Part shown: in pieces, positions 1 through 64,000 of the stretch | Layout: every line of letters starts with the position of its first letter | Numbering within the stretch: position 1 is the first letter of the stretch | From: Rhodamnia argentea | Lineage: Eukaryota; Streptophyta; Magnoliopsida; Myrtales; Myrtaceae | DNA: 64,000 nucleotides | Assembly: GCF_020921035.1 (NCBI RefSeq) | Contig: NC_063150.1 | Coordinates: forward strand, 372,001-436,000 | Direction of reading: 5' to 3' | The notes under the pieces: generated by a model | The model's database searches: none | What the model was told of the DNA's origin: nothing | Seen by the model: only the letters and a program-made list of their open reading frames with translations | Program-made: the position numbers and the translations under genes

Positions 1-3000
1 CAGATCAATTGGCCACTATTGGAGAACCTCTCTCAACCAACGAATGTCGCGACCCTCCTCGATCGGAACAGAGGAAGAGGGCTAATGGGTCGCCCTTCCG
101 GCCCGGTCGCGCGTGGACCTTCGGACGCGGGCCTCTCCCAAGGCCCATTACCCAAATCGCGGCGGAGGGTAATAATCGAGTCGACCTTTCGGTGTGGTCT
201 AGTGACATGTGCAACGTGTACATGCCAAGGAGTCGCCACCAATCGTTTCGTGGAAGGTACGATTGGAAACCCTATCGAATAGTCGGGAGTTTCTATTCGA
301 TTCTGCGAGAACCGGAGAAATGGGATCGGGGACTTAGTTACGCCAACTATCAGAGTTGACGCCCTTTCGGTACCTAAGTTGATTGAATTTTCTAACTTCG
401 AGATTTCATGCGGAAGAGTAGGGTACGGATCCTAATCTAGGAGTTCATGCGGATGGGAGTGACTATCCTAGCAATCACAATCAATTAAAGTAAATGCACA
501 AATCAAGGAATCCATAACGTGCGGATAAATCGCATCAAATCAGCGTGTCATTCCTAGTATAGCCCTATTGGCTTAGAGAAGGGACATTCAAAGCAATAGG
601 AGGGGATCGGGAGTGATTTGGAAGTGATTCGCCCATAAGGGGTAAAATCGTAATTTTGAGAAAATTTGGGGACGATTTGCCAAAAAAGGGCAAAACCGTC
701 ATTTCGAAAGAGATTCGGAGTGAGAAATGTTAAAAATAGGATTGGCCACCTAAACTGACCCATTTCCTAATTTTCGACATTTTTTGGAAGCCCGGAGGAA
801 TTTTTGGAGACAAATTACCCCTAAAGGGTAAAATTGTCATTTTTTGAAAGATCGGGAGGAGAAATCTCAAAAATAGGATTGGCCAGTTGATTGTGGCCAT
901 TCCTCAATTTTTGAGAATTTTTGGGATTTTTTGGGAATTTTCTACAATTTTTCCTAATTTTTTTTGGATTTTTAAATGATTTTTCGAAATTTTTTTTTTT
1001 TTTTTTTTCGGACCGGGTCAACCCGGTCAACGGACCGAGTCAACCCGGCCCACGGACCGGTCAGCCCGGTCCGAACCCACGCCCGGACCGGCTTCCCCAA
1101 AAACGGCGCCGTTCGAATAGTTGGCGCCCAAAATTTCGAAAATTCCCGCTTGAAAGAAAATCGACGCTCGTGATTTCGCCACGTGGCGCGGCGTCGACAG
1201 CCGGATCATGCGACCGGAACCAATGGCTCAGATTAAAGAGTGACTCGATCTCCACCGTACATTCTAAACACCAAGATCAACGGTCCAGATCGAATGGTAA
1301 GATTAAATCTCAACCGTTCGATCTAATCATTTTTTATTTTCTGAAAATGATTTTTTTTTTTTTTTTTTATAATTCGAAAATTCGAAAATTTGATCCAACG
1401 ATCGGAGTGGTGACGCGTGGCCAAACCTGGGCCACGCGATCACAAAATATTTTTTTTTTTTCGAAAAATGGAATATACTTGAAAAATGATTTTTATTTTT
1501 CAAAAATCCGAGATCTAGACACGTGGCGTATGGAGAGCCGTCGGATCATTTTTTTATTTGTAACAGACTTGCCGACGTGGCTGCCACGTGGCCGCCACGT
1601 CGGCGACACCTGGACGTTGACCGGGTCAACGTATTCGCCGGAGAAGACGATCGGCACCGGCGAACCTCGCCGGCGCCTCGCCGGAAGTTGATTCCGACGC
1701 CCAAACAACCCCAAAACGTCGCGGTTTTTTCCTCTTTCGATCTCACCACTAGCCTACATTGACATATTTCAAGTTTAACGCGAATGACTAAACCGAACTA
1801 ACCTAAACCGGCCTCCAATGTCCGGCCGAACCCGCAACTTCCGGCGAGTGAATATACATCATCTACCGGCCACTCAAACTCACATTTAAGCATATATTGA
1901 CATCAACAAATAGTTTCGGAAGCTTACCCGATCCTCTTAAGAGGTTTGAGCTCCTCATTTAACAGCCTCCAACTCAGAGCTCCGGCGAGGTGAGTACACG
2001 GGTTCGGACGAACATTTTTTGTCCAAATCAATGCATCGAAAAGAAGAACGAAGTTCGGGAAGCGTTTCGGATGCGACGGGAAGTGTGTGAAATACGATTA
2101 AGCGAGTTTGCGGGTTTATAATCTGGATCGGTATTTGTTGGTTCTCGGATGCATTCTATCGAACATGTGTTCTACGACTATTGAAGCTGAATGTGATCCT
2201 ATCCGAGACCAAATCACCCGAAACCAAGCCTATAGCTGTGTTCCTCTAACTCAGATTATTCAAAATATCACGTCAATCCAGCTCAACGCAGGCGAAATCG
2301 ATTGAAATCGTAAGTGTACGGTGTTCGCCGGAATACTAGCAGAGGGAATAGAGCTCACCTTTTACGTTGAAGGTGATTTGAGATGCGACGGCGATGAGCT
2401 CCCGATTCAAGATGCAACGATCACGAGCTCTCTCTTGATCTTCCACTCGTTCCTCCTTCCGTAACTCCTGTTCTCCTCTCTCAAGTTTTCTTCGCCTCTT
2501 CCTTCTGAAAATGCCCCTCCCCCCTTTTTTTGTTTGCGAGCACCACCGTTTCCGTTAATCCCTCACTTGCTCCCCCCTAGCGCCCTGTCTTCTAGATCCT
2601 TCTCGAAGCCTCTTCGTTGACGATCGCCGCTCGAAAAACGGACTCCCGCCCTCTAACTTGCGCCGGTGGACATTTGGGGGAGATGATGAACAGTCTCGGG
2701 TCTCCGGGTCGGATCCGCCCGACCCGGCGGACCCGGTTCTTGCAAAGAAAGGCCAAATTGAGCTAGCAATTAACATTTTTTTATAAAATTGATGTTAAAA
2801 ATCGCTTTCCCATCATGGATTACCTCTGAAAATGAGATTTTCGTGAAAAATACCCCACGAATTGAACGAAAACCCCAAATATTGAGTAGGATCCGAAATT
2901 GATTTTTGCAAAATTGGAGTCCTTAATGAAAGAATTATCCTCAATTGAGCCTACCATTAGATTCAAGAGGTCAAAAACTATAGGATAGGCGTCTTGGGGT

Positions 3001-3561
3001 TCGATGGGTACCTCTTAGTGAGATTTAATTTTGAATTTGGCCTTCTAGGGACTAAAATGAAAGAATTTTATGTGCAATTAAGTCCCTAATGCCAAAATTG
3101 AGCAAATTAAGGTGCAATTGGATCAGAATGTGAAATGGAATACTAGAAAATCATGTCACAACCTTAATAATGAAGAAAGAAAAAATAAAATGACCCCAAA
3201 TGGTATTTTTATGTCTAATTGGTGGGGTGCATTTGTGAAGGAACACACAAATCCGAAATGGAATTTTCAAACTCTAAGAGGTCAAAATGAAAAGGAAATT
3301 AAAAGAAAAATACTGACTATTTTTCTGTATTTTTGTGACCTCGAATGGTATTTTTCTGGATTTTTTGGGTATTTTCCTATTTTCTGAAAAATATCAAAAA
3401 ATGCAAAAAATATGAAAAATTATTTTTTGTTCAAAAATGGTTCCTTGAGCTTGGCCAAGGCTACCAAAGTTGATTTTACAATTTTCTACTTTTTTGTGAA
3501 TTTTTTATGAATTTTCAAAAAAATAAATCGAAAAAAAGATGATTAGAAATCGGGTGTCAAC
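1..3561. repeat. LTR-like / Ty3-type long repeat sequence, no intact gene
   Basis: No convincing gene is present. The stretch has the look of a long retrotransposon LTR or untranslated region: GC-rich pieces at 1-200 and 1010-1130, long T runs near 980-1010, 1345-1370 and 1450-1460, and degenerate internal tandem repeats at about 600-900 in which 'ggtaaaatcgtcattttt' and 'aaaataggattggcca' phrases recur. Several CACGTGGC-like ACGT boxes cluster at 1180, 1520 and 1575-1605. It ends near 3550-3561 with 'gggtgtcaaca', which resembles LTR ends of the TG...CA kind. I cannot see a matching second LTR, so the assignment rests on composition only. The open frame at 921-1691 runs through T tracts and has no recognisable domain. 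Confidence 0.35.
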
Positions 3562-4080
3562 AACGAATACCACACATACATCTTTTGTGCTCTTCGCCCA
3601 GAATTTTCCGGATTAGACACGACAATCTCTATCGTATCTCAATCGGGGGCACTCTCATGCGACGCACTTCACGGATTGTAGTTTCAACATGAATGAAGAC
3701 TAGAGTTGAGCAAAATGACCTCCAACGCACCTCCACCTATTGCTTTTGTGTCTCACCGGATACGATTTACACCTCAACATCCTAAAAGAAGGTCTCAAAA
3801 TTTTAATCCATCAAATGCAGGAGCATCCAACACCAGTCCACTCTTGCCTACACCAACATGGTCTCTCAATTATCGGTTGTTTGGTGGAGGTGGCAAGCGA
3901 CGCAACACTGGGCCATTCTATCAAATATGCTGCCGCTAAGGTCATCGAGCCAACAATTGTAGGGAGCACTTTAATCCCCGGTTTGTGACACCGCTACCAC
4001 CTTAGACAAATTATTCAACCCCAACCGGAACGGCTCAACCAGTAGCCTATTATGCCCCTCCTAATAATCCACCTTCTTCC

Positions 4081-5340
4081 ATGGATATCCAATCCTGGTA
4101 TCCCGATTCCGGGGCCACCCACCACATCACGAACAGCGTTTTCAGCCTTTCTCAAGTCACTCCATATACGGGGAACCAACAATTGACTGTAGGTGATGGA
4201 GTTTCTCTTCCCATCACTCACACAGGTACATTCATGCCTTCATCGGGTCCTCAATTCCGTCTTTTCAATGCTTTGGTTGTTCTTAATATCACAAAAAATC
4301 TGTTGTCGGTTTCTAAATTTTCTCGTGATAACAATTGTATTTTCTTATTTTACCCTACCTCATTTGTTGCTCTATGTGCTCATACTGGTCGGGTATTCCT
4401 CCGAGGTCATCTTGAGAATGGTCTTTATCGGATCTCCACCTCCGACGTGTCTCCTTCTACCTTTCTTAGTTCCTTCGGTTTGTGGCATCAACGCTTGGAT
4501 CATGCGTCATCAAATTGAGTAGCACGTCTTCTCCAGTCCACTCAAACTAAATTTTATAAGTCGTCTCCCTCACATTGTACGGCATGTGCACTTAGTAAGA
4601 GTAACACCAACCCCATCCCCCTTCCCCGTCTAGAGCTAAATTTCCTCTTAAACTGGTTCACTTTGATGTTTGGGGCCCGCCCCGAGTCACTTTTGTTTCG
4701 GGATATAAATATTATGTTTGTTTTGTCGATGATCATTCCAGATTTACTTGGTATTATCCATTTACCACTCGTGACCAATTTGCAAACATTTTCAAAGCTT
4801 TCCACAAATTTGCAAAAACTCAATTGTAGTGTCAAATTCAAACAATTCGGTGTGATGGTGCACTAGAATTTCGCCACTCTCTTGAAGTGCGTAACTATCT
4901 CCTCCAATACGATATACATCAGCGAGTATCTTGTCCCTATGCCTCATTTCGGAATGGCACAGCATAATGCAAACACCACCACATTATCGAGACAGGCCTC
5001 GCGCTTATGTGTCACACATAAGTTCCTTACCGGTTTTGGGAGTATGCCTTTGAAACGGCAAGACATCCGATCAACAAGACTCCGACTCCTCTCCCCAACA
5101 ATCTCACTCCTCCGCAGACACTATTCAAAACACCACCAAATATTTCCCACCTCAAAGTTTTTGGGTGTACAATTTTTCCATATTTACGTCCCTATGCTAC
5201 TTACAAGCTTGCCCTCGGATCTCAACGCTGCATCTTTCTTGGCTATCTTCCGGGGTACAAAGGCTATCGATGTTACCGTCCACGAACCAAGAAAGTCTTC
5301 ATTGTGGCTGATGCGATTTTCGATGAGCACACCTTTCCAT
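4081..5340 (+). pseudogene. Copia protease / pre-integrase / integrase relic
   Basis: The first part (4081-4518) reads SWYPDSGATHHITNSV, the DSG of a copia aspartic protease, then NLLSVSKF and a GAG-pre-integrase segment ending LWHQRLDHAS. The frame then stops at 4516. Read across frames, the following sequence still shows CTACALSK (integrase zinc region), VHFDVWGP (first catalytic Asp) and VDDHSRFTWYYPF, then RVSCPYASFRNGTA further on, and finally the KKVFIVADAIFDE motif near 5290-5330 that precedes the variable linker before RT. At least four frame changes or stops separate these motifs. Inactive integrase; old insertion. Confidence 0.85.
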
Positions 5341-5719
5341 TTGGAGATCCACCTTCTCCACCACCATGCTCTGCTCCTCCATCTACAAATGTCGTATCGC
5401 CTCTACCTCCGATGGACAATTCCGAACTGCCCTCCACATATGTAGTAGTAGACCCCGACCCCGAGTCCACATTGTCTCTCTCACCAACTCCATCTGCAAC
5501 TCCCTCCACAGCTCCGGACGCCGACACTTCCAACTCTTCTACTTCGACCACTTCCACCTCGGTTCTAGCGCATCCCATGGTCACTCAATTGAGAGATGGC
5601 ACAATTCATCGGTGAACACTCACAAAAAATCAAACTTTTGCTTTGATTGTAGGCACATATACTCTCATTGAGCCTACTTGCTTCAGTAGGCATCCCGGGA
5701 TCCAAATTGGAGAGCAGCT

Positions 5720-6870
5720 ATGGCAGTAGAATATGACGCCTTAATCAAAAATGGAACTTGGGAACTTGTACCGCCACCTTCTCATGTCCGCCCCATCGGC
5801 TGCAAATGGATTTTCAAAGTCAACCTCGGGTCTAATGGCTCCCTTGAAAGATACAAGGCTCAACTGGTCGCTAAAGGCTATCACCAACAACCGAGAATTG
5901 ACTATATGGAGACATTCAGCCCAGTAGCAAAACCGGTCACCATCCGCACAGTCCTTACTCGTAGCTTACTCCAAGTGTGGCCCATTCGTCAACTAGATGT
6001 CTTTAATGCTTTCCTTCATGGCCACCTATCTGAAGAAGTTTACATGACGCAGCCACAAGGATTTGTTGATCCCCAACGTCCGACTCATGTCCGCCGTTTT
6101 CGACACTCTCTCTATGGTTTGAAACAGGCGCCGCGCGCGTAGTACCAGCGGCTCAATTCATATCTCCTCAAAATAGAGTTCTGTTTATCTACTGCAGACT
6201 CCTCTCTTTTCATTATGCATAATTCTCATTACAGTATTTTTCTACTTGTATACGTGGACGACATCACCCTAACGGGGTCACCTCAAGCTCCTTTGCAAGC
6301 GTCACTCAACTTACTCCAAGGTGAATTTGCCATCAAGGACCTCGAACCACTTCACTATTTTCTAGGAATGGAAGTACAGCATACATCCACCGGCCTTCTA
6401 CTCAATCAAGCCGGGTTCACTCAAGAGATCCCGCAACGGTCCAAGATGACCGAAGCTAGAGTTGCACCTACTCCTTGCACCACCGATGAACCGTTATCTG
6501 CTCGATCCGGTGATCTTATGTCCGATCCTGTGCTTTATCGTAGCATTGTTGGAGCTCTTCAGTACCTCACGCTAACACGCATTGATATAGCTTACTCTGT
6601 GAACACCGCCTATCAGTTCCTTCATGCTCCCACTACCATGCATTGTCAAGCTATCAAGCGAATCCTACGCTATCTTGCCAACACACCACAGCACGGACTG
6701 CACCTTACCTAGACGTCATTCACAGCTCTCCATGCATTCTTCGACGCTAGTTGGGCCAGTGATCGAGACGACCAACATTCTGTTGGTGGCTTCTGCATCT
6801 TTCTTAGTTCCAACCTTATTTTTTGGAGTTCTCGCAAACAACGAATAGTTGCCTATTCTACTCGAGATCG
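5720..6870 (+). pseudogene. Copia reverse transcriptase / RNase H relic
   Basis: 5720-6142 encodes the typical start of copia RT: AVEYDALIKNGTWELVPPP, GCKWIFKVN, LVAKGYHQQ, ETFSPVAKPVTIRTVL, QLDVFNAFLHG, then YGLKQAPRA followed by a TAG. The next frame (6215-6712) holds the catalytic LLVYVDDITLTG, HYFLGMEV, SIVGALQYLTLTRIDIAYSVN and LRYLANTP. An interrupted RNase H portion follows to about 6865. The YVDD box is intact, but the TAG at 6139-6141, the break before 6215 and the stop at 6710 prevent a functional product. Confidence 0.9.
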
Positions 6871-7172
6871 CGCAGTATTCGACTCATGCACGGATATAGC
6901 AAATCAGTACATATCTATTTTGGATATGTACAAAATTATCTTTTCTATTGAGCCAATGATCCACCACTGCGTCAGTTGATCGAAATTCGATTCTCCTATC
7001 TATTTAGGATAGACCTTTTTTTTTTTAATTGAAATTCTTGATAGAATTAATTCAGTACACATAGGTATAGTTTCTCGAACTAAATCGACAGCAGATAAAC
7101 GTTACGCGCATGAATGAAAGCTAGTTAAACTGTCTCACTTGACAAAAAAAAAAAAAGAATAAAAAAATAAAG

Positions 7173-7178
7173 TTGACT
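7173..7178 (+). promoter_or_regulatory. W-box TTGACT upstream of the chitinase
   Basis: TTGACT matches the WRKY-binding W-box core TTGAC(C/T). It lies about 0.7 kb 5' of the chitinase ATG. Many pathogen-inducible chitinases are WRKY targets, so it is a plausible but unproven control site; a hexamer occurs often by chance. Confidence 0.3.
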
Positions 7179-7834
7179 TGGCAGAAGAGCCCCGCTGAGC
7201 ATTCCAACTTCTTCGTAATTATTGGCATCGCATCATTGGCCGACTCTATGAAAATGATGGTATTACCCGTTCTCTTTCCTTTTGGGCAGTGCTAAATCTA
7301 TTAGGATTGGTTTACAAAATTAATTTATTAAATGATGTGACAGATTATAAATGAGTCATATTCTACAATTCAATAAATAAATTAATTTTATAAGCTAATT
7401 TAAAGTTCCGTTTATTTCACGAAAATGAATGATTTGATAAATATTATCCTAAAAATCATGGCTGATTTTGCTTAAAATGATTAACGGATAAATTTTTTTT
7501 ATTGTAGATAATAATTTATTTCTCATTATTTCATGAGTGATGGAATATTTTTTTTTTTTGTTCATTCATTTTATGAGTAATATAGGCGATTCTTTTTTTA
7601 AAAAAAAATTTCAGATTATTTATTTTTTGGGAAACGATTGGAGGATTAATTAGTTAAAAGTTTCTTTTTCATTTTCTGATAAGTCTCGCGAAGTCTCTTT
7701 GCAGGGTCGAAGTGGACGCTTCCTAACGCGCACACGACCCGTTCTCCTTCGAGTCAAGATCTTGAATTTTGCCAATCTAACTCAAAAACCTAGCAGCCTC
7801 AAATCAACTGTGCCTCCTCTCTCACCTTTACCCT

Positions 7835-7842
7835 TATAAATA
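7835..7842 (+). promoter_or_regulatory. TATA box of the chitinase gene
   Basis: TATAAATA in a CT-rich context lies 46 bases before the ATG at 7888, a usual TATA position for a short plant leader. No other TATA-like string of this quality lies closer to the start codon. Confidence 0.7.
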
Positions 7843-7887
7843 CCTCTCGTTGCATATTCACATCCCTCACACCCATATTTATCCAGA

Positions 7888-8927
7888 ATGGCCAAATCAA
7901 TAGCAAGAGCTCTTCTAAACGTTCTCGTCGTGTCCGGCCTCATTGCCGGATTCTTGCCGGCACACGTCTTTGGTCAAAATTGTGGTTGTGCCACCGACCT
8001 GTGTTGTAGCCAGTATGGGTATTGCGGGACCGGAGAGCAATACTGCGGGGCCGGTTGTCAATCCGGCCCGTGTTCCTCGTCGTCCACGCCCACCACCCCG
8101 AGCAGCGGGGCCTCAGTGGCGGATGTGGTGACGGATAGCTTCTTTAATTCGATAATTGGCCAGGCCGCCGCAAGTTGCGTGGGGAAGAGCTTCTACACTC
8201 GGCAAGCTTTCCTTGATGCTGACGGCGGTTACCCTGAATTCGGCACAGTCGGATCCGCCGATGACTCTAAGCGCGAGATTGCTGCTTTCTTCGCTCATGT
8301 CACGCACGAGACTGGACGTAAGAACCTCCACAACATGTTTAAAGTCCTTTAGTCTATTCTTGCCATGTTTGTTCTTTGCCATGAATTTTATTCACTAGGA
8401 CTTCTAGAAGACACGCAGTTTTATTTGGATGGTGAGCACACATTAAGATTCGATCATTCATGAACTATCGAAACGAAAATATAAGCAACAAGTAACAATT
8501 AATCTTCTTGGGCGCAGACTTTTGCTACATTGAAGAGATAGATGGTGCCTCGAAAGATTACTGCAACGAAACGTACACCCAGTATCCATGCAACCCCAAC
8601 AAAAAATACTACGGCCGCGGACCCCTCCAAATATCCTGGAACTACAACTATGGACCAGCGGGACAAAGCATCGGGTTCGATGGCCTCGGCTCTCCCGAAA
8701 CCGTGGCCAACGACGTGGTCGTGTCTTTTAAGACTGCCTTCTGGTTCTGGATGAACAACGTCCACTCTATTATTACTTCCGGTCAAGGCTTTGGAGCGAC
8801 GATTCGAGCCATCAATGGAGGAGAGTGCGGCGGCGGAAACACCGGCGCGGTTCAAGCTCGGGTTCAGTATTACACTGATTATTGCAAGCAACTTGGTGTC
8901 TCTCCCGGAGATAACCTGACCTGTTAG
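7888..8927 (+). CDS. Class IV chitinase (GH19, hevein domain), two exons
   Basis: Secreted endochitinase predicted to hydrolyse beta-1,4-GlcNAc chains of fungal walls. Exons 7888-8317 and 8518-8927 are joined by a 200-base GT-AG intron in phase 1 and give 279 residues. Residues 1-29 form a signal peptide (cleavage probable before Q30). Residues 30-62 form a Cys-rich hevein chitin-binding domain ([22 protein letters not shown]). A short Ser/Thr/Pro linker to about 75 follows, then the GH19 domain with HETGHFCYIEE spanning the splice junction. By comparison with class IV enzymes E141 and E150 are the likely catalytic acids. [16 protein letters not shown] and AINGGECGG are also intact. Length and the absence of the extra loops and C-terminal vacuolar extension of class I fit class IV (EP3-type), so an apoplastic location is expected. 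The gene looks functional. Confidence 0.95.
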
Positions 8928-10004
8928 AGAGCATAGAAAACCAGCTTCCTTATGGCATTATAGCCAACCTCGGTTAGCACCATGACCATACTCGATTTGC
9001 AATAATGTACGACACTCAATAATGGATCCCAAAAATAAAAAGTAATATCAGCATCTTGTTAAGTAAGAGTCTGAGCCATTTTGTCACCCTCAATAGACAA
9101 CTCGATCCGCCAAAAAGACTTTGTCGAGTTATTATTTGATACAACAAGTCATTATTGCTTTACCATATTCAAGTGGCGTCGCAAACACCCGCAATCTTCT
9201 CTTTGAAATTGGTTCGACATAGTTAGTTAAACACCACACCGAGAGAACTTTTTGGCGACACGAAAACGATGATTCGTTGAACATAGCTTCTTGACTTTTG
9301 GATCAAGATAAATTTTTTTTTTAATTGTCTGAGGATTGAATGCAATCTCCATGCCAATCAACGGTTCAATCACGCAATTTGAAAAGAATGAGTCAACAAG
9401 GTGCTGATGAATATCCACCGACCCAGTACCAGCACAACCTCCAGTTCAACTTGGGGAAAGTGACCCGTCGATTCACGACAGGACTTCATTTGAATAATAG
9501 TTCAAAGTCAAGCCTTCCCTAACACGCAAGCTAACGATTGAAATCAGATATGGTTCTTCTTCCACTCAATGTAAATACGAAGTAGAGCCAAGTCACATTC
9601 ACACGTCCCAAACTTCATCTCTTCACTCCTTGCCCCATTGATCACGGACAATCTGCCAATTTTAATCTAGTCCTGAAATGCTAGCCGTCATCATCATCGT
9701 TGCCGTAGCCGTTTTGGTCGCCGGGCCACCAAATGTCGTGGCCCAAAACAGCACATCGTCCTCACTAGAGGTGATATCGAGAGGGACAGCGTCTTTAGGA
9801 GAGTAATTGGTCTAAGTATCCTCGGGTCGCGCTGGGGTGAGCTTAGAGCCGGCAAAATGGTCTCCAAACTCATTTTATGACTCAGATTTAATGGGCCCAA
9901 TTCAGCATGGGTAGCTCACTTTTTTTTTTTTTAATAAAAAAGGCTAAATCGGGTTGAAAAAAAAAATATCAAAGCCCAAAAAACAGGTCAAACGGGGGTT
10001 ATTA
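8928..10004. other. Intergenic, no gene seen
   Basis: The region 3' of the chitinase. I see no coding sequence. A few small open frames (for example 9340-9522) have no recognisable motif. A GA/T-rich junction with a long T run is at 9921-9932. Confidence 0.6.
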
Positions 10005-10884
10005 AGGGCATATTTGATTACTGTTTTATTCCTCTATTTTTCTATTCTTTTATTGCCCGAAACAAAAGAAGAACATAAATCTGTGTGTACGTGGGTTAAT
10101 TCTTCTATTTCCCGGAGTAGATCAGTGGCCAATGAATAGATTTGCAACATAAACAAGAAATAAAAAAAAACTACTTTTCAATTCCCCAAAAACAAAAAAG
10201 AGAAACATGAGCATGTAAGGGAAACAAACTCAGTGTAACCCGGCCTGACCCACATATATCTAATGCTGGTCGGGTCGGCCCGAACCTATTTCAGGCCAAG
10301 TTTAGGCTTTAGTTTTCTCTTTTCATTTTATTTTGTAGAAGGCCATTTATATTTTTGGCTTCCATAGTATACTTGTCAACAAAATAATGTTAAGAGAAAA
10401 TCAAAATAACTGATTTGATTTCTTTCTAATGTCTACGATAAGATTTTTCTTTGAGTATCCTCATTTACATTTTACATAAGTGCACCAAAAAATTCAAATG
10501 CAACGTGAAAGAATTGACAACACTGGAAGAACATTTAAATTCGTATTTGAATGCTTTATATCTACATGTATGAATTATGCTAACACTTGAGTTTTTTTAA
10601 CGTTTAAATTCGCATACTAACATTACGTTGGATTTTTGGTGGTCATCTTAGAATATCTTGATTAGTTATGTCCTTACAGAAGTCCAGTTTTATCCAAGCA
10701 TGAAATGTCAAATGAATAAAATTGGGAATATAAATTTTTACGGTCATACCAAATACATTTTTGCTCTTTGCAATTACCAAACGCGTGTTTCTACTAAGAA
10801 GCTTGTACAGAAAATAGAAGTAGAAAAAATTATTTCTGAATAGAAACTATTCCCGGAGAATGAAAATGTTACCAAACACGTCCT
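10005..10884. mobile_element. hAT-like non-autonomous TIR element
   Basis: The left end GGGCATATTTGATTACTGTTTTATTCC (10006 on) and the right end (reverse complement GGACGTGTTTGGTAACATTTTCATTC, to 10883) are imperfect inverted repeats of the 'gtttggtaacatttctattc' kind common in plant hAT-type MITEs. No transposase frame lies between them. I could not identify a clean 8-bp target duplication. Confidence 0.6.
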
Positions 10885-12526
10885 AAGTAAAACAGATTTT
10901 AACCGGTTGTAACCAAAAGCCCGAATAACTTGCTTCCAGAGCCCATACTTCCCTTATTTTCACACGTGACTGAGACTTGAGAATCACGCCACAAGCTGTC
11001 CAACGCCCCCGTCCTCCCCTAGTGCCTCCTCAACTCCACCGTCCTCCTCCACCACAAGCCCCACCCGGGGTTCTCCCCTCTCCTCGACCGTGTCCCTCGC
11101 TCCATCTGCCTCTTACTCCTCCTCTGCCTCCTCTTCCCTCACCCTATCGCAGCTCCGAGCCCCCGATCTACTTCAAAGGGCCAAGCCCGAGGGGCTCGTG
11201 TTGATCTCCCTCAATGCCGCATGGAAGCATGCGCGGAGATGGTGAGCGCAAGTAAGGAGTACCTGCCACGGTTTGCAGTTAGTGTTTGCTTGGACTTCGA
11301 TTACAACGAGAGCAACGATGGTGGGAGCATTGAGTGAGCCATATGGAGGGTGCGTGAGCCCGATGGAGGCGGTGGCTAGGGTTTTGATGGTGAGGGAGAC
11401 GAATGGGGCATAGGGTTGAAGGGAGGCTGATTGGGGTTTTGGAGGAGATGGTGATGTTGCAGGCGAGCTTCTAGAAGCCCGACAAGCCTCCGAATAAGTT
11501 GTTGGAGAAAGGGAAGCAGAGTCTGCCTAGAGGTGTCGATGCACGTCTTTGACCTACTTTTTAACTCATTGTTATTCACTTTGGTTATATATGTGTTCAA
11601 CAAATTTAAAAAATGGGCTAGATTGTCTGAACCATTTTGTTGCGACCCATATTTAAGGTGGTTTGGTCCAGACGTTTAGCAAAATTTTTGGAGAGTTTTG
11701 GGAGATGCAATTATATCTCCAAAGCTTTCCAAAGGCCTTTAGCTGAATGGAAGGTTCGAGATGCCTTAGCATTTTCGGAATGCTAGAGTTGGTTTTAATA
11801 AAACCTTGCTATTCGTTACATGGATAACTCATTTCTAGCATTGTGTTGAGAAACAATTAGAGCCCAAAAAATAGGTCATGAATAGGTCACTTTGGCAATC
11901 CCTATTTAAATTATAAGTCAATCAGTTTGACGAAAAATAATATGACAATCGAGGTCTTCTGCTCCTACAGATTGAATTAACAAGTTGTTATACATCTTCC
12001 ACTTATTAACTATTTTAATGATAAATTGAATTTGGCGACAAAAGATATAGGATTAAATTGACTTGGATCAATAAAGTATGAATTCACAGCATATGCTGTC
12101 GCAACACATGCACACTTTTCTAGTTCTTTATAAGCATTTCAATTTATAAGTTTTTTTTTTAACTTTGTTTATTAGCATTTTACAATTATGAAAATTTAAA
12201 TTTTTGATGATATGGAATTTTTATCTAAGCAACATATACATGTGAAGAGTTTAAAGTGTGTTCATTAAATGGGTATGAGATTTCACAAGTTGGATTAAAT
12301 GTTGATGTGCTTTTACAATATGAATTAGGTCTGGTATGGGCCAAATATGGATCGGGTATAGGTCACTATTTTTTTTTTTTTATGACCGAGGTTCCACGCG
12401 GTCGGCGAGCTTCGCTCAACACGGTGATGGAGCACGACTAGTCCTTGGGAGGGGCTAGCGTAGGAGCCCACTACCACGACCCTCCACTTAAGATATAGGT
12501 CACCAAAATTGTATTGCTTATAAATA
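10885..12526. other. Intergenic with a GC-rich, coding-like patch
   Basis: 10980-11300 is clearly more GC-rich than its surroundings and runs through CCTCC/CCCCG-rich sequence that can be read as proline-rich. It then contains a short readable stretch (MEACAEMVSASKEY... FAVSVCLDFDYNES from about 11220 to 11330) that ends in a stop. It may be a decayed exon of an unknown gene. 12365-12490 is another GC-richer patch after a T run. Otherwise AT-rich sequence without features. Confidence 0.4.
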
Positions 12527-13205
12527 GAAAAACTATTAAAAAAGCCCTAAACCTATTGTATTTTTGCTAATTTAGTCCTAAACCTTTTAGTTTGGCCAAT
12601 TGAGTCCTAAACATTTTCACATTTTGCAAATTAAGTCTATTTGGTCAATTTTGACTGAAAATCGCTGACGTGAACAACCACCATCCTACGTTGAACGACA
12701 TTATTTTTTTTGTTATTTATTTTATTTCTATTCTTTTATTTTCCTTCTTTACTTTTTTATTTTTCCTTCCATCGGCCTTAGGTGAGGGCCGCCCTCGCCC
12801 GGGCTGGCAAGGACAACCCTTCGTCGGCCTTCGGGTGAAGGGCGCAATCGCTCGATCTGGCGAATGGCGGCCCTTGCCGGAGGCCGTCGTAGGGAAATTG
12901 GAAAAATAAAAAAAGAAAAGAAAAAACAATAAAAAAACAGTAAAGAAGGAAGATAGAAGAAAAAAAAAAGGTAAAATTAAAAATAAATTAAAATTAAAAT
13001 ATTATTGAAAATTATCCATGTCAACGCCGACCTTGCCATTTAAAATCGCCGAAGTCCACGTCTGTGATTTCTAGTTAAAATTAACCGGATGGACTTAATT
13101 GACAAAACAGAAGAATGTTTAGAGCTCAATTGACAAAATTAAAATGTTTAGGATTGAATTGGCAAAAAGACAATAGGTGTGGAACTTTTTTGAACAATTT
13201 TCCCG
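12527..13205. mobile_element. TIR element, 'AAAAAGTCCTAAACCTATTG' family, copy 1 (with GC-rich core)
   Basis: The ends are inverted repeats: left AAAAAAGCCCTAAACCTATTG, right reverse complement AAAAAAGTTCCACACCTATTG. The repeats extend inward through further 'caattgagtcctaaac' units in opposite orientations. The middle (12780-12900) is a sharply GC-rich module of the form ggtgagggccgccctcgcccgggc. No transposase. Related copies are at 44826-45359, 61429-62082 and 63493-63850. Confidence 0.65.
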
Positions 13206-15733
13206 AGAAAAAGATCGATGGCCTCTTTTATTTTTTTAACCAACAACATTTTTAACACGTGCCAAAAGTTAGAGACACGGAAAAGACTTCGTATTGTCGA
13301 GCATGAAACAATAGAATTCCATCTCCCCTTGATATAATACAAGGATGAGAAAAACAATAACCCAGCAAGAGAGGATTAGGGAAATATTAAAAGCCAACGT
13401 TTACCAAAACATGTCCACGAATCCTACTTCTTCACGTTATATTTTGCGTGGCGTGGCGTGGCGTCGCGAAGAAACCTCAATCATCTTCAAGCATTGTGGG
13501 AGTATTAAATTGACGGCCCCGCTATCCACGCTACATGCATTACTCTAGCGATCAAAAGCTTCTCCAATTGGTCGACAAAATCAAGCCGACATTACTAACA
13601 TTTTTTATATCGAAAAGGGTCTAAGATTTGCCAAGAATGAGGGACCTACAACTCCATTTGTCTTGTGAAAAATAAATAATTTAAAATTTTTTTCTCTAAC
13701 TTTGATCGTTGTCATCGGTTACAGAAATTGAGTCAATAATAAAATATTTTGTTTATTAATAATGACTCACACCTAAACATTTCTTATTGATATTAAGAAA
13801 ATCTTCCATTACCTCTTTCCTAAGAAATGTTAATTCTCAAAATTAGAATAAAATTTTCTGAATCATTAGTCTTCCGTTTGTTCTATCTCTTTACTTTGGC
13901 CATTTCCACCTGTTCACTTTCACTTTCAATTGATTCTTCTCAATTGTGGGGGAATTACGTTGAAAAAGTGGACTTCTTTCCAATGTTTGTATTGTCTGAA
14001 TTCGACTGATTTGATGTGAATATGTGCTCAATCTATCAATATCAGTGTACATGGATTAAGTGTCGGGTTTCGTGTCCTAGCTGGCAAAAGTGATGCCCGA
14101 AAGATCTGCAATGTCGGGTTTGTCATAATGGTTTAAAATTTGCTGATGTGCCTTTCAAGATGAACGGGAGAAACAGGAAACATTTGATGAAATGGCACGT
14201 TGTTATCAGACAACACACAATCGATCCGAGCCTTATTCGTGCTTTTAAATAACATGGTTGAAGAGCCCCCTCACGGAAGAACTAGAGACAGTTGGAGGAG
14301 GACAGCGTCATCCATGCATGTCCTTGAGGTCAATTTTTCCTAGCTTGCAAAGTGCAATTGCAACATTATAGCTATTGCCTCGCATCTCCATTGTTTTGAA
14401 AAATTTGCTGGACAAATTAGTCTCGTTTTGGCGCACTTGTCCGTACTTAGACTCGAGCCTTATCTAGTTGATGAGATCAAGATAGGTCCTAAAGGGGGAA
14501 GAGCCCCCCGTCAACACTGGTTCCGCGGTCTCAAAATGTCGCCTATCCCTTCACGGTGGTTTGGAACTTCTCTTCCTTACATGTGTTATCGGATGTTAAC
14601 AAAAAGAAAGAAGGATTTCTCTAAGGTACATCATCGATGTAAAAATACTTTTTACACAATTCAGTCATGAAATAAAAACTCTCCCACCTGTTAATGGAAT
14701 GAATACAGATGCCAAAATTAAAAAAGTTTAGAGCATGAATCTTGCTTGTATAATGATTTTTTATACCGTCAGTATACCATATAAAATTTCGGAAAAGAAT
14801 GCTGGTGGCTTCGTATGGCCAAGTGATCAGTACTTAATTAATGCGCCTGAAAATGATCAAGTGTTTAAAGTGTAATCATAGGCTATGTTACTTTACGTGA
14901 TTTATAGGTAATTATCACCTTTTGTCAATATGGCTTCAGTTAATATTAGCTCGGACAATGGTAATTTCATTATATTTTTACTGCCGGCTTTGTTTCGTAG
15001 ACCTGGAAACCTATTTTATCCTAGAAAGTTAGAACATGAGTTTCTGTACTTTCAATATTGGGGATCTATGTGTATAAAACTCAAAAGTTTAGGGGCCACC
15101 ACGTGGAATATTAAAACAAAATGGCGTGGCTAGTTCCAACTAAAGTGGGATGCCTTTCTGTTTTCTGAAAAGGTTGTTTATATCGTTTAGAAAAATGACC
15201 GAAGAAAAATATATTGATTATTCATGAAATTATTTAGCTATAAATTATTCTCGACAGTGAGATTATTTTTTTATCAATTTATTATTTCAAGCGCGCGAAA
15301 CAAACGAAATATTAAAGAATCAAATTTTATTTAAGTATCACAGTGTGAAGAGTGTATAGAATTAGATATGTGCTTGCCCCATTCTAGTATTACTATAATT
15401 GAAATGAAAGTAATTTGCACGGAATATTTGTTAAATGTAAATGAGGAACCGATTTTAGATAATTAAATTACGAGTGCCAATGAGTCATTGCGTCACCAGC
15501 AACCATCGCAATCAAACACATCAACATTGAAACTTTAGGATGGCAACTTAAAAGAAAGAAACAATTGATCTTTTCTCAGCGTCTGTCTCCTTTTGCAACT
15601 TTTTACATATGAAGCTACATATTCTGCTGCCTTCTCTACTGTTCCATCAAACATTTGATCAACAAAATAAAGGAAAAAAAATGGAGAACAGACATAGGAA
15701 ATTAAACCCCAATACAATTTGCCATTCACTTTC
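13206..15733. other. Intergenic, AT-rich, no gene seen
   Basis: Small open frames at 13345-13548, 14428-14670 and 14930-15133 show no domain, no splice context and no similarity to other parts of the window. 15215-15310 is an AT-rich stretch of possible MITE origin. Nothing else is supportable. Confidence 0.5.
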
Positions 15734-15967
15734 CTAGTGACCAGGGCCTTGAGGACTAGGCCCTGATTCCAAGCGCTGGAGCCACCAGGACATGCTTTGC
15801 CTCACTTGCTCGGACAGTACAGACGACGAATAAGAAGCCAAGTTGTTCGCTCTCGCAAAATCCTCCGGCAACACCCTCACTGCCTCCGCGCACCGGAGGC
15901 CGAGCAAAGTCACGAAGACAACCAACACGAGCACAATGGGGCCGATCACGGACCTTCGAGCCTCCAT
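15734..15967 (-). CDS. PIP/PIPL-type secreted peptide precursor, copy 1
   Basis: A 77-residue precursor without introns. Residues 1-29 are a signal peptide (VLVLVVFVTLLGL core). A variable region follows that starts RVLPEDFARANNLASYSS, and the C-terminus is SGPSPQGPGH at residues 68-77. The conserved C-terminal SGPSxxGPGH is the hallmark of the plant PAMP-induced peptide (PIP/PIPL) family. In that family the mature peptide is cut from the C-terminus, carries hydroxyproline and is sensed by leucine-rich-repeat kinases such as RLK7 to amplify immunity. The ATG is preceded by a (CT)10 tract in the leader (plus strand 15990-16010) and a TATA box about 100 bases upstream. Its nearest relative is copy 2 at 18905-19138. 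The gene is intact; activity is inferred from the family. Confidence 0.88.
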   Translation of the reverse strand: MEARRSVIGPIVLVLVVFVTLLGLRCAEAVRVLPEDFARANNLASYSSSVLSEQVRQSMSWWLQRLESGPSPQGPGH

Positions 15968-16067
15968 TATCTCCGAAATAATGTAAGTTGAGAGAGAGAG
16001 AGAGAGAGAGTAGTTGAGGGAGGGTTGTAATGTGTTGTGGTGAGGTTGTTGGAAAGAGATGATGGTG

Positions 16068-16077
16068 CATTTATATA
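16068..16077 (-). promoter_or_regulatory. TATA box of PIP-like gene 1
   Basis: TATATAAATG on the minus strand, about 100 bases 5' of the ATG, in a block conserved with the TATA region of copy 2 (19267-19276). Confidence 0.65.
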
Positions 16078-16136
16078 GGGAGGAAGCAGGTGTAGGGTCA
16101 AGCCAAGCTGCTGAGACTAAGGGAGGCTCAAACTCT

Positions 16137-16142
16137 TTGACT
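16137..16142 (+). promoter_or_regulatory. W-box TTGACT in PIP-like promoter 1
   Basis: TTGACT is conserved with the corresponding promoter position of copy 2. A second W-box present in copy 2 (TTGACC at 19361) is changed to TAGACC here (about 16159-16164). Confidence 0.4.
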
Positions 16143-16763
16143 TTGGAGGGATTACGTGTAGACCAAGGAATTTGTAGGCAATATCCCGGAGTCTATACAT
16201 GTGCATCCCAAGTTTGAATATGTCAAAAAAAAAAAAAAATACTCGTGCAATTCTAATTCAAGAAAGTTCATCATAGAACACACATGTTGCTCGTCCAACG
16301 TTGAACGTGCAAGAATGTTGTTACACTTTTGACGGACTTAATATTAATCCTTTATTTGAAAAACCCGATAAAACTTTTTTGTTCAAATGAATTTAGTAAA
16401 TTAATGCTTTTGGTAGCACTGTGAATTGCTCGATTTTGCGACTTTCTTGGGCTCCAGTCCAGCTTGACGTGTTCCATGCCATAGATTCAAAATAAGACAC
16501 TTCTGTCTGAGTCATTTTGCTTTTAAATTATTCCATGGAAAGAAAGAAAAATATACGTTGAAGCTTATGGTCAAGAAAGGATGGTCATGGCTCATGTCAT
16601 CTGGAGGAATCTCCCGTCTCTTTCCCGTATATAGGGAACTCATACGGAACCGTTGATAGCTATAGTCAAAGTGAATTTATCTCATGCACCAAGGCATTAC
16701 ATTTCTCTTTCCGTTTACTTCATGTATATAGAATATATACATACATACACACACATTTAATTT

Positions 16764-17330
16764 TGTCGGTTAAGTGAGTTTAGTTGGTTATGATCGGCAA
16801 TCGGCATGGTTATCGATAAATGTACGATGTAGTTACTGACCATTCCATCAATGACCATAATGTACAGCTTTCAACGACAGTAAAATACAGCCGTCATTGA
16901 GTGACGAAGTGCAGTTGATCAGAGAAAAATGATCGACGAGAGCGCTTCGCGACATGAGTATCAATATCTGCAAAGAAGAATCTACGATTATGTGGAATCG
17001 TTATCGACGAGCAGCAGACGGACATTCAACAAAGTTCGTTGATGGAACGAGCAGCGACTCGGCCAATCTAAATTTGGCCGAGCGTCGGAAGCAATGAGAG
17101 AACATGAGGACAAGGACAACGATCGAGGGCAGGGATACCGAGCGATGGTCGAGTAACCCAATGACCTCGGACGTTGCAACTGTTTATGGGTGAGATAGGC
17201 ATGCGAATAAATGCTGTGCTTAGAAGAATAACTGCTATATATTGAGCGGTTATAAATAAAAGGGATTATTTTATATGGCGGCGTGTAATTATGTAGGGCC
17301 CAACACAATATTCTCGGGTAGACTTTTATC
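16764..17330. other. Inserted segment, possible LTR fragment
   Basis: This sequence lies between PIP copies 1 and 2 and is not shared with the other PIP flanks. It begins with 'tgtcggttaagtgag' after an AC/AT microsatellite and holds GA-rich and TATA-like strings (gttataaataaaaggg near 17240). This resembles a copia LTR, but no partner LTR or target duplication is visible. Confidence 0.25.
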
Positions 17331-17529
17331 TAGTTTTATTTATGTTACTTTGTTTTCGGTTTTTCATCATTTAAGGTCTTTTTACCTTTAAATTCATCTT
17401 ATTTGTCTTTGTTGAACTCCCATCTAAAGTCACCATTGAATTCGTCACGCAAAAGAATCAATAATCAAATTTTTAGTGTAACGATATACATGTAGTATCC
17501 GACCAAAAAATATATAATAGATTTAGGTC

Positions 17530-18640
17530 GTTTTCGGTAATTTTTCCCGAGAAAATTGCAGAGAATTGAGGGGGCTGTACGGTGGAGGGTGGCGAGTGTC
17601 AATAAGCGATCGCGTGGTGGAGTGGTTTACCGGTTACGCCGTGAATTCAACACCACTGCTCGTTCTGGAATTTGTCTTTTCCCCACACCAGGAGAACAAA
17701 TGGCTCGCGCGCTTCCTTCCTGCTTAGAACTCGACAATCTCCAAATAGAATAATTATTCCAATATCCAAACAATATTCAGAAAAGTTTTCACATGACTCT
17801 GTATATGTGCTTCCTGTATTTGCGGGGCCCTTTCCCAAAATATAACATATGAATTTTTGGTAACAAGTATCATCCCCGTCAACATTGAAAATCGACATGT
17901 TTTGGCATGGAAATGTCTGACACAAAAAAAGGGAACAAAATATGGGTACACTAGTTAAATAATTGTGTTGTGCAGCTCCGCGACACCGCCTTCCATGGTA
18001 CCAACCCGAAAATTGAAGTAGCCACACCGACTCCCTAGATCCTGAGGGAGATTGGTAATGACCTTTGATCAATGCCGATTATGGACGATGTCGATGCGTT
18101 TGATTTAAGCTTGTGCTGTCGGATTTTAACTTTGAGACATCTTTAAGTCTAATTCATATCCTTGTTTGGATTGTAACTGTCATATCGATAATACAAGGGC
18201 TGAATACCTTTCACATTTTCCAGTTTCGAGCTTGGTTGTCATATACGAGTGTTTTTTTTTAGAGGGTTGGCATTCATTTGGCGAATTTACGGGAAACACA
18301 TGGACACTGTGCATCATTCAGCAAAGACAAATGAATGTGACAAAAGTGTGTCATAACTTTGTACGTGCGAGATTGGAAACATGCAAAACTTATCTTTTTA
18401 CACTATTAAAGAAACACGGTATTGATTTTTCATTTTTGGCATGTGATGATGTCCATAGAATTTATCCTTCAATCAGAATGTCCAAATCGTGAAAATCTCC
18501 CACCACGTGAATCTTCCCACATCACGACTATCGTTTAAGATTCAATGCATGCTGCGCGTAAACTTTGGGAAGCTCTTCACCAAGAACACTTCAAAGCAAG
18601 ATGATGTTCTCAAGGATTAATTCTTCATGTATTATGATGC
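17530..18640. repeat. Duplicated 3' flank of PIP-like gene 2 (pair with 21890-22920)
   Basis: Segments such as 'gagaattgagg', 'tttaagcttgtgc', 'tgataatacaagg', 'atttcgagct.ggttgtcat' and 'gggaagctcttcaccaagaa' recur in the same order at 21940-22770. The two flanks were therefore copied together with the PIP genes. A 65-residue open frame is partly kept in both (17556-17753; 21906-22103), but I do not recognise it and do not call it a gene. Confidence 0.7.
17615..17654 (+). other. tRNA-like Pol III A/B box pair (SINE or tRNA relic)
   Basis: TGGTGGAGTGG (17615-17625) fits the A-box pattern TRGYNNAGNGG. AATTCAACACC (17644-17654) fits the B-box GGTTCRANNCC except for its first two bases, at tRNA-like spacing. 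A TTTT lies about 20 bases downstream. The paralogous site near 21980-22010 is more degraded. No cloverleaf can be folded with confidence. Confidence 0.3.
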
Positions 18641-18904
18641 CCAAAAGAAGAAGCGAAAGAATTGAATAAAGAGAAGAACGGTATTATTGCTCGTGTTCAC
18701 ATCGTTTCCACTGTATCTTGGTTCACATGAAAATGAAATAAGTAATGAATAAACGGAGTAAAAGGAACAAGAAAAATGTGTCTACTGTATTGCCGTATAC
18801 AAATGAAGCAAAAGCCATGGTGTATCTCGCCCTCTCGTTGCAGGCGAAGCGAGAACGAGCTCGTGGGGATCGCGTGTTGACTCGTGACGGTGGACTGAGT
18901 CGGG

Positions 18905-19138
18905 TCAATGACCGGGGCCACTAGGACTAGGTCCTGATTCCAAGCGCTGGAGCCACCACGACATGCTTTGCCTCACCCGCTCGGACAGCACCGGCGACGA
19001 ATACGATGCCAAGTTGTTCGCTCTCGCGAAATCCTCCGGCAACACCCTCGCCGCCTCCGTGCACCGGAGGCCGAGCAACGCCACGAAGACGACCAACACG
19101 AGCACGATGGTGCCGATCGCGGACCTTCTGGCCTCCAT
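18905..19138 (-). CDS. PIP/PIPL-type secreted peptide precursor, copy 2
   Basis: A 77-residue intronless precursor, very close to copy 1: signal peptide 1-29, RVLPEDFARANNLASYSS, and C-terminal SGPSPSGPGH. The main differences are in the hydrophobic core and one residue of the terminal motif (Ser in place of Gln after SGPSP). A long (CT)24 leader tract lies 24-71 bases before the ATG (plus strand 19162-19209), and the TATA box is at 19267-19276. Two W-box cores lie about 200 bases upstream. The role expected from the family is a secreted damage or immune peptide perceived by a neighbouring cell. The 5' flank is shared with copy 1 and the 3' flank with copy 3. Confidence 0.88.
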   Translation of the reverse strand: MEARRSAIGTIVLVLVVFVALLGLRCTEAARVLPEDFARANNLASYSSPVLSERVRQSMSWWLQRLESGPSPSGPGH

Positions 19139-19160
19139 TATCTCCGAAATACTGCAAGTT

Positions 19161-19161
<1 letters not shown>

Positions 19162-19209
<48 letters not shown>
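19162..19209. repeat. (GA)24 microsatellite in the leader of PIP-like gene 2
   Basis: A perfect 48-base GA run (CT in the transcript). The paralogous position in PIP-like gene 1 (15990-16010) has only 21 bases, so the tract has expanded or contracted since duplication. Confidence 0.95.
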
Positions 19210-19212
<3 letters not shown>

Positions 19213-19266
19213 TTGAGGGAGGGTGGTAATGCGTTGTGGTGAGGTTGTTGGAAAGAGATGAGGGTG

Positions 19267-19276
19267 TATTTATATA
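19267..19276 (-). promoter_or_regulatory. TATA box of PIP-like gene 2
   Basis: TATATAAATA on the minus strand, about 129 bases 5' of the ATG. The extra distance relative to copy 1 is explained by the longer CT tract. Confidence 0.7.
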
Positions 19277-19337
19277 GGAGGGAAGCAGGTGTAGGGTCAA
19301 AGCCAAAATGCTGACGCTGAGGCAAAGCTCAAATACT

Positions 19338-19366
19338 TTGACTTCGGAAGGAATTACGTGTTGACC
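19338..19366 (+). promoter_or_regulatory. Paired W-boxes in PIP-like promoter 2
   Basis: TTGACT at 19338-19343 and TTGACC at 19361-19366, with an ACGTG core between them. Paired W-boxes are typical of WRKY-controlled, elicitor-responsive promoters, which fits the known elicitor induction of PIP genes. Binding is inferred. Confidence 0.45.
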
Positions 19367-19947
19367 AAGAAGCCCGCCTGCAATGTCCCGGCGTCTAGGT
19401 CCGGTCCATACATGCGAATGCTTCCCCGGGTTTGAATATGTCAAAATAACTCTCATGGACAATTTTGATTTAAGGGTATTTATCAAAGATATTTACAAAA
19501 GTATAACATGCATGTCGCTCATCCAAAAATTTCGGATATTTCTACACTTTCGACGAACCTAATATTAGTTCTTTAATTGAATACCCGATTAAGAAAAAAT
19601 TCAAATTAATTCAGTAAACTTTCATGCTTTTGGTAGCACCACGAATTACTCGATTGTTGAGACTTTGCTGGGCTCTAGTCCAGCTTCACGTGTTCCTCGT
19701 AATAGATTCAAGATGGGGCTCTTCTGTCTGAGTCATTTTTTCTTTTAAATTATTCCACGAATAAAAAGGTCACCAAAAAAAAAAAAAAAAGCAAAAGCAA
19801 AAGGTTGAAGCTTATGGTCAAGCAAGGATGGTCACGGCTAACGTGATCTGGAGGAATTTTCTGTCTCCTTCCCGTAAAACGTGGAAAACTAGCATGAAAA
19901 ATCAAAGTGAAGTTATCTTTGTACACAAAGGGCATTACATATCTCTT

Positions 19948-20541
19948 GGATTAATACCGTGAAAAAATCTCAAATTTTATATACTTGTAACAAATTTATT
20001 TCAAACTAGCTTTTGGGTAACCAAAAACTTCAAATCGGCACATGCGTGACACATTTACCGTATATTAGCTTTTATCAAATTTTACCGTGAAATTGCTAAG
20101 TTGGATGTTGCATGACGATAACTCAGTTGACCTGACATGTAGAAGGATAAATTTATATGTGTACATGTACTTTCGATGAAGGAAGGATAACAATTTTCCG
20201 AATATTAGGTTCTATGAACCTAGCTCCACCACTAGTAAAAGGTCTGCTCAACTATGCCCGGAAATCTATCTGTTCATTTCTCGGATTTTCACGTGCACTT
20301 GCCGGATGAACTTAGCTATTGTCACGTGTCATCCAGCTTACCAATTTCACGATAAAATCAATGAAAAGCTAACGTGAATGTGTCATGCGTGTACCAATTT
20401 GAGGTTTTAGGTGACCCAAAAATTAATTTGAAGTAAATTTATCACGGATGTATCAATTTGAACTTTTTAGTGATTCAAAAATTAATTTGAGGTGAATTTG
20501 TTCTTGGTGTACTACTTTGTGATATTTTGTGGTATTAATCC
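19948..20541. mobile_element. MULE-like MITE (GGATTAATACC family) inserted upstream of PIP-like gene 2
   Basis: A 594-base element with long inverted ends: GGATTAATACCGTGAAAAAAT at left and, reversed, GGATTAATACCACAAAATAT at right. It is flanked by a 9-base near-duplication (atatctctt / atttctctt). The paralogous flank of PIP-like gene 1 (16692-16720) reads 'ggcattacatttctctttcc' without the element, which is an empty site. Long TIRs with a 9-base TSD are the signature of Mutator-like elements. No coding capacity. Confidence 0.85.
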
Positions 20542-21198
20542 ATTTCTCTTTCCATTCACTTCATAAATCTCATTTGACATAGAGATTTAATCGCATTGTA
20601 CAACATATACGTAGCATGTTTGTGGAAAAGGAACCACAAATGCAAATTAGTCCAAAGTACCTAGAAAGAAGATATGCTGACTACGAAAAACTGTTTAACC
20701 TAAAAGAGGACAGTTCTTCGGTGGACCAGGTATGTTCTACACAAGAGAAAGCAAACCCAAATCATAAAAATCGCTGTTGTTGCATATATTAAGGGTGAGC
20801 TACCCGTTTTCTAATTAAACTAAAATGCATTGTGTGACATCTACTGTTGTTAATGTTAGCGGACACCCATTTTCCTCTAATTGAGCCATACTTCTCGGAC
20901 TCGGTTGACTAAGGCCATGACCATATCTGAATATCTAGTACGTAATATCTTTATTAAGCATTAGTATTGTACCTAATTCCCACAAAATGTTCACGTGATG
21001 ACATGTCGAATATAATTAGCAATATCTTGTTACTTATAGAAAAAAACATGGCTCCCAATTGATCGACTTAGTTTATTTTCGCATGCAGCACAAGCTTTGC
21101 ATTTGCGTATAAATCTGGATAAACCGCGTCCACATGCTCTATCCTCTTTCCGAAATCTAGGCTTTTTTTTTTTGTGCCAAAATCTAAGTTTTAAATGC
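20542..21198. other. Intergenic, no gene seen
   Basis: AT-rich sequence between two elements of the GGATTAATACC family. I see no open frame with features. Confidence 0.5.
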
Positions 21199-21800
21199 AC
21201 GATTTTCATGAAAAACCCCAAACTAATATATTTGCGATAAATTTACCCAAACTATTTTTTTGACTATGAAAAACTCAAAATTAGTACATTTGTGGCAAGT
21301 TTACTTCAAACTATTAATTTTAATACAAAAATCCTAAACTGGTACATCTATATTGAATTTATCATAAATTAATTTTTTGACCACGAAAAATTTCAAATTG
21401 GTACATCTGTTACCTAAAAAAAAAATTAAACTGGTACACTTGTGACAAATATAACCTTCGTTAATTTTCGTTAAATTGGATTAATACCCCAAAAAATCCC
21501 TAAACTAATATACTTGTGATAAACATAGGTCTTAAATTGGTACCCCTATCAATTGCCAAGTTTCTTTCAACTCAATAATTTGACAAGAAAATTTAATAAA
21601 AGGTAAATTTGTCACAGGTGTGCCATTTTGGGGTAAATTTGTCACAAGTATACCAATTTAGGATTTTTCGTGGAAAAAAAAAATCATTTGGACTAAATTT
21701 GTCGCAAGTGTTTTAGTTAGGAGTTTTTGGTGGTCAAAAAGTTAGTTTGGGATAAAATTGTCATATGTCCACCGGTTTGGAGTTTTTTGCGATACTAATC
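21199..21800. mobile_element. GGATTAATACC-family TIR element, decayed copy
   Basis: This stretch repeats the family phrases ('aaaactggtacactt.tgacaaat', 'gggtaaatttgtcacaagtataccaattt') in opposite orientations in its two halves. It starts 'cacgattttcatgaaaaac' and ends 'ttttttgcgatactaatc', which are decayed versions of the TIRs. Its order suggests internal rearrangement or nesting, since a further 'ttaataccccaaaaaat' lies near 21482. Confidence 0.6.
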
Positions 21801-21889
21801 TTTTTCTATATCTGACATCTTCATTTATTTTTTATTTTTATTTTTCTCCTTTTCTTTTGGTAGGTAAGGCAGATTCAGTTCAGACCAAG

Positions 21890-22920
21890 AAAAATAATAG
21901 AATTTTTGGGGAAACATATGGGAGCTTTTTTAGCGGGAAAGTTGCAGAGAATTGAGGAAGGGGTGGCGTACGGTGGAGCTGTCGACCGGTTGCGCCTTGG
22001 ATTTAACACCACTGGGATTGTCATTGTCTTTTCCCCTCCCCCAAAACAACCAATGGCTAGCGCTCTTCGTGCCTGCTTAGAACTTAAAGGAGTCCTCATA
22101 TAGAGGAATTATTTTTATAATTCGAAAAAAATATTCAGAAAAGTTTCGCATGACTTTGAATATTGATATAAATAAGAAACCAAAAGTAGTTTGTTTATAA
22201 TAAACGTCGCGAGCCTTTTCAAGAAAAGTCCGGTAACAGATAAGTGTCGTTGTGTCGACACAAAAAATTAACGTGTTTGATGTGGACATGTTGATACGAA
22301 ATAAGAGAATAGAAAATGGGTACACTAGTTAAAGAATTGCGTAGCACTGCTTCGCAAAGCCAACTTCTAGTGGTACTAACTTGAAAAATGAAGTAGTCAC
22401 AAAGACTCTTTAGATCCCGGTGGCCTTGATCGACGCCAATTCGTTTGGTTTAAGCTTGTGCCGTTATATTTTAACTTTTATGCATCTTTTAAGTCTTATT
22501 CATATTCCATTCTGGACTGTAATCGTCTTATTGATAATACAAGGCCTGCATATATTGTTTGTTTCTATTTGCCAATTTCGAGCTCGGTTGTCATTGATGA
22601 GTGCTTTTTTTAGAGGATTGGCATCGACAAATTTACATAACAAAAGTGCATTACAACCTTATGCGTACGATTGGACCAAAAAAAAAAAAAAAAAACCTTA
22701 TGCGTACGAGATTGGAAAGCTTTCTTTGAACAATGTCTAAATGCTGCACGTCTACTTTGGGAAGCTCTTCACCAAGAAGACTTCAACGGATTGGCGTTTT
22801 AAGTTTATGAATATAAGGAGCGTTTAGGACCCGTTGTCAAGCAATGTGGGAAAGTAACAATTCGTAAGGATCGACTGTTCATATATTATCATGCACTAAA
22901 CAAGAATAAAGAGAAACGAA
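21890..22920. repeat. Duplicated 3' flank of PIP-like gene 3 (pair with 17530-18640)
   Basis: Collinear with the 3' flank of PIP-like gene 2. It has drifted considerably, with many indels and an inserted A run at 22679-22695. Confidence 0.7.
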
Positions 22921-23081
22921 AGAATTGAATAAATATAGGAACGTTATTATTGCCCGTGTTTACAACCGTTTCCACATCTTGATTCACAAAGAGAATGGAA
23001 AAGTAACGAATAAAAATAATACGACAGAAACAACAAAAACGATTGTCTTCTGGTTTCTGTATTGCTGGTACAACTGTGAAG

Positions 23082-23297
23082 CTAGTGACCGGGGCCTCTC
23101 GGACTTGGCCCGGAAGCCAGGCGCTCGAGCCAGCAAGCCACGGTGGTTCTCGCCCTCTCGTAAGCTGCCGACGAGTACGTGGCAAGGTTGTTTTCCCTCG
23201 CGAAATCCTCCGGCAAAGCCCGCGCCGCCTCCACCCCAAAATGGCTCGCAACGGTCGCGAGAACGAGCAGAACAATCACGAACTTGCAGAAATTCAT
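23082..23297 (-). CDS. PIP/PIPL-type secreted peptide precursor, copy 3 (diverged)
   Basis: A 71-residue intronless precursor with a signal peptide (residues 1-24, KFVIVLLVLATVASHFGVEA), then RALPEDFARENNLATYSSA and a C-terminal SGPSPRGPGH at residues 62-71. It keeps the family architecture and spacing but differs from copies 1 and 2 at most positions of the signal peptide and middle region, so it is the oldest branch of the array. A minus-strand TATATATA (23399-23407) lies about 100 bases 5' of the ATG. The Arg in the terminal motif may give a different mature peptide specificity. The gene looks functional. Confidence 0.88.
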   Translation of the reverse strand: MNFCKFVIVLLVLATVASHFGVEAARALPEDFARENNLATYSSAAYERARTTVACWLERLASGPSPRGPGH

Positions 23298-25511
23298 CTC
23301 TTCTTTTTCCTTTCTTCAAACGGGAAGCGAGATCTTTCGATTGGTGATTCAACTTTTGGTTGGAGAAGTCGTGGAGAGCCGGCTTGGGACGCGGTGTGAT
23401 ATATATAGCGGAAAGAATAGAGTGCAACAAGCAAGTGGTGCTGGCTCGCAGAGTTGGAACTCAGAAGTGAGAACGGGCGCTTGTGGGGATTGCGTGTTGA
23501 CTCGCGATGGTGGACTGATTCGCGGGGGTGGGGGGAGGAGGGATCTGCCGGTTCGCCATGTTTGAAAGTTTGAATGAGTCAAACCCTCCAATCTCATGCG
23601 CTTTGGTTTTGATTATCCTCATTAGATGCCTTCCTTTATAATATATTAATCTTTTTCTGTCATATGTGATGCAATAATATTATTTTTCTTTGTCAACTAC
23701 ATTTTGTCTATTTCATTCCATTTCATTATAATTCTCATGAGTTACGCTAGCAAAGAGAACACACGTAGCATGTGTGCAAAAAAATTAACATTTAAAAGAT
23801 CTTGCGAAGTCACTTTATTAGCAAGTATTTGTATCGTTGACGAATGGAAAGAAATTATACACAGCGGCTCCATTTATTTCACAAAAAAAGAAGGTATGTT
23901 TGGCATATATTTTCCATAAAGTCATTTCCAAGAAAAGAATAATATTTTTCTGTGTTCGGTTGAAACCGGAAATGAGATGAAAAATATTTTCCATCATTTG
24001 ATATGGAAAATATGGTTTGATTTTCCTCCATGCACTCCTTTTGATAATTTTTTATTCATTTATCATTTTTTCAATTTTTTTATTTTTAATTCTTAAAAAA
24101 TTCAAAAAATTCATTTTTGTTTCTCTTTTCTTTTCTTTTTACTTTTTCTTCTTCTTCTAGCCAAGCCCCTGCTTCGCCAAATTTGGTGAGGCTTGGACTC
24201 ACTTGCCTGCGGCCAGTCGTTGGCTGTGGCTGTGGCGGCGACCAACCAAAAAAGAGGGAAAAATAAAAAAAAAAAGAAAGAAAAAAATTTAAAAGTAAAA
24301 AATTCTGATTTTTATAAAATAAAAAGAAAATATAAAATCCATTAATACACGACACCATACACATTTCCTTTTGATTTCTAATAAGGTATATTTATTCCAT
24401 GGATGGATGTGTACTTTTCCCATCTACTCGATCACGTTTGAATCCTTCAAATATTGGTAATGGAGAATTCGCGTTGACATTTTCCGCAAGAAAAAGTTAA
24501 TTCGCTGCCTTGTAGTTTCGCCTATGTACATACCATGTTTTGTACCATTTAGACTATATCCCCCTTATGCCGACCGGACGGGGATTCGCCCAAAGCATTC
24601 TCCGGACTGTTTCCGGTGCTCTTTTGTATTATTCGGAGTTCCATTTTGCGCCATACGCTTTAGCAAAATGAACGGGACGTGTTTGGAGTTAGTTTGGTAA
24701 CCGCATTGTTTTACATGTATCAGAAAACTTAATGACAAGTGCGAATTATTTCTGTAACGACCTCGCTCGGTCTATGTAAGCCTGCAAGAACAATACCTTG
24801 TGGCGATCATTTGGGGGGTCAGTATTGGCTGACGAACCACTCAAGTGAACTTCCTCAATCGGCCAGCAAGATACTGATGTAGAACTTTGAGATATCCCAA
24901 AATCCTTCACTTAAAGAATTCACCGTTCCCCCTCATCCGATGTGCGGCCAGCCATAATCCTGACTCGCCACCATCCTATAAGGCTGTTAGGAGCAGCATC
25001 TCCTCTGAAATCTTCTCTCTCCGCCCTCATCAAAACGGTCACGGCCCTAGTCCGTCGGTGCACGACACATCCGTTGGAAGAGCCCTGTTCTGATATGATT
25101 CAAGCTCTCAAAAGGAATACTCTAAGCTGTAACTATTTGGATTGGGTATCGTCTTTTGAATTAAAACTTTATTTGCAATTGACTTAATAAAAAAGAATAA
25201 TAATAATAATAAAAAGCAATAGGGAATATCTCCTTAATTGCTTCCGTAAACTCTAGGGACGTGAAAGGACAAGAAAGTGGGAACTCATCCTCGCATGGTT
25301 TGACGGAGAAATTGCCGGAATTTGACCTTTCTGATCATTTTCAAACACCGTTGCAAATTCCGAGGACTAAATATACAAGAAACAAGAAGGTGCGCACAAG
25401 GAATTCTTTTTGGTCGACGAGCCCAAAAGTCTTCACCCCTGACGAGTTCAACGATTTACCCAAAAAATAAAATAAAATTCGTGACACATTTTCGTTGCGC
25501 GATTGATTCGA
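23298..25511. other. Intergenic: promoter of PIP-like 3, repeats, coding-like scraps
   Basis: 23399-23407 is the TATA box of PIP-like gene 3. 23478-23525 repeats the sequence immediately 3' of PIP-like gene 2 (ggggattgcgtgttgactcg). 23900-24420 is an AT-rich MITE-like segment with a GC-rich core (24160-24245). 24887-25093 and 25261-25470 have open frames of coding-like composition (the second ends SPKVFTPDEFNDLPKK) but no family I recognise. Confidence 0.45.
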
Positions 25512-26675
25512 TCAACAATGATTTCGTGGGAAAAGCACCGCACCAACCGTCCAAAAGATCTCGTGGGACTCACCTGATAACATTTAAAATTTTTACAAGT
25601 CCGCCGCCGCCGATTGTTGTAAAAAACTTGATATGTTATCTAAACGCATGGTTTAATATTTTGATATCTTAATGCCTGTCGCAGTATAAGCAATTTTCGG
25701 AAAATAGCTATTCGAGAAAAAATAAGTCATTCGAGGTTTATAAGGTTAATTGAGGGAGATCCTAGATGGCACGACAACGAGAGACATTTAGAGGTAATAG
25801 AGAAATCATATCATAACAAACGTTGCTATTATTGCTTATTACATTTCTATTTGTTTTCAATATTGAGGACTCCATCGAGAGAAGTAAACGTCAAGGCTTC
25901 GGCTGATTACTCTCAGTTGACTTATCGTTTGTTTCGCAAGAAATAAATAATTTCAATATATATCTATATTTCTTTGAAAATGAGTAGTTATCGCATTAGC
26001 CAAACAAAAAAGTGATTCATTATCAATAACAATTTATGCCTAAATATTTTCGTGGATGATGACAATATCTTTCGCTTACATATTTCTGCGAGCGATATAG
26101 ACGATTGTTTTTATGAAAATATGTTTTCAAAAAGCGGGTTTCTCGCCAAACAAAACCCAAGTCTAAGTGCTGCACATTTCCAATCCCCTAGAGTGGACTG
26201 TCAAAGGAAGAATTTAAGGGTAGCTCTAAGTTAGGTTGGTCAGTTCTTCCCCTCGGCGGATCGAGGGCAATTCTTCTGGTCAAGTCCAAGAACGTGATCT
26301 CACTCACCGGGTCTACCCAATCAAAATTGAGAAGAAATGCACACAAAGTTCAAAATTGAAGAACACGAGCTAAGCACGTTCAAATTAGGACGGTTGAACT
26401 TTGATTGACTGGTCCCTCCTGTTCCAACACTTTGAATCAAACTCTCTCCGCAAAAAGTTTAGATAGGCGTTTACTGGTTTCTCAGAGGAAGCAACCGGGC
26501 AAGATCTCATTTCATAAGTTGGTCATGATCATGATGATGTAATACTCGTCGATTCAAACTAATTGACTGCTTCCTGAAATTTCCAGTCCAATGGTTGTAA
26601 TTTATTTATCGCGTCAGAAATAGCTACCAAAAGAATAAAGTAGGCTCTAAGAAAAATATTATCATTCTTCTTGTC

Positions 26676-26678
<3 letters not shown>

Positions 26679-26737
<59 letters not shown>

Positions 26738-26754
26738 AGCGCGCGCATATATAT
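26679..26754. repeat. Compound microsatellite (AT)n(AC)n(GC)n(AT)n
   Basis: About 44 bases of AT, then about 16 of AC, 8 of GC and 8 of AT. The paralogous tract at 34497-34584 has about 53 bases of AT and 10 of GC. It is wholly alternating purine-pyrimidine, the kind that can adopt Z-DNA or cruciform forms. Confidence 0.95.
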
Positions 26755-27172
26755 CCGGTAAAATTTATTATGTTATTCGATCCAAAGTTATATGGTAACT
26801 CGAGCACATACTCCATATAAATTTTTTCAATCGAGCTTATATGGAATTTCACATGAATTTGATTAATATGGACTGGTTTAGTTAATCTCTTCTTGAGATT
26901 GAGTATGTATATGTTACAAAATACCGCACACAATAGTTTACAAGCAGTAACTTTATCGTAGGATAAATCACGAGTACGATTAACATATCAAAGTAATTCC
27001 ATATGAAAACCAACTGAGATTCTTGTGGCAAATTTGTCGTGTGTCATGCGACGTCAAATATGTTTCATATTATCTAATAATGCGCATTTTCAAAATGTTT
27101 AATAAAATTGAAAAAAATCTGAAGATTGGAATAGTTGAGAGAGGGAAAAAAAAGAATAAATAAGTGGACTTT

Positions 27173-27651
27173 GGCCCCGTTTGGTTCAGCATTGGAAATG
27201 AGTATTGGGGCTCTAAAGTCTCTTGGCCAAATGTAAATGGTGTTTGGTTTTTTTTTTGGCTCACTTTGAGGAGATACAATTGCATTTCAAATGCTCTCTA
27301 AAGTCCTTTAGCCCAAAGTACCACTAGTGGTACTTTGGGCTAAAGAACTTTTGCGAAATGCAACTATTTTTTTTTTTATTTTGTCACTTTCGCTTGCCGC
27401 CACCCGCTTGCCACTTGCCGACCGCCGCCTGCCTCCGCCCACCGGCCGCCCCCGCTTTTTTTTTTTCAAAAGTAAAAATACTTTACAAAATTCATTTTTC
27501 ACCGAACAACATTTACGTTAAAGTTACTTTCCAAATGTGTTTTTAAAATACATTTTACCAAACACCACTTGCATTTTGAAAAGGCTTTTTAGCTCAAAGG
27601 TATTTGCATTTTCTCGAAGTCTCTTGATCAAATACTAAACCAAACAGGGCC
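27173..27651. mobile_element. hAT-like MITE in block A
   Basis: TIRs GGCCCCGTTTGGTTCAGCATT and, reversed from the right end, GGCCCTGTTTGGTTTAGTATT. The interior has repeated 'tttgg.ctaaag' phrases and a C-rich patch (27390-27450: ccgccacccgcttgccacttgccg). No transposase. Its copy in block A' (about 35009-35410) has lost the right end. Confidence 0.7.
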
Positions 27652-28514
27652 TTTCTCATGAAGTAGGGAATGACCTAAGCTCGTGATAACTTCACTTTTG
27701 AGCCAAGCCCAAGCTCGTGAAGCAGTTGGACTAGACTTATCTCTGACATAGCATAGGGCAGAGTAAGGGCCTCATTTTTGTCCAGGGCTTACAATGGTCA
27801 TTGATTAAATTAAAAATAAAATAACTTGGAGTTATTTCCGTGCCTGATTTAAAAGAAGAAATGATTAGGACACTATCCTTAATCTTCTTTTTTGAGAAAG
27901 ACCGTATGTTATGGGCCATAAAAATAAAAAATTAAATAATTAGAGGTTATTGTAGCGTTCTCTCCTTCAATAACGTGTGGCTCACAACATATTATTACCC
28001 TTACAATAGTCCAAAAACTGTTATGCTAGCAAAGTCTCGTTTGACTAAAAAGTTGTAGTTCCATTCGCAATATGGTGAAAACACGGTAAGCATCCCTTTA
28101 CATCTCATAGATTTTTGATATTTATCTTGATTAAGGAACGGATAAATTTGGGTTTTTGATGAAAGCCAATCCAGTCTTAATTTGAAACCATAGGCTTTCC
28201 CAAATATTCCATTAAGGCCCATGCCAATTCGTTTAAAACGGATGAAGGAATGTAATCCGACAACGTACAAAATTCAGTGAATCTCAAAAACAATAGAAAT
28301 TCTCTCATCCACGATATTTGAAATTGAGATTTTCGCTGTAAACTTCAACATGTATTTGCTCCGAGAAGAAAGGGAAACTTCAAAAAAATTATAAGAGTAC
28401 TCTTACGAGAAACGCTTATATGCCTGTAATTAGGGTTCTTTGTCTCACGAACATCCTATCTCTGGTTCAATTTAGCTCTTGGTCTCACAAATAACCTAGA
28501 TATAGCCACTACCA

Positions 28515-29444
28515 ATTAGATTTTTAGGTCTTTGATTCGAGTTCGGACGTCTATTTCCGGCTGCAACAACCGCGTACTGCGAAATATGGAAGGAACAAGT
28601 CCTGTCGGCGTTGATCTTCAGGACCACAGCGGGCTGCAAGCCCTCCTACTGCAGAAGATGCTTGTCCTCGTACATCACCACGGCCATTGGCGATGGAGTT
28701 GCAAAGTGCGGTGCCCCGGTTTGCAATGCCGAGCCAGGCTCGACCCCCTCCAGGTCAAAGAGCTCCTCTCGAGAAAAACCTTTCTCGCATGGTGCGAGAG
28801 TCTGTGCGAGTCACACGTTCTAGGTCTTGAGAGGTGCTACTGCCCGAACTCGAATTGCCGAGAGGTCATTGTGAACGAGTGTGGACGGAGGGGCATTGCC
28901 AAAAGATTCGAGTGTCCTAATTGTCATCGACTCTGTTGTTTCCGGTGTGCGAGCGAATGGGTTGAAGGTCATCGATGCAGGGGAAGGCATGATGTGGACA
29001 TTAGTCTATTGGAGCGCCTTGCGAACAGGAAGAAGTGGGCGCAGTGCTGTAATTAGTCGAGTGCAGTGGAGGTTGCGATCGAATCTATTGCAGGTAATTA
29101 AGAGTTGTTGTGGTTTCCTTTTACATATTACCATAAGACCATTTACATGTGGGGAGACGATACTATTTGTCCATGCTTTTAATCTACAAACCATGCTTAC
29201 AAACAATCTAAGGGGCTTTGGTTTCGATATGAACTGCAGATGCGAAACGGAGTTTTGCTACAGATGCGGGCGCGGGTATGAGAGCAGCAGCTATGGTTGT
29301 TTATGTGAACTAAGAACTGGGTCGTTTCGGGAAGACTTAGTAGCTTTTCTAGCTACATACATCTTCTTAATGACTATCGTGTTCATTATAGTCCTCATCG
29401 CCACAGGAATGAACTCGAGTCGACAAGAACCGGCATTCCGTTGA
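28515..29444 (+). pseudogene. RBR (RING-IBR-RING) ubiquitin ligase-like, copy 1, broken, with C-terminal TM tail
   Basis: Aligned to copy 4, the start codon has become ATT (28515). RING1 lost ligands (CEIC became CEIW; CKHSSC became CKPSYC). A one-base deletion near 28707 shifts frame within RING1. The IBR (CPNSNC, FECPNCHRLCCFRCASEW) is readable, then a deletion at 29047-29056 brings a stop inside RING2. The intron 29094-29239 (GT-AG) and exon 2 (29240-29444) survive and encode CETEFCYRC, GCLCELRTGSFREDL and a hydrophobic segment (AFLATYIFLMTIVFIIVLIATG), a likely membrane anchor missing from copy 4. Several independent lesions show that it cannot make an active ligase. Confidence 0.9.
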
Positions 29445-29682
29445 GGCTGCGAAAATACCGTTCTCCTCCATTCGCCATCCATGGCTCCCACAAGACTCGT
29501 GCAGCTGTAAAATCTCGTTTGATTCTAGTGGTGATGTTGTCTCCAGTTGCCAAAGTGGAATAAGCTCTCCATCTTTGACTTAGCAGAAACACTGCTGCAT
29601 CTTACGCCGGCGCCAAAGGGTTTGATTCTCACCAAACATACTATGCCCATGGTGCGTCGGATGCAGAAGTGTCATATTCACA

Positions 29683-30005
29683 TAAGAACAGCACAAGTGC
29701 CATAACATTCATACAACACTCATTTAAGTGTCATATTCTCATAAGTTTTTTTCGATCACTTGAGTGCTATATAATTTTGAAATCGATTACTCGAGTGCCG
29801 TAAATTTTCAAAAACATTCACCTAAATGTCAGAAATCCGATTGTGGCATAGCGCTTGCAGGTGAAAAAGTTATGGTACTTAACTGATTGATTGAAAGTAA
29901 TTGTTTTTTCGAAGTTATATCACTCAAGTGATCGAAAAAAAACTTATGAGAATATGACACTTAAATGAGTGTTGTATGAATGTTATGGCACTTGTGCTGT
30001 TCTTA
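29683..30005. mobile_element. 323-base element with ~99-base inverted ends
   Basis: The left arm from TAAGAACAGCACAAGTGCC (29683) to about 29781 and the right arm 29907-30005 are almost perfect reverse complements over at least 85 bases, around a core of about 125 bases. This is a MITE or foldback element lying between RBR copies 1 and 2. I see no clear target duplication. The near identity of the arms suggests recent mobility. Confidence 0.85.
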
Positions 30006-30245
30006 CTTAAAAATGGTGTGACTAGGGTTACATCTAAGGACACTAAGTAAAGCTAACTATTTGGCTTTGTCTCGAGATCTTTCTTGGCCCACCCACATCT
30101 GGCGCCCTCGCTCAATAGGAGTCGGCCAGCGACTCTTGCCAACCCTCAATAAAAAAAAAATAGAGTAAAGAAAAAAATAAGAAGAGGAAGAAACCAATTT
30201 TTTTTTTTTTGTAAAATATAAAACATGTAAAAATTATAAACAAAA

Positions 30246-30710
30246 TGTCGGGCGATTTTCGGCCAAAGGGTATCAGTGCACTTCAGTTTACACACACAAC
30301 CATAGTCGCCGCTCAAGCACCTGCATCTGTAGCAAAACTCCGTTTGGCATCTACAATTCATATCGAAACAAAAGCTCCTTAGATTGTTTGTAAACATGGT
30401 TTGTAGATTGAAAGCATGATCAAATAGTGAAATATATTCCAGAGTTTTTCATGATATGGTCTCGTGTAAATGGTGTAAAAGAAACTCCAACAACTCTTGT
30501 CCGTCTTCGCGAGATGTTCCAATTGACTAAGATCCCCATCCTGCCTACTTCTGCATTGACGTCCTTCGGTCCACACCTCCACACACCGGAAACAACGGCT
30601 TCGATTCCGTCGAGGTCCTTGCACCGGAGGGGGTCGAGCATGGCTTGGCATTGCAAACCGGGGCACCGCACGTTCGCAACTCCGTTGTCCATGCTCCAAA
30701 GCATATATAT
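30246..30710 (-). pseudogene. RBR-like copy 2, inverted and internally deleted fragment
   Basis: The only RBR copy on the minus strand. From 30704 downward it reads the end of RING1 (VRCPGLQCQAMLDPLRCKDL), then jumps to the last part of the IBR (RCFRCVEVWTEGRQC), the acidic linker DGDLSQLEHLAKTD, intron-like sequence and exon 2 (MNCRCQTEFCYRCRC, 30330-30370). The RING1 start, most of the IBR and the first half of RING2 are deleted. It is not a gene; it marks an old inverted copy. Confidence 0.85.
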
Positions 30711-31368
30711 AATTTAATCAATGACCATTGTCAGTCGTGGACAAGAAAGAGACATCCATCCTCCATATTTAAGACCCTCGACACTGCTTTGTTTTTTTTA
30801 ACTCTAGACACTTCGGTTGTAGAGCTAATACAATGTCGATGATCACTCCAATCCAACTGCTTCGTGAGCTTCGAGGCAGATGAAAAGTGAAGTTGTCGTG
30901 ATATTTAAAACACACCAGACATGCAACATGACATGACACATAAATATGGCACGAGAAAGCTCACTTAATCTCGACTTGGAATTAGAGAATTCGATATATC
31001 TGAATTAGCTTTTACAAAATTCTAATTGTGGTATTTTCTTATATGTACACATTCAATCTAAAAAGGAAATTGATGAAATCTACCATGTTAATCAAACACT
31101 TGTGAAAAACCATGCAAGCTCACTCGACAAAAATTTAGCAATGAATATATGTACTCGAGTTACTTATCTTCGACATCGTATAGGCTCTTCAACCGGAGTG
31201 TAGGGTAAAAAAGCAGTGCCGACGGCCTACAATATGGGCGATGGATGTCTTTTTCTTGTCCAGGTGTCATAACGGTCATTCATTAAATTTAAAAAATAGA
31301 AATTTTGGAATTATTTCCCGGCCTATTTTAAATGCAAAATGAGTAAATTTTGTAAATAATTTTATTTA
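30711..31368. other. Intergenic, no gene seen
   Basis: AT-rich. 30714-30745 ('tttaatcaatgaccattgtca') and 31255-31330 echo the phrases around 27780-27840 of block A ('cttacaatggtcattgattaaatt'), so this is older, decayed duplicated flank rather than unique sequence. Confidence 0.5.
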
Positions 31369-31826
31369 GGATTAATATCATGAAAAACTTCAAATTGTAC
31401 ACCTATGATAAATTTATCCCAAACTAACTTTTTGACCATAAAAAATTCTAAACTGATACACTTGTGATAGATTTACCATAAAATAATTTTTTGACCACTA
31501 AAAGTTTCAAATCGATATACCTGTGACAAATTTACCATCCATTAAATTGGGTTAATACCACGAAATATTTCAAACTTATACACATGTGATAAATAGAGGT
31601 AAAAATCCCAAGTTGGTACACTCGTCAATTGTCACGTGTCATACAACTTAGCACTTCAACGATTAGATTTAACAAAAATTATCAGAGGATAAATTTGTCA
31701 CGGATGTACTAATTTTGGGTAAAATTGTTACAAGTATACCAGTTTGAAATATTTTGTGGTTAAAAAAATAGTTTGGGGTAAATTTGTTATAAATATACCG
31801 GTTTGAAGTTTTCTGTCGTATTAACC
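31369..31826. mobile_element. GGATTAATACC-family TIR element
   Basis: About 458 bases. It starts GGATTAATATCATGAAAAAC and ends with sequence whose reverse complement is GGTTAATACGACAGAAAAC. The interior has the family's 'tgataaatttatcccaaactaa' and 'gggtaaaattgttacaagtatacc' phrases in opposite orientation. The flanks 'ttttattta' and 'tatttattta' are compatible with a 9-base duplication. Confidence 0.7.
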
Positions 31827-32264
31827 TATTTATTTATTAATTGATTGAGTATTAATTGGATAAGGTGAAAATTGTGGTGAAAATAACCCCATCCTTCTCA
31901 ATGTGATACACAGTAAACATCTATATGCATCTCATTATTTTTAATATCTATTTTGATTGGAAAATACTTTTCCGACAGTTAGACAGTACTATCGGTTAGT
32001 TCTAATCGTAAATCCACACGACATCATCGCGTGTTTTACATAAATCACTCTTTAATTAGAATATCGTGGGAGTCAGAAATAATGACAGTATTATTAGACT
32101 ATCATACTAGCAGGAGTCATCTTGATTAAGATCGGATGGGTTTTGATTTTCAAGAAAACAAATCCATACTTAATTTCAAACCACGAACTTTCCCAAACAT
32201 GCAGTGAAAACCCATGACAATTGCTTAAAATGAATGAATTGCTATATTCTGTCGAATTGAATTT

Positions 32265-33334
32265 GATTGAATATCGACAACATACTATATCAAGTAAATC
32301 TCATACAATAGTTAATCTCGAAATTCAGATTTTCTTTCTCAATTCCTAGTCGTATTTCCTCCTAGAAGACACATAAAATCTCAGAATGTAAGTCTACTCC
32401 TCTAGGAGACGCATACATATTTACAATTAGGGTTCTTAGTTGCAAACTTCCTATCTGTATCTCTGGCTCAATTTAGGTCTTCGACTTGCAAACAGCCTAG
32501 ATAGAGCTACCAACAATGAGATTTTTAGGTTTTAGATTCAGCTTCGGATGTCTATTTCCGGCTGCGACAACCGTGCGCTGCGTATATGCACAGAACCCAT
32601 CCCATCGGCCTCAAGCTTCAAGGCCACAGCGCAGTGCAACCACTCCTTCTGCAGAAGCTGCTTGTCCTCGTACATCGCCACAAGCATCGGTGATGGAGTT
32701 GCGAACGTCGCGGTGCCCGGTTTGCATTGCCGAGCCAGGCTCGACCCCCTCCGGTGCAAGGAGCTCGTCACGAGCGAGTCCTTCCTTGCATGGTGCCACC
32801 TTCTGTGCGAGTCGTACGTTCTAGGTCTCGTGAGGTGTTACTGCCCGAACTTGAACTGCCGCGAGGTCATCGTGAATGAGTGTGGAAGGAAAGGCAATGT
32901 CAAGAGATTCGAGCGTCCTCGATGCCATCGAAGCGGTTGTTTCCAGTGTGGGGCGGTGTGGACCTCCGGTCACCAATGTGGAAGTAGGCGGGATGGGGAT
33001 CTTAGACTCTTGAAGATGCTGATCAAGATATCATTTGGGCTGATTGACATCCTGATTGATATTGTTGAAGATATCGTTTGCGCCGATTGACATTGTATAT
33101 TTCATATGATTGTTGTTCTTAATTGATTTACCAGAATACTGTATATAAGGGAATTGTGTGTGTGTGTGTGTTTTTTTTTCCTTTTCTTACTGGGCTCTAT
33201 GTTGAAGATATCATTTGTGTTTTGTTTTCCTTTTCTTAGTTGTACTCATACGGTTTCACTATGAGAAAGCAATACATTTTCCCTCCAGTTAGCTCATGTC
33301 GTGGCGTGGTCTATTGGAACATCTCACGAAGACA
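32265..33334. repeat. Duplicated block B (pair with 37300-38350)
   Basis: About 1.07 kb, near-identical to 37300-38350, covering the RBR copy 3 upstream region, its coding sequence and an LTR-like insertion. It ends at 'catctcacgaagac', where block A' begins. Confidence 0.9.
32516..33332 (+). pseudogene. RBR-like copy 3, frameshifted
   Basis: The ATG at 32516 gives MRFLGFRFSFGCLFPAATTV and then meets a one-base deletion near 32598 compared with copy 5 (CAICTEP region). The remaining RING1 (CNHSFCRSCLSSYI) and the IBR continue in another frame to 33090. Further losses are the CP pair of RING1 (VLCPGL became VAVPGL) and one IBR cysteine (FECPRC became FERPRC). An LTR-like insertion follows DGDLRLL, as in copy 5. 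The true continuation LLEHLTK resumes at about 33311, where the duplicated block A' cuts in. Confidence 0.88.
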
Positions 33335-34493
33335 ACGATTTCGTGGGAAAAGCACCGCACCAACCGGCCAAAAGATCTCGTGGAACTCACCTGATAACAT
33401 TTAAAATTTTTGCGAGTCCGCCGCCGCCGATTGTTGTAAAAAAACTTAATATGTTACCTAAACGCATGGTTTAATATTTCGATATCTTAATGCCTGTTGC
33501 AGTATAAGCAATTCTCGGAAAATCGCTATTCGAGAAAAAATAAGTCATTCGAGGTTTCTAAGGTTAACTGAGGGGGATCCTAGATGGCACGACAATGAGG
33601 GACATTTAGAGATAATAGAGAAATCATATCATAACATACTTTGCTATTATTGCTTATTACATTTGCATTTGTTTTCACTATTGAGGACTCCATCGAGAGA
33701 GGCAAATGTCAAGGCCTCAACTGATTACTCTCGGTTGACTTATCGTTTGTTTCGCAAGAAATAAATAATTTCAATATATATCTATATTTCTTTGAAAATG
33801 AGTAGTTATCGCATTAGCCAAACAAAAAAGTGATTCATTATCAACAACAATTTATGCCTAAATATTTTCGTGGATGATGACAATATCTTTCGCTTAAATA
33901 TTTCTGCGAGCGATGTAGACGATTGTTTTTATGAAAATATGTTTTCAAAAAGCGGGTTTCTGGCCAAACAAAACCTAAGTCTAAGTGCCGCACATTTCCA
34001 ATCCCCTAGAGTGGACTGTCAAAGGAAGAATTTAAGGGTAGCTCTAAGTTAGGTTGGTCAGTTCTTCCCCTCGGCGGATCGAGGGCAATTCTTCTGGTCA
34101 AGTCCAAGAACGTGATCTCACTCATCGGGTCTACCCAATCAAAATTGAGAAGAAATGTACACAAAGTTCAAAATTGAAGAACACGAGCTAAGCACGTTCA
34201 AATTAGGACGGTTGAACTTTGATTGACTGGTCCCTCCTGTTCCAACACTTTGAATCAACCTCTCTCCGCAAAAAGTTTAGATAGGCGTTTACTGGTTTCT
34301 CAGAGGAAGCAACCGGGCAAGATCTCATTTCATAAGTTGGTCATGATCATGATGATGTAATACTCGTTGATTCAAACTAATTGACTGCTTCCTGAAATTT
34401 TCAGTCCAATGGTTGTAATTTATTTATCGCGTCAGAAATAGCTACCAAAAGAATAAAGTAGGCTCTAAGAAAAATATTATCATTCTTCTTGTC

Positions 34494-34496
<3 letters not shown>

Positions 34497-34559
<63 letters not shown>

Positions 34560-34584
34560 CACACAAGCGCGCGCGCATATATAT
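34497..34584. repeat. Compound microsatellite, block A' copy
   Basis: The (AT)n(AC)n(GC)n tract paralogous to 26679-26754. Its AT and GC parts are longer. Confidence 0.95.
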
Positions 34585-35008
34585 CCGGTAAAATTTATTA
34601 TGTTATTCGATCCAAAGTTATATGGTAACTTGAGCACATACTCCATATAAGTTTTTTCAATCGATCTTATATGGAATTTCACATGAATTTGATTAATATG
34701 GACTGGTTTAGTTAATCTCTTCTTCAGATTAAGTATGTATATGTTACAAAATACCGCACACAATAGTTTACAAGCAGTAACTTTATCGTAGGATAAATCA
34801 CGAGTACGATTAACATATCAAAGCAATTCCATATGAAAACCAACTGAGGTTCTTGTGGCAAATTTGTCGTGTGTCGTGCGACGTCAAATACGTTTCATAT
34901 TATCTAATAATACGCGTTTTCAAAATGTTTAATAAAATTGAAAAAAATCTGAAGATTGGAATAGTTGAGAGAGGGAAAAAAAAAGAATAAATAAGTGGAC
35001 TTTGGTCC

Positions 35009-35410
35009 CGTTTGGTTTAGCATTGGAAATGAGCATTGGGGCTCTAAAGTCCCTTAGCCAAATGTAAATGGTGTTTGGTTCAATTTTTGGCTCACTTTGG
35101 GGAGATACAATTGCATTTCAAATGCTCTCCAAAGTCCTTTAGCTCAAAGTACCTCTAGAAGTATTTTGGGCTAAAGGACTTTTACGAAATGCAACTATTT
35201 TTTTTTTATTTTAATTTTGTCACTTTCGCTTGCCGCCACCCACTTGCCCCTCGCCAACCGCCGCTTGTCGCCGCCGCCCACTGGCCACCCGTCATCGCCG
35301 TCGCTTTTTTTTTTTTTTAAGTAAAAATACTTTACAAAATTCATTTTTCACCGAACAACAATTACGTCAAAGTTGCTTTCTAAATGGGTTTTTAAAATAC
35401 ACTTTACCAG
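35009..35410. mobile_element. hAT-like MITE in block A', right end deleted
   Basis: The left TIR (GGTCCCGTTTGGTTTAGCATT) and C-rich core are present. The right TIR seen at 27630-27651 in block A is missing. The deletion junction carries 'aggccgaagctcatgaag', which recurs 60 bases downstream at 35467, so a slip or conversion between these short repeats is likely. Confidence 0.7.
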
Positions 35411-36279
35411 GCCGAAGCTCATGAAGTAGGGAATGACCTAAGCTCGTGAAAACTTCACTTTTGAGCCAGGCCGAAGCTCATGAAGCAGTTGGACTAGATT
35501 TATCTCTGACATAGCATAGGGCAGAGTAAGGGCCTCATTCTTGTCCAGGACTTACAATGGTCATTGATTAAATTAAAAAAAAATAACTTGGAGTTATTTC
35601 CGTTCCCCGATTTAAAAGAAGAAATGATTAGAACACTATCCTTAATCTTTTTTTATGAGAAAGACCGTATGTTTTGGGTCACAAAAAATAAAAAAACTAA
35701 ATAATTAAAATTACTGTAGCGTTCGCTCCTTCGAGAACAGGTGGCTCACAACATGCTATTATCCTTACAATAATCCAAAGACTGTTATACTAGCAAAGTC
35801 TCATTTGATGAAAGAGTTATAGTTCCAGTCGCAATATGGTGAAAACACGGTAAGCATCCCTCCACATCTCATAGTTTTTTCATATTTATCTTGATTAAGG
35901 AACGGATATATTTGGGTTTTTGAAGAAAGCCAATCCATTCTTAATTTGAAACCATAAACTTTCCCAAATATTCCATTAAGGCCCATGACAATTCGTTTAA
36001 AACGGATGAAGGAATGTAATCCGACAACGTACAAAATTCAGTGAATCTCAAAAACAATAGAAATTCTCTCATCCACGATATTTGAAATTGAGATTTTCGT
36101 TGTAAACTTCAACATGTATTTGCTCCGAGAAGATAAAGGAAAACTTCAAAAAAAGATAAAGAGTACTCTTACGAGAAACGCTTATATGCCTGTAATTAGG
36201 GTTCTTTTCTCACAAACATCCTATCTCTGGTTCAATTTAACTCTTAGTCTCACAAATAACCTAGATATAGCCACTAACA

Positions 36280-37127
36280 ATGAGATTTTTAGGTCTTCGA
36301 TTCGAGTTCGGACGACAATTTCCGGCTGCAACAACCGTGTACTGCGAAATATGCATGGAACAAGTCCCGTCGGCCTTGATCTTCAGGACCACAGCGCGCT
36401 GCAAGCACTCCTCCTGCAGAAGATGCTTGTCCTCGTACATCACCACGGCCATTGGCGGTGGAGTTGCAAACGTGTGGTGCCCCGGTTTGCAATGGCGAGC
36501 TAGGCTCGACCCCCTCCGGGTCAAAGAGCTTCTCTCCAGAAAATCCTTTCTCACGTGGTGTGAGAGTCTGTGCGAGTCGCACGTTCTAGCTCTTGAGAGG
36601 TTCTACTGCCCGAACTTGAATTGCCGAGAGGTCATTGTGAACGAGGGTGGACGGAGGGGCATTGCCGAAAGATTCGAGTGTCCTAATTGTCATCGACTCT
36701 GTTGTTTCCGGTGTGCGAGCGAATGGGTGGAAGGTCATCAATGCAGGGGAAGGCATGATGTGGACATTAGTCTGTTGGAGCGCCTTGTGGACAGGAAGAA
36801 GTGGGTGCAGTGCCCTAATTGCCGCATATTATTCGAGCGCAGTGGAGGTTGCGATCGAATCTATTGCAGGTAATTAAGAGTTGTTGTAGTTTCCTTTTAC
36901 ATATTACCATAAGACCATTTACATGTGGGGAGATGATACCGTTTGTCCATGCTTTTAATCTACAAGCCATGTTTACAAACAATCTAAGGGGCTTTGGTTT
37001 CGATAAGAATTGCAGATGCGAAACGGAGTTTTGCTACAGATGCAGGTGCGAGTGGGAGAGCCGCTATGGTTGTTTATGTGAACTACGAACTGGGTTGTTT
37101 CGGGAAGACTTAGGCTGCGCATGGTAA
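36280..37127 (+). CDS. RBR-type ubiquitin ligase-like, copy 4 (joinable, impaired RING1)
   Basis: Exons 36280-36869 and 37016-37127 (GT-AG intron, phase 2) give 233 residues. RING1 is at about 22-72 (C22, C25, C41, H43, C46, C49, C67), but the last ligand is Trp72 where the family has Cys. The IBR has C110 and C115 (YCPNLNC) and FECPNCHRLCCFRCASEW. RING2 is CPNC (178-181), a putative catalytic Cys191 in GGCDRIYC, then CETEFCYRC across the splice. RBR ligases take ubiquitin from an E2 onto the RING2 cysteine before passing it on. The C-terminus ELRTGLFREDLGCAW ends in foreign MITE-like sequence and lacks the membrane tail of copy 1. This is the best preserved copy, but loss of one zinc ligand and the tail makes function doubtful. 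It is much shorter than ARIADNE proteins and lies nearer the short plant RBR proteins. Confidence 0.65.
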
Positions 37128-37300
37128 CCATTCTGTTCCAAAAAACTGATTATGATTAAAATGATTTTTTCTGATTCTGTTCCTGAATAAGTTTTAGAGA
37201 ATTAGAACGCGTTTGATAACAACCTCAAATTTATGTTCCTGATATAGAAACGCGTTTGATAACAGGCCAATATTTTACCGTAATAGTTGTCGATTTCGAA
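37112..37300. mobile_element. hAT-like MITE fragment between blocks A' and B'
   Basis: It begins GGCTGCGCATGGTAACCATTCTGTTCC, typical of hAT MITE ends, and contains 'gaacgcgtttgataac' twice (37206, 37249). It replaces the normal 3' end of RBR copy 4. The element is probably truncated, since the following sequence is block B'. Confidence 0.5.
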
Positions 37301-37554
37301 GCTATATATGATTGAATATCGACAACATACTATATCAAGTAAATCTCAAACAATAGATAATCTTGAAATTCAGTTCTCAATTCCAAGTCGTATTTCCTCC
37401 CAGAAAATACATAAAATCTCAGAATATAAGAATACTCTTCTAAGAGACATATATATATTGACAATTAGGGTTCTTAGTTGCAAACTTCCTATCCGTATCT
37501 CTGGCTCAATTTAGGTCTTCGTCTCACAAAACAACCTTGATATAGCCACCAACA

Positions 37555-38130
37555 ATGAGATTTTTAGGTTTTAGATTCAGTTTCGGATGTCTATTTCCGG
37601 CTGCGACGACCGTGTGCTGCGCAATATGCACGGAACCCGTCCCATCAGCCTCAAGCTTCAAGGCAACAGCGCTGTGCAAGCACTCCTTCTGCAGAAGCTG
37701 CCTGTCCTCGTACATCACCACGAGCATCGGTGATGGAGTTGTGAACGTGTTGTGCCCCGGTTTGCATTGCCGAGCCAGGCTCGACCCCCATCGGTGCAAG
37801 GAGCTCGTCATGACTGAGTCCTTCCTTGCATGGTGCGACCTTCTGTGCGAGTCGTACGTTCTAGGTCTCGCGAGGTGTTACCGCCCGAACTTGAACTGCG
37901 GCGAGGTCATCGTGAATGAGTGTGGAAGGAAAGGCAATGTCAAGAGATTCGAGTGTCCTCGATGCCATCGAAGCGGTTGTTTCCAGTGTGGTGCGGTGTG
38001 GACCTCCGGTCATCAATGTGGAAGTAGGCAGGATGGGGATCTTAGACTCTTGAAGATGCTGATCAAGATATCATTTGGGCTGATTGACATCCTGATTGAT
38101 ATGGTCGAAGATATTGTTTGGGCCGATTGA
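37555..38130 (+). CDS. RBR-like copy 5: open, truncated RING1-IBR protein
   Basis: An uninterrupted 191-residue frame. RING1 keeps all eight zinc ligands (C22, C25, C41, H43, C46, C49, C67, C72). The IBR has lost its first cysteine (Arg110 in CYRPNLNC) and has Ser or Gly at other family positions, but keeps FECPRCHRSGCFQCGAVW. After DGDLRLL the natural sequence is replaced by about 26 residues (KMLIKISFGLIDILIDMVED...) encoded by an inserted LTR-like sequence. RING2 and its catalytic cysteine are absent, so it could not act as an RBR ligase; at most it could bind an E2 or a partner. It may be a pseudogene that happens to remain open. Confidence 0.5.
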   Translation: MRFLGFRFSFGCLFPAATTVCCAICTEPVPSASSFKATALCKHSFCRSCLSSYITTSIGDGVVNVLCPGLHCRARLDPHRCKELVMTESFLAWCDLLCESYVLGLARCYRPNLNCGEVIVNECGRKGNVKRFECPRCHRSGCFQCGAVWTSGHQCGSRQDGDLRLLKMLIKISFGLIDILIDMVEDIVWAD

Positions 38131-38325
38131 CATTGTATATTTGATATGATTGTTCTTAATTGATTTACTAGAATACTGTATATAAGGGAATTGTGTGTGT
38201 GTGTGTGTGTGTTTTTTTTCCTTTTCTTACTAGGCTCTATGTACTATAAATAGAGTTGTACTCATACGGTTTCACTATGAGAAAGCAATACATTTTCCCT
38301 CCATTTAGCTCATGTCGTGACGTGG
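38051..38325. mobile_element. LTR-like insertion inside RBR copy 5 (pair about 33010-33305)
   Basis: About 275 bases separate DGDLRLL from LLEHLTKT of the RBR linker. The insert contains two TATA-like boxes (ctgtatataaggg 38170s; tactataaatagag 38245s), a TG microsatellite, and a 'tttcactatgagaaagcaatacatttt' tail, an arrangement typical of copia LTRs. The same insert, at the same place, is in copy 3. Exact ends and target duplication are uncertain. Confidence 0.55.
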
Positions 38326-38392
38326 TCTATTGGAACATCTCACGAAGACTATGAAGCGGATACCGTGCCCTAATTGCCACACGAATGTCTAA
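38326..38392 (+). pseudogene. RING2 stub of RBR copy 5
   Basis: After the insertion the RBR frame resumes as LLEHLTKT, then RIPCPNCHTNV and a TAA at 38390. These are the linker and the first CPNC pair of RING2. It shows where the truncated copy 5 once continued. Confidence 0.8.
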
Positions 38393-38714
38393 GTGATAAA
38401 ACGATTTTAGTAAATATAGCATTACAATCATCTATCCTGGAGCTATTATATTGAAATTACCAAGTTGAATGAACCATTGCCAAAAAGATAAGTTCTCGAT
38501 AATGTTCAATTTATTACAGCAACGCATAAAACCTATGAAACCTCTCGAATCCAACAAGAGATAAATAGGATGAATCCCATTAAAACCCACGACAATTCAG
38601 ACTTAGGCTCGTTTTGTTTCGCAAAAAATGCCAAGTCTCACAAACTTCCTGTTTGCTTTATGCGGTTCAACATAGGTCTTACTCGCCCAAACATACCAGT
38701 TATAGTGACCAACA

Positions 38715-39313
38715 ATGAGACTTTTGGGGTTCAGATTCGGTTTCCGACGTCTATTTCGACCGGCGACAACCGTGTACTGTAGAATATGCATGGAACATGT
38801 CCGGTCGACCTCGAGCTTCAAGACCACAGAACGGTGTAGGCACTCCTTCTGCCGCCGCTGCTTGTCCTCGTACATCACCCAGAGCATTGGTGATGGAGTT
38901 GTGAACGTGCGATGCCCCGGTTTGGATTGCCGAGCCAGGCTCTATTCCCTCTGGTGCAAGGATCTCCTCTCGAGCAAATCCCTTCTCAAGTGGTGTGACC
39001 TCTCCTGTGCGAGTCGCGCGTTCTGGGTTTCGCGAGGTGTTGATGCCCGAACTCGAATTGCCGAGAGCTCACCGTGGACGAGTGTGGATGGAGCGGCAAT
39101 GTCGAAAGATTCAAGTGCCCTATTTGTCGCCGAAGCGGTTGTTTCCAGTGTGGGAGCGCATGGGTCAAAGGTCACCGATGCAACGGAACGCACGACGCGG
39201 AGCTTATCCTATTGGAACGTCTTGCGGAGAGGAAGAAGTGGGCGCTATGCCCTAATAATTGCCGTACGTATGTGGAGCGCGACGGAGGTTGCAATCATAT
39301 CAATTGCACGTAA
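38715..39313 (+). pseudogene. RBR-like copy 6, frameshift plus nonsense
   Basis: The ATG at 38715 starts MRLLGFRFGFRRLFRPATTV. RING1 is complete (CRIC, CRHSFCRRC, CPGLDC). A one-base insertion near 39003 ('cctctcctgtgc') shifts the frame, and in the original frame a TGA follows at 39041. The rest reads CPNSNC, FKCPICRRSGCFQCGSAW and ALCPNNC...VERDGGCNHINC, with an extra residue in the first RING2 pair (C-x3-C), up to a GT donor at 39312. No exon 2 follows. Confidence 0.9.
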
Positions 39314-39365
39314 ATCAAGAGCACTTGTAGACAATACAAACTCATAATCATGTTTTAGAAACGAT

Positions 39366-39476
39366 TTGCCGAGAGCTCATTGTCTGCGAGGGTGCGAAAA
39401 GGCGGGGGCAATGTCGAGAGATTCGATTCGACTCAATTCGATTGTCCTAGTTGCCATCGGCGCATCGCTCTAGTAT
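39366..39476 (+). pseudogene. RBR-like scrap 7 (IBR fragment)
   Basis: 'tgccgagagctcattgtctgcgag... ggcaatgtcgagagattcga' matches the CREVIVNECGRKGNVERF part of the IBR. It is followed, after an extra 'ttcgactcaattcga', by 'ttgtcctagttgccatcgg' (CP.CHR). Too short and broken to be a gene, but it extends the cluster 3' of copy 6. Confidence 0.6.
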
Positions 39477-39831
39477 GCATGGATGCGGATACATGTCGAG
39501 AAGTGATTAATCACTCAAGTAGTAGGCGTGTTATGTCGTCCCGATAGCCACGATCCGCTCGAGAAAGTGGCTTCTAGTAAATTTATTTGTGTCTCCATAT
39601 GGCCACAAGTTGGGGTTTCATCAAACAACGAATACCCGACCCGACCCGATCCGTTCTAATTACCAGCAATATGACCAATCACCCAAACATTTTGCTGTCG
39701 CCACTTCAGTTCATCTCATCAGAACAGAAGCAGCATTCTCGAATTCACCAATTTCATCATATTGCAATCCGAACGAGTTGCCCCGTATTGAAATTAACAT
39801 TTGATTTATAAACAGAAAATTGACAAGTCAA
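39477..39831. other. Intergenic, no gene seen
   Basis: Sequence between the last RBR scrap and the minus-strand gene. Two overlapping short open frames lie at 39587-39811 without motifs. It probably includes the 3' UTR of the minus-strand gene. Confidence 0.5.
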
Positions 39832-40356
39832 CTAACCGGACAAGCCCAGATAAATCGACGTCGCCACGCCGAGCGCGTAGACCCCGATCAACGACCCGAC
39901 GACCTCCTTCCCGCTCCTCGTCGCCATCCCCAGCCCCGCGATCCCCGCCACCCCGATCGGCACCCGCGTCAGCACCGCCTTCCCCGCGCTCTCCACGACG
40001 GCGCCTGCGAACAGCTCGACGGCCCACTCCCTGAACTCCGCCTCCCCGAGCAGCTGAGGCCCATCGCCTCCCCCACCGCCGGCGGGCCGGGGCATACGGC
40101 GAGTGGTGGCGCGGAGGGCGCGGTCGACCTGGGACTGGGAAGGGGGAGACGGGACCCACCTGGACACGAGAGCGGAGGCGGAGGAGAGGGAGTGGTGGAG
40201 GCGGGCGGAGGCGGAGGAGAGCTGGTAGGGGAAGACGCCGTCGAAGGCGTGCTGAGTGAGGACGAGGCAGTGGTCGTAGGCCGAGTCGCAGGCCGAGTCG
40301 AACTCGGGCAAGCTGTGGAGGGAGGACCGGACCCGCTTCGACGCCGAGATTCCCAT
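39832..40356 (-). CDS. Uncharacterised plant protein, probable N-myristoylation
   Basis: An intronless frame of 174 residues. The N-terminus MGISASKR fits the myristoylation pattern MGxxxS/T, so attachment to a membrane is likely. The body is polar and alpha-helical (FDSACDSAYDHCLVLTQHAFDG, YQLSSASARLHHSLSSASAL), with a Gly/Pro-rich loop at about 92-100, then EAEFREWAVELFAGAVVESAGKAVL and a C-terminal hydrophobic run (VPIGVAGIAGLGMATRSGKEVVGSLIGVYALGVATSIYLGLSG) that may enter a membrane. The GC-rich coding sequence stands out from its AT-rich flanks, as expected for a single-exon expressed gene. I think it belongs to a conserved plant family but cannot name one. The frames on the opposite strand are shadows. 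Confidence 0.75.
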   Translation of the reverse strand: MGISASKRVRSSLHSLPEFDSACDSAYDHCLVLTQHAFDGVFPYQLSSASARLHHSLSSASALVSRWVPSPPSQSQVDRALRATTRRMPRPAGGGGGDGPQLLGEAEFREWAVELFAGAVVESAGKAVLTRVPIGVAGIAGLGMATRSGKEVVGSLIGVYALGVATSIYLGLSG

Positions 40357-41573
40357 TCTAAGGCTTGGCTCGAAGATTGGACTGCCCGACGGTGAAGATA
40401 TTTCTTCAAATTTCTCTTTTTTTTTTCCTCCTCTTTTTCATCGAAAAGCTTGGGGTACTTTTCCATTACTACCCTCGCAAATGTGCTGTTATTGCTACAA
40501 ACTTGGAGGATTAAGGTACGGTCGATTCCGGTCTAGTGTCTAGAGACGGTTTTAGCCTTCCAATTTGACTCGGCTCGACCGGACCTTGTCTCGACCCTCG
40601 AGTAAGTTTTCTTAAAGCTCGAGCAATCTTAAGTTCGTACTTGAACTCTAAGAACATTTAATTGTTTAATTATGATCGTGCGACTTTAGTTGGATCAAGT
40701 ATTTTCCAACCTTGAGGTCTACTTAGTTGAGTACTTTAAGGTAATCAAACTTGAGAATAACATAGTCGAGTTTGAGTTATGTACAAGAATCGAGCTTGTC
40801 CTAAAATATGCTTCAAAATGTTTGAGCTATGCAAAACCGAGTATTAAACACCTACCTTCTCTTTTCGAGCTTCCATCTAGATGTAGACCTCCAATGCAAA
40901 TAACCATTTTGGTCGGAACCAAAGTACAATTTTGTAAGATCACAATTAACACTTGAAAATTTTAAGATGTTACATGATGGCGTGAATCATTATTTAATTA
41001 TTCTAACACTCTCTTCACATGGAGGCTGAACTTTGGCATAAGACTGAAAACATATAATAAGATAGAAAAACAAAGGGTTTGGCAAAATTTGGACTTAGCA
41101 TCTTTTACTTTTTATCGTATAAAGTTTAGAATAAACCACAATCAACCATTCTGAAAAAAAGAAATTTATGCTGCCAAATGAATACGTGATTCAATATTGA
41201 AAGTTCATCGTTCACAAATAACTGTCTATTGAAGCACCTAACCTTGAAAACATATTCAAACTGACATAAGATTCACGAAAACATTGAGCTCATTTCTGTG
41301 TTCCTTTCGTTTGGTGAACCCATTTTTATTCCTTGTACCAACCCACCATTTGCTAGGACATCGGAAAGTCAACCATATGATGTAATAAATAATGCCTCAA
41401 GGCTTCAAAAGTGCCACATGCTAAGACAACATGATGCATTTGACGTGTAGTTTCTCTATACATTGATTGGTACATCCAGAAATTATCGACCTTGAAAGTG
41501 ACTATTAAAATCAACTTCATCTCGTACAAGTTGCAGTTCAGATCATGAAAATGGTGCACCGCTGACCTTGTAA
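40357..41573. other. Intergenic, no gene seen
   Basis: 5' flank of the myristoylated-protein gene and 3' flank of the lectin kinase relic. 40530-40810 carries repeated 'cttgag/ctcgag' words (a degenerate repeat), the rest is AT-rich. No gene is supportable. Confidence 0.5.
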
Positions 41574-43303
41574 TCATTCCGCATTCGAGGGCAATGCAGA
41601 AGAAGATGAAACGGAAGATTGCTTAGAAGGAGAGGCAGTAAATGGAGATAACTCGATTAGAGAACTGGATGGTTCGCCACTAGTTGTGGCCCCGTAGGAT
41701 GAGATAAGCGACGGAGCTGATATCGAATTCGAATGTGCACGAGATGACAGGAATCTCGGAACTAGCGATTGAGACGGAAGACTAGGCAGTGAAGCGTTGA
41801 ACTTCAGAACATTTACCGTGTCTCTTATGGAAGGCCGACATAGACGGTCTGTTTGCGTGCACCAAAGCCCCACAATCATCAAGCGCTCCATTTGCTTCTC
41901 GTTGAAGTGCTCGCCTAGCTTCAGGTCCGCCGCATGTAGTAGCTTTCCGGTTCCATAGGGCTCCCACACCCACTGCATCATAAGCCGTGTTTCGCTTCCT
42001 TCTTCTCTAGGGTCGGTAAGTCTTCTTCCGCATGCTATTTCTAACAGGACAGCTCCAAAGCTGTAATTGTCGGATTCCTCGGTCGTTCTGGCTGTATAGA
42101 CATATTCAGGAGCCATATAGCCCACGGTTCCAGCTGGTATGGTTGTTTGTGACCCTTTGGCACGGTCAACCAGCCTAGCCAATCTGAAGTCCCCTAGTTT
42201 CGCGGTGAAATCTGCATCGAGCATGATGTTGCTTGGCTTTATATCCCTATGATGACGCATTGCATCCACCCTTCGTGGCGGTATAGCGATGCAGAGGATA
42301 TGTCCTGAGCAATTTTATACCTCCTTTCCCATGTTAGGAAAGCTTTGCTGTCGAAAAAATTGGAGTCTAGGCTACCATTACGCATCAATTCGTACATGAG
42401 GAGGAGCTCTTTTTTCTCGTGACACCAGCCGACGAGCTGGACTAAGTTTCTGTGCCAGAGTTGGCTGATGATCTTCACTTCTTTATCGGCCATGGCTTGC
42501 TCGAGGGACTAAGAGACTAGAGCTCAATACCCACGCATTAATAGCATGCGCCTTGATTCCGTATCCCGTTGTAGCCGAGAAACTGAAAGTCGCACATTCT
42601 GGCAAATAGTTCTTCAAGTTAATTGGTTGGTAAAGACTGGTATAATTGCCGTAGTCACCTGCAACTGTAACACTTGAATTCTGTGTGCTAGAACCATTAG
42701 TGACCTCGGCATGAAGTTGTCGACCATATTGTATGTGGTACTCCAACCAGTCGGCACAAACATTTTTCGCAGAAGGTATGCTATTTACATTGATGCCCAC
42801 ATGAACGCAGGGTGGATCCCATGAATTCCAATAGCAAGTATCGAATTCTACAGCAACGAATGGGAGTACTAGAGTTGAATGGACTTGGCTCAATTACAAT
42901 CGCAAAATAAACTCCGGAGGAATTTCCGGGTATCTGAGATCCTCTAGGAGTAAGATAGAAAATCATTCCATCAGCATAGTCTGGGAAGGCTGCAGATTTG
43001 ACAGTGAAATTAAACCGAGCGCTGAAGTCCGCCACATTTCCTGTGGTATTATCCCAAAGGTGCATCGATTGATTATATGCAGCCCAACCACTGATGTTAT
43101 TGAAGCTCCCCGATAGGTCGTCAAGAGTAAGCCGTATAACGTTACCGGCTCCTGTTACATCTGCTTCTCCCTGACTGGATATGTCGCTCGAGTTGAAAGG
43201 TGGGAAAGTGTGAGAAATTTTTTCTAAAGGTTGCTGAACCTGCAAAATGGACATTAGGAGAGAAGATAGAGACTGCCAATAGTAGAATACGTCGAAATTC
43301 CAT
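41574..43303 (-). pseudogene. L-type lectin receptor-like kinase, broken and internally deleted
   Basis: The parent would be a plasma-membrane lectin kinase. Here the signal peptide (MEFRRILLLAVSIFS, from 43303) is out of frame with the legume-lectin domain (43260-42490: FNFTVKSAAFPDYADGMIFY, GVYFAIVIEPSPF, VAVEFDTCYW, VGINVNS). A one-base insertion at about 42858 breaks the lectin domain. Its end (INAWVLSSSL) runs directly into the kinase alphaC region (EVKIISQLWHRNLVQLVGWCHE), so the transmembrane segment, glycine loop and catalytic lysine are deleted. A one-base deletion near 42247 precedes HRDIKPSN, and DFG has become DFR. VGYMAPEYV, the C-lobe and a Ser-rich tail then run to 41574. Not functional. 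Confidence 0.92.
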
Positions 43304-44825
43304 TGTCGGGAGGCAACAAACAAGATCAAGCATTGAGATCTTATGTGGGTCTCTTGATCTCAGGTGACCATGTGCTCGGCTTCCTCCTCATGTACAGTCC
43401 TGGACAGAAGCCTGGAAAATGAGCGTACATGAGTTCTCTCGTCCAGGACTGATTCATTCCATGGGATCGAAAACAGTTAAAAGTGGAAACTTTGCAATGA
43501 ACAAAGTCTATTCCTAAGTTGAGGAATGAAGGTCAACGATCACAAATTGGATACGAGAGAAACGAAATGGAAACAAGGACATCAAGGATGTAATACTATA
43601 TTGTAATTGGAAGCATGTATCAGACAATGAACATGCTGATATGCAATGTAATGAAAACCAACGGTCTCAGCAATTTGATTGGGAGTCTGGGCAGGCCCTT
43701 GAACGTCTCCTCCACTATTAGACTTAGATTGATTATGATAATGTAAAACAGAGAGCTTTACATGACCCATCAACATGGAGAACGAGACGCGCAACGAATG
43801 ACTTAGTCATACTTGAGAGGTCAGACTCCTGCAAATGTTGGACCAGCTCTCGACTTTGATGCAATTAACTTTCTGATGAAAGTATGTTGTTGCCATGAGC
43901 ATACACTCTAGAAGCCGGAAGGCCAGGCGCGTAGAATTAGGTAGAAGTGACAATTTATACTATGATGACATTCGCAGAGCCGGCTATTAGTATGGCACTG
44001 CTGCAGTATACCAACTATGTATCAATGGCATTGGCAAAGATTATCAAACCAGGTACAGCATATCAAGCGCAGAAAAGAAGGAGATTTACGGAGAAAAAAG
44101 AGCGGAAACAAAGTATTGGTAGGGATGCAAAGTCAAAATTCAATAGGGTACACTCAAGATCAAGGTCTGCTTGAATTTCCAGGGTGTTTGGATAAGGCTT
44201 TAATTGTCTCGCGCTTGAACTTCCTAAGAGCAGATGAATTCCAACGGAACAAGGTCCATGCTATAATTCTGAAGCTCCCGCTTTAAGCCTTCTTAGAAAA
44301 CTAAATGAGCCTTGATGTTAAGCTGGTGCTAGACATCAGCTCAATAATTCGTGGAGCATGAAATTCATTTTCTTTATTACAATAGGTAAAAGTCCTTGCA
44401 CATTGTAGTTGGAATCTTTCGCAGCTTGACTAGGGTCAACAGTTTTAGAATGGATTAATTTTCACCCTGAAATCGATGATCAAAAACCGAACTAGACATG
44501 GTGTATGTGGAACCGAGAAGGTGGGATTCCAACCTGTCCAACCTGGAACCAGACAGGTCAGTGCTGGTCCATCTAGGACAAGAATGGTACTATTCCTAGG
44601 AGATATTTTTGAAAAATCTTTTATTTTCTTCCTAAAAAATTTCTAAATATATTGAAAGTTGCTTTAATGTACAACTAATTGAATAATATCTGGGAAGTTA
44701 CTAGTAAAAGAAGATATTACTCCCATAAATAATCCTTACTTTTTGCTATTACTGAATTAGAAAATAAAAAATATACGTTGGGCCAGTTCCACTGGTTGGT
44801 TACACTTTTTCCACATGATTAGGGA
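43304..44825. other. Intergenic, no gene seen
   Basis: 5' flank of the lectin kinase relic. The open frames at 43582-43794 and 43947-44286 have no recognisable motif. Confidence 0.5.
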
Positions 44826-45359
44826 GGGAAAAGTGTTCAAAAAGTCCTAAACCTATTGTATTGGTGCCAATTCAATCCTAAATATATTTTTTTTGTCAAT
44901 TTATTCCTAAACTTTTCGTATTTGTGTCAATTGAGTCTTAAATCTTTTGCATTGATGACAATGTAATCCTAAGGCTTTTTGCATATGTACCAATTAAGTC
45001 AATCCGGTCAATTTGACGGTTATTGTTAACGTGGCATAGTTGGGCTACCATGAACATTTTTAATATTATTTCAATTCATAAAAATTATTTAAAATAATTA
45101 AAAATATTAAATGATATTTAAAAAATATCTATGTCGACACCATCAATTTGCCATCAATTTCACATAGGACAACTAATGTCCACGTCGGCGATTTCAAATC
45201 AAATTGACCAAATCGACTTAATTGGTACAAAAATAAAAAATTTAAGGACTGAATTGACATCAATCCAAAAGGTTTATGACTCAATTGATATCAATAAAAG
45301 ATTTGTGACTGAACTTGCACCAATGCAATAAGTATAAGACTTTTTGAACACTTTTGCTA
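44826..45359. mobile_element. TIR element, 'AAAAAGTCCTAAACC' family, copy 2 (no GC core)
   Basis: The left end GGGAAAAGTGTTCAAAAAGTC and, reversed, the right end AGCAAAAGTGTTCAAAAAGTC are inverted repeats that continue inward for over 50 bases (cctattgtattggtgcc against cttattgcattggtgc). About 534 bases, AT-rich throughout, lacking the GC-rich core of copies 1 and 3. Confidence 0.75.
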
Positions 45360-46305
45360 AATTCGAGAATGAGGCCAATTCTTGCAAAAACCTCCCAAAA
45401 CCATATGGTCCGGTCTCATTCGGTTCTCAAGTTGCCTCAGGACCATTGCAGGTTCCTAATTGACTCATGCAATTTTTTAGGGGAAAATTTCAGATACAAA
45501 TCTAAAGTGGAGCCATTTTCTGAAAAATAGGATAAAGTAGGATTTGTGTCAAATAAAGCCTGCAATAGCCAGCTTAGAGTCTCACATAAGATTCTGAATT
45601 TGAGGCTTCATGCTTTTTTTTGAGTCGAGGGAACAAAATGAAAGCCTTTTTTTCAGACTTCTCACTTTGTTGGTTATATTTCTCAAAAATGATTTTTTTT
45701 TGGGTCGAATATTTCTCAAAAATGATTATAGAACAAAAAATCAACTTTTTTTTATTCTTATTTTCATTTCAAATCTATGAATCAAAGAATTTGAGAATCA
45801 ATTATCAAAGAGGTTTCTCAACTTTTTCTGTTCCGAAAAAATTTAAAAAAATCAAAATCGTTGCCAAAGATACTCGAGGGGTCTGGCCACAAAACACACT
45901 ATGAACACTTCTTTCCATCTTGCTCTAACTGGAACTAATTATAGAGCATTTCGACCATACACATAACCGGAGAGATCCTTGCGGAATCAAGGGTTTTAGA
46001 GGTAGCTATCTACATGATCAGCTCTAAAGTAAAATCATCAGTGATCAAAATAAAGTCCAGGTAGACCAAAACAATTGTGGCCTTCATTCTAAGTACTTAC
46101 AGCTGAATTGTAACTCCGCAACAAAAAGAGGCGAGGTAAAGAAGGTGCACCAACAGCACAAAGATACATAAAAGTAAGAGGAAAGAAACAGACATTTCCC
46201 TGGTAATATAGCACCTAATCAAGTCACCCTCTATTCCGATAAAAAAAAAAAAAAAAAAAGTCACCCTGTATTTGAAAGAAGCAGCAGAACCAGAATCCAA
46301 TGCGA
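45360..46305. other. Intergenic, 3' of the GCD1-like gene
   Basis: AT-rich, no gene seen. It will include the 3' UTR of the minus-strand GCD1-like gene. A pure A run is at 46241-46259. Confidence 0.5.
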
Positions 46306-49255
46306 TCAAGGGAGTATCCTGCGTCGGCGACGCGGTGTCTCCCTCCGTACGTACATTTTCTCCATCTCATTAAGTGGCCGGCTAGATCCATCAGGTAAGC
46401 TTACGAATTTCCATCCACCACCACCTCCACGCTTCCCACGTGGTCCGAGTTTCTCGACTGTGATATTCCATCCTTCTGAGGGCCGGCGTCGGCTATATTT
46501 GTGGCATTTCACCTTCCCAGCCACCTGTAAACAGACCAAATCACGTCCATTAGTTCATCAATGTTCTATTGGAATTCAATATGCAAAACAAGAGAGTTTA
46601 TACACAGCAAAGAGAGGGGAAAAGAACAGATATCAAAATGTCAGGAGGCCATTATGATTTGCAATCTCAACTTTTCTCCACAGAGCAGCTCTTCCTTTAT
46701 GGAGCTAAGGGCTGGAAAAAGCTTTATCAAAAGTTGCATTGTACCAGGACACCAACCCATTTAATAAGAGCTTATATCCCATATTCTCAAGCAATTTGGA
46801 AATTCGCTTCTGTCCATACTTATCTGACCAGCACCAGTTGGTGAAGCATTTGTCATATTCAACAAGCTTTAGCCTATTAACAGCTCACTTTCTCTGAAGC
46901 TTTATCATATTAACAATCAAAAGAGGAAATTTTAGAAATTATCCTAGATGTTCATGGCATGAATATGTCACTTCAAATCAAGACAAATATCCAGATTTAT
47001 CTATTGACTTAATCATTTCCACCTAACTTTACAAACCAAAGAAGCACCCAAATCCCGATTATATGTTTGATTTCACTATCTTTCCAAGAGTTGAGAAAAA
47101 TAGCAAGTGTACTTACTTTCATCTTGTTGAAGTTCAGTCTTTGGACAAATTCTTGATACAGCATTTCATCTTCTTTCTTTGAGATCTCATAGTGGACCTC
47201 ATCTAGATCTTTGACAGTTCCATCCCAACCCTCTGGCATAACCTTGAAGTCAGGTTTGTAAGGAAGGGATGCCACATGGAACTCCCTGCAATGGGAATTG
47301 AAAAATCTGCAAGGAGAAAATGATTAATATGACACTATTCCACCCGAGTTGAAAGAATTGCATTAGAATATCTAAAATTTAATATGAAGTCACAGGTTAC
47401 ATAGAAGTACCAAGTGATACTGTCTAAATATAGACTTATCAGTATTCTTGATTGAAAGTAGCTAGTTATCTTCAGTTCTCCCCACAAAACCTCATCACAA
47501 ATCAAAAAAAAGTTCATGTCCCCTAATGTTGTGAATTAACTAAATCACTTGAAAAGTAAAGCCAACAATTTTGAGGCTATCCATTTTATTTTTCCTGGAT
47601 AAGGATTCTGTAGAGTGCACTCCTAATCCACAAGAATGCATTCAGGGGATCTAACATAAAGCCAGACAGGATATACATTATCCAATCCCACACTTGGAGT
47701 CAATGAGATATAACCACAATAGTTCGGATATATCTCCAGATTAACTCTGGCCCCAAATCCCCGGATAAGACAGGATATGATTCCCTTATCTAAAAGCAAT
47801 AATACCAAAATTTAGAGAGCACAAATCAGCAACATTTCAAAGGGAGAGAGTAAGGACAGAGAGAGGAAGATGAGCCTTGGACTCAGGCAGTCGCCTCTCT
47901 CTCTCCATGTGCGTGCCTGCGTGCGTGCGTACAGCAGCAGCTGGGCCATCGCAAATGAAGGCATGTAAATAGGTCATGAATTAGAACCTAACCTCTTACT
48001 TGTGATTATACTGCACAACAAGATTTTCTCCTCCTAAATTGACAAAGAAGTTAATTCAACAGAACTTGAGCAGTGTGCCACACCTGCTAATGGCCAACAG
48101 ACAACAGCATCGGCTCATCTAAATCTACATGCTTGTATTATACCAAATTATTTTGTTCAACAGAAAGATCAACAATGCAAAGACAGTAGCGAGCTCTCTA
48201 ATTACAGAGAATACAAAATTGAACTGATGTAATGATCAAAGCCTAAAAAGATCTTATTTAAAGCTCCTCACTGGCTACAATGCTCCATCGTCACAGAAAG
48301 TAGCAAAAGACTAGATTCCACACCAAATCCCAAACAGTTAATTTTGAGCATTCTTGAGTTTAAGCCCTAGTTGTCCTAATTGAATGTCCTCCCAACCATA
48401 CAAACTAGCAAAATTAAACCGTACAGCCCCAACAAATGAAATAATCAATCCCATCAAATTGATCAAACCTTTTAAAAACCAATTGAATCACCGCTATAAT
48501 ATTGTGATGCAACAAAAATCGAACAAAACAATTCCTTACTCGGGGCAATTATCGAGCAAGAGCTCAACTGAATCGTCCAAAGGGTGGCCAAGCTTCTTCT
48601 CCTCCTCCTCCTCCATCTCCTTCAACCAAAGAATGGCGTGCACTCTCTGTCTCATGATCCTGTAATCTTTGGCCAGCTTCTCCACAGTATAAACGTCAGG
48701 GTTCTGCTTGTGCAGCCGATAAATCTCCGCCTTCTCAGAGTCCTTCAAATACGACCCTCTCGCCCCTGGTTCCCGCACCTGCTTCAGCAACACGCTGATC
48801 TCGCTCAGCCGTTCGCCCCAACCATCCACAAACGCCTTGCTCTTCCTGTTCTCTTCATCCATTTCTCTCAACTTGTCCTCGATTTCCTGTAAATCGGAGA
48901 TCATCATCGACTGGTAAGGGTTCGAGTTAGGGTCTTGACCGCGGGTCGTGCTCGTGCTGGGGCTCGGGCTCGTCCTGCGGCCCACCGCTTCCCCATCGAA
49001 GTAGTCCTTGGTCATTCCCGTGGACCACGACGAAACCGAATCCCAACCCCCCTCATCGAAAGAACCGGGGAAGGACGGGTCGCCTCCGTCGGAGCTCGCC
49101 GAGAAAGCTCTGGAGCTCGCGAGAGAAGAAGCCATTTTCGCGTCGTTGTTGAACGACGGCGCGACGGCGCCTCTCGGCAAGGTCGGTGATTTGGCTCCAG
49201 CTCTGTGATAGGCGGCGGCCAGACGGGACGCGATGCGACAAAAGTTGTGCGCCAT
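46306..49255 (-). CDS. GCD1-like mitochondrial protein, three exons
   Basis: Exons 49255-48540, 47306-47117 and 46524-46306 with GT-AG introns of 1233 and 592 bases join in frame to 374 residues. The N-terminus (MAHNFCRIASRLAAAYHRAG, rich in Arg/Ala/Ser, few acids) looks like a mitochondrial presequence. A Ser-rich region to about 120 follows, then a charged helical part (DLQEIEDKLREMDEENRKSK, LHKQNPDVYTVEKLAKDYRI), an acidic EEEEEKK patch, PYKPDFKVMPEGWDGT in exon 2 and KRGGGGGWKFVSLPDGSSRP near the C-terminus. I recognise this as the plant GAMETE CELL DEFECTIVE 1 family (a Bot1p/mitochondrial-regulator type domain), needed for gamete development and thought to act in mitochondria, perhaps with the ribosome. 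Identification is from memory of the family's sequence. All exons are intact. Confidence 0.82.
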
Positions 49256-50601
49256 TGAAAGGTGCGCGAGTTGTTGGGAAGCAAAAATGTATACTGCGAG
49301 TGAGCTCTTGTTGAAGAGACGACGACGATGTAGCGAGAGAGAGAGGGAGAGCTAGGGCATCCTCAGTCTCAGCCCATAAAATGAAAATTACACTTCGAGG
49401 TATATTTATTTCCAAAATAGAATAAAATAATTCTAAAAATAATCGTATATAATGCTAATAAAAATAAATAAACGATTTAAAAATTTTTCAATAAAATATT
49501 TTTTGTTTATCAATTATTTCGAACGACAGCTCATATTTTAAAAAATATTTTTCAAATTATTTATTTTTTTTTTTTTTCAATTATTTTTCAATGAATCACA
49601 AAAAAAAATATGTTTTAATTTTTTTGATACTAGCTTTAATTATTGCTAATTTTTTTATTTGTTTTCAAATAAATAAAATAACTGATTTTTTGCTCAATTA
49701 AGTTTGCATTCGACTTTCATTTGACTTCATATATGTTAATCCTTTGTTTATTTTTTTTTTTACTGGCACGTATATTTTCTTATTAGGCCTTCACGAAGTT
49801 AAAATTACAATTTATTTAGTCCTCAATTGCTTTGAAATAAAAAAAAAAAAGGGTACAAAAGAAGAGAGAAATTGTTATAACCTCCCATGACTTACATGAG
49901 GGCATATTTTTCGACAACAATTATAATTACAACCGGATGACATTAATTTCGTCAACAAACCAAAGGATGAAAATATACTATTATCTTCATGCATTAGTCA
50001 AGCATATAAAAAGAAAACGAAGTATCAACATCATGCAAAAGAATTCTATTATAATTATTTTCATGCATTGGTCAAGCACATAAAAAGAAAATATAGCTAT
50101 TTCATCATTGGAAAGTACAAAATAGAAATTAGAAAAATTATCTTAAAAGTTGGAAAGAAAAAATGACAAATTATCTCAACCTATTATAACTTTTATTTTT
50201 TGTATAACTAAATCATCATTGACCGTTCATTCATCCATTTATCTATCAATTTGTTTATACTATAATTATTACAATGCATACATCTTGACAATGCGTCACG
50301 TTTAATCATGTATGCATCAGTACATACATTTATCATTTTGTATATAATATGCATTCAAATGAAAAAAAAATGTAATGATAAAATAATCAAGCAAGTTTAG
50401 AACATAAACATTTGAAAATATTACCAAAGACACTTTGAAAAACAATTATATTTTGGGTGGCCCCCCCAAAAAATAAAAAAAAAAAAAGGAGAAAGGGGGA
50501 GAAGAAACGGTCTACGATTTGGTGACATTGACAAAGGGAGGAAGAGGTTTGCCTCCCTCCTACCCTTCGCCAGTTCGCCTAAACCCATCCCCCTCCGCCA
50601 T

Positions 50602-50637
<36 letters not shown>

Positions 50638-51175
50638 TTCGGAGATCTCGTTTTCCTCCCTCCGAGCTCCAACCGACGCCCACCGCGTGAAGACGCATTG
50701 ACCGCTGTTCGCGCGACGACGACGACGACAACGACGCATGCCCGTCCCCGATCTTTCTTCCCATTCGCCATCGAATCGGGCAAATCTGACCGCCGTCCTC
50801 GTTCGTTGTAATCATCGGAATGATGCATCGCCCCTGGTGAGCCCCCCCCTCTCTCCACGCGTCAGCGGTTGTTTGGTCGCTCTTCGCCGTTTTCCAGTTC
50901 CCATTCAGATTGCGATCGAGCAATGTAAATTCAATTCTCGATTCTGATCTTCACTGACCTCGCCCGAATCTCGATTGTAGCTCAAACGATCGACAAAAAT
51001 GATTTTTTTGAAGCTTTCTTGGATTACTTGTCTGGTTTGGTTCCGATGGGTTATCGTGTATTCGACTGATTTTCGGTAGCTTGTCGGTGTTGCAGTTTGT
51101 TGTTGATTCTTGAGTTGGCATTTTGCTGGTAATGATAGCTGGTAAGAGAGGAAGTAGGGAATTTTGGAAAGTGTG
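49256..51175. other. Shared upstream region of two head-to-head genes; TBC 5' UTR
   Basis: The GCD1-like and TBC genes diverge from here, their start codons 1.9 kb apart. 49390-50440 is very AT-rich without genes. 50480-50960 is CT- and GC-richer with a (CT)n run at 50606-50635 and probably contains the TBC transcription start and 5' UTR exon. A GTGAGC at 50834 could be a 5' UTR intron donor. An in-frame TAG at 51155-51157 closes the frame before the TBC ATG. Confidence 0.5.
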
Positions 51176-54100
51176 ATGTCTTGTGGTCGTGAGGAGAAGC
51201 CATGCAGATGCGGGAAAGCGAGCACGGTGAATCTGCAGAGGATGAGTTCGATTGTCCGCGATATTGGGGATCCTTGCCTCTCTCCATCTTCGATGAAGGT
51301 TATTTTATGGCAGTAATTTTCTACAGCGGTCTTTCATTTGTTCCTTCATTTATTTCCATGGTTCGATGAGTATGGAGCTGAATCAGTTCGTGTCCAAGTA
51401 GATTGACTGGTGTGGCCATGCTTATTGTTCTTGGTTTATGATTTTGTTGCCATCTCTTCTTTCACTTGCTTCTGTCAACATGAATTTGCTCTCTCCATGT
51501 CACTCTACCAGAAGATAGACAATGTAGGTCGAATTGTGCTGATGCTTCTGAAGAAAAAAGCTTGTTGCAACTCTTCCCTGTCTTGATGCATCCGTGCAAC
51601 AGCTACACCACTGTGCTGATGGCTGATGAGATGTCTCCAATGCGATGGGAATATTTAAGTAGTTCGTGATGTGGTTTGGTGGTCCCTCTGTTAAAATTAA
51701 ATCATATGTTTACATTGGCCTCTAATTTACACCAATCATGCACACTAGCTGGAAGGATGTAAGTGGATGCGCACGTCCTACCAGTCAGTCCTACAATTGG
51801 TGGGCACTCTAAGTATGCAGCTTCGGTGTTGCTCCTTTCTGTATTGGGGGAGACAGCAAAGAGGGAGAATAACTAAGTATATGAGCCAACAAATGACATT
51901 TATCTGAACGAAATTTTAATGGGCAACACATAAAGATAGTAATAGCCTAGTTAGGTCTTCATTTAACATCTCATGTAAGATTATGCGTTAAGGGAAATGA
52001 CTTGCTTGGGTTCACTTAAGCTTCTCAAATTTTAGGACATTGACTGCCGAGGAACATCCTAGGTTCCTAAAATGGGAATGTAATACTGGCTGATTAAAGA
52101 AAGATCATGCTAATCTAGAAGCGTGTTCTGATTTGAAACTTTTTTAAGACAAATCTATGTTATTGCATGAACTGTTAATTAGTGACATGCACATTTTGTA
52201 CTTTAAAAAGTATGTTTTTTTTTTTCATTAATCTGGCTCATGTAAACTTTTTGCTTTCAAAGTGGTTTGAGTTTTCTATTTTCTGTCTTGATTCAGGTTG
52301 GCCAAATGCTCAAGCCTGAAAAGTGGAGGGCGAGTTTTGATAGTGATGGAAAGGTTTTGGCTTTTCATAAAGCACTTAGGCTAATCATTCTTGGGGTATG
52401 TACATTTTGGGAGTTGTTTAATTTGCATAAACATGCCACGTGCTTTTTGCCCTTTTGAGTACGGTATGTTTTTTTGAGAAGGTCACACCCTTTACATAGT
52501 TGGTTCCAGGATAATGATATTCTCTAGAGAGATTTCTGCTCAGCATTGCTTTTAGGGCTTGCTTCACTTGACCTACTTCTTGCATAGACCAGTTGATATA
52601 TTTTGTACCTAATATACCAGATGGACCTGACCCCATTTTGATAGCTGAATGTATTACATCGGCCCTTATGATCCTATTCCAAATGAAGATGTTTCAATCT
52701 TTACAAAGCTAATGGTCGTCTTAACTCAAAAGTATGGTTATTTGGTTAATTATTCCATACTCTCTGAACGAATTCATTACCTTTTAGGCAATTTAGCCGA
52801 GACTTTGGTTGAAGTATGGTTCGTTTGTTGACCATGCTTTACTCGCAGGGTGGGCAATCTTGTACCTACTGTATGCTTTAACTGAGACTTTGATAGCAAT
52901 AGTGACATCATTGAATCACTGATTTGTCATAAGCATGGGAGTTTTCTGGTTTGTACCTACAATTAGAGAAAATGTGATAAGATCGATCACCTGAGTGCTT
53001 GACAAAAATTTGTCAGTATCATACTTGCTATGATCTCCTTTATGTTGTAAAAATCTGCAGAAGCAAATTCACGCCAATTCCTAATTTATGGGCAAATATT
53101 CTGATGTTTCATCCTTTTCCTATTTGCTTACCTCAGCTTTGTCACTGAGTTCACGAGATGTCTTTATGTGGTGGAAAATTTTATTTATTTGTGACTATTA
53201 GGCATTGTTAATTTATTTGTTGCTTCTGTTTCTCATAGGTATCATCAAACTTTGTTGAATGGACTGCTTTTTTATTTTGTAGAACGAATTACAGTAACCA
53301 TCTTTCACTTTGTTTTCTGCAAGTAGGGTGTAGATCCATCTATAAGACCAGAAGTATGGGAATTTTTGCTTGGCTGCTATGCACTGGACAGTACAGCTGA
53401 GTTTCGAAGGCAATTGAGAGAAGCACGGAGGTCTTGGCCCACTTATGTAAATATTATTTCTGTGCTTGAAATGTTGCATGATAACAATATGATATAATCT
53501 CCTCTTTTCTTGTTCTTGCAAATAGATTAATCCGAAACATTGGATCCGATTGGCGTTGCTGGTGAATGACATGCCGTTCCACTTATTACGTCAATTTTTT
53601 TCCCTTTACTTAATAATATGATTGTTTATGTTCTTCTTTGTACTTGGCATTTCACAATATTTTTTTATGAATGATAAGTAAATTGAACTAAACAAAGATA
53701 CAAACTGAGTGTACATGTTTATATATTTGAAAGTGGCAGCAAACTCTGACCAACAATAGAACTTTGAGAGTGTGGTTTTCCTTCTAGATATCCGAAAAAG
53801 GGAAGATGAATGTAACAACAAAGGAAATGTAATTGAGACTACAGAAAAGTCGTTAAGTAATATGGCAATCAAGTCAATAGCATGTTTAAAGCAATACATG
53901 TAACTTTTGACATGAGAACTGTAACCTTGAAATAAATCCTCCCGTTTCTTTTAAGCCATAACATCAAGATAATTGATAAAGGAGGAATTCTCCAATTTCT
54001 CTGTCTAAACTTCAGGATATTTGAGGTCCTTTACAAGGATCAAGTATATTTCAAACAATGCATGTGCTTTTGGTTTGCTATTTGTTCTGAATATGATGAT

Positions 54101-57100
54101 GATTTTTGAGGATCTTTACTTATGTGCTCTAATGCTCTGATTTTACACTGTATGTGGGTTGTTTATGACAGTGTCGTAACATGATTTTTTTTTTAAATAA
54201 AATCTTCCCTGGAAATGCTATCATGAGAATAATAGGAGTTATATCTCCGTCATGCCAATCCAATTAGTCTCGGCAAAAGGAACATCTTGAAAAGTTCAAG
54301 AAGAATCGGAGCTAAGCGTTGGCTACCTAGATCAGCTAAAATTGCTTCCCGCACAAGATTAACTCATGTTACAATAATGTACCTGTATGAATGTGTGCTC
54401 AGGTAGGAAATTGGCATTTTAGCAATTCTTGGAGAGATGATTATTGTGAAACTAAAAATTTTCAGTAGGCAGATATTTATAGTGTTGGTAATATTCTTAA
54501 GATAATTTGCGTTTGCTTATATGTGCCTTTTACATTAGTTGGTTCATATTACGTGTGTTGATATTTTATGCATATTGTTAACAATTCCTCCCCCTCTACC
54601 CCCTTCCCCCCTTTCCTGCCCCTCCCAGTGCTGGAAGAGTTTGTGGAATTACAAATACCCCTTAACTTGTCATTTGCATCATGATAAACAAGGCTGAAAA
54701 TTCAATCGTTAAAGCAGTTTATGAACTTGCAGGGATAGATACAGCAGTCTGATCAGACAATGCCAAATGATGAATTCAAGTGTAGGGACTGGTTCACTTG
54801 CCTATGTGGTGGGGTCTAAAGTTTTGGACACAAGGACATCTTCAAAAGATGACCGTGGAAGAGAAGACAAAACTGAAAGCAGACAAACTTCCATAGATAG
54901 TGTGAGTAGATTAGATAACTTCCAACATCTGGAAAATGATTGTACAGATATGTCACAGTCACAAGCATGTCAGAGGGAAAGTTTCACTGATTCGGCTGAT
55001 CTTGTCAGTGTGAGGGACAACGATGTTGGTGCAGCCTATGACACTTCTACTTTACTGGCCAGTTCCCCTCCATATACTTCTGGTTCTCAAGAAGTTGGGA
55101 GAGAAGCAAATGGATCCCAATCTGGAATCCAAACTTATTTTGATTTTCCTCCATTGTCTGTAACTAATTTGTTTGAGGAAAAAGAAGAAGATAGGGAAGA
55201 AAAAAATGATGCTGACAGCAAATTTGCTACACACGATATGTTTCAAATGGGAGATAATAGAATGCATAGTTTCCAAATTACTAACAACACTGATTTAGTT
55301 ATGGAGCAAAATGGTTTTCCTTCTAATGATGTCCCCCCCATTAAATCTGAAATAGAAATGATCCCACCTAATGCCTGTGGGACAGTGTCACAGTCCCAAA
55401 AGCTAGCTAGTAAACCTCAAATTGTAAGCAGTTTGAAGATATCTAGTATTCCAGAATCTCCTCTCAGAGGTACATCTTCATCTCGAGAAGTTAATGTCAG
55501 TGAAGAGAGAGTATCAGAATGGAGATGGACTCTGCACCGCATAGGTAAGTTGAGCATGGTTGTCTCATTTTTTCAGAAAACCTGTACGTATGTTTGTGGT
55601 ATACTTACATAGTTTTTTTTTTGTTTGGTAAAGAGGTATACTTACATAGTTATATTCTATTGGAGTTGATTTCTGTTATTTTCTCAGTTGTAGATGTGGT
55701 GAGAACAGATAGTCATCTTGAATTCTATGAGGATACAAGAAATTTGGCTAGAATGTCTGATATCCTTGCAGTCTATGCGTGGGCTGATCCTGCAACTGGG
55801 TATTGCCAAGGTGCAGTCCCTTTTCTGCGTACCCGTGAATGTTTATAATCAGTCACGCCAGCTTTTTCCATGTGTTGCATTCATTTAGCTTGATTATGGG
55901 TGTTGTATTCTAAACTTCAACTTAAAGAGAGCTTTCATTGGAACTTTTAGGTATGAGTGACCTTCTGTCACCTTTCGTGGTTCTTTTTGAGGATAATGCC
56001 GACGCATTTTGGTGCTTTGAGATGCTTCTAAGGAGAATGGTATCGTTTCATTAGAAACCAATGAGATTGATAACATCATGTTTCCCCTCAACCTAAGCAT
56101 TTCTCCCTTTTCCAGCGTGAAAATTTTCAAATGGAAGGGCCGACAGGAGTGATGAAGCAATTGCAAGTTTTGTGGTGCATTTTGGAACTCACAGACAGGG
56201 AGATGTTCGCGCACCTGTCACATATTGGTGCTGAAAGTCTTCACTTTGCATTCAGAATGCTGCTGGTGCTCTTCCGCCGCGAATTATCTTTTAATGATTC
56301 TCTTCGTATGTGGGAGGTCCGTATGCATCTAAACCTTACGTCCCCCTCCCTCCACACACCCCACCCCCCCTCTCCCCAAAAAAAAAAAAAGAAATGCAAA
56401 ATTCCCCACAGATATCTCATGAGAGAAGAAAAGGGGAAGGAAAAAACTGTGGAGACTGTCTCGAGATTTTGCAAATAAAGTCATATGTCCAGGACTACTA
56501 AAACATCAATAAGACATGCAAATTTAGGACAAGAGCCTTTTTTAGGACTTGGAAAAGATCAATTGCTCATCCTCAGATAGGCATAAAAAGGGATGAGAAT
56601 TTGGAAACTGAAAAATGAGCCTATTGCGGGGATGTTATCCTTTCTGATAGCTGCATTTTACCACTTAACATAACGGTGTGAGTCAGGTTGTTACTTATGC
56701 TAATGTAGAGGTAGTTGTTTTATGTGAATTGTTTTATCATTGTTGAAAAGGCTTAAGTAACTAAATTTGACCTGATATAGACCAGCATAATGTTATTATT
56801 GGCGACTTTTATCAGTTCTGCAATGGGTGTTAGGGAAAACATTGTCTTAACTACTGAATTTGAAGGATCTGAATCTGTAAAAATATCTGGAGCTCTTGTG
56901 TTTGTGAGAAAAATCTGACATTAGGTGAGCTTTGGGTGTTTGTTCGCTTCACCTAAGTGTCGTACAGCTACTATTTATTTGCCTGTATGGGAAATTGAAC
57001 ACGTCTGGCTTGCGTCTTTTCTGAACTATTTAATGGTTGAGAGAATTACTTCCTGATTATAGATTATCGTCTATTGCTACAGATCGTCTCTCTCAGATCA

Positions 57101-59037
57101 TTGGGCCAGCAATCTTGATTTGGAATTCTTTTAGTTTCACCTGATGCAAAATACTTTTTCCCCTTAAATAGGCATATTAGAACCAAGATATTCCATGCTA
57201 CTTAGTATTTCAATAGGATCAATATGCTAAGAAGAGCTTATTAATTATACAACCATTAAATCTGTTACAGGTGGCTTGGCTGCATCTTTGCAACCAAATT
57301 TTTTATTTTCTGAAGGCATGAATTTGATAGGCATGTGTTCATTTCAATTTTTCATTGTTGGTTCTGACTTTGATTTAGAATGCAGATGATGTGGGGTGCT
57401 GATTTTGACGAATCCCTACAATACAATTTGGAGGAGAATTGCTTGGATTTATTGGTGATTCATGACCCTACGGATCTTGAAGCTGATGCAGCATTAGCAG
57501 CTATAAATAATGGTAGCGATAATTCAGAAAGTGCTGCACAGTCAAAACACGGCAAGGGAGAGTCTAATTCTGAGAATACTGGAGTGAAATCTTCATCAAC
57601 ACGTCCCTTCTGTGGCTTGACAAAAAGTTTTTGGTCGAGGAATGATCGAGTGCCAATCTGCAGTCCAGTCTCGTCAACTACAAAAGGGGGTGACAGGTTA
57701 TCTGTCTTTTGTGTGGCAGCGATTCTGATTATGAACCGCCAGAAAGTCATTCGAGAAACCCATTCATTTGATGATATGATAAAGGCAGGTCTATTGTGCT
57801 TCCCATTTGTGCTTATTTTCTGAGATCATGTATATGCAAGCTCTGTTGATCACTCTATGGATTTTTTTGCTCTAGTTAAGAGAACTAGTGTGCGATAATA
57901 AGTATGTACCACGTTTATATGATTGCTGGATTTATCGTGGCATGCTTCTCAGATATACTGGGGCTACTTTAATGTAGTTATAGGTCAAAATATTTTGTTT
58001 GGCTTTTCTTCTGCTGGTAACAAGTATGCTGATGCACACTTAAAATGCCTGATGCCTATTTATTATATTCATAGCATTCTTCGTTTTTGTGGGGTTAATG
58101 TTAACTCTTCTTGTGCCAGCTGATAGTTTTATGGCAAAAAACCATGGCTTGAACTTTTTTTATATTTCGACTAAAAAAAAAACTGTTTTTATATATGTAA
58201 TTTGAGAACCTCCGTTAGTTATTAAAAGTCAAGTCTGAAAGGTTTTGAAACTGTCAACGTGAATATGAAAAGAAGCTTCCTTTTTTTCTTTTATAGAAAA
58301 TAGGAAAGAAAGAAAGTCTCAAATACCTGGCTTGGGTTTTCATATATTATTCCCTCCGTAGTGATTTCTTCGAGTTGAAGGTGACATTTCTATGTGATGC
58401 ATTGCAGATTTTCAATGATAACATGCTCAAGATCAATGTCAAAAGATGCATACGCATGGCAATAAAACTTAGGAAGAAATACTTTTACAAGGTTTGCTCT
58501 TGTACCTTTCTTTTATGTTGCTCCAATGATGTCCATGTGGCAGTATTTGGATATTTGCCATTGCTGTATTCGTTAATGCAGAAAACTTGTTAGTATTATA
58601 TTTTCCTTGTCCTCTCTGAAAATATGCTCCCTATATGTATGCAAAAGAACTAGCCTTGCTTGGCAATTTCTTTAGGAAGAGGATATTTGGCTATCTTATG
58701 GTACTTCTGAATACTCTGATTTGGAGTAGATGTTGTGCATTCAGACGTGTCTATCAAGCATAATATTGATGATGATCATGTTGCCCACTTGAATTAATCT
58801 TAAATTGCGGCGGGTTTGATTGAAGTCGTAGAACATGATAAAGTATTTCACAACAAAAATTTGAGTCAACTGTATACTTGGTAGATTCACTTCATGCTAA
58901 TACTGAAAATCACCATCTTTTGCAAGTGGATCCATTGCATTATTTACACCTTTGAGTTCTTGTTGAAACAGATCGTCAAGAGCAAAAGTGCTGCTCGGGA
59001 TTTTGACTACTGCCATGCTTCCTCTCCAACCTCATAG
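51176..59037 (+). CDS. TBC-domain Rab GTPase-activating protein, ten coding exons
   Basis: Predicted to speed GTP hydrolysis by a Rab protein and so control vesicle traffic. Exons: 51176-51298, 52297-52395, 53327-53430, 54733-55544, 55688-55810, 55951-56039, 56116-56316, 57386-57784, 58408-58491, 58972-59037; total 2100 bases, 699 residues. The N-terminus CRCGKASTVNLQRM and MLKPEKWRASFDSDGKV mark a plant TBC subfamily (At4g27100-like, from memory). The TBC domain starts GVDPSIRPEVWEFLLGCY (about 75). A long polar insert (110-379, exon 4) splits it. The arginine finger IVVDVVR (R385) and glutamine finger YCQG (Q420) are intact, followed by MSDLLSPFVVLFEDNADAFWCFE, GPTGVMKQLQVLWCILE, ALFRRELSF-type helices and MMWGADFDE. 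All introns are GT-AG except intron 8, which must be GC-AG (57785) to keep the frame. The gene looks functional. Confidence 0.93.
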
Positions 59038-60083
59038 CAGAAGCGCAGCTAGGTCATTCAATTCTTCTGTTTTGCCTGGTTCCGATGTTCTAGTATGGTG
59101 TTGATGCGTTGAGTACTGAGAAAAATATACTGCAGTTCAGCCACTAGCATGTTGTTGTTTGAAGACTCATCCATTTGTTGTCCTTTTCCACTTGTAACTT
59201 CAGGTAAATATTACGCAGTTGCTCCTCTCACAATTGGTGCTGCAATATTAGCAAAAAACACAGTTGGTTCTTCAGTGAGGATTACGTCTACATGGTTTAA
59301 GATATTCATGGATTTGAATCAGATTTCGGATCCATCTACATTGATTGACTGCCTCCATTTTGTTGTTGCTAGCAAATAACACTATTTGGATCTTCCAAAT
59401 CATTCCTGCAGGAGATATTTTTTCTTTTTGCTTTCTTACTGCGAGAGTGGACCACTGCTAGGTTAAGACATTGTATTGGGAGACTGGTGAACGATAAGAG
59501 TGGACTGCTAAGTCAATAAAACACGGTAGTCTATGAAACATGCAGTAGTATTATAAATGTAGTAACTGGGATGCCATAACCATTGAAATTTCCACGGGGG
59601 AGAACATCGATGTAAAGGCTACGATGAAGAATTTAATTTTGCCAAATGCTGTAGCTTTGGAAGCTTGTTGAAGAGAACTTAACTGCATTTTTATTTGAAA
59701 CAGCCTCAGTCATCGACAAGGGTGTTATCCGATGACAACGATACCACATAATGTTGGGAGTCTGGCACTCCTGTGCGATTTGCAGAATGATGGCATTCTT
59801 GGAAAGGTAAAAACCTATTGCAGCATGTGGAACATTCAGCTAGAAAGAAGCAGGAGACTATCGCACTTCAAGTTTTGGTGCCTTGCATTGTTTTTATGTT
59901 ATGGAATGTCACTTTTCGGGTGGTGTAAGATCATTTATCGGTACCTACTTGTCAGCATATGATACTGGTGATTTCAGTCTGAGCACTGCAGAGAGGTTCT
60001 AGTAGCAGGGACTAGTTTGTCAAAACATAATGGCATGTCCGGGTTATTCTAGGGTTAAGCTGACACAGGTCAGGCAGTCAAAA

Positions 60084-60115
<32 letters not shown>

Positions 60116-61428
60116 GCAAGAAGATGTTTGTGTTGAGTTTGAATCTCATAGTCAATGAGATGTTGACTTGCAAGAACTGGTAATTGACTATATTAGTAGG
60201 TGGGGAAGCATCCTTTCTTCCTTTTTTTAGCATCTTCTTTGGATTAAATTTCTAGGGTCTTGTCAACGAGTGCTGCCAGGGCATTGATTAACCATACTTG
60301 ATAAGAAAATACTTCTAATTTTCAATAAACACTAATCGCACGACCAGTATAATGAAGTGGGGCACTTGTTAACAAAATCCTCTATTTGTTTGCTGCAAAT
60401 AAGCACTTCAACTTATGTTTTTTGTTAGATTCCCCTTCTGCTTCACATCACCCTTTAACTCTGATTTGACGGCCTATGCATTTCTATCTCCAGGTAAGTA
60501 TTTGATGTTTATCATTTGACTCCATAGACAAATGACATCTTGAACGCATGGAAACCAGCTGCAAGCTTGCGGTCAAAATTAGTGAGAGTTGTCGGCAGAG
60601 AGCCACCACCAGACCCCTCCAGGACAGGTTCTTGACAGGATACTATATGGATCTGTCTCTAACTTGAAGATGCTTTCTGGGTTTAGTAGTTCTCCCTGTT
60701 CAGTGGGCTGTTTCTTGATGTTCTAGGCCAAGTTGTTTATCTTCGTTGAAAAATGTTGTCTTCAATCATCTGGCAATCCTGTATTCCGGAAGATACAACA
60801 GTCTGATTGGTAATGCAGAACAACAACGTTACATAACGCTGTCTGTGTAGTAGGAAAATGTACAACTATCCACTTCTGGTAGTCACTTAGAAAAAATGAA
60901 TTGGACCATAAGGAGCATGTGCAATAGAAATACATGGCAGAGGGGGAAATCTATGGAAGCCCTCTACATTGATGCTAAAACGTCTCCAGTCATGATCATG
61001 ATCTCTTTCAGTTCTATTCTCTGCTTCTATTCTACATCTCTTGGTTCGAGGTTGGATCATGTATGGCCAATTCCTTTGAATTGTCTATGATTTAGGGCTG
61101 ATGGCTTTTGTGAAGTTGGACGTGTGCTTTTTGAATGGATTCATAACTTTTACCAAAACAAGAAAAAGGAAAAAAGGGACTCGTGATTTTGTCTTCAAAG
61201 AACCATGTACCCAAATAATTCGATTGTTAGTTGAAATTAAGAATACACTTGCATATGTATTCTTAAAAAAACATCTCGATAATATTGAATTACTGATCAA
61301 GATTACTAGAGTACGATAAGCATATTAATGATGACACAGTAAACAATGTCGTTTTCGCAATGTCACACTCGGTTATCTAAATCTATGTACTGACGGTAAT
61401 AAAAGCTCAAGGGCCCTAATACTTGTAA
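59038..61428. other. 3' region of the TBC gene and unassigned sequence with coding-like scraps
   Basis: It includes the TBC 3' UTR. Possible exon-like pieces are 59149-59379 (ends [21 protein letters not shown]...), 59705-59752 (PQSSTRVLSDDNDTT then stop, after an acceptor-like gaaacag) and 60526-60639, which reads TNDILNAWKPAASLRSKLVR, then VVGREPPPDPSRTGS and a stop, after an acceptor-like ccatag. They do not join into one frame that I can defend, and I do not recognise the protein. A (TC)n(AC)n microsatellite is at 60083-60116. Confidence 0.4.
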
Positions 61429-62082
61429 GGGGAAAATTTATCAAAAAGTCCTAAATTTATTATACGTACATCAATTTAATTTTAAATCTTTCAATCGTGA
61501 CAATCGATTCCCAAGTCTTTTGACGATTTTTCAATGTTGTACATCTGGCCAATCTCTGTTAGAAAACGTTGACATGGACGATGATTGTCTTACGTGGCAC
61601 GATTGAAATAATTTTTTTAATATAATTTTTTAATATATTTTCTTTTTTTTTTTCTTGTCTTTCTTTGTTCTTTTTTTACAACTCTGGGCCGGTGACGTCA
61701 CCTACCTACGCTTGTCTAAACACAAGCAAGGGTTGAGAGGCCCCCGTCGGCCCTCTCTTGGATGTAGGCAAGGGCCATGAGCCCTCGTCTAAATCTCACC
61801 AGGCCATGATTGAAAGTAAAGAAAGGAAAGAAAAGAAAAAAAGACAAGAACAAAATATAAAAAAAAAAAAAAAATTGTAAAAATTGTCAAAGTCAACATC
61901 AGTCGTTTATCAGCTATGTCACGTAGGATGATTGGTGTTCGTGTCAGTAATTTTTATCCAAAATTTATCGGATGAACTACACGGTAAGTTGTGAAAGGTT
62001 TAGGACTGAATTAGTATAATTGAAAAGTTCATGACTAAATTGGCACAAACACAATAGATTTATGACTTTTTTGGCGATTTTG
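61429..62082. mobile_element. TIR element, 'AAAAAGTCCTAAACC' family, copy 3 (with GC-rich core)
   Basis: Left GGGGAAAATTTATCAAAAAGTCCTAAATTTATT; right, reversed, GCAAAATCGCCAAAAAAGTCATAAATCTATT. The interior has opposed 'tttaattttaaatctttcaa' / 'aggactgaattagta' units and a GC-rich core at 61685-61810 (ggccctctcttggatgtaggcaagggcc). No transposase. Confidence 0.65.
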
Positions 62083-63492
62083 CTTTTTTACGGGATCACA
62101 ATGGGTTTTTTTTTTTTTAAATTTCCAAATTATTCACAATTAATTTTTTATAAGTATTTTGTCATTGGACAAGCGTCTAAATTTACGATTTCATTTCATC
62201 ATCTCACGCATTTCAATTTATTATTTGAATAATTTCTATCTTATAAACAACCTAACACAAAAAGTTCAAATCTTGAAATGTTCTCTCTTTACGCATCTAT
62301 TTGTACAACTTTTATTTTGTAAATAAATTAGTGCCTTAGTCAATAATTCGAACATGCTCATAACAAGCGATTCTACAAAGTCTATTCCATGTCTTCCTTG
62401 TGCATACACCCAAAAGCATCATTTTGTCTCGCCTATAGATCCCCAGCCCAATCTCAATCATTCTCTCGTGCCGACACATTTCATAAATGAACACCCGCTT
62501 TCGATCTCTCCTTCTCACTTTTAGACTTCCTAAATTACCGTTGCTTCCTTCATCTCATGCTCCTCGGGTTCATGCATGACTAGTCTTTATATGTCCGTGC
62601 ATAATTACCTAATTATCGGGTCAAGCATACAGTAATTAAGCCGCAAAGTGGGCTTAAGGTTAAGGTCAATATGGGCGATGGCAGTGGTCAGATTGAGAAG
62701 AAGTGAGCTCCCATCGCTTGCTTGTGAGTCAAACTATCAAACAAAAGGAAGCCCTCAGAGGTCAACGGAAACTGCAACACAATTAGGCGGAACAAATCAA
62801 CTTCTCCTGTCTTCTTCCAACAAGAATTTTCCCATGGGCTGCTGTGTTGCTTTCCTTTTTTCCCTTTTCTTTTCCTTTTCCTCTTTCTCTTTTCTACAGA
62901 ATAGTTCTTGCCTTCTTACTTTTTGTTTCTTTTAGCAGCCTGGGAAAAAGAAGAAGAAAGCTTCTTGCTTTCCTCGTTTGTTTCCTTAATCCCCAAGGGA
63001 AAAAATGTGGGCTGTGTTACACTTTACTCACTACACACCAACATTTATATCATAACTAACGTAACGCATGACAAATTGCAGATTATAAAAAAAATTTGTG
63101 TAATTATACGTGAGATTATGAATTAATTTATCTGAGCGGGAGATTTAATTAATCGAGATTCAGAAACGCAAGTCAATTTGTTTGATGCTACATAGATATA
63201 GGTGAAATTACTTGAGAAAGGTTAAAATACGCGCGCCCAGAAATTTCCTTTTTCTTCTACCAATAAAATAAAATAAAATAAAATTCCTTTTGTTCGGCAA
63301 CTTCGGCTTATCACTCCCAAAGGTAAAAAGCAACCTAACTTGTTCATCCACCGGCTCGAATGGTCAAGTCTCTGGCTTTCTTTGTCCAAATTAGCCCACC
63401 AAAAGTCAAAAGTAGAGCAATTGACGACATGCTCAATCCGAGTACACGTACCGGTTTCACACGTACGGTAGACTCTCATCGTCCTAAAGGGG
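62083..63492. other. Intergenic, no gene seen
   Basis: AT-rich with a CT-rich stretch at 62855-62900. Small open frames at 62648-62935 and 63222-63479 lack motifs. Confidence 0.45.
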
Positions 63493-63850
63493 ACATTGGG
63501 GAAAATTACCGATTCTCAATCCTAAATCTATTGTAAAGTCGAGAATTCAGTCCTAAATTTTTTGATTTCGCTAAAGCAATCCGAAATCTTTGCGCGAAAT
63601 TTCGAACATAATCATTCCGACAAATTGTCATGACACGGTGGTCCACGCAAGACGTCATTTGGAGTAAAGTTGTCCATGTCAACATGTCACGTAGGATGGT
63701 CGATGACGATTGTACGCTACTATGTAAGCAATTTCAGGCCAAAATTTAGTGAAAGTATTCTATTGAAATTTCATATTAAGAAAAGGGGTTCAGGATTGCA
63801 TCGACCAAACCAAAAAGTTTAGGAGTGAATTGTCATATATATATATAAAA
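63493..63850. mobile_element. TIR element, 'AAAAAGTCCTAAACC' family, copy 4 (short, decayed)
   Basis: Begins 'ggggaaaattaccgattctcaatcctaaatctattgtaaag', then 'gagaattcagtcctaaat'. The right half has 'aaaaagtttaggagtgaattgtcat' before an AT run at 63838-63850. The two halves are opposed versions of the family's repeat units. The right TIR has been replaced by the AT microsatellite. Confidence 0.55.
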
Positions 63851-64000
63851 GAGCGAGTAACCATGTTTGGTAGAATTCGATTTTCTTTAGCGAAGGGCCA
63901 CACCCTCAAATCTGATAAGGCCGTCGATCGAACATGACCGAATAGGCTCAATCAGTAACAATTTTTCTAAAAAACGATCTCGACCTCACATGCTAAAACC
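63851..64000. other. Window edge, nothing recognised
   Basis: The last 150 bases contain no feature I can support. Confidence 0.4.

Follow-up and report, generated by a model that had tools for sequence, protein, structure and literature searches.

Three linked PIP1-type peptide genes of Rhodamnia argentea and the probable capture of a PIP gene pair by a hAT-like Pack-TYPE transposon

Among described PIP/PIPL systems, those closest to the genes reported here are AtPIP1 of Arabidopsis, encoded by prePIP1 and perceived by the receptor RLK7, and StPIP1_1 of potato (RLPSGPSPRGPGH), which has a 76-aa precursor. Published accounts describe the tested family members as immune signals, with AtPIP1 and StPIP1_1 both immune-active (PMC10704477, PMC10667265, PMC4154866), and state that StPIP1_1 activates FRK1 in Arabidopsis only with RLK7 (PMC10667265). 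A conserved Arg after the signal peptide is a described feature of PIP/PIPL precursors (PMC4526919), and the region following the signal peptide has been called variable (PMC4526919, PMC4154866). Linked family members occur in Arabidopsis as the tandem sets PIPL5-PIPL4-PIPL8 and PIP2-PIPL3, and RNA intermediates have been suggested for the movement of PIP/PIPL genes lacking synteny (PMC4526919, accessible part). The window array described below likewise consists of linked genes; for the Arabidopsis sets, that part of the source makes no mention of transposon-borne copies.

The window is a stretch of 64,000 nucleotides from contig NC_063150.1 of R. argentea, and all features given by window coordinates below lie on its minus strand. 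ORF and motif scanning identified three PIP1-type prepropeptide genes: c1 (15734..15967, 77 aa, C-terminus RLESGPSPQGPGH), c2 (18905..19138, 77 aa, C-terminus RLESGPSPSGPGH), and c3 (23082..23297, 71 aa, C-terminus RLASGPSPRGPGH). An earlier note on this DNA had described three precursors of 77, 77, and 71 residues on one strand, each with a different variable residue, and both descriptions were correct: the ORFs are uninterrupted, and the residue that varies within the last ten is Q in c1, S in c2, and R in c3. When all 64000 bases were scanned in six frames, SGPx..GxGH, PEDF, and NNLAxYSS each occurred three times and were confined to these ORFs. A whole-genome search with c2 recovered c1 (E 2.1e-39) and c3 (E 3.1e-16); by their similarity the three genes are paralogues whose likeness is not due to chance. 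Two subtypes are represented, one by c1 and c2 (90% amino acid identity, RLE preceding SGPS) and the other by c3 (54% identity to c1, RLA preceding SGPS).

On each feature that could be tested, the assignment to PIP/PIPL made in the earlier note held. All three precursors have a predicted N-terminal signal peptide, based on hydrophobic 14-mers (mean KD 3.30, 3.48, and 2.71) followed by (A/T/V)EA, and all three continue with an Arg within EA(V/A)R. Each ends in SGPSPxGPGH and a stop codon, with no residues beyond and with Arg and His flanking the core, and each is encoded by a single ORF, predicted to be intronless and below the ∼110-aa limit of the family. AtPIP1/prePIP1 has the same layout of signal peptide, subsequent Arg, single SGPS core, GxGH end, and intronless gene. 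We compared the window genes with known PIPs using 13-mers quoted in papers (AtPIP1 and AtPIP2 from the accessible part of PMC10704477); the corresponding predicted mature 13-mers, delimited by analogy with AtPIP1 and StPIP1_1, lie at 15737..15775 (c1), 18908..18946 (c2), and 23085..23123 (c3). AtPIP1 is identical to c3 at 12 of 13 residues and to c1 and c2 at 10 of 13, with R at position 11 where all three window peptides have P, and StPIP1_1 differs from c3 solely at position 3 (12/13). Two other peptide families were considered and rejected, IDA/IDL because SGPS should be followed by (R/K)(R/K)HN and a further tail rather than PxGPGH and a stop, and CEP because it requires a C-terminal SPG(I/V)GH without SGPS, whereas here SGPS is present and the end is PxGPGH. 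No Pfam family matched any of the three precursors in a sequence search, and a PDB sequence search with c2 returned nothing significant. PIP1-type is the best classification for c1, c2, and c3, which are an ordinary addition to an already known family.

Following the signal peptide, all three precursors contain a segment with the consensus R-x-LPEDFAR-x-NNLA-x-YSS, delimited by alignment at residues 31–48 of c1 (15824..15877) and c2 (18995..19048) and residues 26–43 of c3 (23169..23222); the Arabidopsis precursors were compared with the window genes at the 13-mer rather than at this segment. The earlier note had held that the segment shows more conservation than a spacer would require and had proposed by-region dN/dS as a check. 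That view was borne out: only 3 of its 18 residues differ, vs. 31/58 and 30/58 when every residue compared outside the mature peptide is counted, those of the segment among them (permutation p 2e-4 and 3.5e-4), and dN/dS is 0.05 and 0.11 in the segment vs. 0.29 and 0.39 in the linker. Because c1 and c2 are close relatives, this test is in effect one deep comparison. Between c1 and c2, dN/dS is 0.16, indicating purifying selection (Fisher p 2.9e-5 on rounded counts). Judged from these substitution patterns, the segment is held by purifying selection, and it would most likely help the precursor to be processed, folded, or trafficked.

The earlier note had also called the locus a tandem array; three intact linked genes are indeed present, but they did not arise in as simple a way as a three-copy tandem would suggest. 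A block comprising coding and upstream sequence is common to c1 (15738..16709) and c2 (18909..19947), with 74.6% identity over 1065 columns. Downstream of c2, three pieces of the interval 17616..18787 show homology to sequence on the downstream side of c3 (21972-23052; E 8e-49, 2e-12, and 2e-24), and immediately downstream of c2 lies a 27-nt relic of c3-type coding sequence (18812..18838) with 89% identity to 23135-23161. Upstream of c3, 23463..23549 is what remains of the 3′ tail from a c1/c2-type gene, with 84.7% identity to the corresponding tail in c2 (18846-18902). The flanks of c2 and c3 therefore hold relics of the other subtype, which rules out simple tandem triplication and argues that a two-gene unit, a c1/c2-type gene followed by a c3-type gene, was duplicated in tandem and lost opposite halves. 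The present c2 would be the half kept from one unit and c3 that from the other, and c1 would be an additional copy of the c1/c2 half.

Two protein searches recovered 11 further loci in the same genome, carrying 18 relatives (10 c1/c2-type and 8 c3-type copies). SGPSPxGPGH had no occurrence in six frames of all 11 loci, and among the array and these loci an intact core of this lineage was found in the window genes alone. Common to the 11 loci are flanks belonging to a non-autonomous DNA transposon with inverted ends, which read TAGACCTGTCAAA-like at the 5′ end and the inverse at the 3′ end throughout the family. Perfect 8-bp target duplications (TSDs) together with inverted ends were found at L009 (1575 bp), L012 (942 bp), and L016 (1393 bp), each duplication having a chance expectation of ∼2e-5 when the pair of ends is fixed; an alternative TSD for L012 with two mismatches was rejected as a chance pairing with a poor end. 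At the other 8 of the 11 PIP-bearing loci no TSD was found, one or both ends being unrecognizable or, in L014, weak. Both window relics are also matched in the L016 element, 18812..18838 at 915-941 (92.6%, E 1e-5) and 23463..23549 at 555-635 (82.8%). We aligned to this 1393-bp element 12 fetched family members without a tblastn-detectable PIP gene. At least the first 219 bp were matched in all 12, and 11 matched within the last 240 bp (the match reaching the last base in 7), whereas bases 451-950 were matched by none of the 12 and represent captured host DNA between the ends. Seven of these members had TSDs, four perfect and three with one mismatch.

Pack-TYPE elements are non-autonomous DNA transposons that carry captured host DNA between inverted ends, with 8-nt TSDs in the hAT superfamily, and have been annotated in rice and maize (PMC8903248, accessible part). 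The dispersed copies have all three properties and differ in their cargo, which is a pair of signaling-peptide genes plus the intervening DNA; they probably represent hAT Pack-TYPE capture, judging from ends and target duplications. Among the listed titles and abstract beginnings of open-licence papers, none reported a transposon carrying a PIP gene; two of the searches listed the best 15 of 1,476 and the best 10 of 696 matches. Taken as a whole, working PIP1-type genes combined with duplication of a two-gene unit and capture by a hAT-like Pack-TYPE transposon very probably explain these observations. A copy of the two-gene unit would have been taken up by the transposon and then spread, probably at a time when c1 and c2 had not yet diverged, and the core motif is lost in every copy found.

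Some dispersed loci do look like local duplicates (L009/L010, L013/L014, and L015/L017, with L009/L031 grouped by the tree), as they would if the array were a plain tandem set of three PIP genes and its relatives were decayed segmental or tandem duplicates that owe nothing to a transposon. Homology among unlinked loci nevertheless stops at the inverted termini, with 8-bp TSDs at 3 of the 11, and members that lack a recognizable PIP gene carry these termini too (contigs C1–C11 of 74), so we regard that account as very improbable. Scarcely more credible is the reverse derivation, in which the transposon was the source of the working genes and the window array descends from transposon-borne copies whose ends have disappeared. 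A collinear stretch common to c3 and the transposon, running from the upstream gene tail to the 3′ side of c3, would suit such an origin, but start codons and upstream regions are present in c1 and c2, and at the protein level the transposon copies align with c2 only from codon 13–22 onward in 7 of 10 cases and from codon 1–5 in the other 3. The sole transposon copy whose match reaches c2 codon 1 reads CTC there, and the DNA match of these copies to c2 never extends upstream of about codon 12. Furthermore, no transposon ends were found near the window array, and the transposon copies form clades of their own, one per subtype (ultrafast bootstrap 91 and 86), with c1 and c2 set apart (74). Support of 74–91 at these key nodes is modest, and more than one capture from the same lineage may have occurred. 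The array is likely the donor lineage of the transposon copies.

As working genes, c1, c2, and c3 would each encode a secreted prepropeptide from which the signal peptide is removed and apoplastic proteases free the C-terminal 13-mer RL(E/A)SGPSP(Q/S/R)GPGH, probably with hydroxyproline in SGP. An RLK7-like receptor kinase would perceive the peptide together with a SERK/BAK1 co-receptor, amplifying defense signaling. A developmental PIPL function instead of immunity seems unlikely, given that the 13-mers are closest to the immune-active AtPIP1 and StPIP1_1, although some PIPs are described as working outside immune signaling (PMC13157962, accessible part). Putative TATA elements lie 110 bp before the ATG of c1 (TATATAA, 16071..16077), 138 bp before that of c2 (TATATAA, 19270..19276), and 110 bp before that of c3 (TATATAT, 23401..23407). 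W-box-like motifs occur at −134, −175, −607, and −702 in c1 and at −162, −205, −228, −683, and −994 in c2, raised counts (4 and 5) relative to a mean of 1.66 per kb, and at −205 and −285 in c3, where two sites are no excess and count against an immune role.

The transposon copies, under the preferred reading of capture from the home locus, offer a natural control within one genome, in which a gene pair is under selection at its original site and decays at other sites, and a concrete DNA-level means of dispersing signaling-peptide genes, where RNA-mediated movement had been suggested for PIP/PIPL genes lacking synteny. Among c1/c2-type copies, dN/dS was 0.49 in the plain count and 1.18 with transversions only; c3-type copies gave 0.32 and 0.51, respectively, and do not look fully neutral by these ratios. 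Both kinds of pair count omit L010, L013, and L015 (c1/c2-type) and L010, L013, and L031 (c3-type) because these are local duplicates. Owing to the coordinate limits set, no more than 15 codons of the L016 c1/c2-type copy were used in the plain count, and the L018 c1/c2-type fragment entered the plain count and was absent from the tree and the transversion count. Neutral decay for all transposon copies is thus only partly supported by the substitution counts. There is a possible, if doubtful, further reading that the Pack-hAT captured a working phytocytokine pair, including the upstream region of the second gene, and temporarily dispersed PIP genes that were functional, and that a few c3-type frames (L013 and L014) may still make altered peptides. 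Capture of a working pair would therefore make DNA transposition one exit route of PIP/PIPL genes from their home locus. Open c3-type frames from the ATG are kept in L013 (92 aa), L014 (71 aa), and L017 (81 aa); that of L014 ends in FGLSPRGPGH with the stop in place, and the longer frame of L013 contains SGLSPRGPDH.

Three uninterrupted open reading frames on the minus strand of the window, c1 (15734–15967, 77 aa), c2 (18905–19138, 77 aa), and c3 (23082–23297, 71 aa), encode the three precursors that an earlier note had described from the same strand. Over all six frames of the window, the motifs SGPx..GxGH, PEDF, and NNLAxYSS each occurred three times, always within these ORFs. Protein identity was 90% between c1 and c2 and 54% between c1 and c3, and because c2, searched against the same genome, recovered both c1 (E 2.1e-39) and c3 (E 3.1e-16), their similarity reflects descent rather than chance. 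Taken together, two published accounts of prePIPs (Vie et al., PMC4526919; Hou et al., PMC4154866) list the absence of introns, a signal peptide followed by Arg, a variable stretch, SGPS, GxGH at the C terminus, and Arg or His flanking the core; all three window genes have these features, intron absence being judged from the ORFs only. In direct comparison, the predicted mature 13-mer of c3 (RLASGPSPRGPGH) was identical at 12 of 13 residues to the assayed AtPIP1 (RLASGPSPRGRGH; PMC10704477) and likewise to the assayed StPIP1_1 (RLPSGPSPRGPGH; PMC10667265). The c1 and c2 13-mers each shared 10 of 13 residues with AtPIP1, and that of c2 also 10 of 13 with AtPIP2 (VKHSGPSPSGPGH; PMC10704477). No significant match was returned by a Pfam search with all three precursors or by a PDB sequence search with c2 alone. 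The family features and the c3 peptide uphold the PIP/PIPL identity proposed earlier; the observation was real and correctly filed, and c1–c3 are ordinary PIP1-type genes. As in the window array, linked PIP/PIPL genes are reported in Arabidopsis (PIPL5-PIPL4-PIPL8 and PIP2-PIPL3; PMC4526919).

Between c1 and c2, dN was 0.058 and dS 0.354 (Nei–Gojobori ratio 0.16; Fisher p 2.9e-5 on rounded counts). For c1–c3 and c2–c3, respectively, where dS values near or >1 are rough, regional dN/dS was 0.27 and 0.92 in the signal peptide, 0.05 and 0.11 in the conserved segment (residues 31–48), 0.29 and 0.39 in the linker (49–64), and 0.11 and 0.08 in the mature 13-mer. Outside the mature peptide, segment included, 31/58 and 30/58 residues differed, and in each pair only 3 of these differences fell among the 18 segment residues (p 2e-4 and 3.5e-4 by permutation); c1 and c2 differed at 0/18 segment residues. 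The regional dN/dS that the earlier note had suggested and the permutation thus agree with its view that the segment is more conserved than a spacer needs to be, with the caveat that the comparisons of c1 and of c2 with c3 are not independent.

All three genes have a TATA-like box 110–138 bp upstream of the ATG. W-box-like TTGAC(C/T) sites numbered 4 (c1), 5 (c2), and 2 (c3) in the upstream 1 kb, against a window mean of 1.66 per kb over 64 one-kb pieces, of which 6, 3, and 29, respectively, reach those counts; this hints that c1 and c2 are under elicitor control and leaves the same unsupported for c3. As judged from sequence, the precursors would be secreted and the 13-mer released by proteolysis, with proline hydroxylation, and an RLK7-like receptor with a BAK1-type co-receptor would perceive the peptide and amplify defence. 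For AtPIP1 and StPIP1_1, apoplastic localisation, RLK7 dependence, and a BAK1/SERK3 contribution are reported, as is higher activity of AtPIP1 with hydroxyproline at position 6 (PMC10667265, PMC4154866); FRK1 induction by StPIP1_1 in Arabidopsis requires RLK7 (PMC10667265).

Coding and upstream DNA is common to c1 and c2 (15738–16709 with 18909–19947, 74.6%), and downstream DNA is common, in pieces, to c2 and c3 (17616–18787 with 21972–23052). A 27-nt c3-type coding relic (18812–18838; 89% to c3 and 92.6% to a transposon-borne copy) lies between c2 and this shared downstream DNA, and a c1/c2-type gene has left its 3′ tail (23463–23549) upstream of c3. In the simplest account, an ancestral two-gene unit, c1/c2-type then c3-type, would have been tandemly duplicated; the second gene was then lost from one unit and the first gene from the other, and c1 would be an additional copy of the c1/c2 half.

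There is good support for a Pack-TYPE transposon having captured this gene pair, an event of more interest than the window genes themselves. Whole-genome searches with c2 (19 matches, E up to 0.001) and c3 (22 matches, E up to 1) placed matches outside the window at 11 loci on contigs C2, C4, C5, C6, and C8. We examined the sequences of all 11, which hold 10 c1/c2-type and 8 c3-type copies, paired in ancestral order at 7 loci; these counts are lower bounds, and both searches would miss distant PIP/PIPL genes whose precursors are dissimilar. SGPSPxGPGH occurs in none of the six frames at any of the 11 loci, and most dispersed copies have stops, frame shifts, or missing parts. Open from the ATG (gene-sense coordinates) are the c3-type copies of L014 (2309–2524, 71 aa, core FGLSPRGPGH), L013 (from 2889, 92 aa, SGLSPRGPDH then read-on), and L017 (from 2667, 81 aa, SWSSPRVP then read-on).

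Aligned in gene sense, the dispersed loci have common non-coding flanks, absent from the window, with sharp boundaries at inverted ends whose first bases are TAGACCTGTCAAA or close to it (8 loci on the 5′ side, 6 on the 3′ side). A script search found both ends with a perfect 8-bp target duplication at L009 (1575 bp, TCCACTAT), L012 (942 bp, CATTTGAC), and L016 (1393 bp, TTCAATCA), the chance expectation being ∼2e-5 each for a fixed pair of ends; none was found at the other 8 PIP-bearing loci, where one or both ends are unrecognisable or, at L014, weak. With the L016 5′ end as query, the 40 scored of 52 candidates lie on contigs C1 to C11; 32 of them start at its first base, and five are PIP-bearing loci. 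For the 3′ end, 40 of 317 candidates were scored, yielding 45 matches. Twelve high-scoring loci of the 5′ list (L019–L030), chosen with PIP-bearing loci excluded, were compared with the L016 element: the match covers its first 219 bp or more in all 12 and portions of its final 240 bp in 11 (in 7 of these up to the last base), with none matching bases 451–950. Target duplications were perfect in four (L023, L024, L028, L030), had one mismatch in three (L021, L022, L026), and were not found in five. L019, L020, and L021 may be deletion derivatives, since their match reaches ∼50 nt into the c1/c2-type gene of L016. Elements in which a target duplication and both termini were seen span about 0.9–1.9 kb, with interiors differing across the family. 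Ends of this kind together with an 8-nt duplication are consistent with hAT, a group in which Pack-TYPE elements have been described (PMC8903248). The elements with TAGACCTGTCAAA-like ends, L009, L012, L016, and L019–L030, the last twelve having no recognisable PIP gene, lie on contigs C2–C8 and are probably a hAT Pack-TYPE family, the superfamily being assigned from these features.

L016 carries the first gene at 364–554, its tail at 555–635, and the second gene with flanks at 713–1025, the latter two parts being collinear with window 23549–23035. Transposon ends are absent at the window array: across the whole window, the best matches to either end were ≤40 nt (E 0.014 or worse), and the best end-string match, at 37593, had 7 mismatches. 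A tree of 20 sequences groups the c1/c2-type copies from the transposon in a single clade (ultrafast bootstrap 91), with c1 and c2 together and separate from it (74), and the transposon c3-type copies in another beside c3 (86). Most simply, a single capture from the lineage of the window locus predated the separation of c1 and c2. At the DNA level, the transposon copies cease to match c1/c2 at about codon 12, and their protein matches start at codon 13–22 in 7/10 copies (codon 1–5 in 3/10), so the elements carried the c1/c2-type gene without its upstream region; they carried the c3-type gene together with its own. Among transposon copies dN/dS was 0.49 (c1/c2-type) and 0.32 (c3-type), and counting transversions only it was 1.18 and 0.51, with 0.13 for c1–c2. 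By the transversion-only ratio the c1/c2-type copies look neutral; the c3-type copies appear not fully so, perhaps because some were useful for a while or because the method is too coarse. Among the matches listed in the open-licence literature, we found no earlier report of such a transposon capture.

Elsewhere in the window, a further defence-related gene near the array, a chitinase (7840–8927, plus strand; Chitin_bind_1 and Glyco_hydro_19), occupies two frames, apparently two exons. Broken Copia-type retrotransposon frames lie at 4006–6712 (plus strand; RVT_2 match at 5690–6139). By eye, several repeated ORF fragments at 28520–39347 resemble RING-between-RING ubiquitin ligases, perhaps a decayed tandem cluster, with an IBR match at 36271–36873 and no match for 28520–29053. 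At 41574–43359 (minus strand), a kinase domain and a legume-lectin domain are encoded by ORFs in different frames, a lectin receptor kinase that is perhaps broken.
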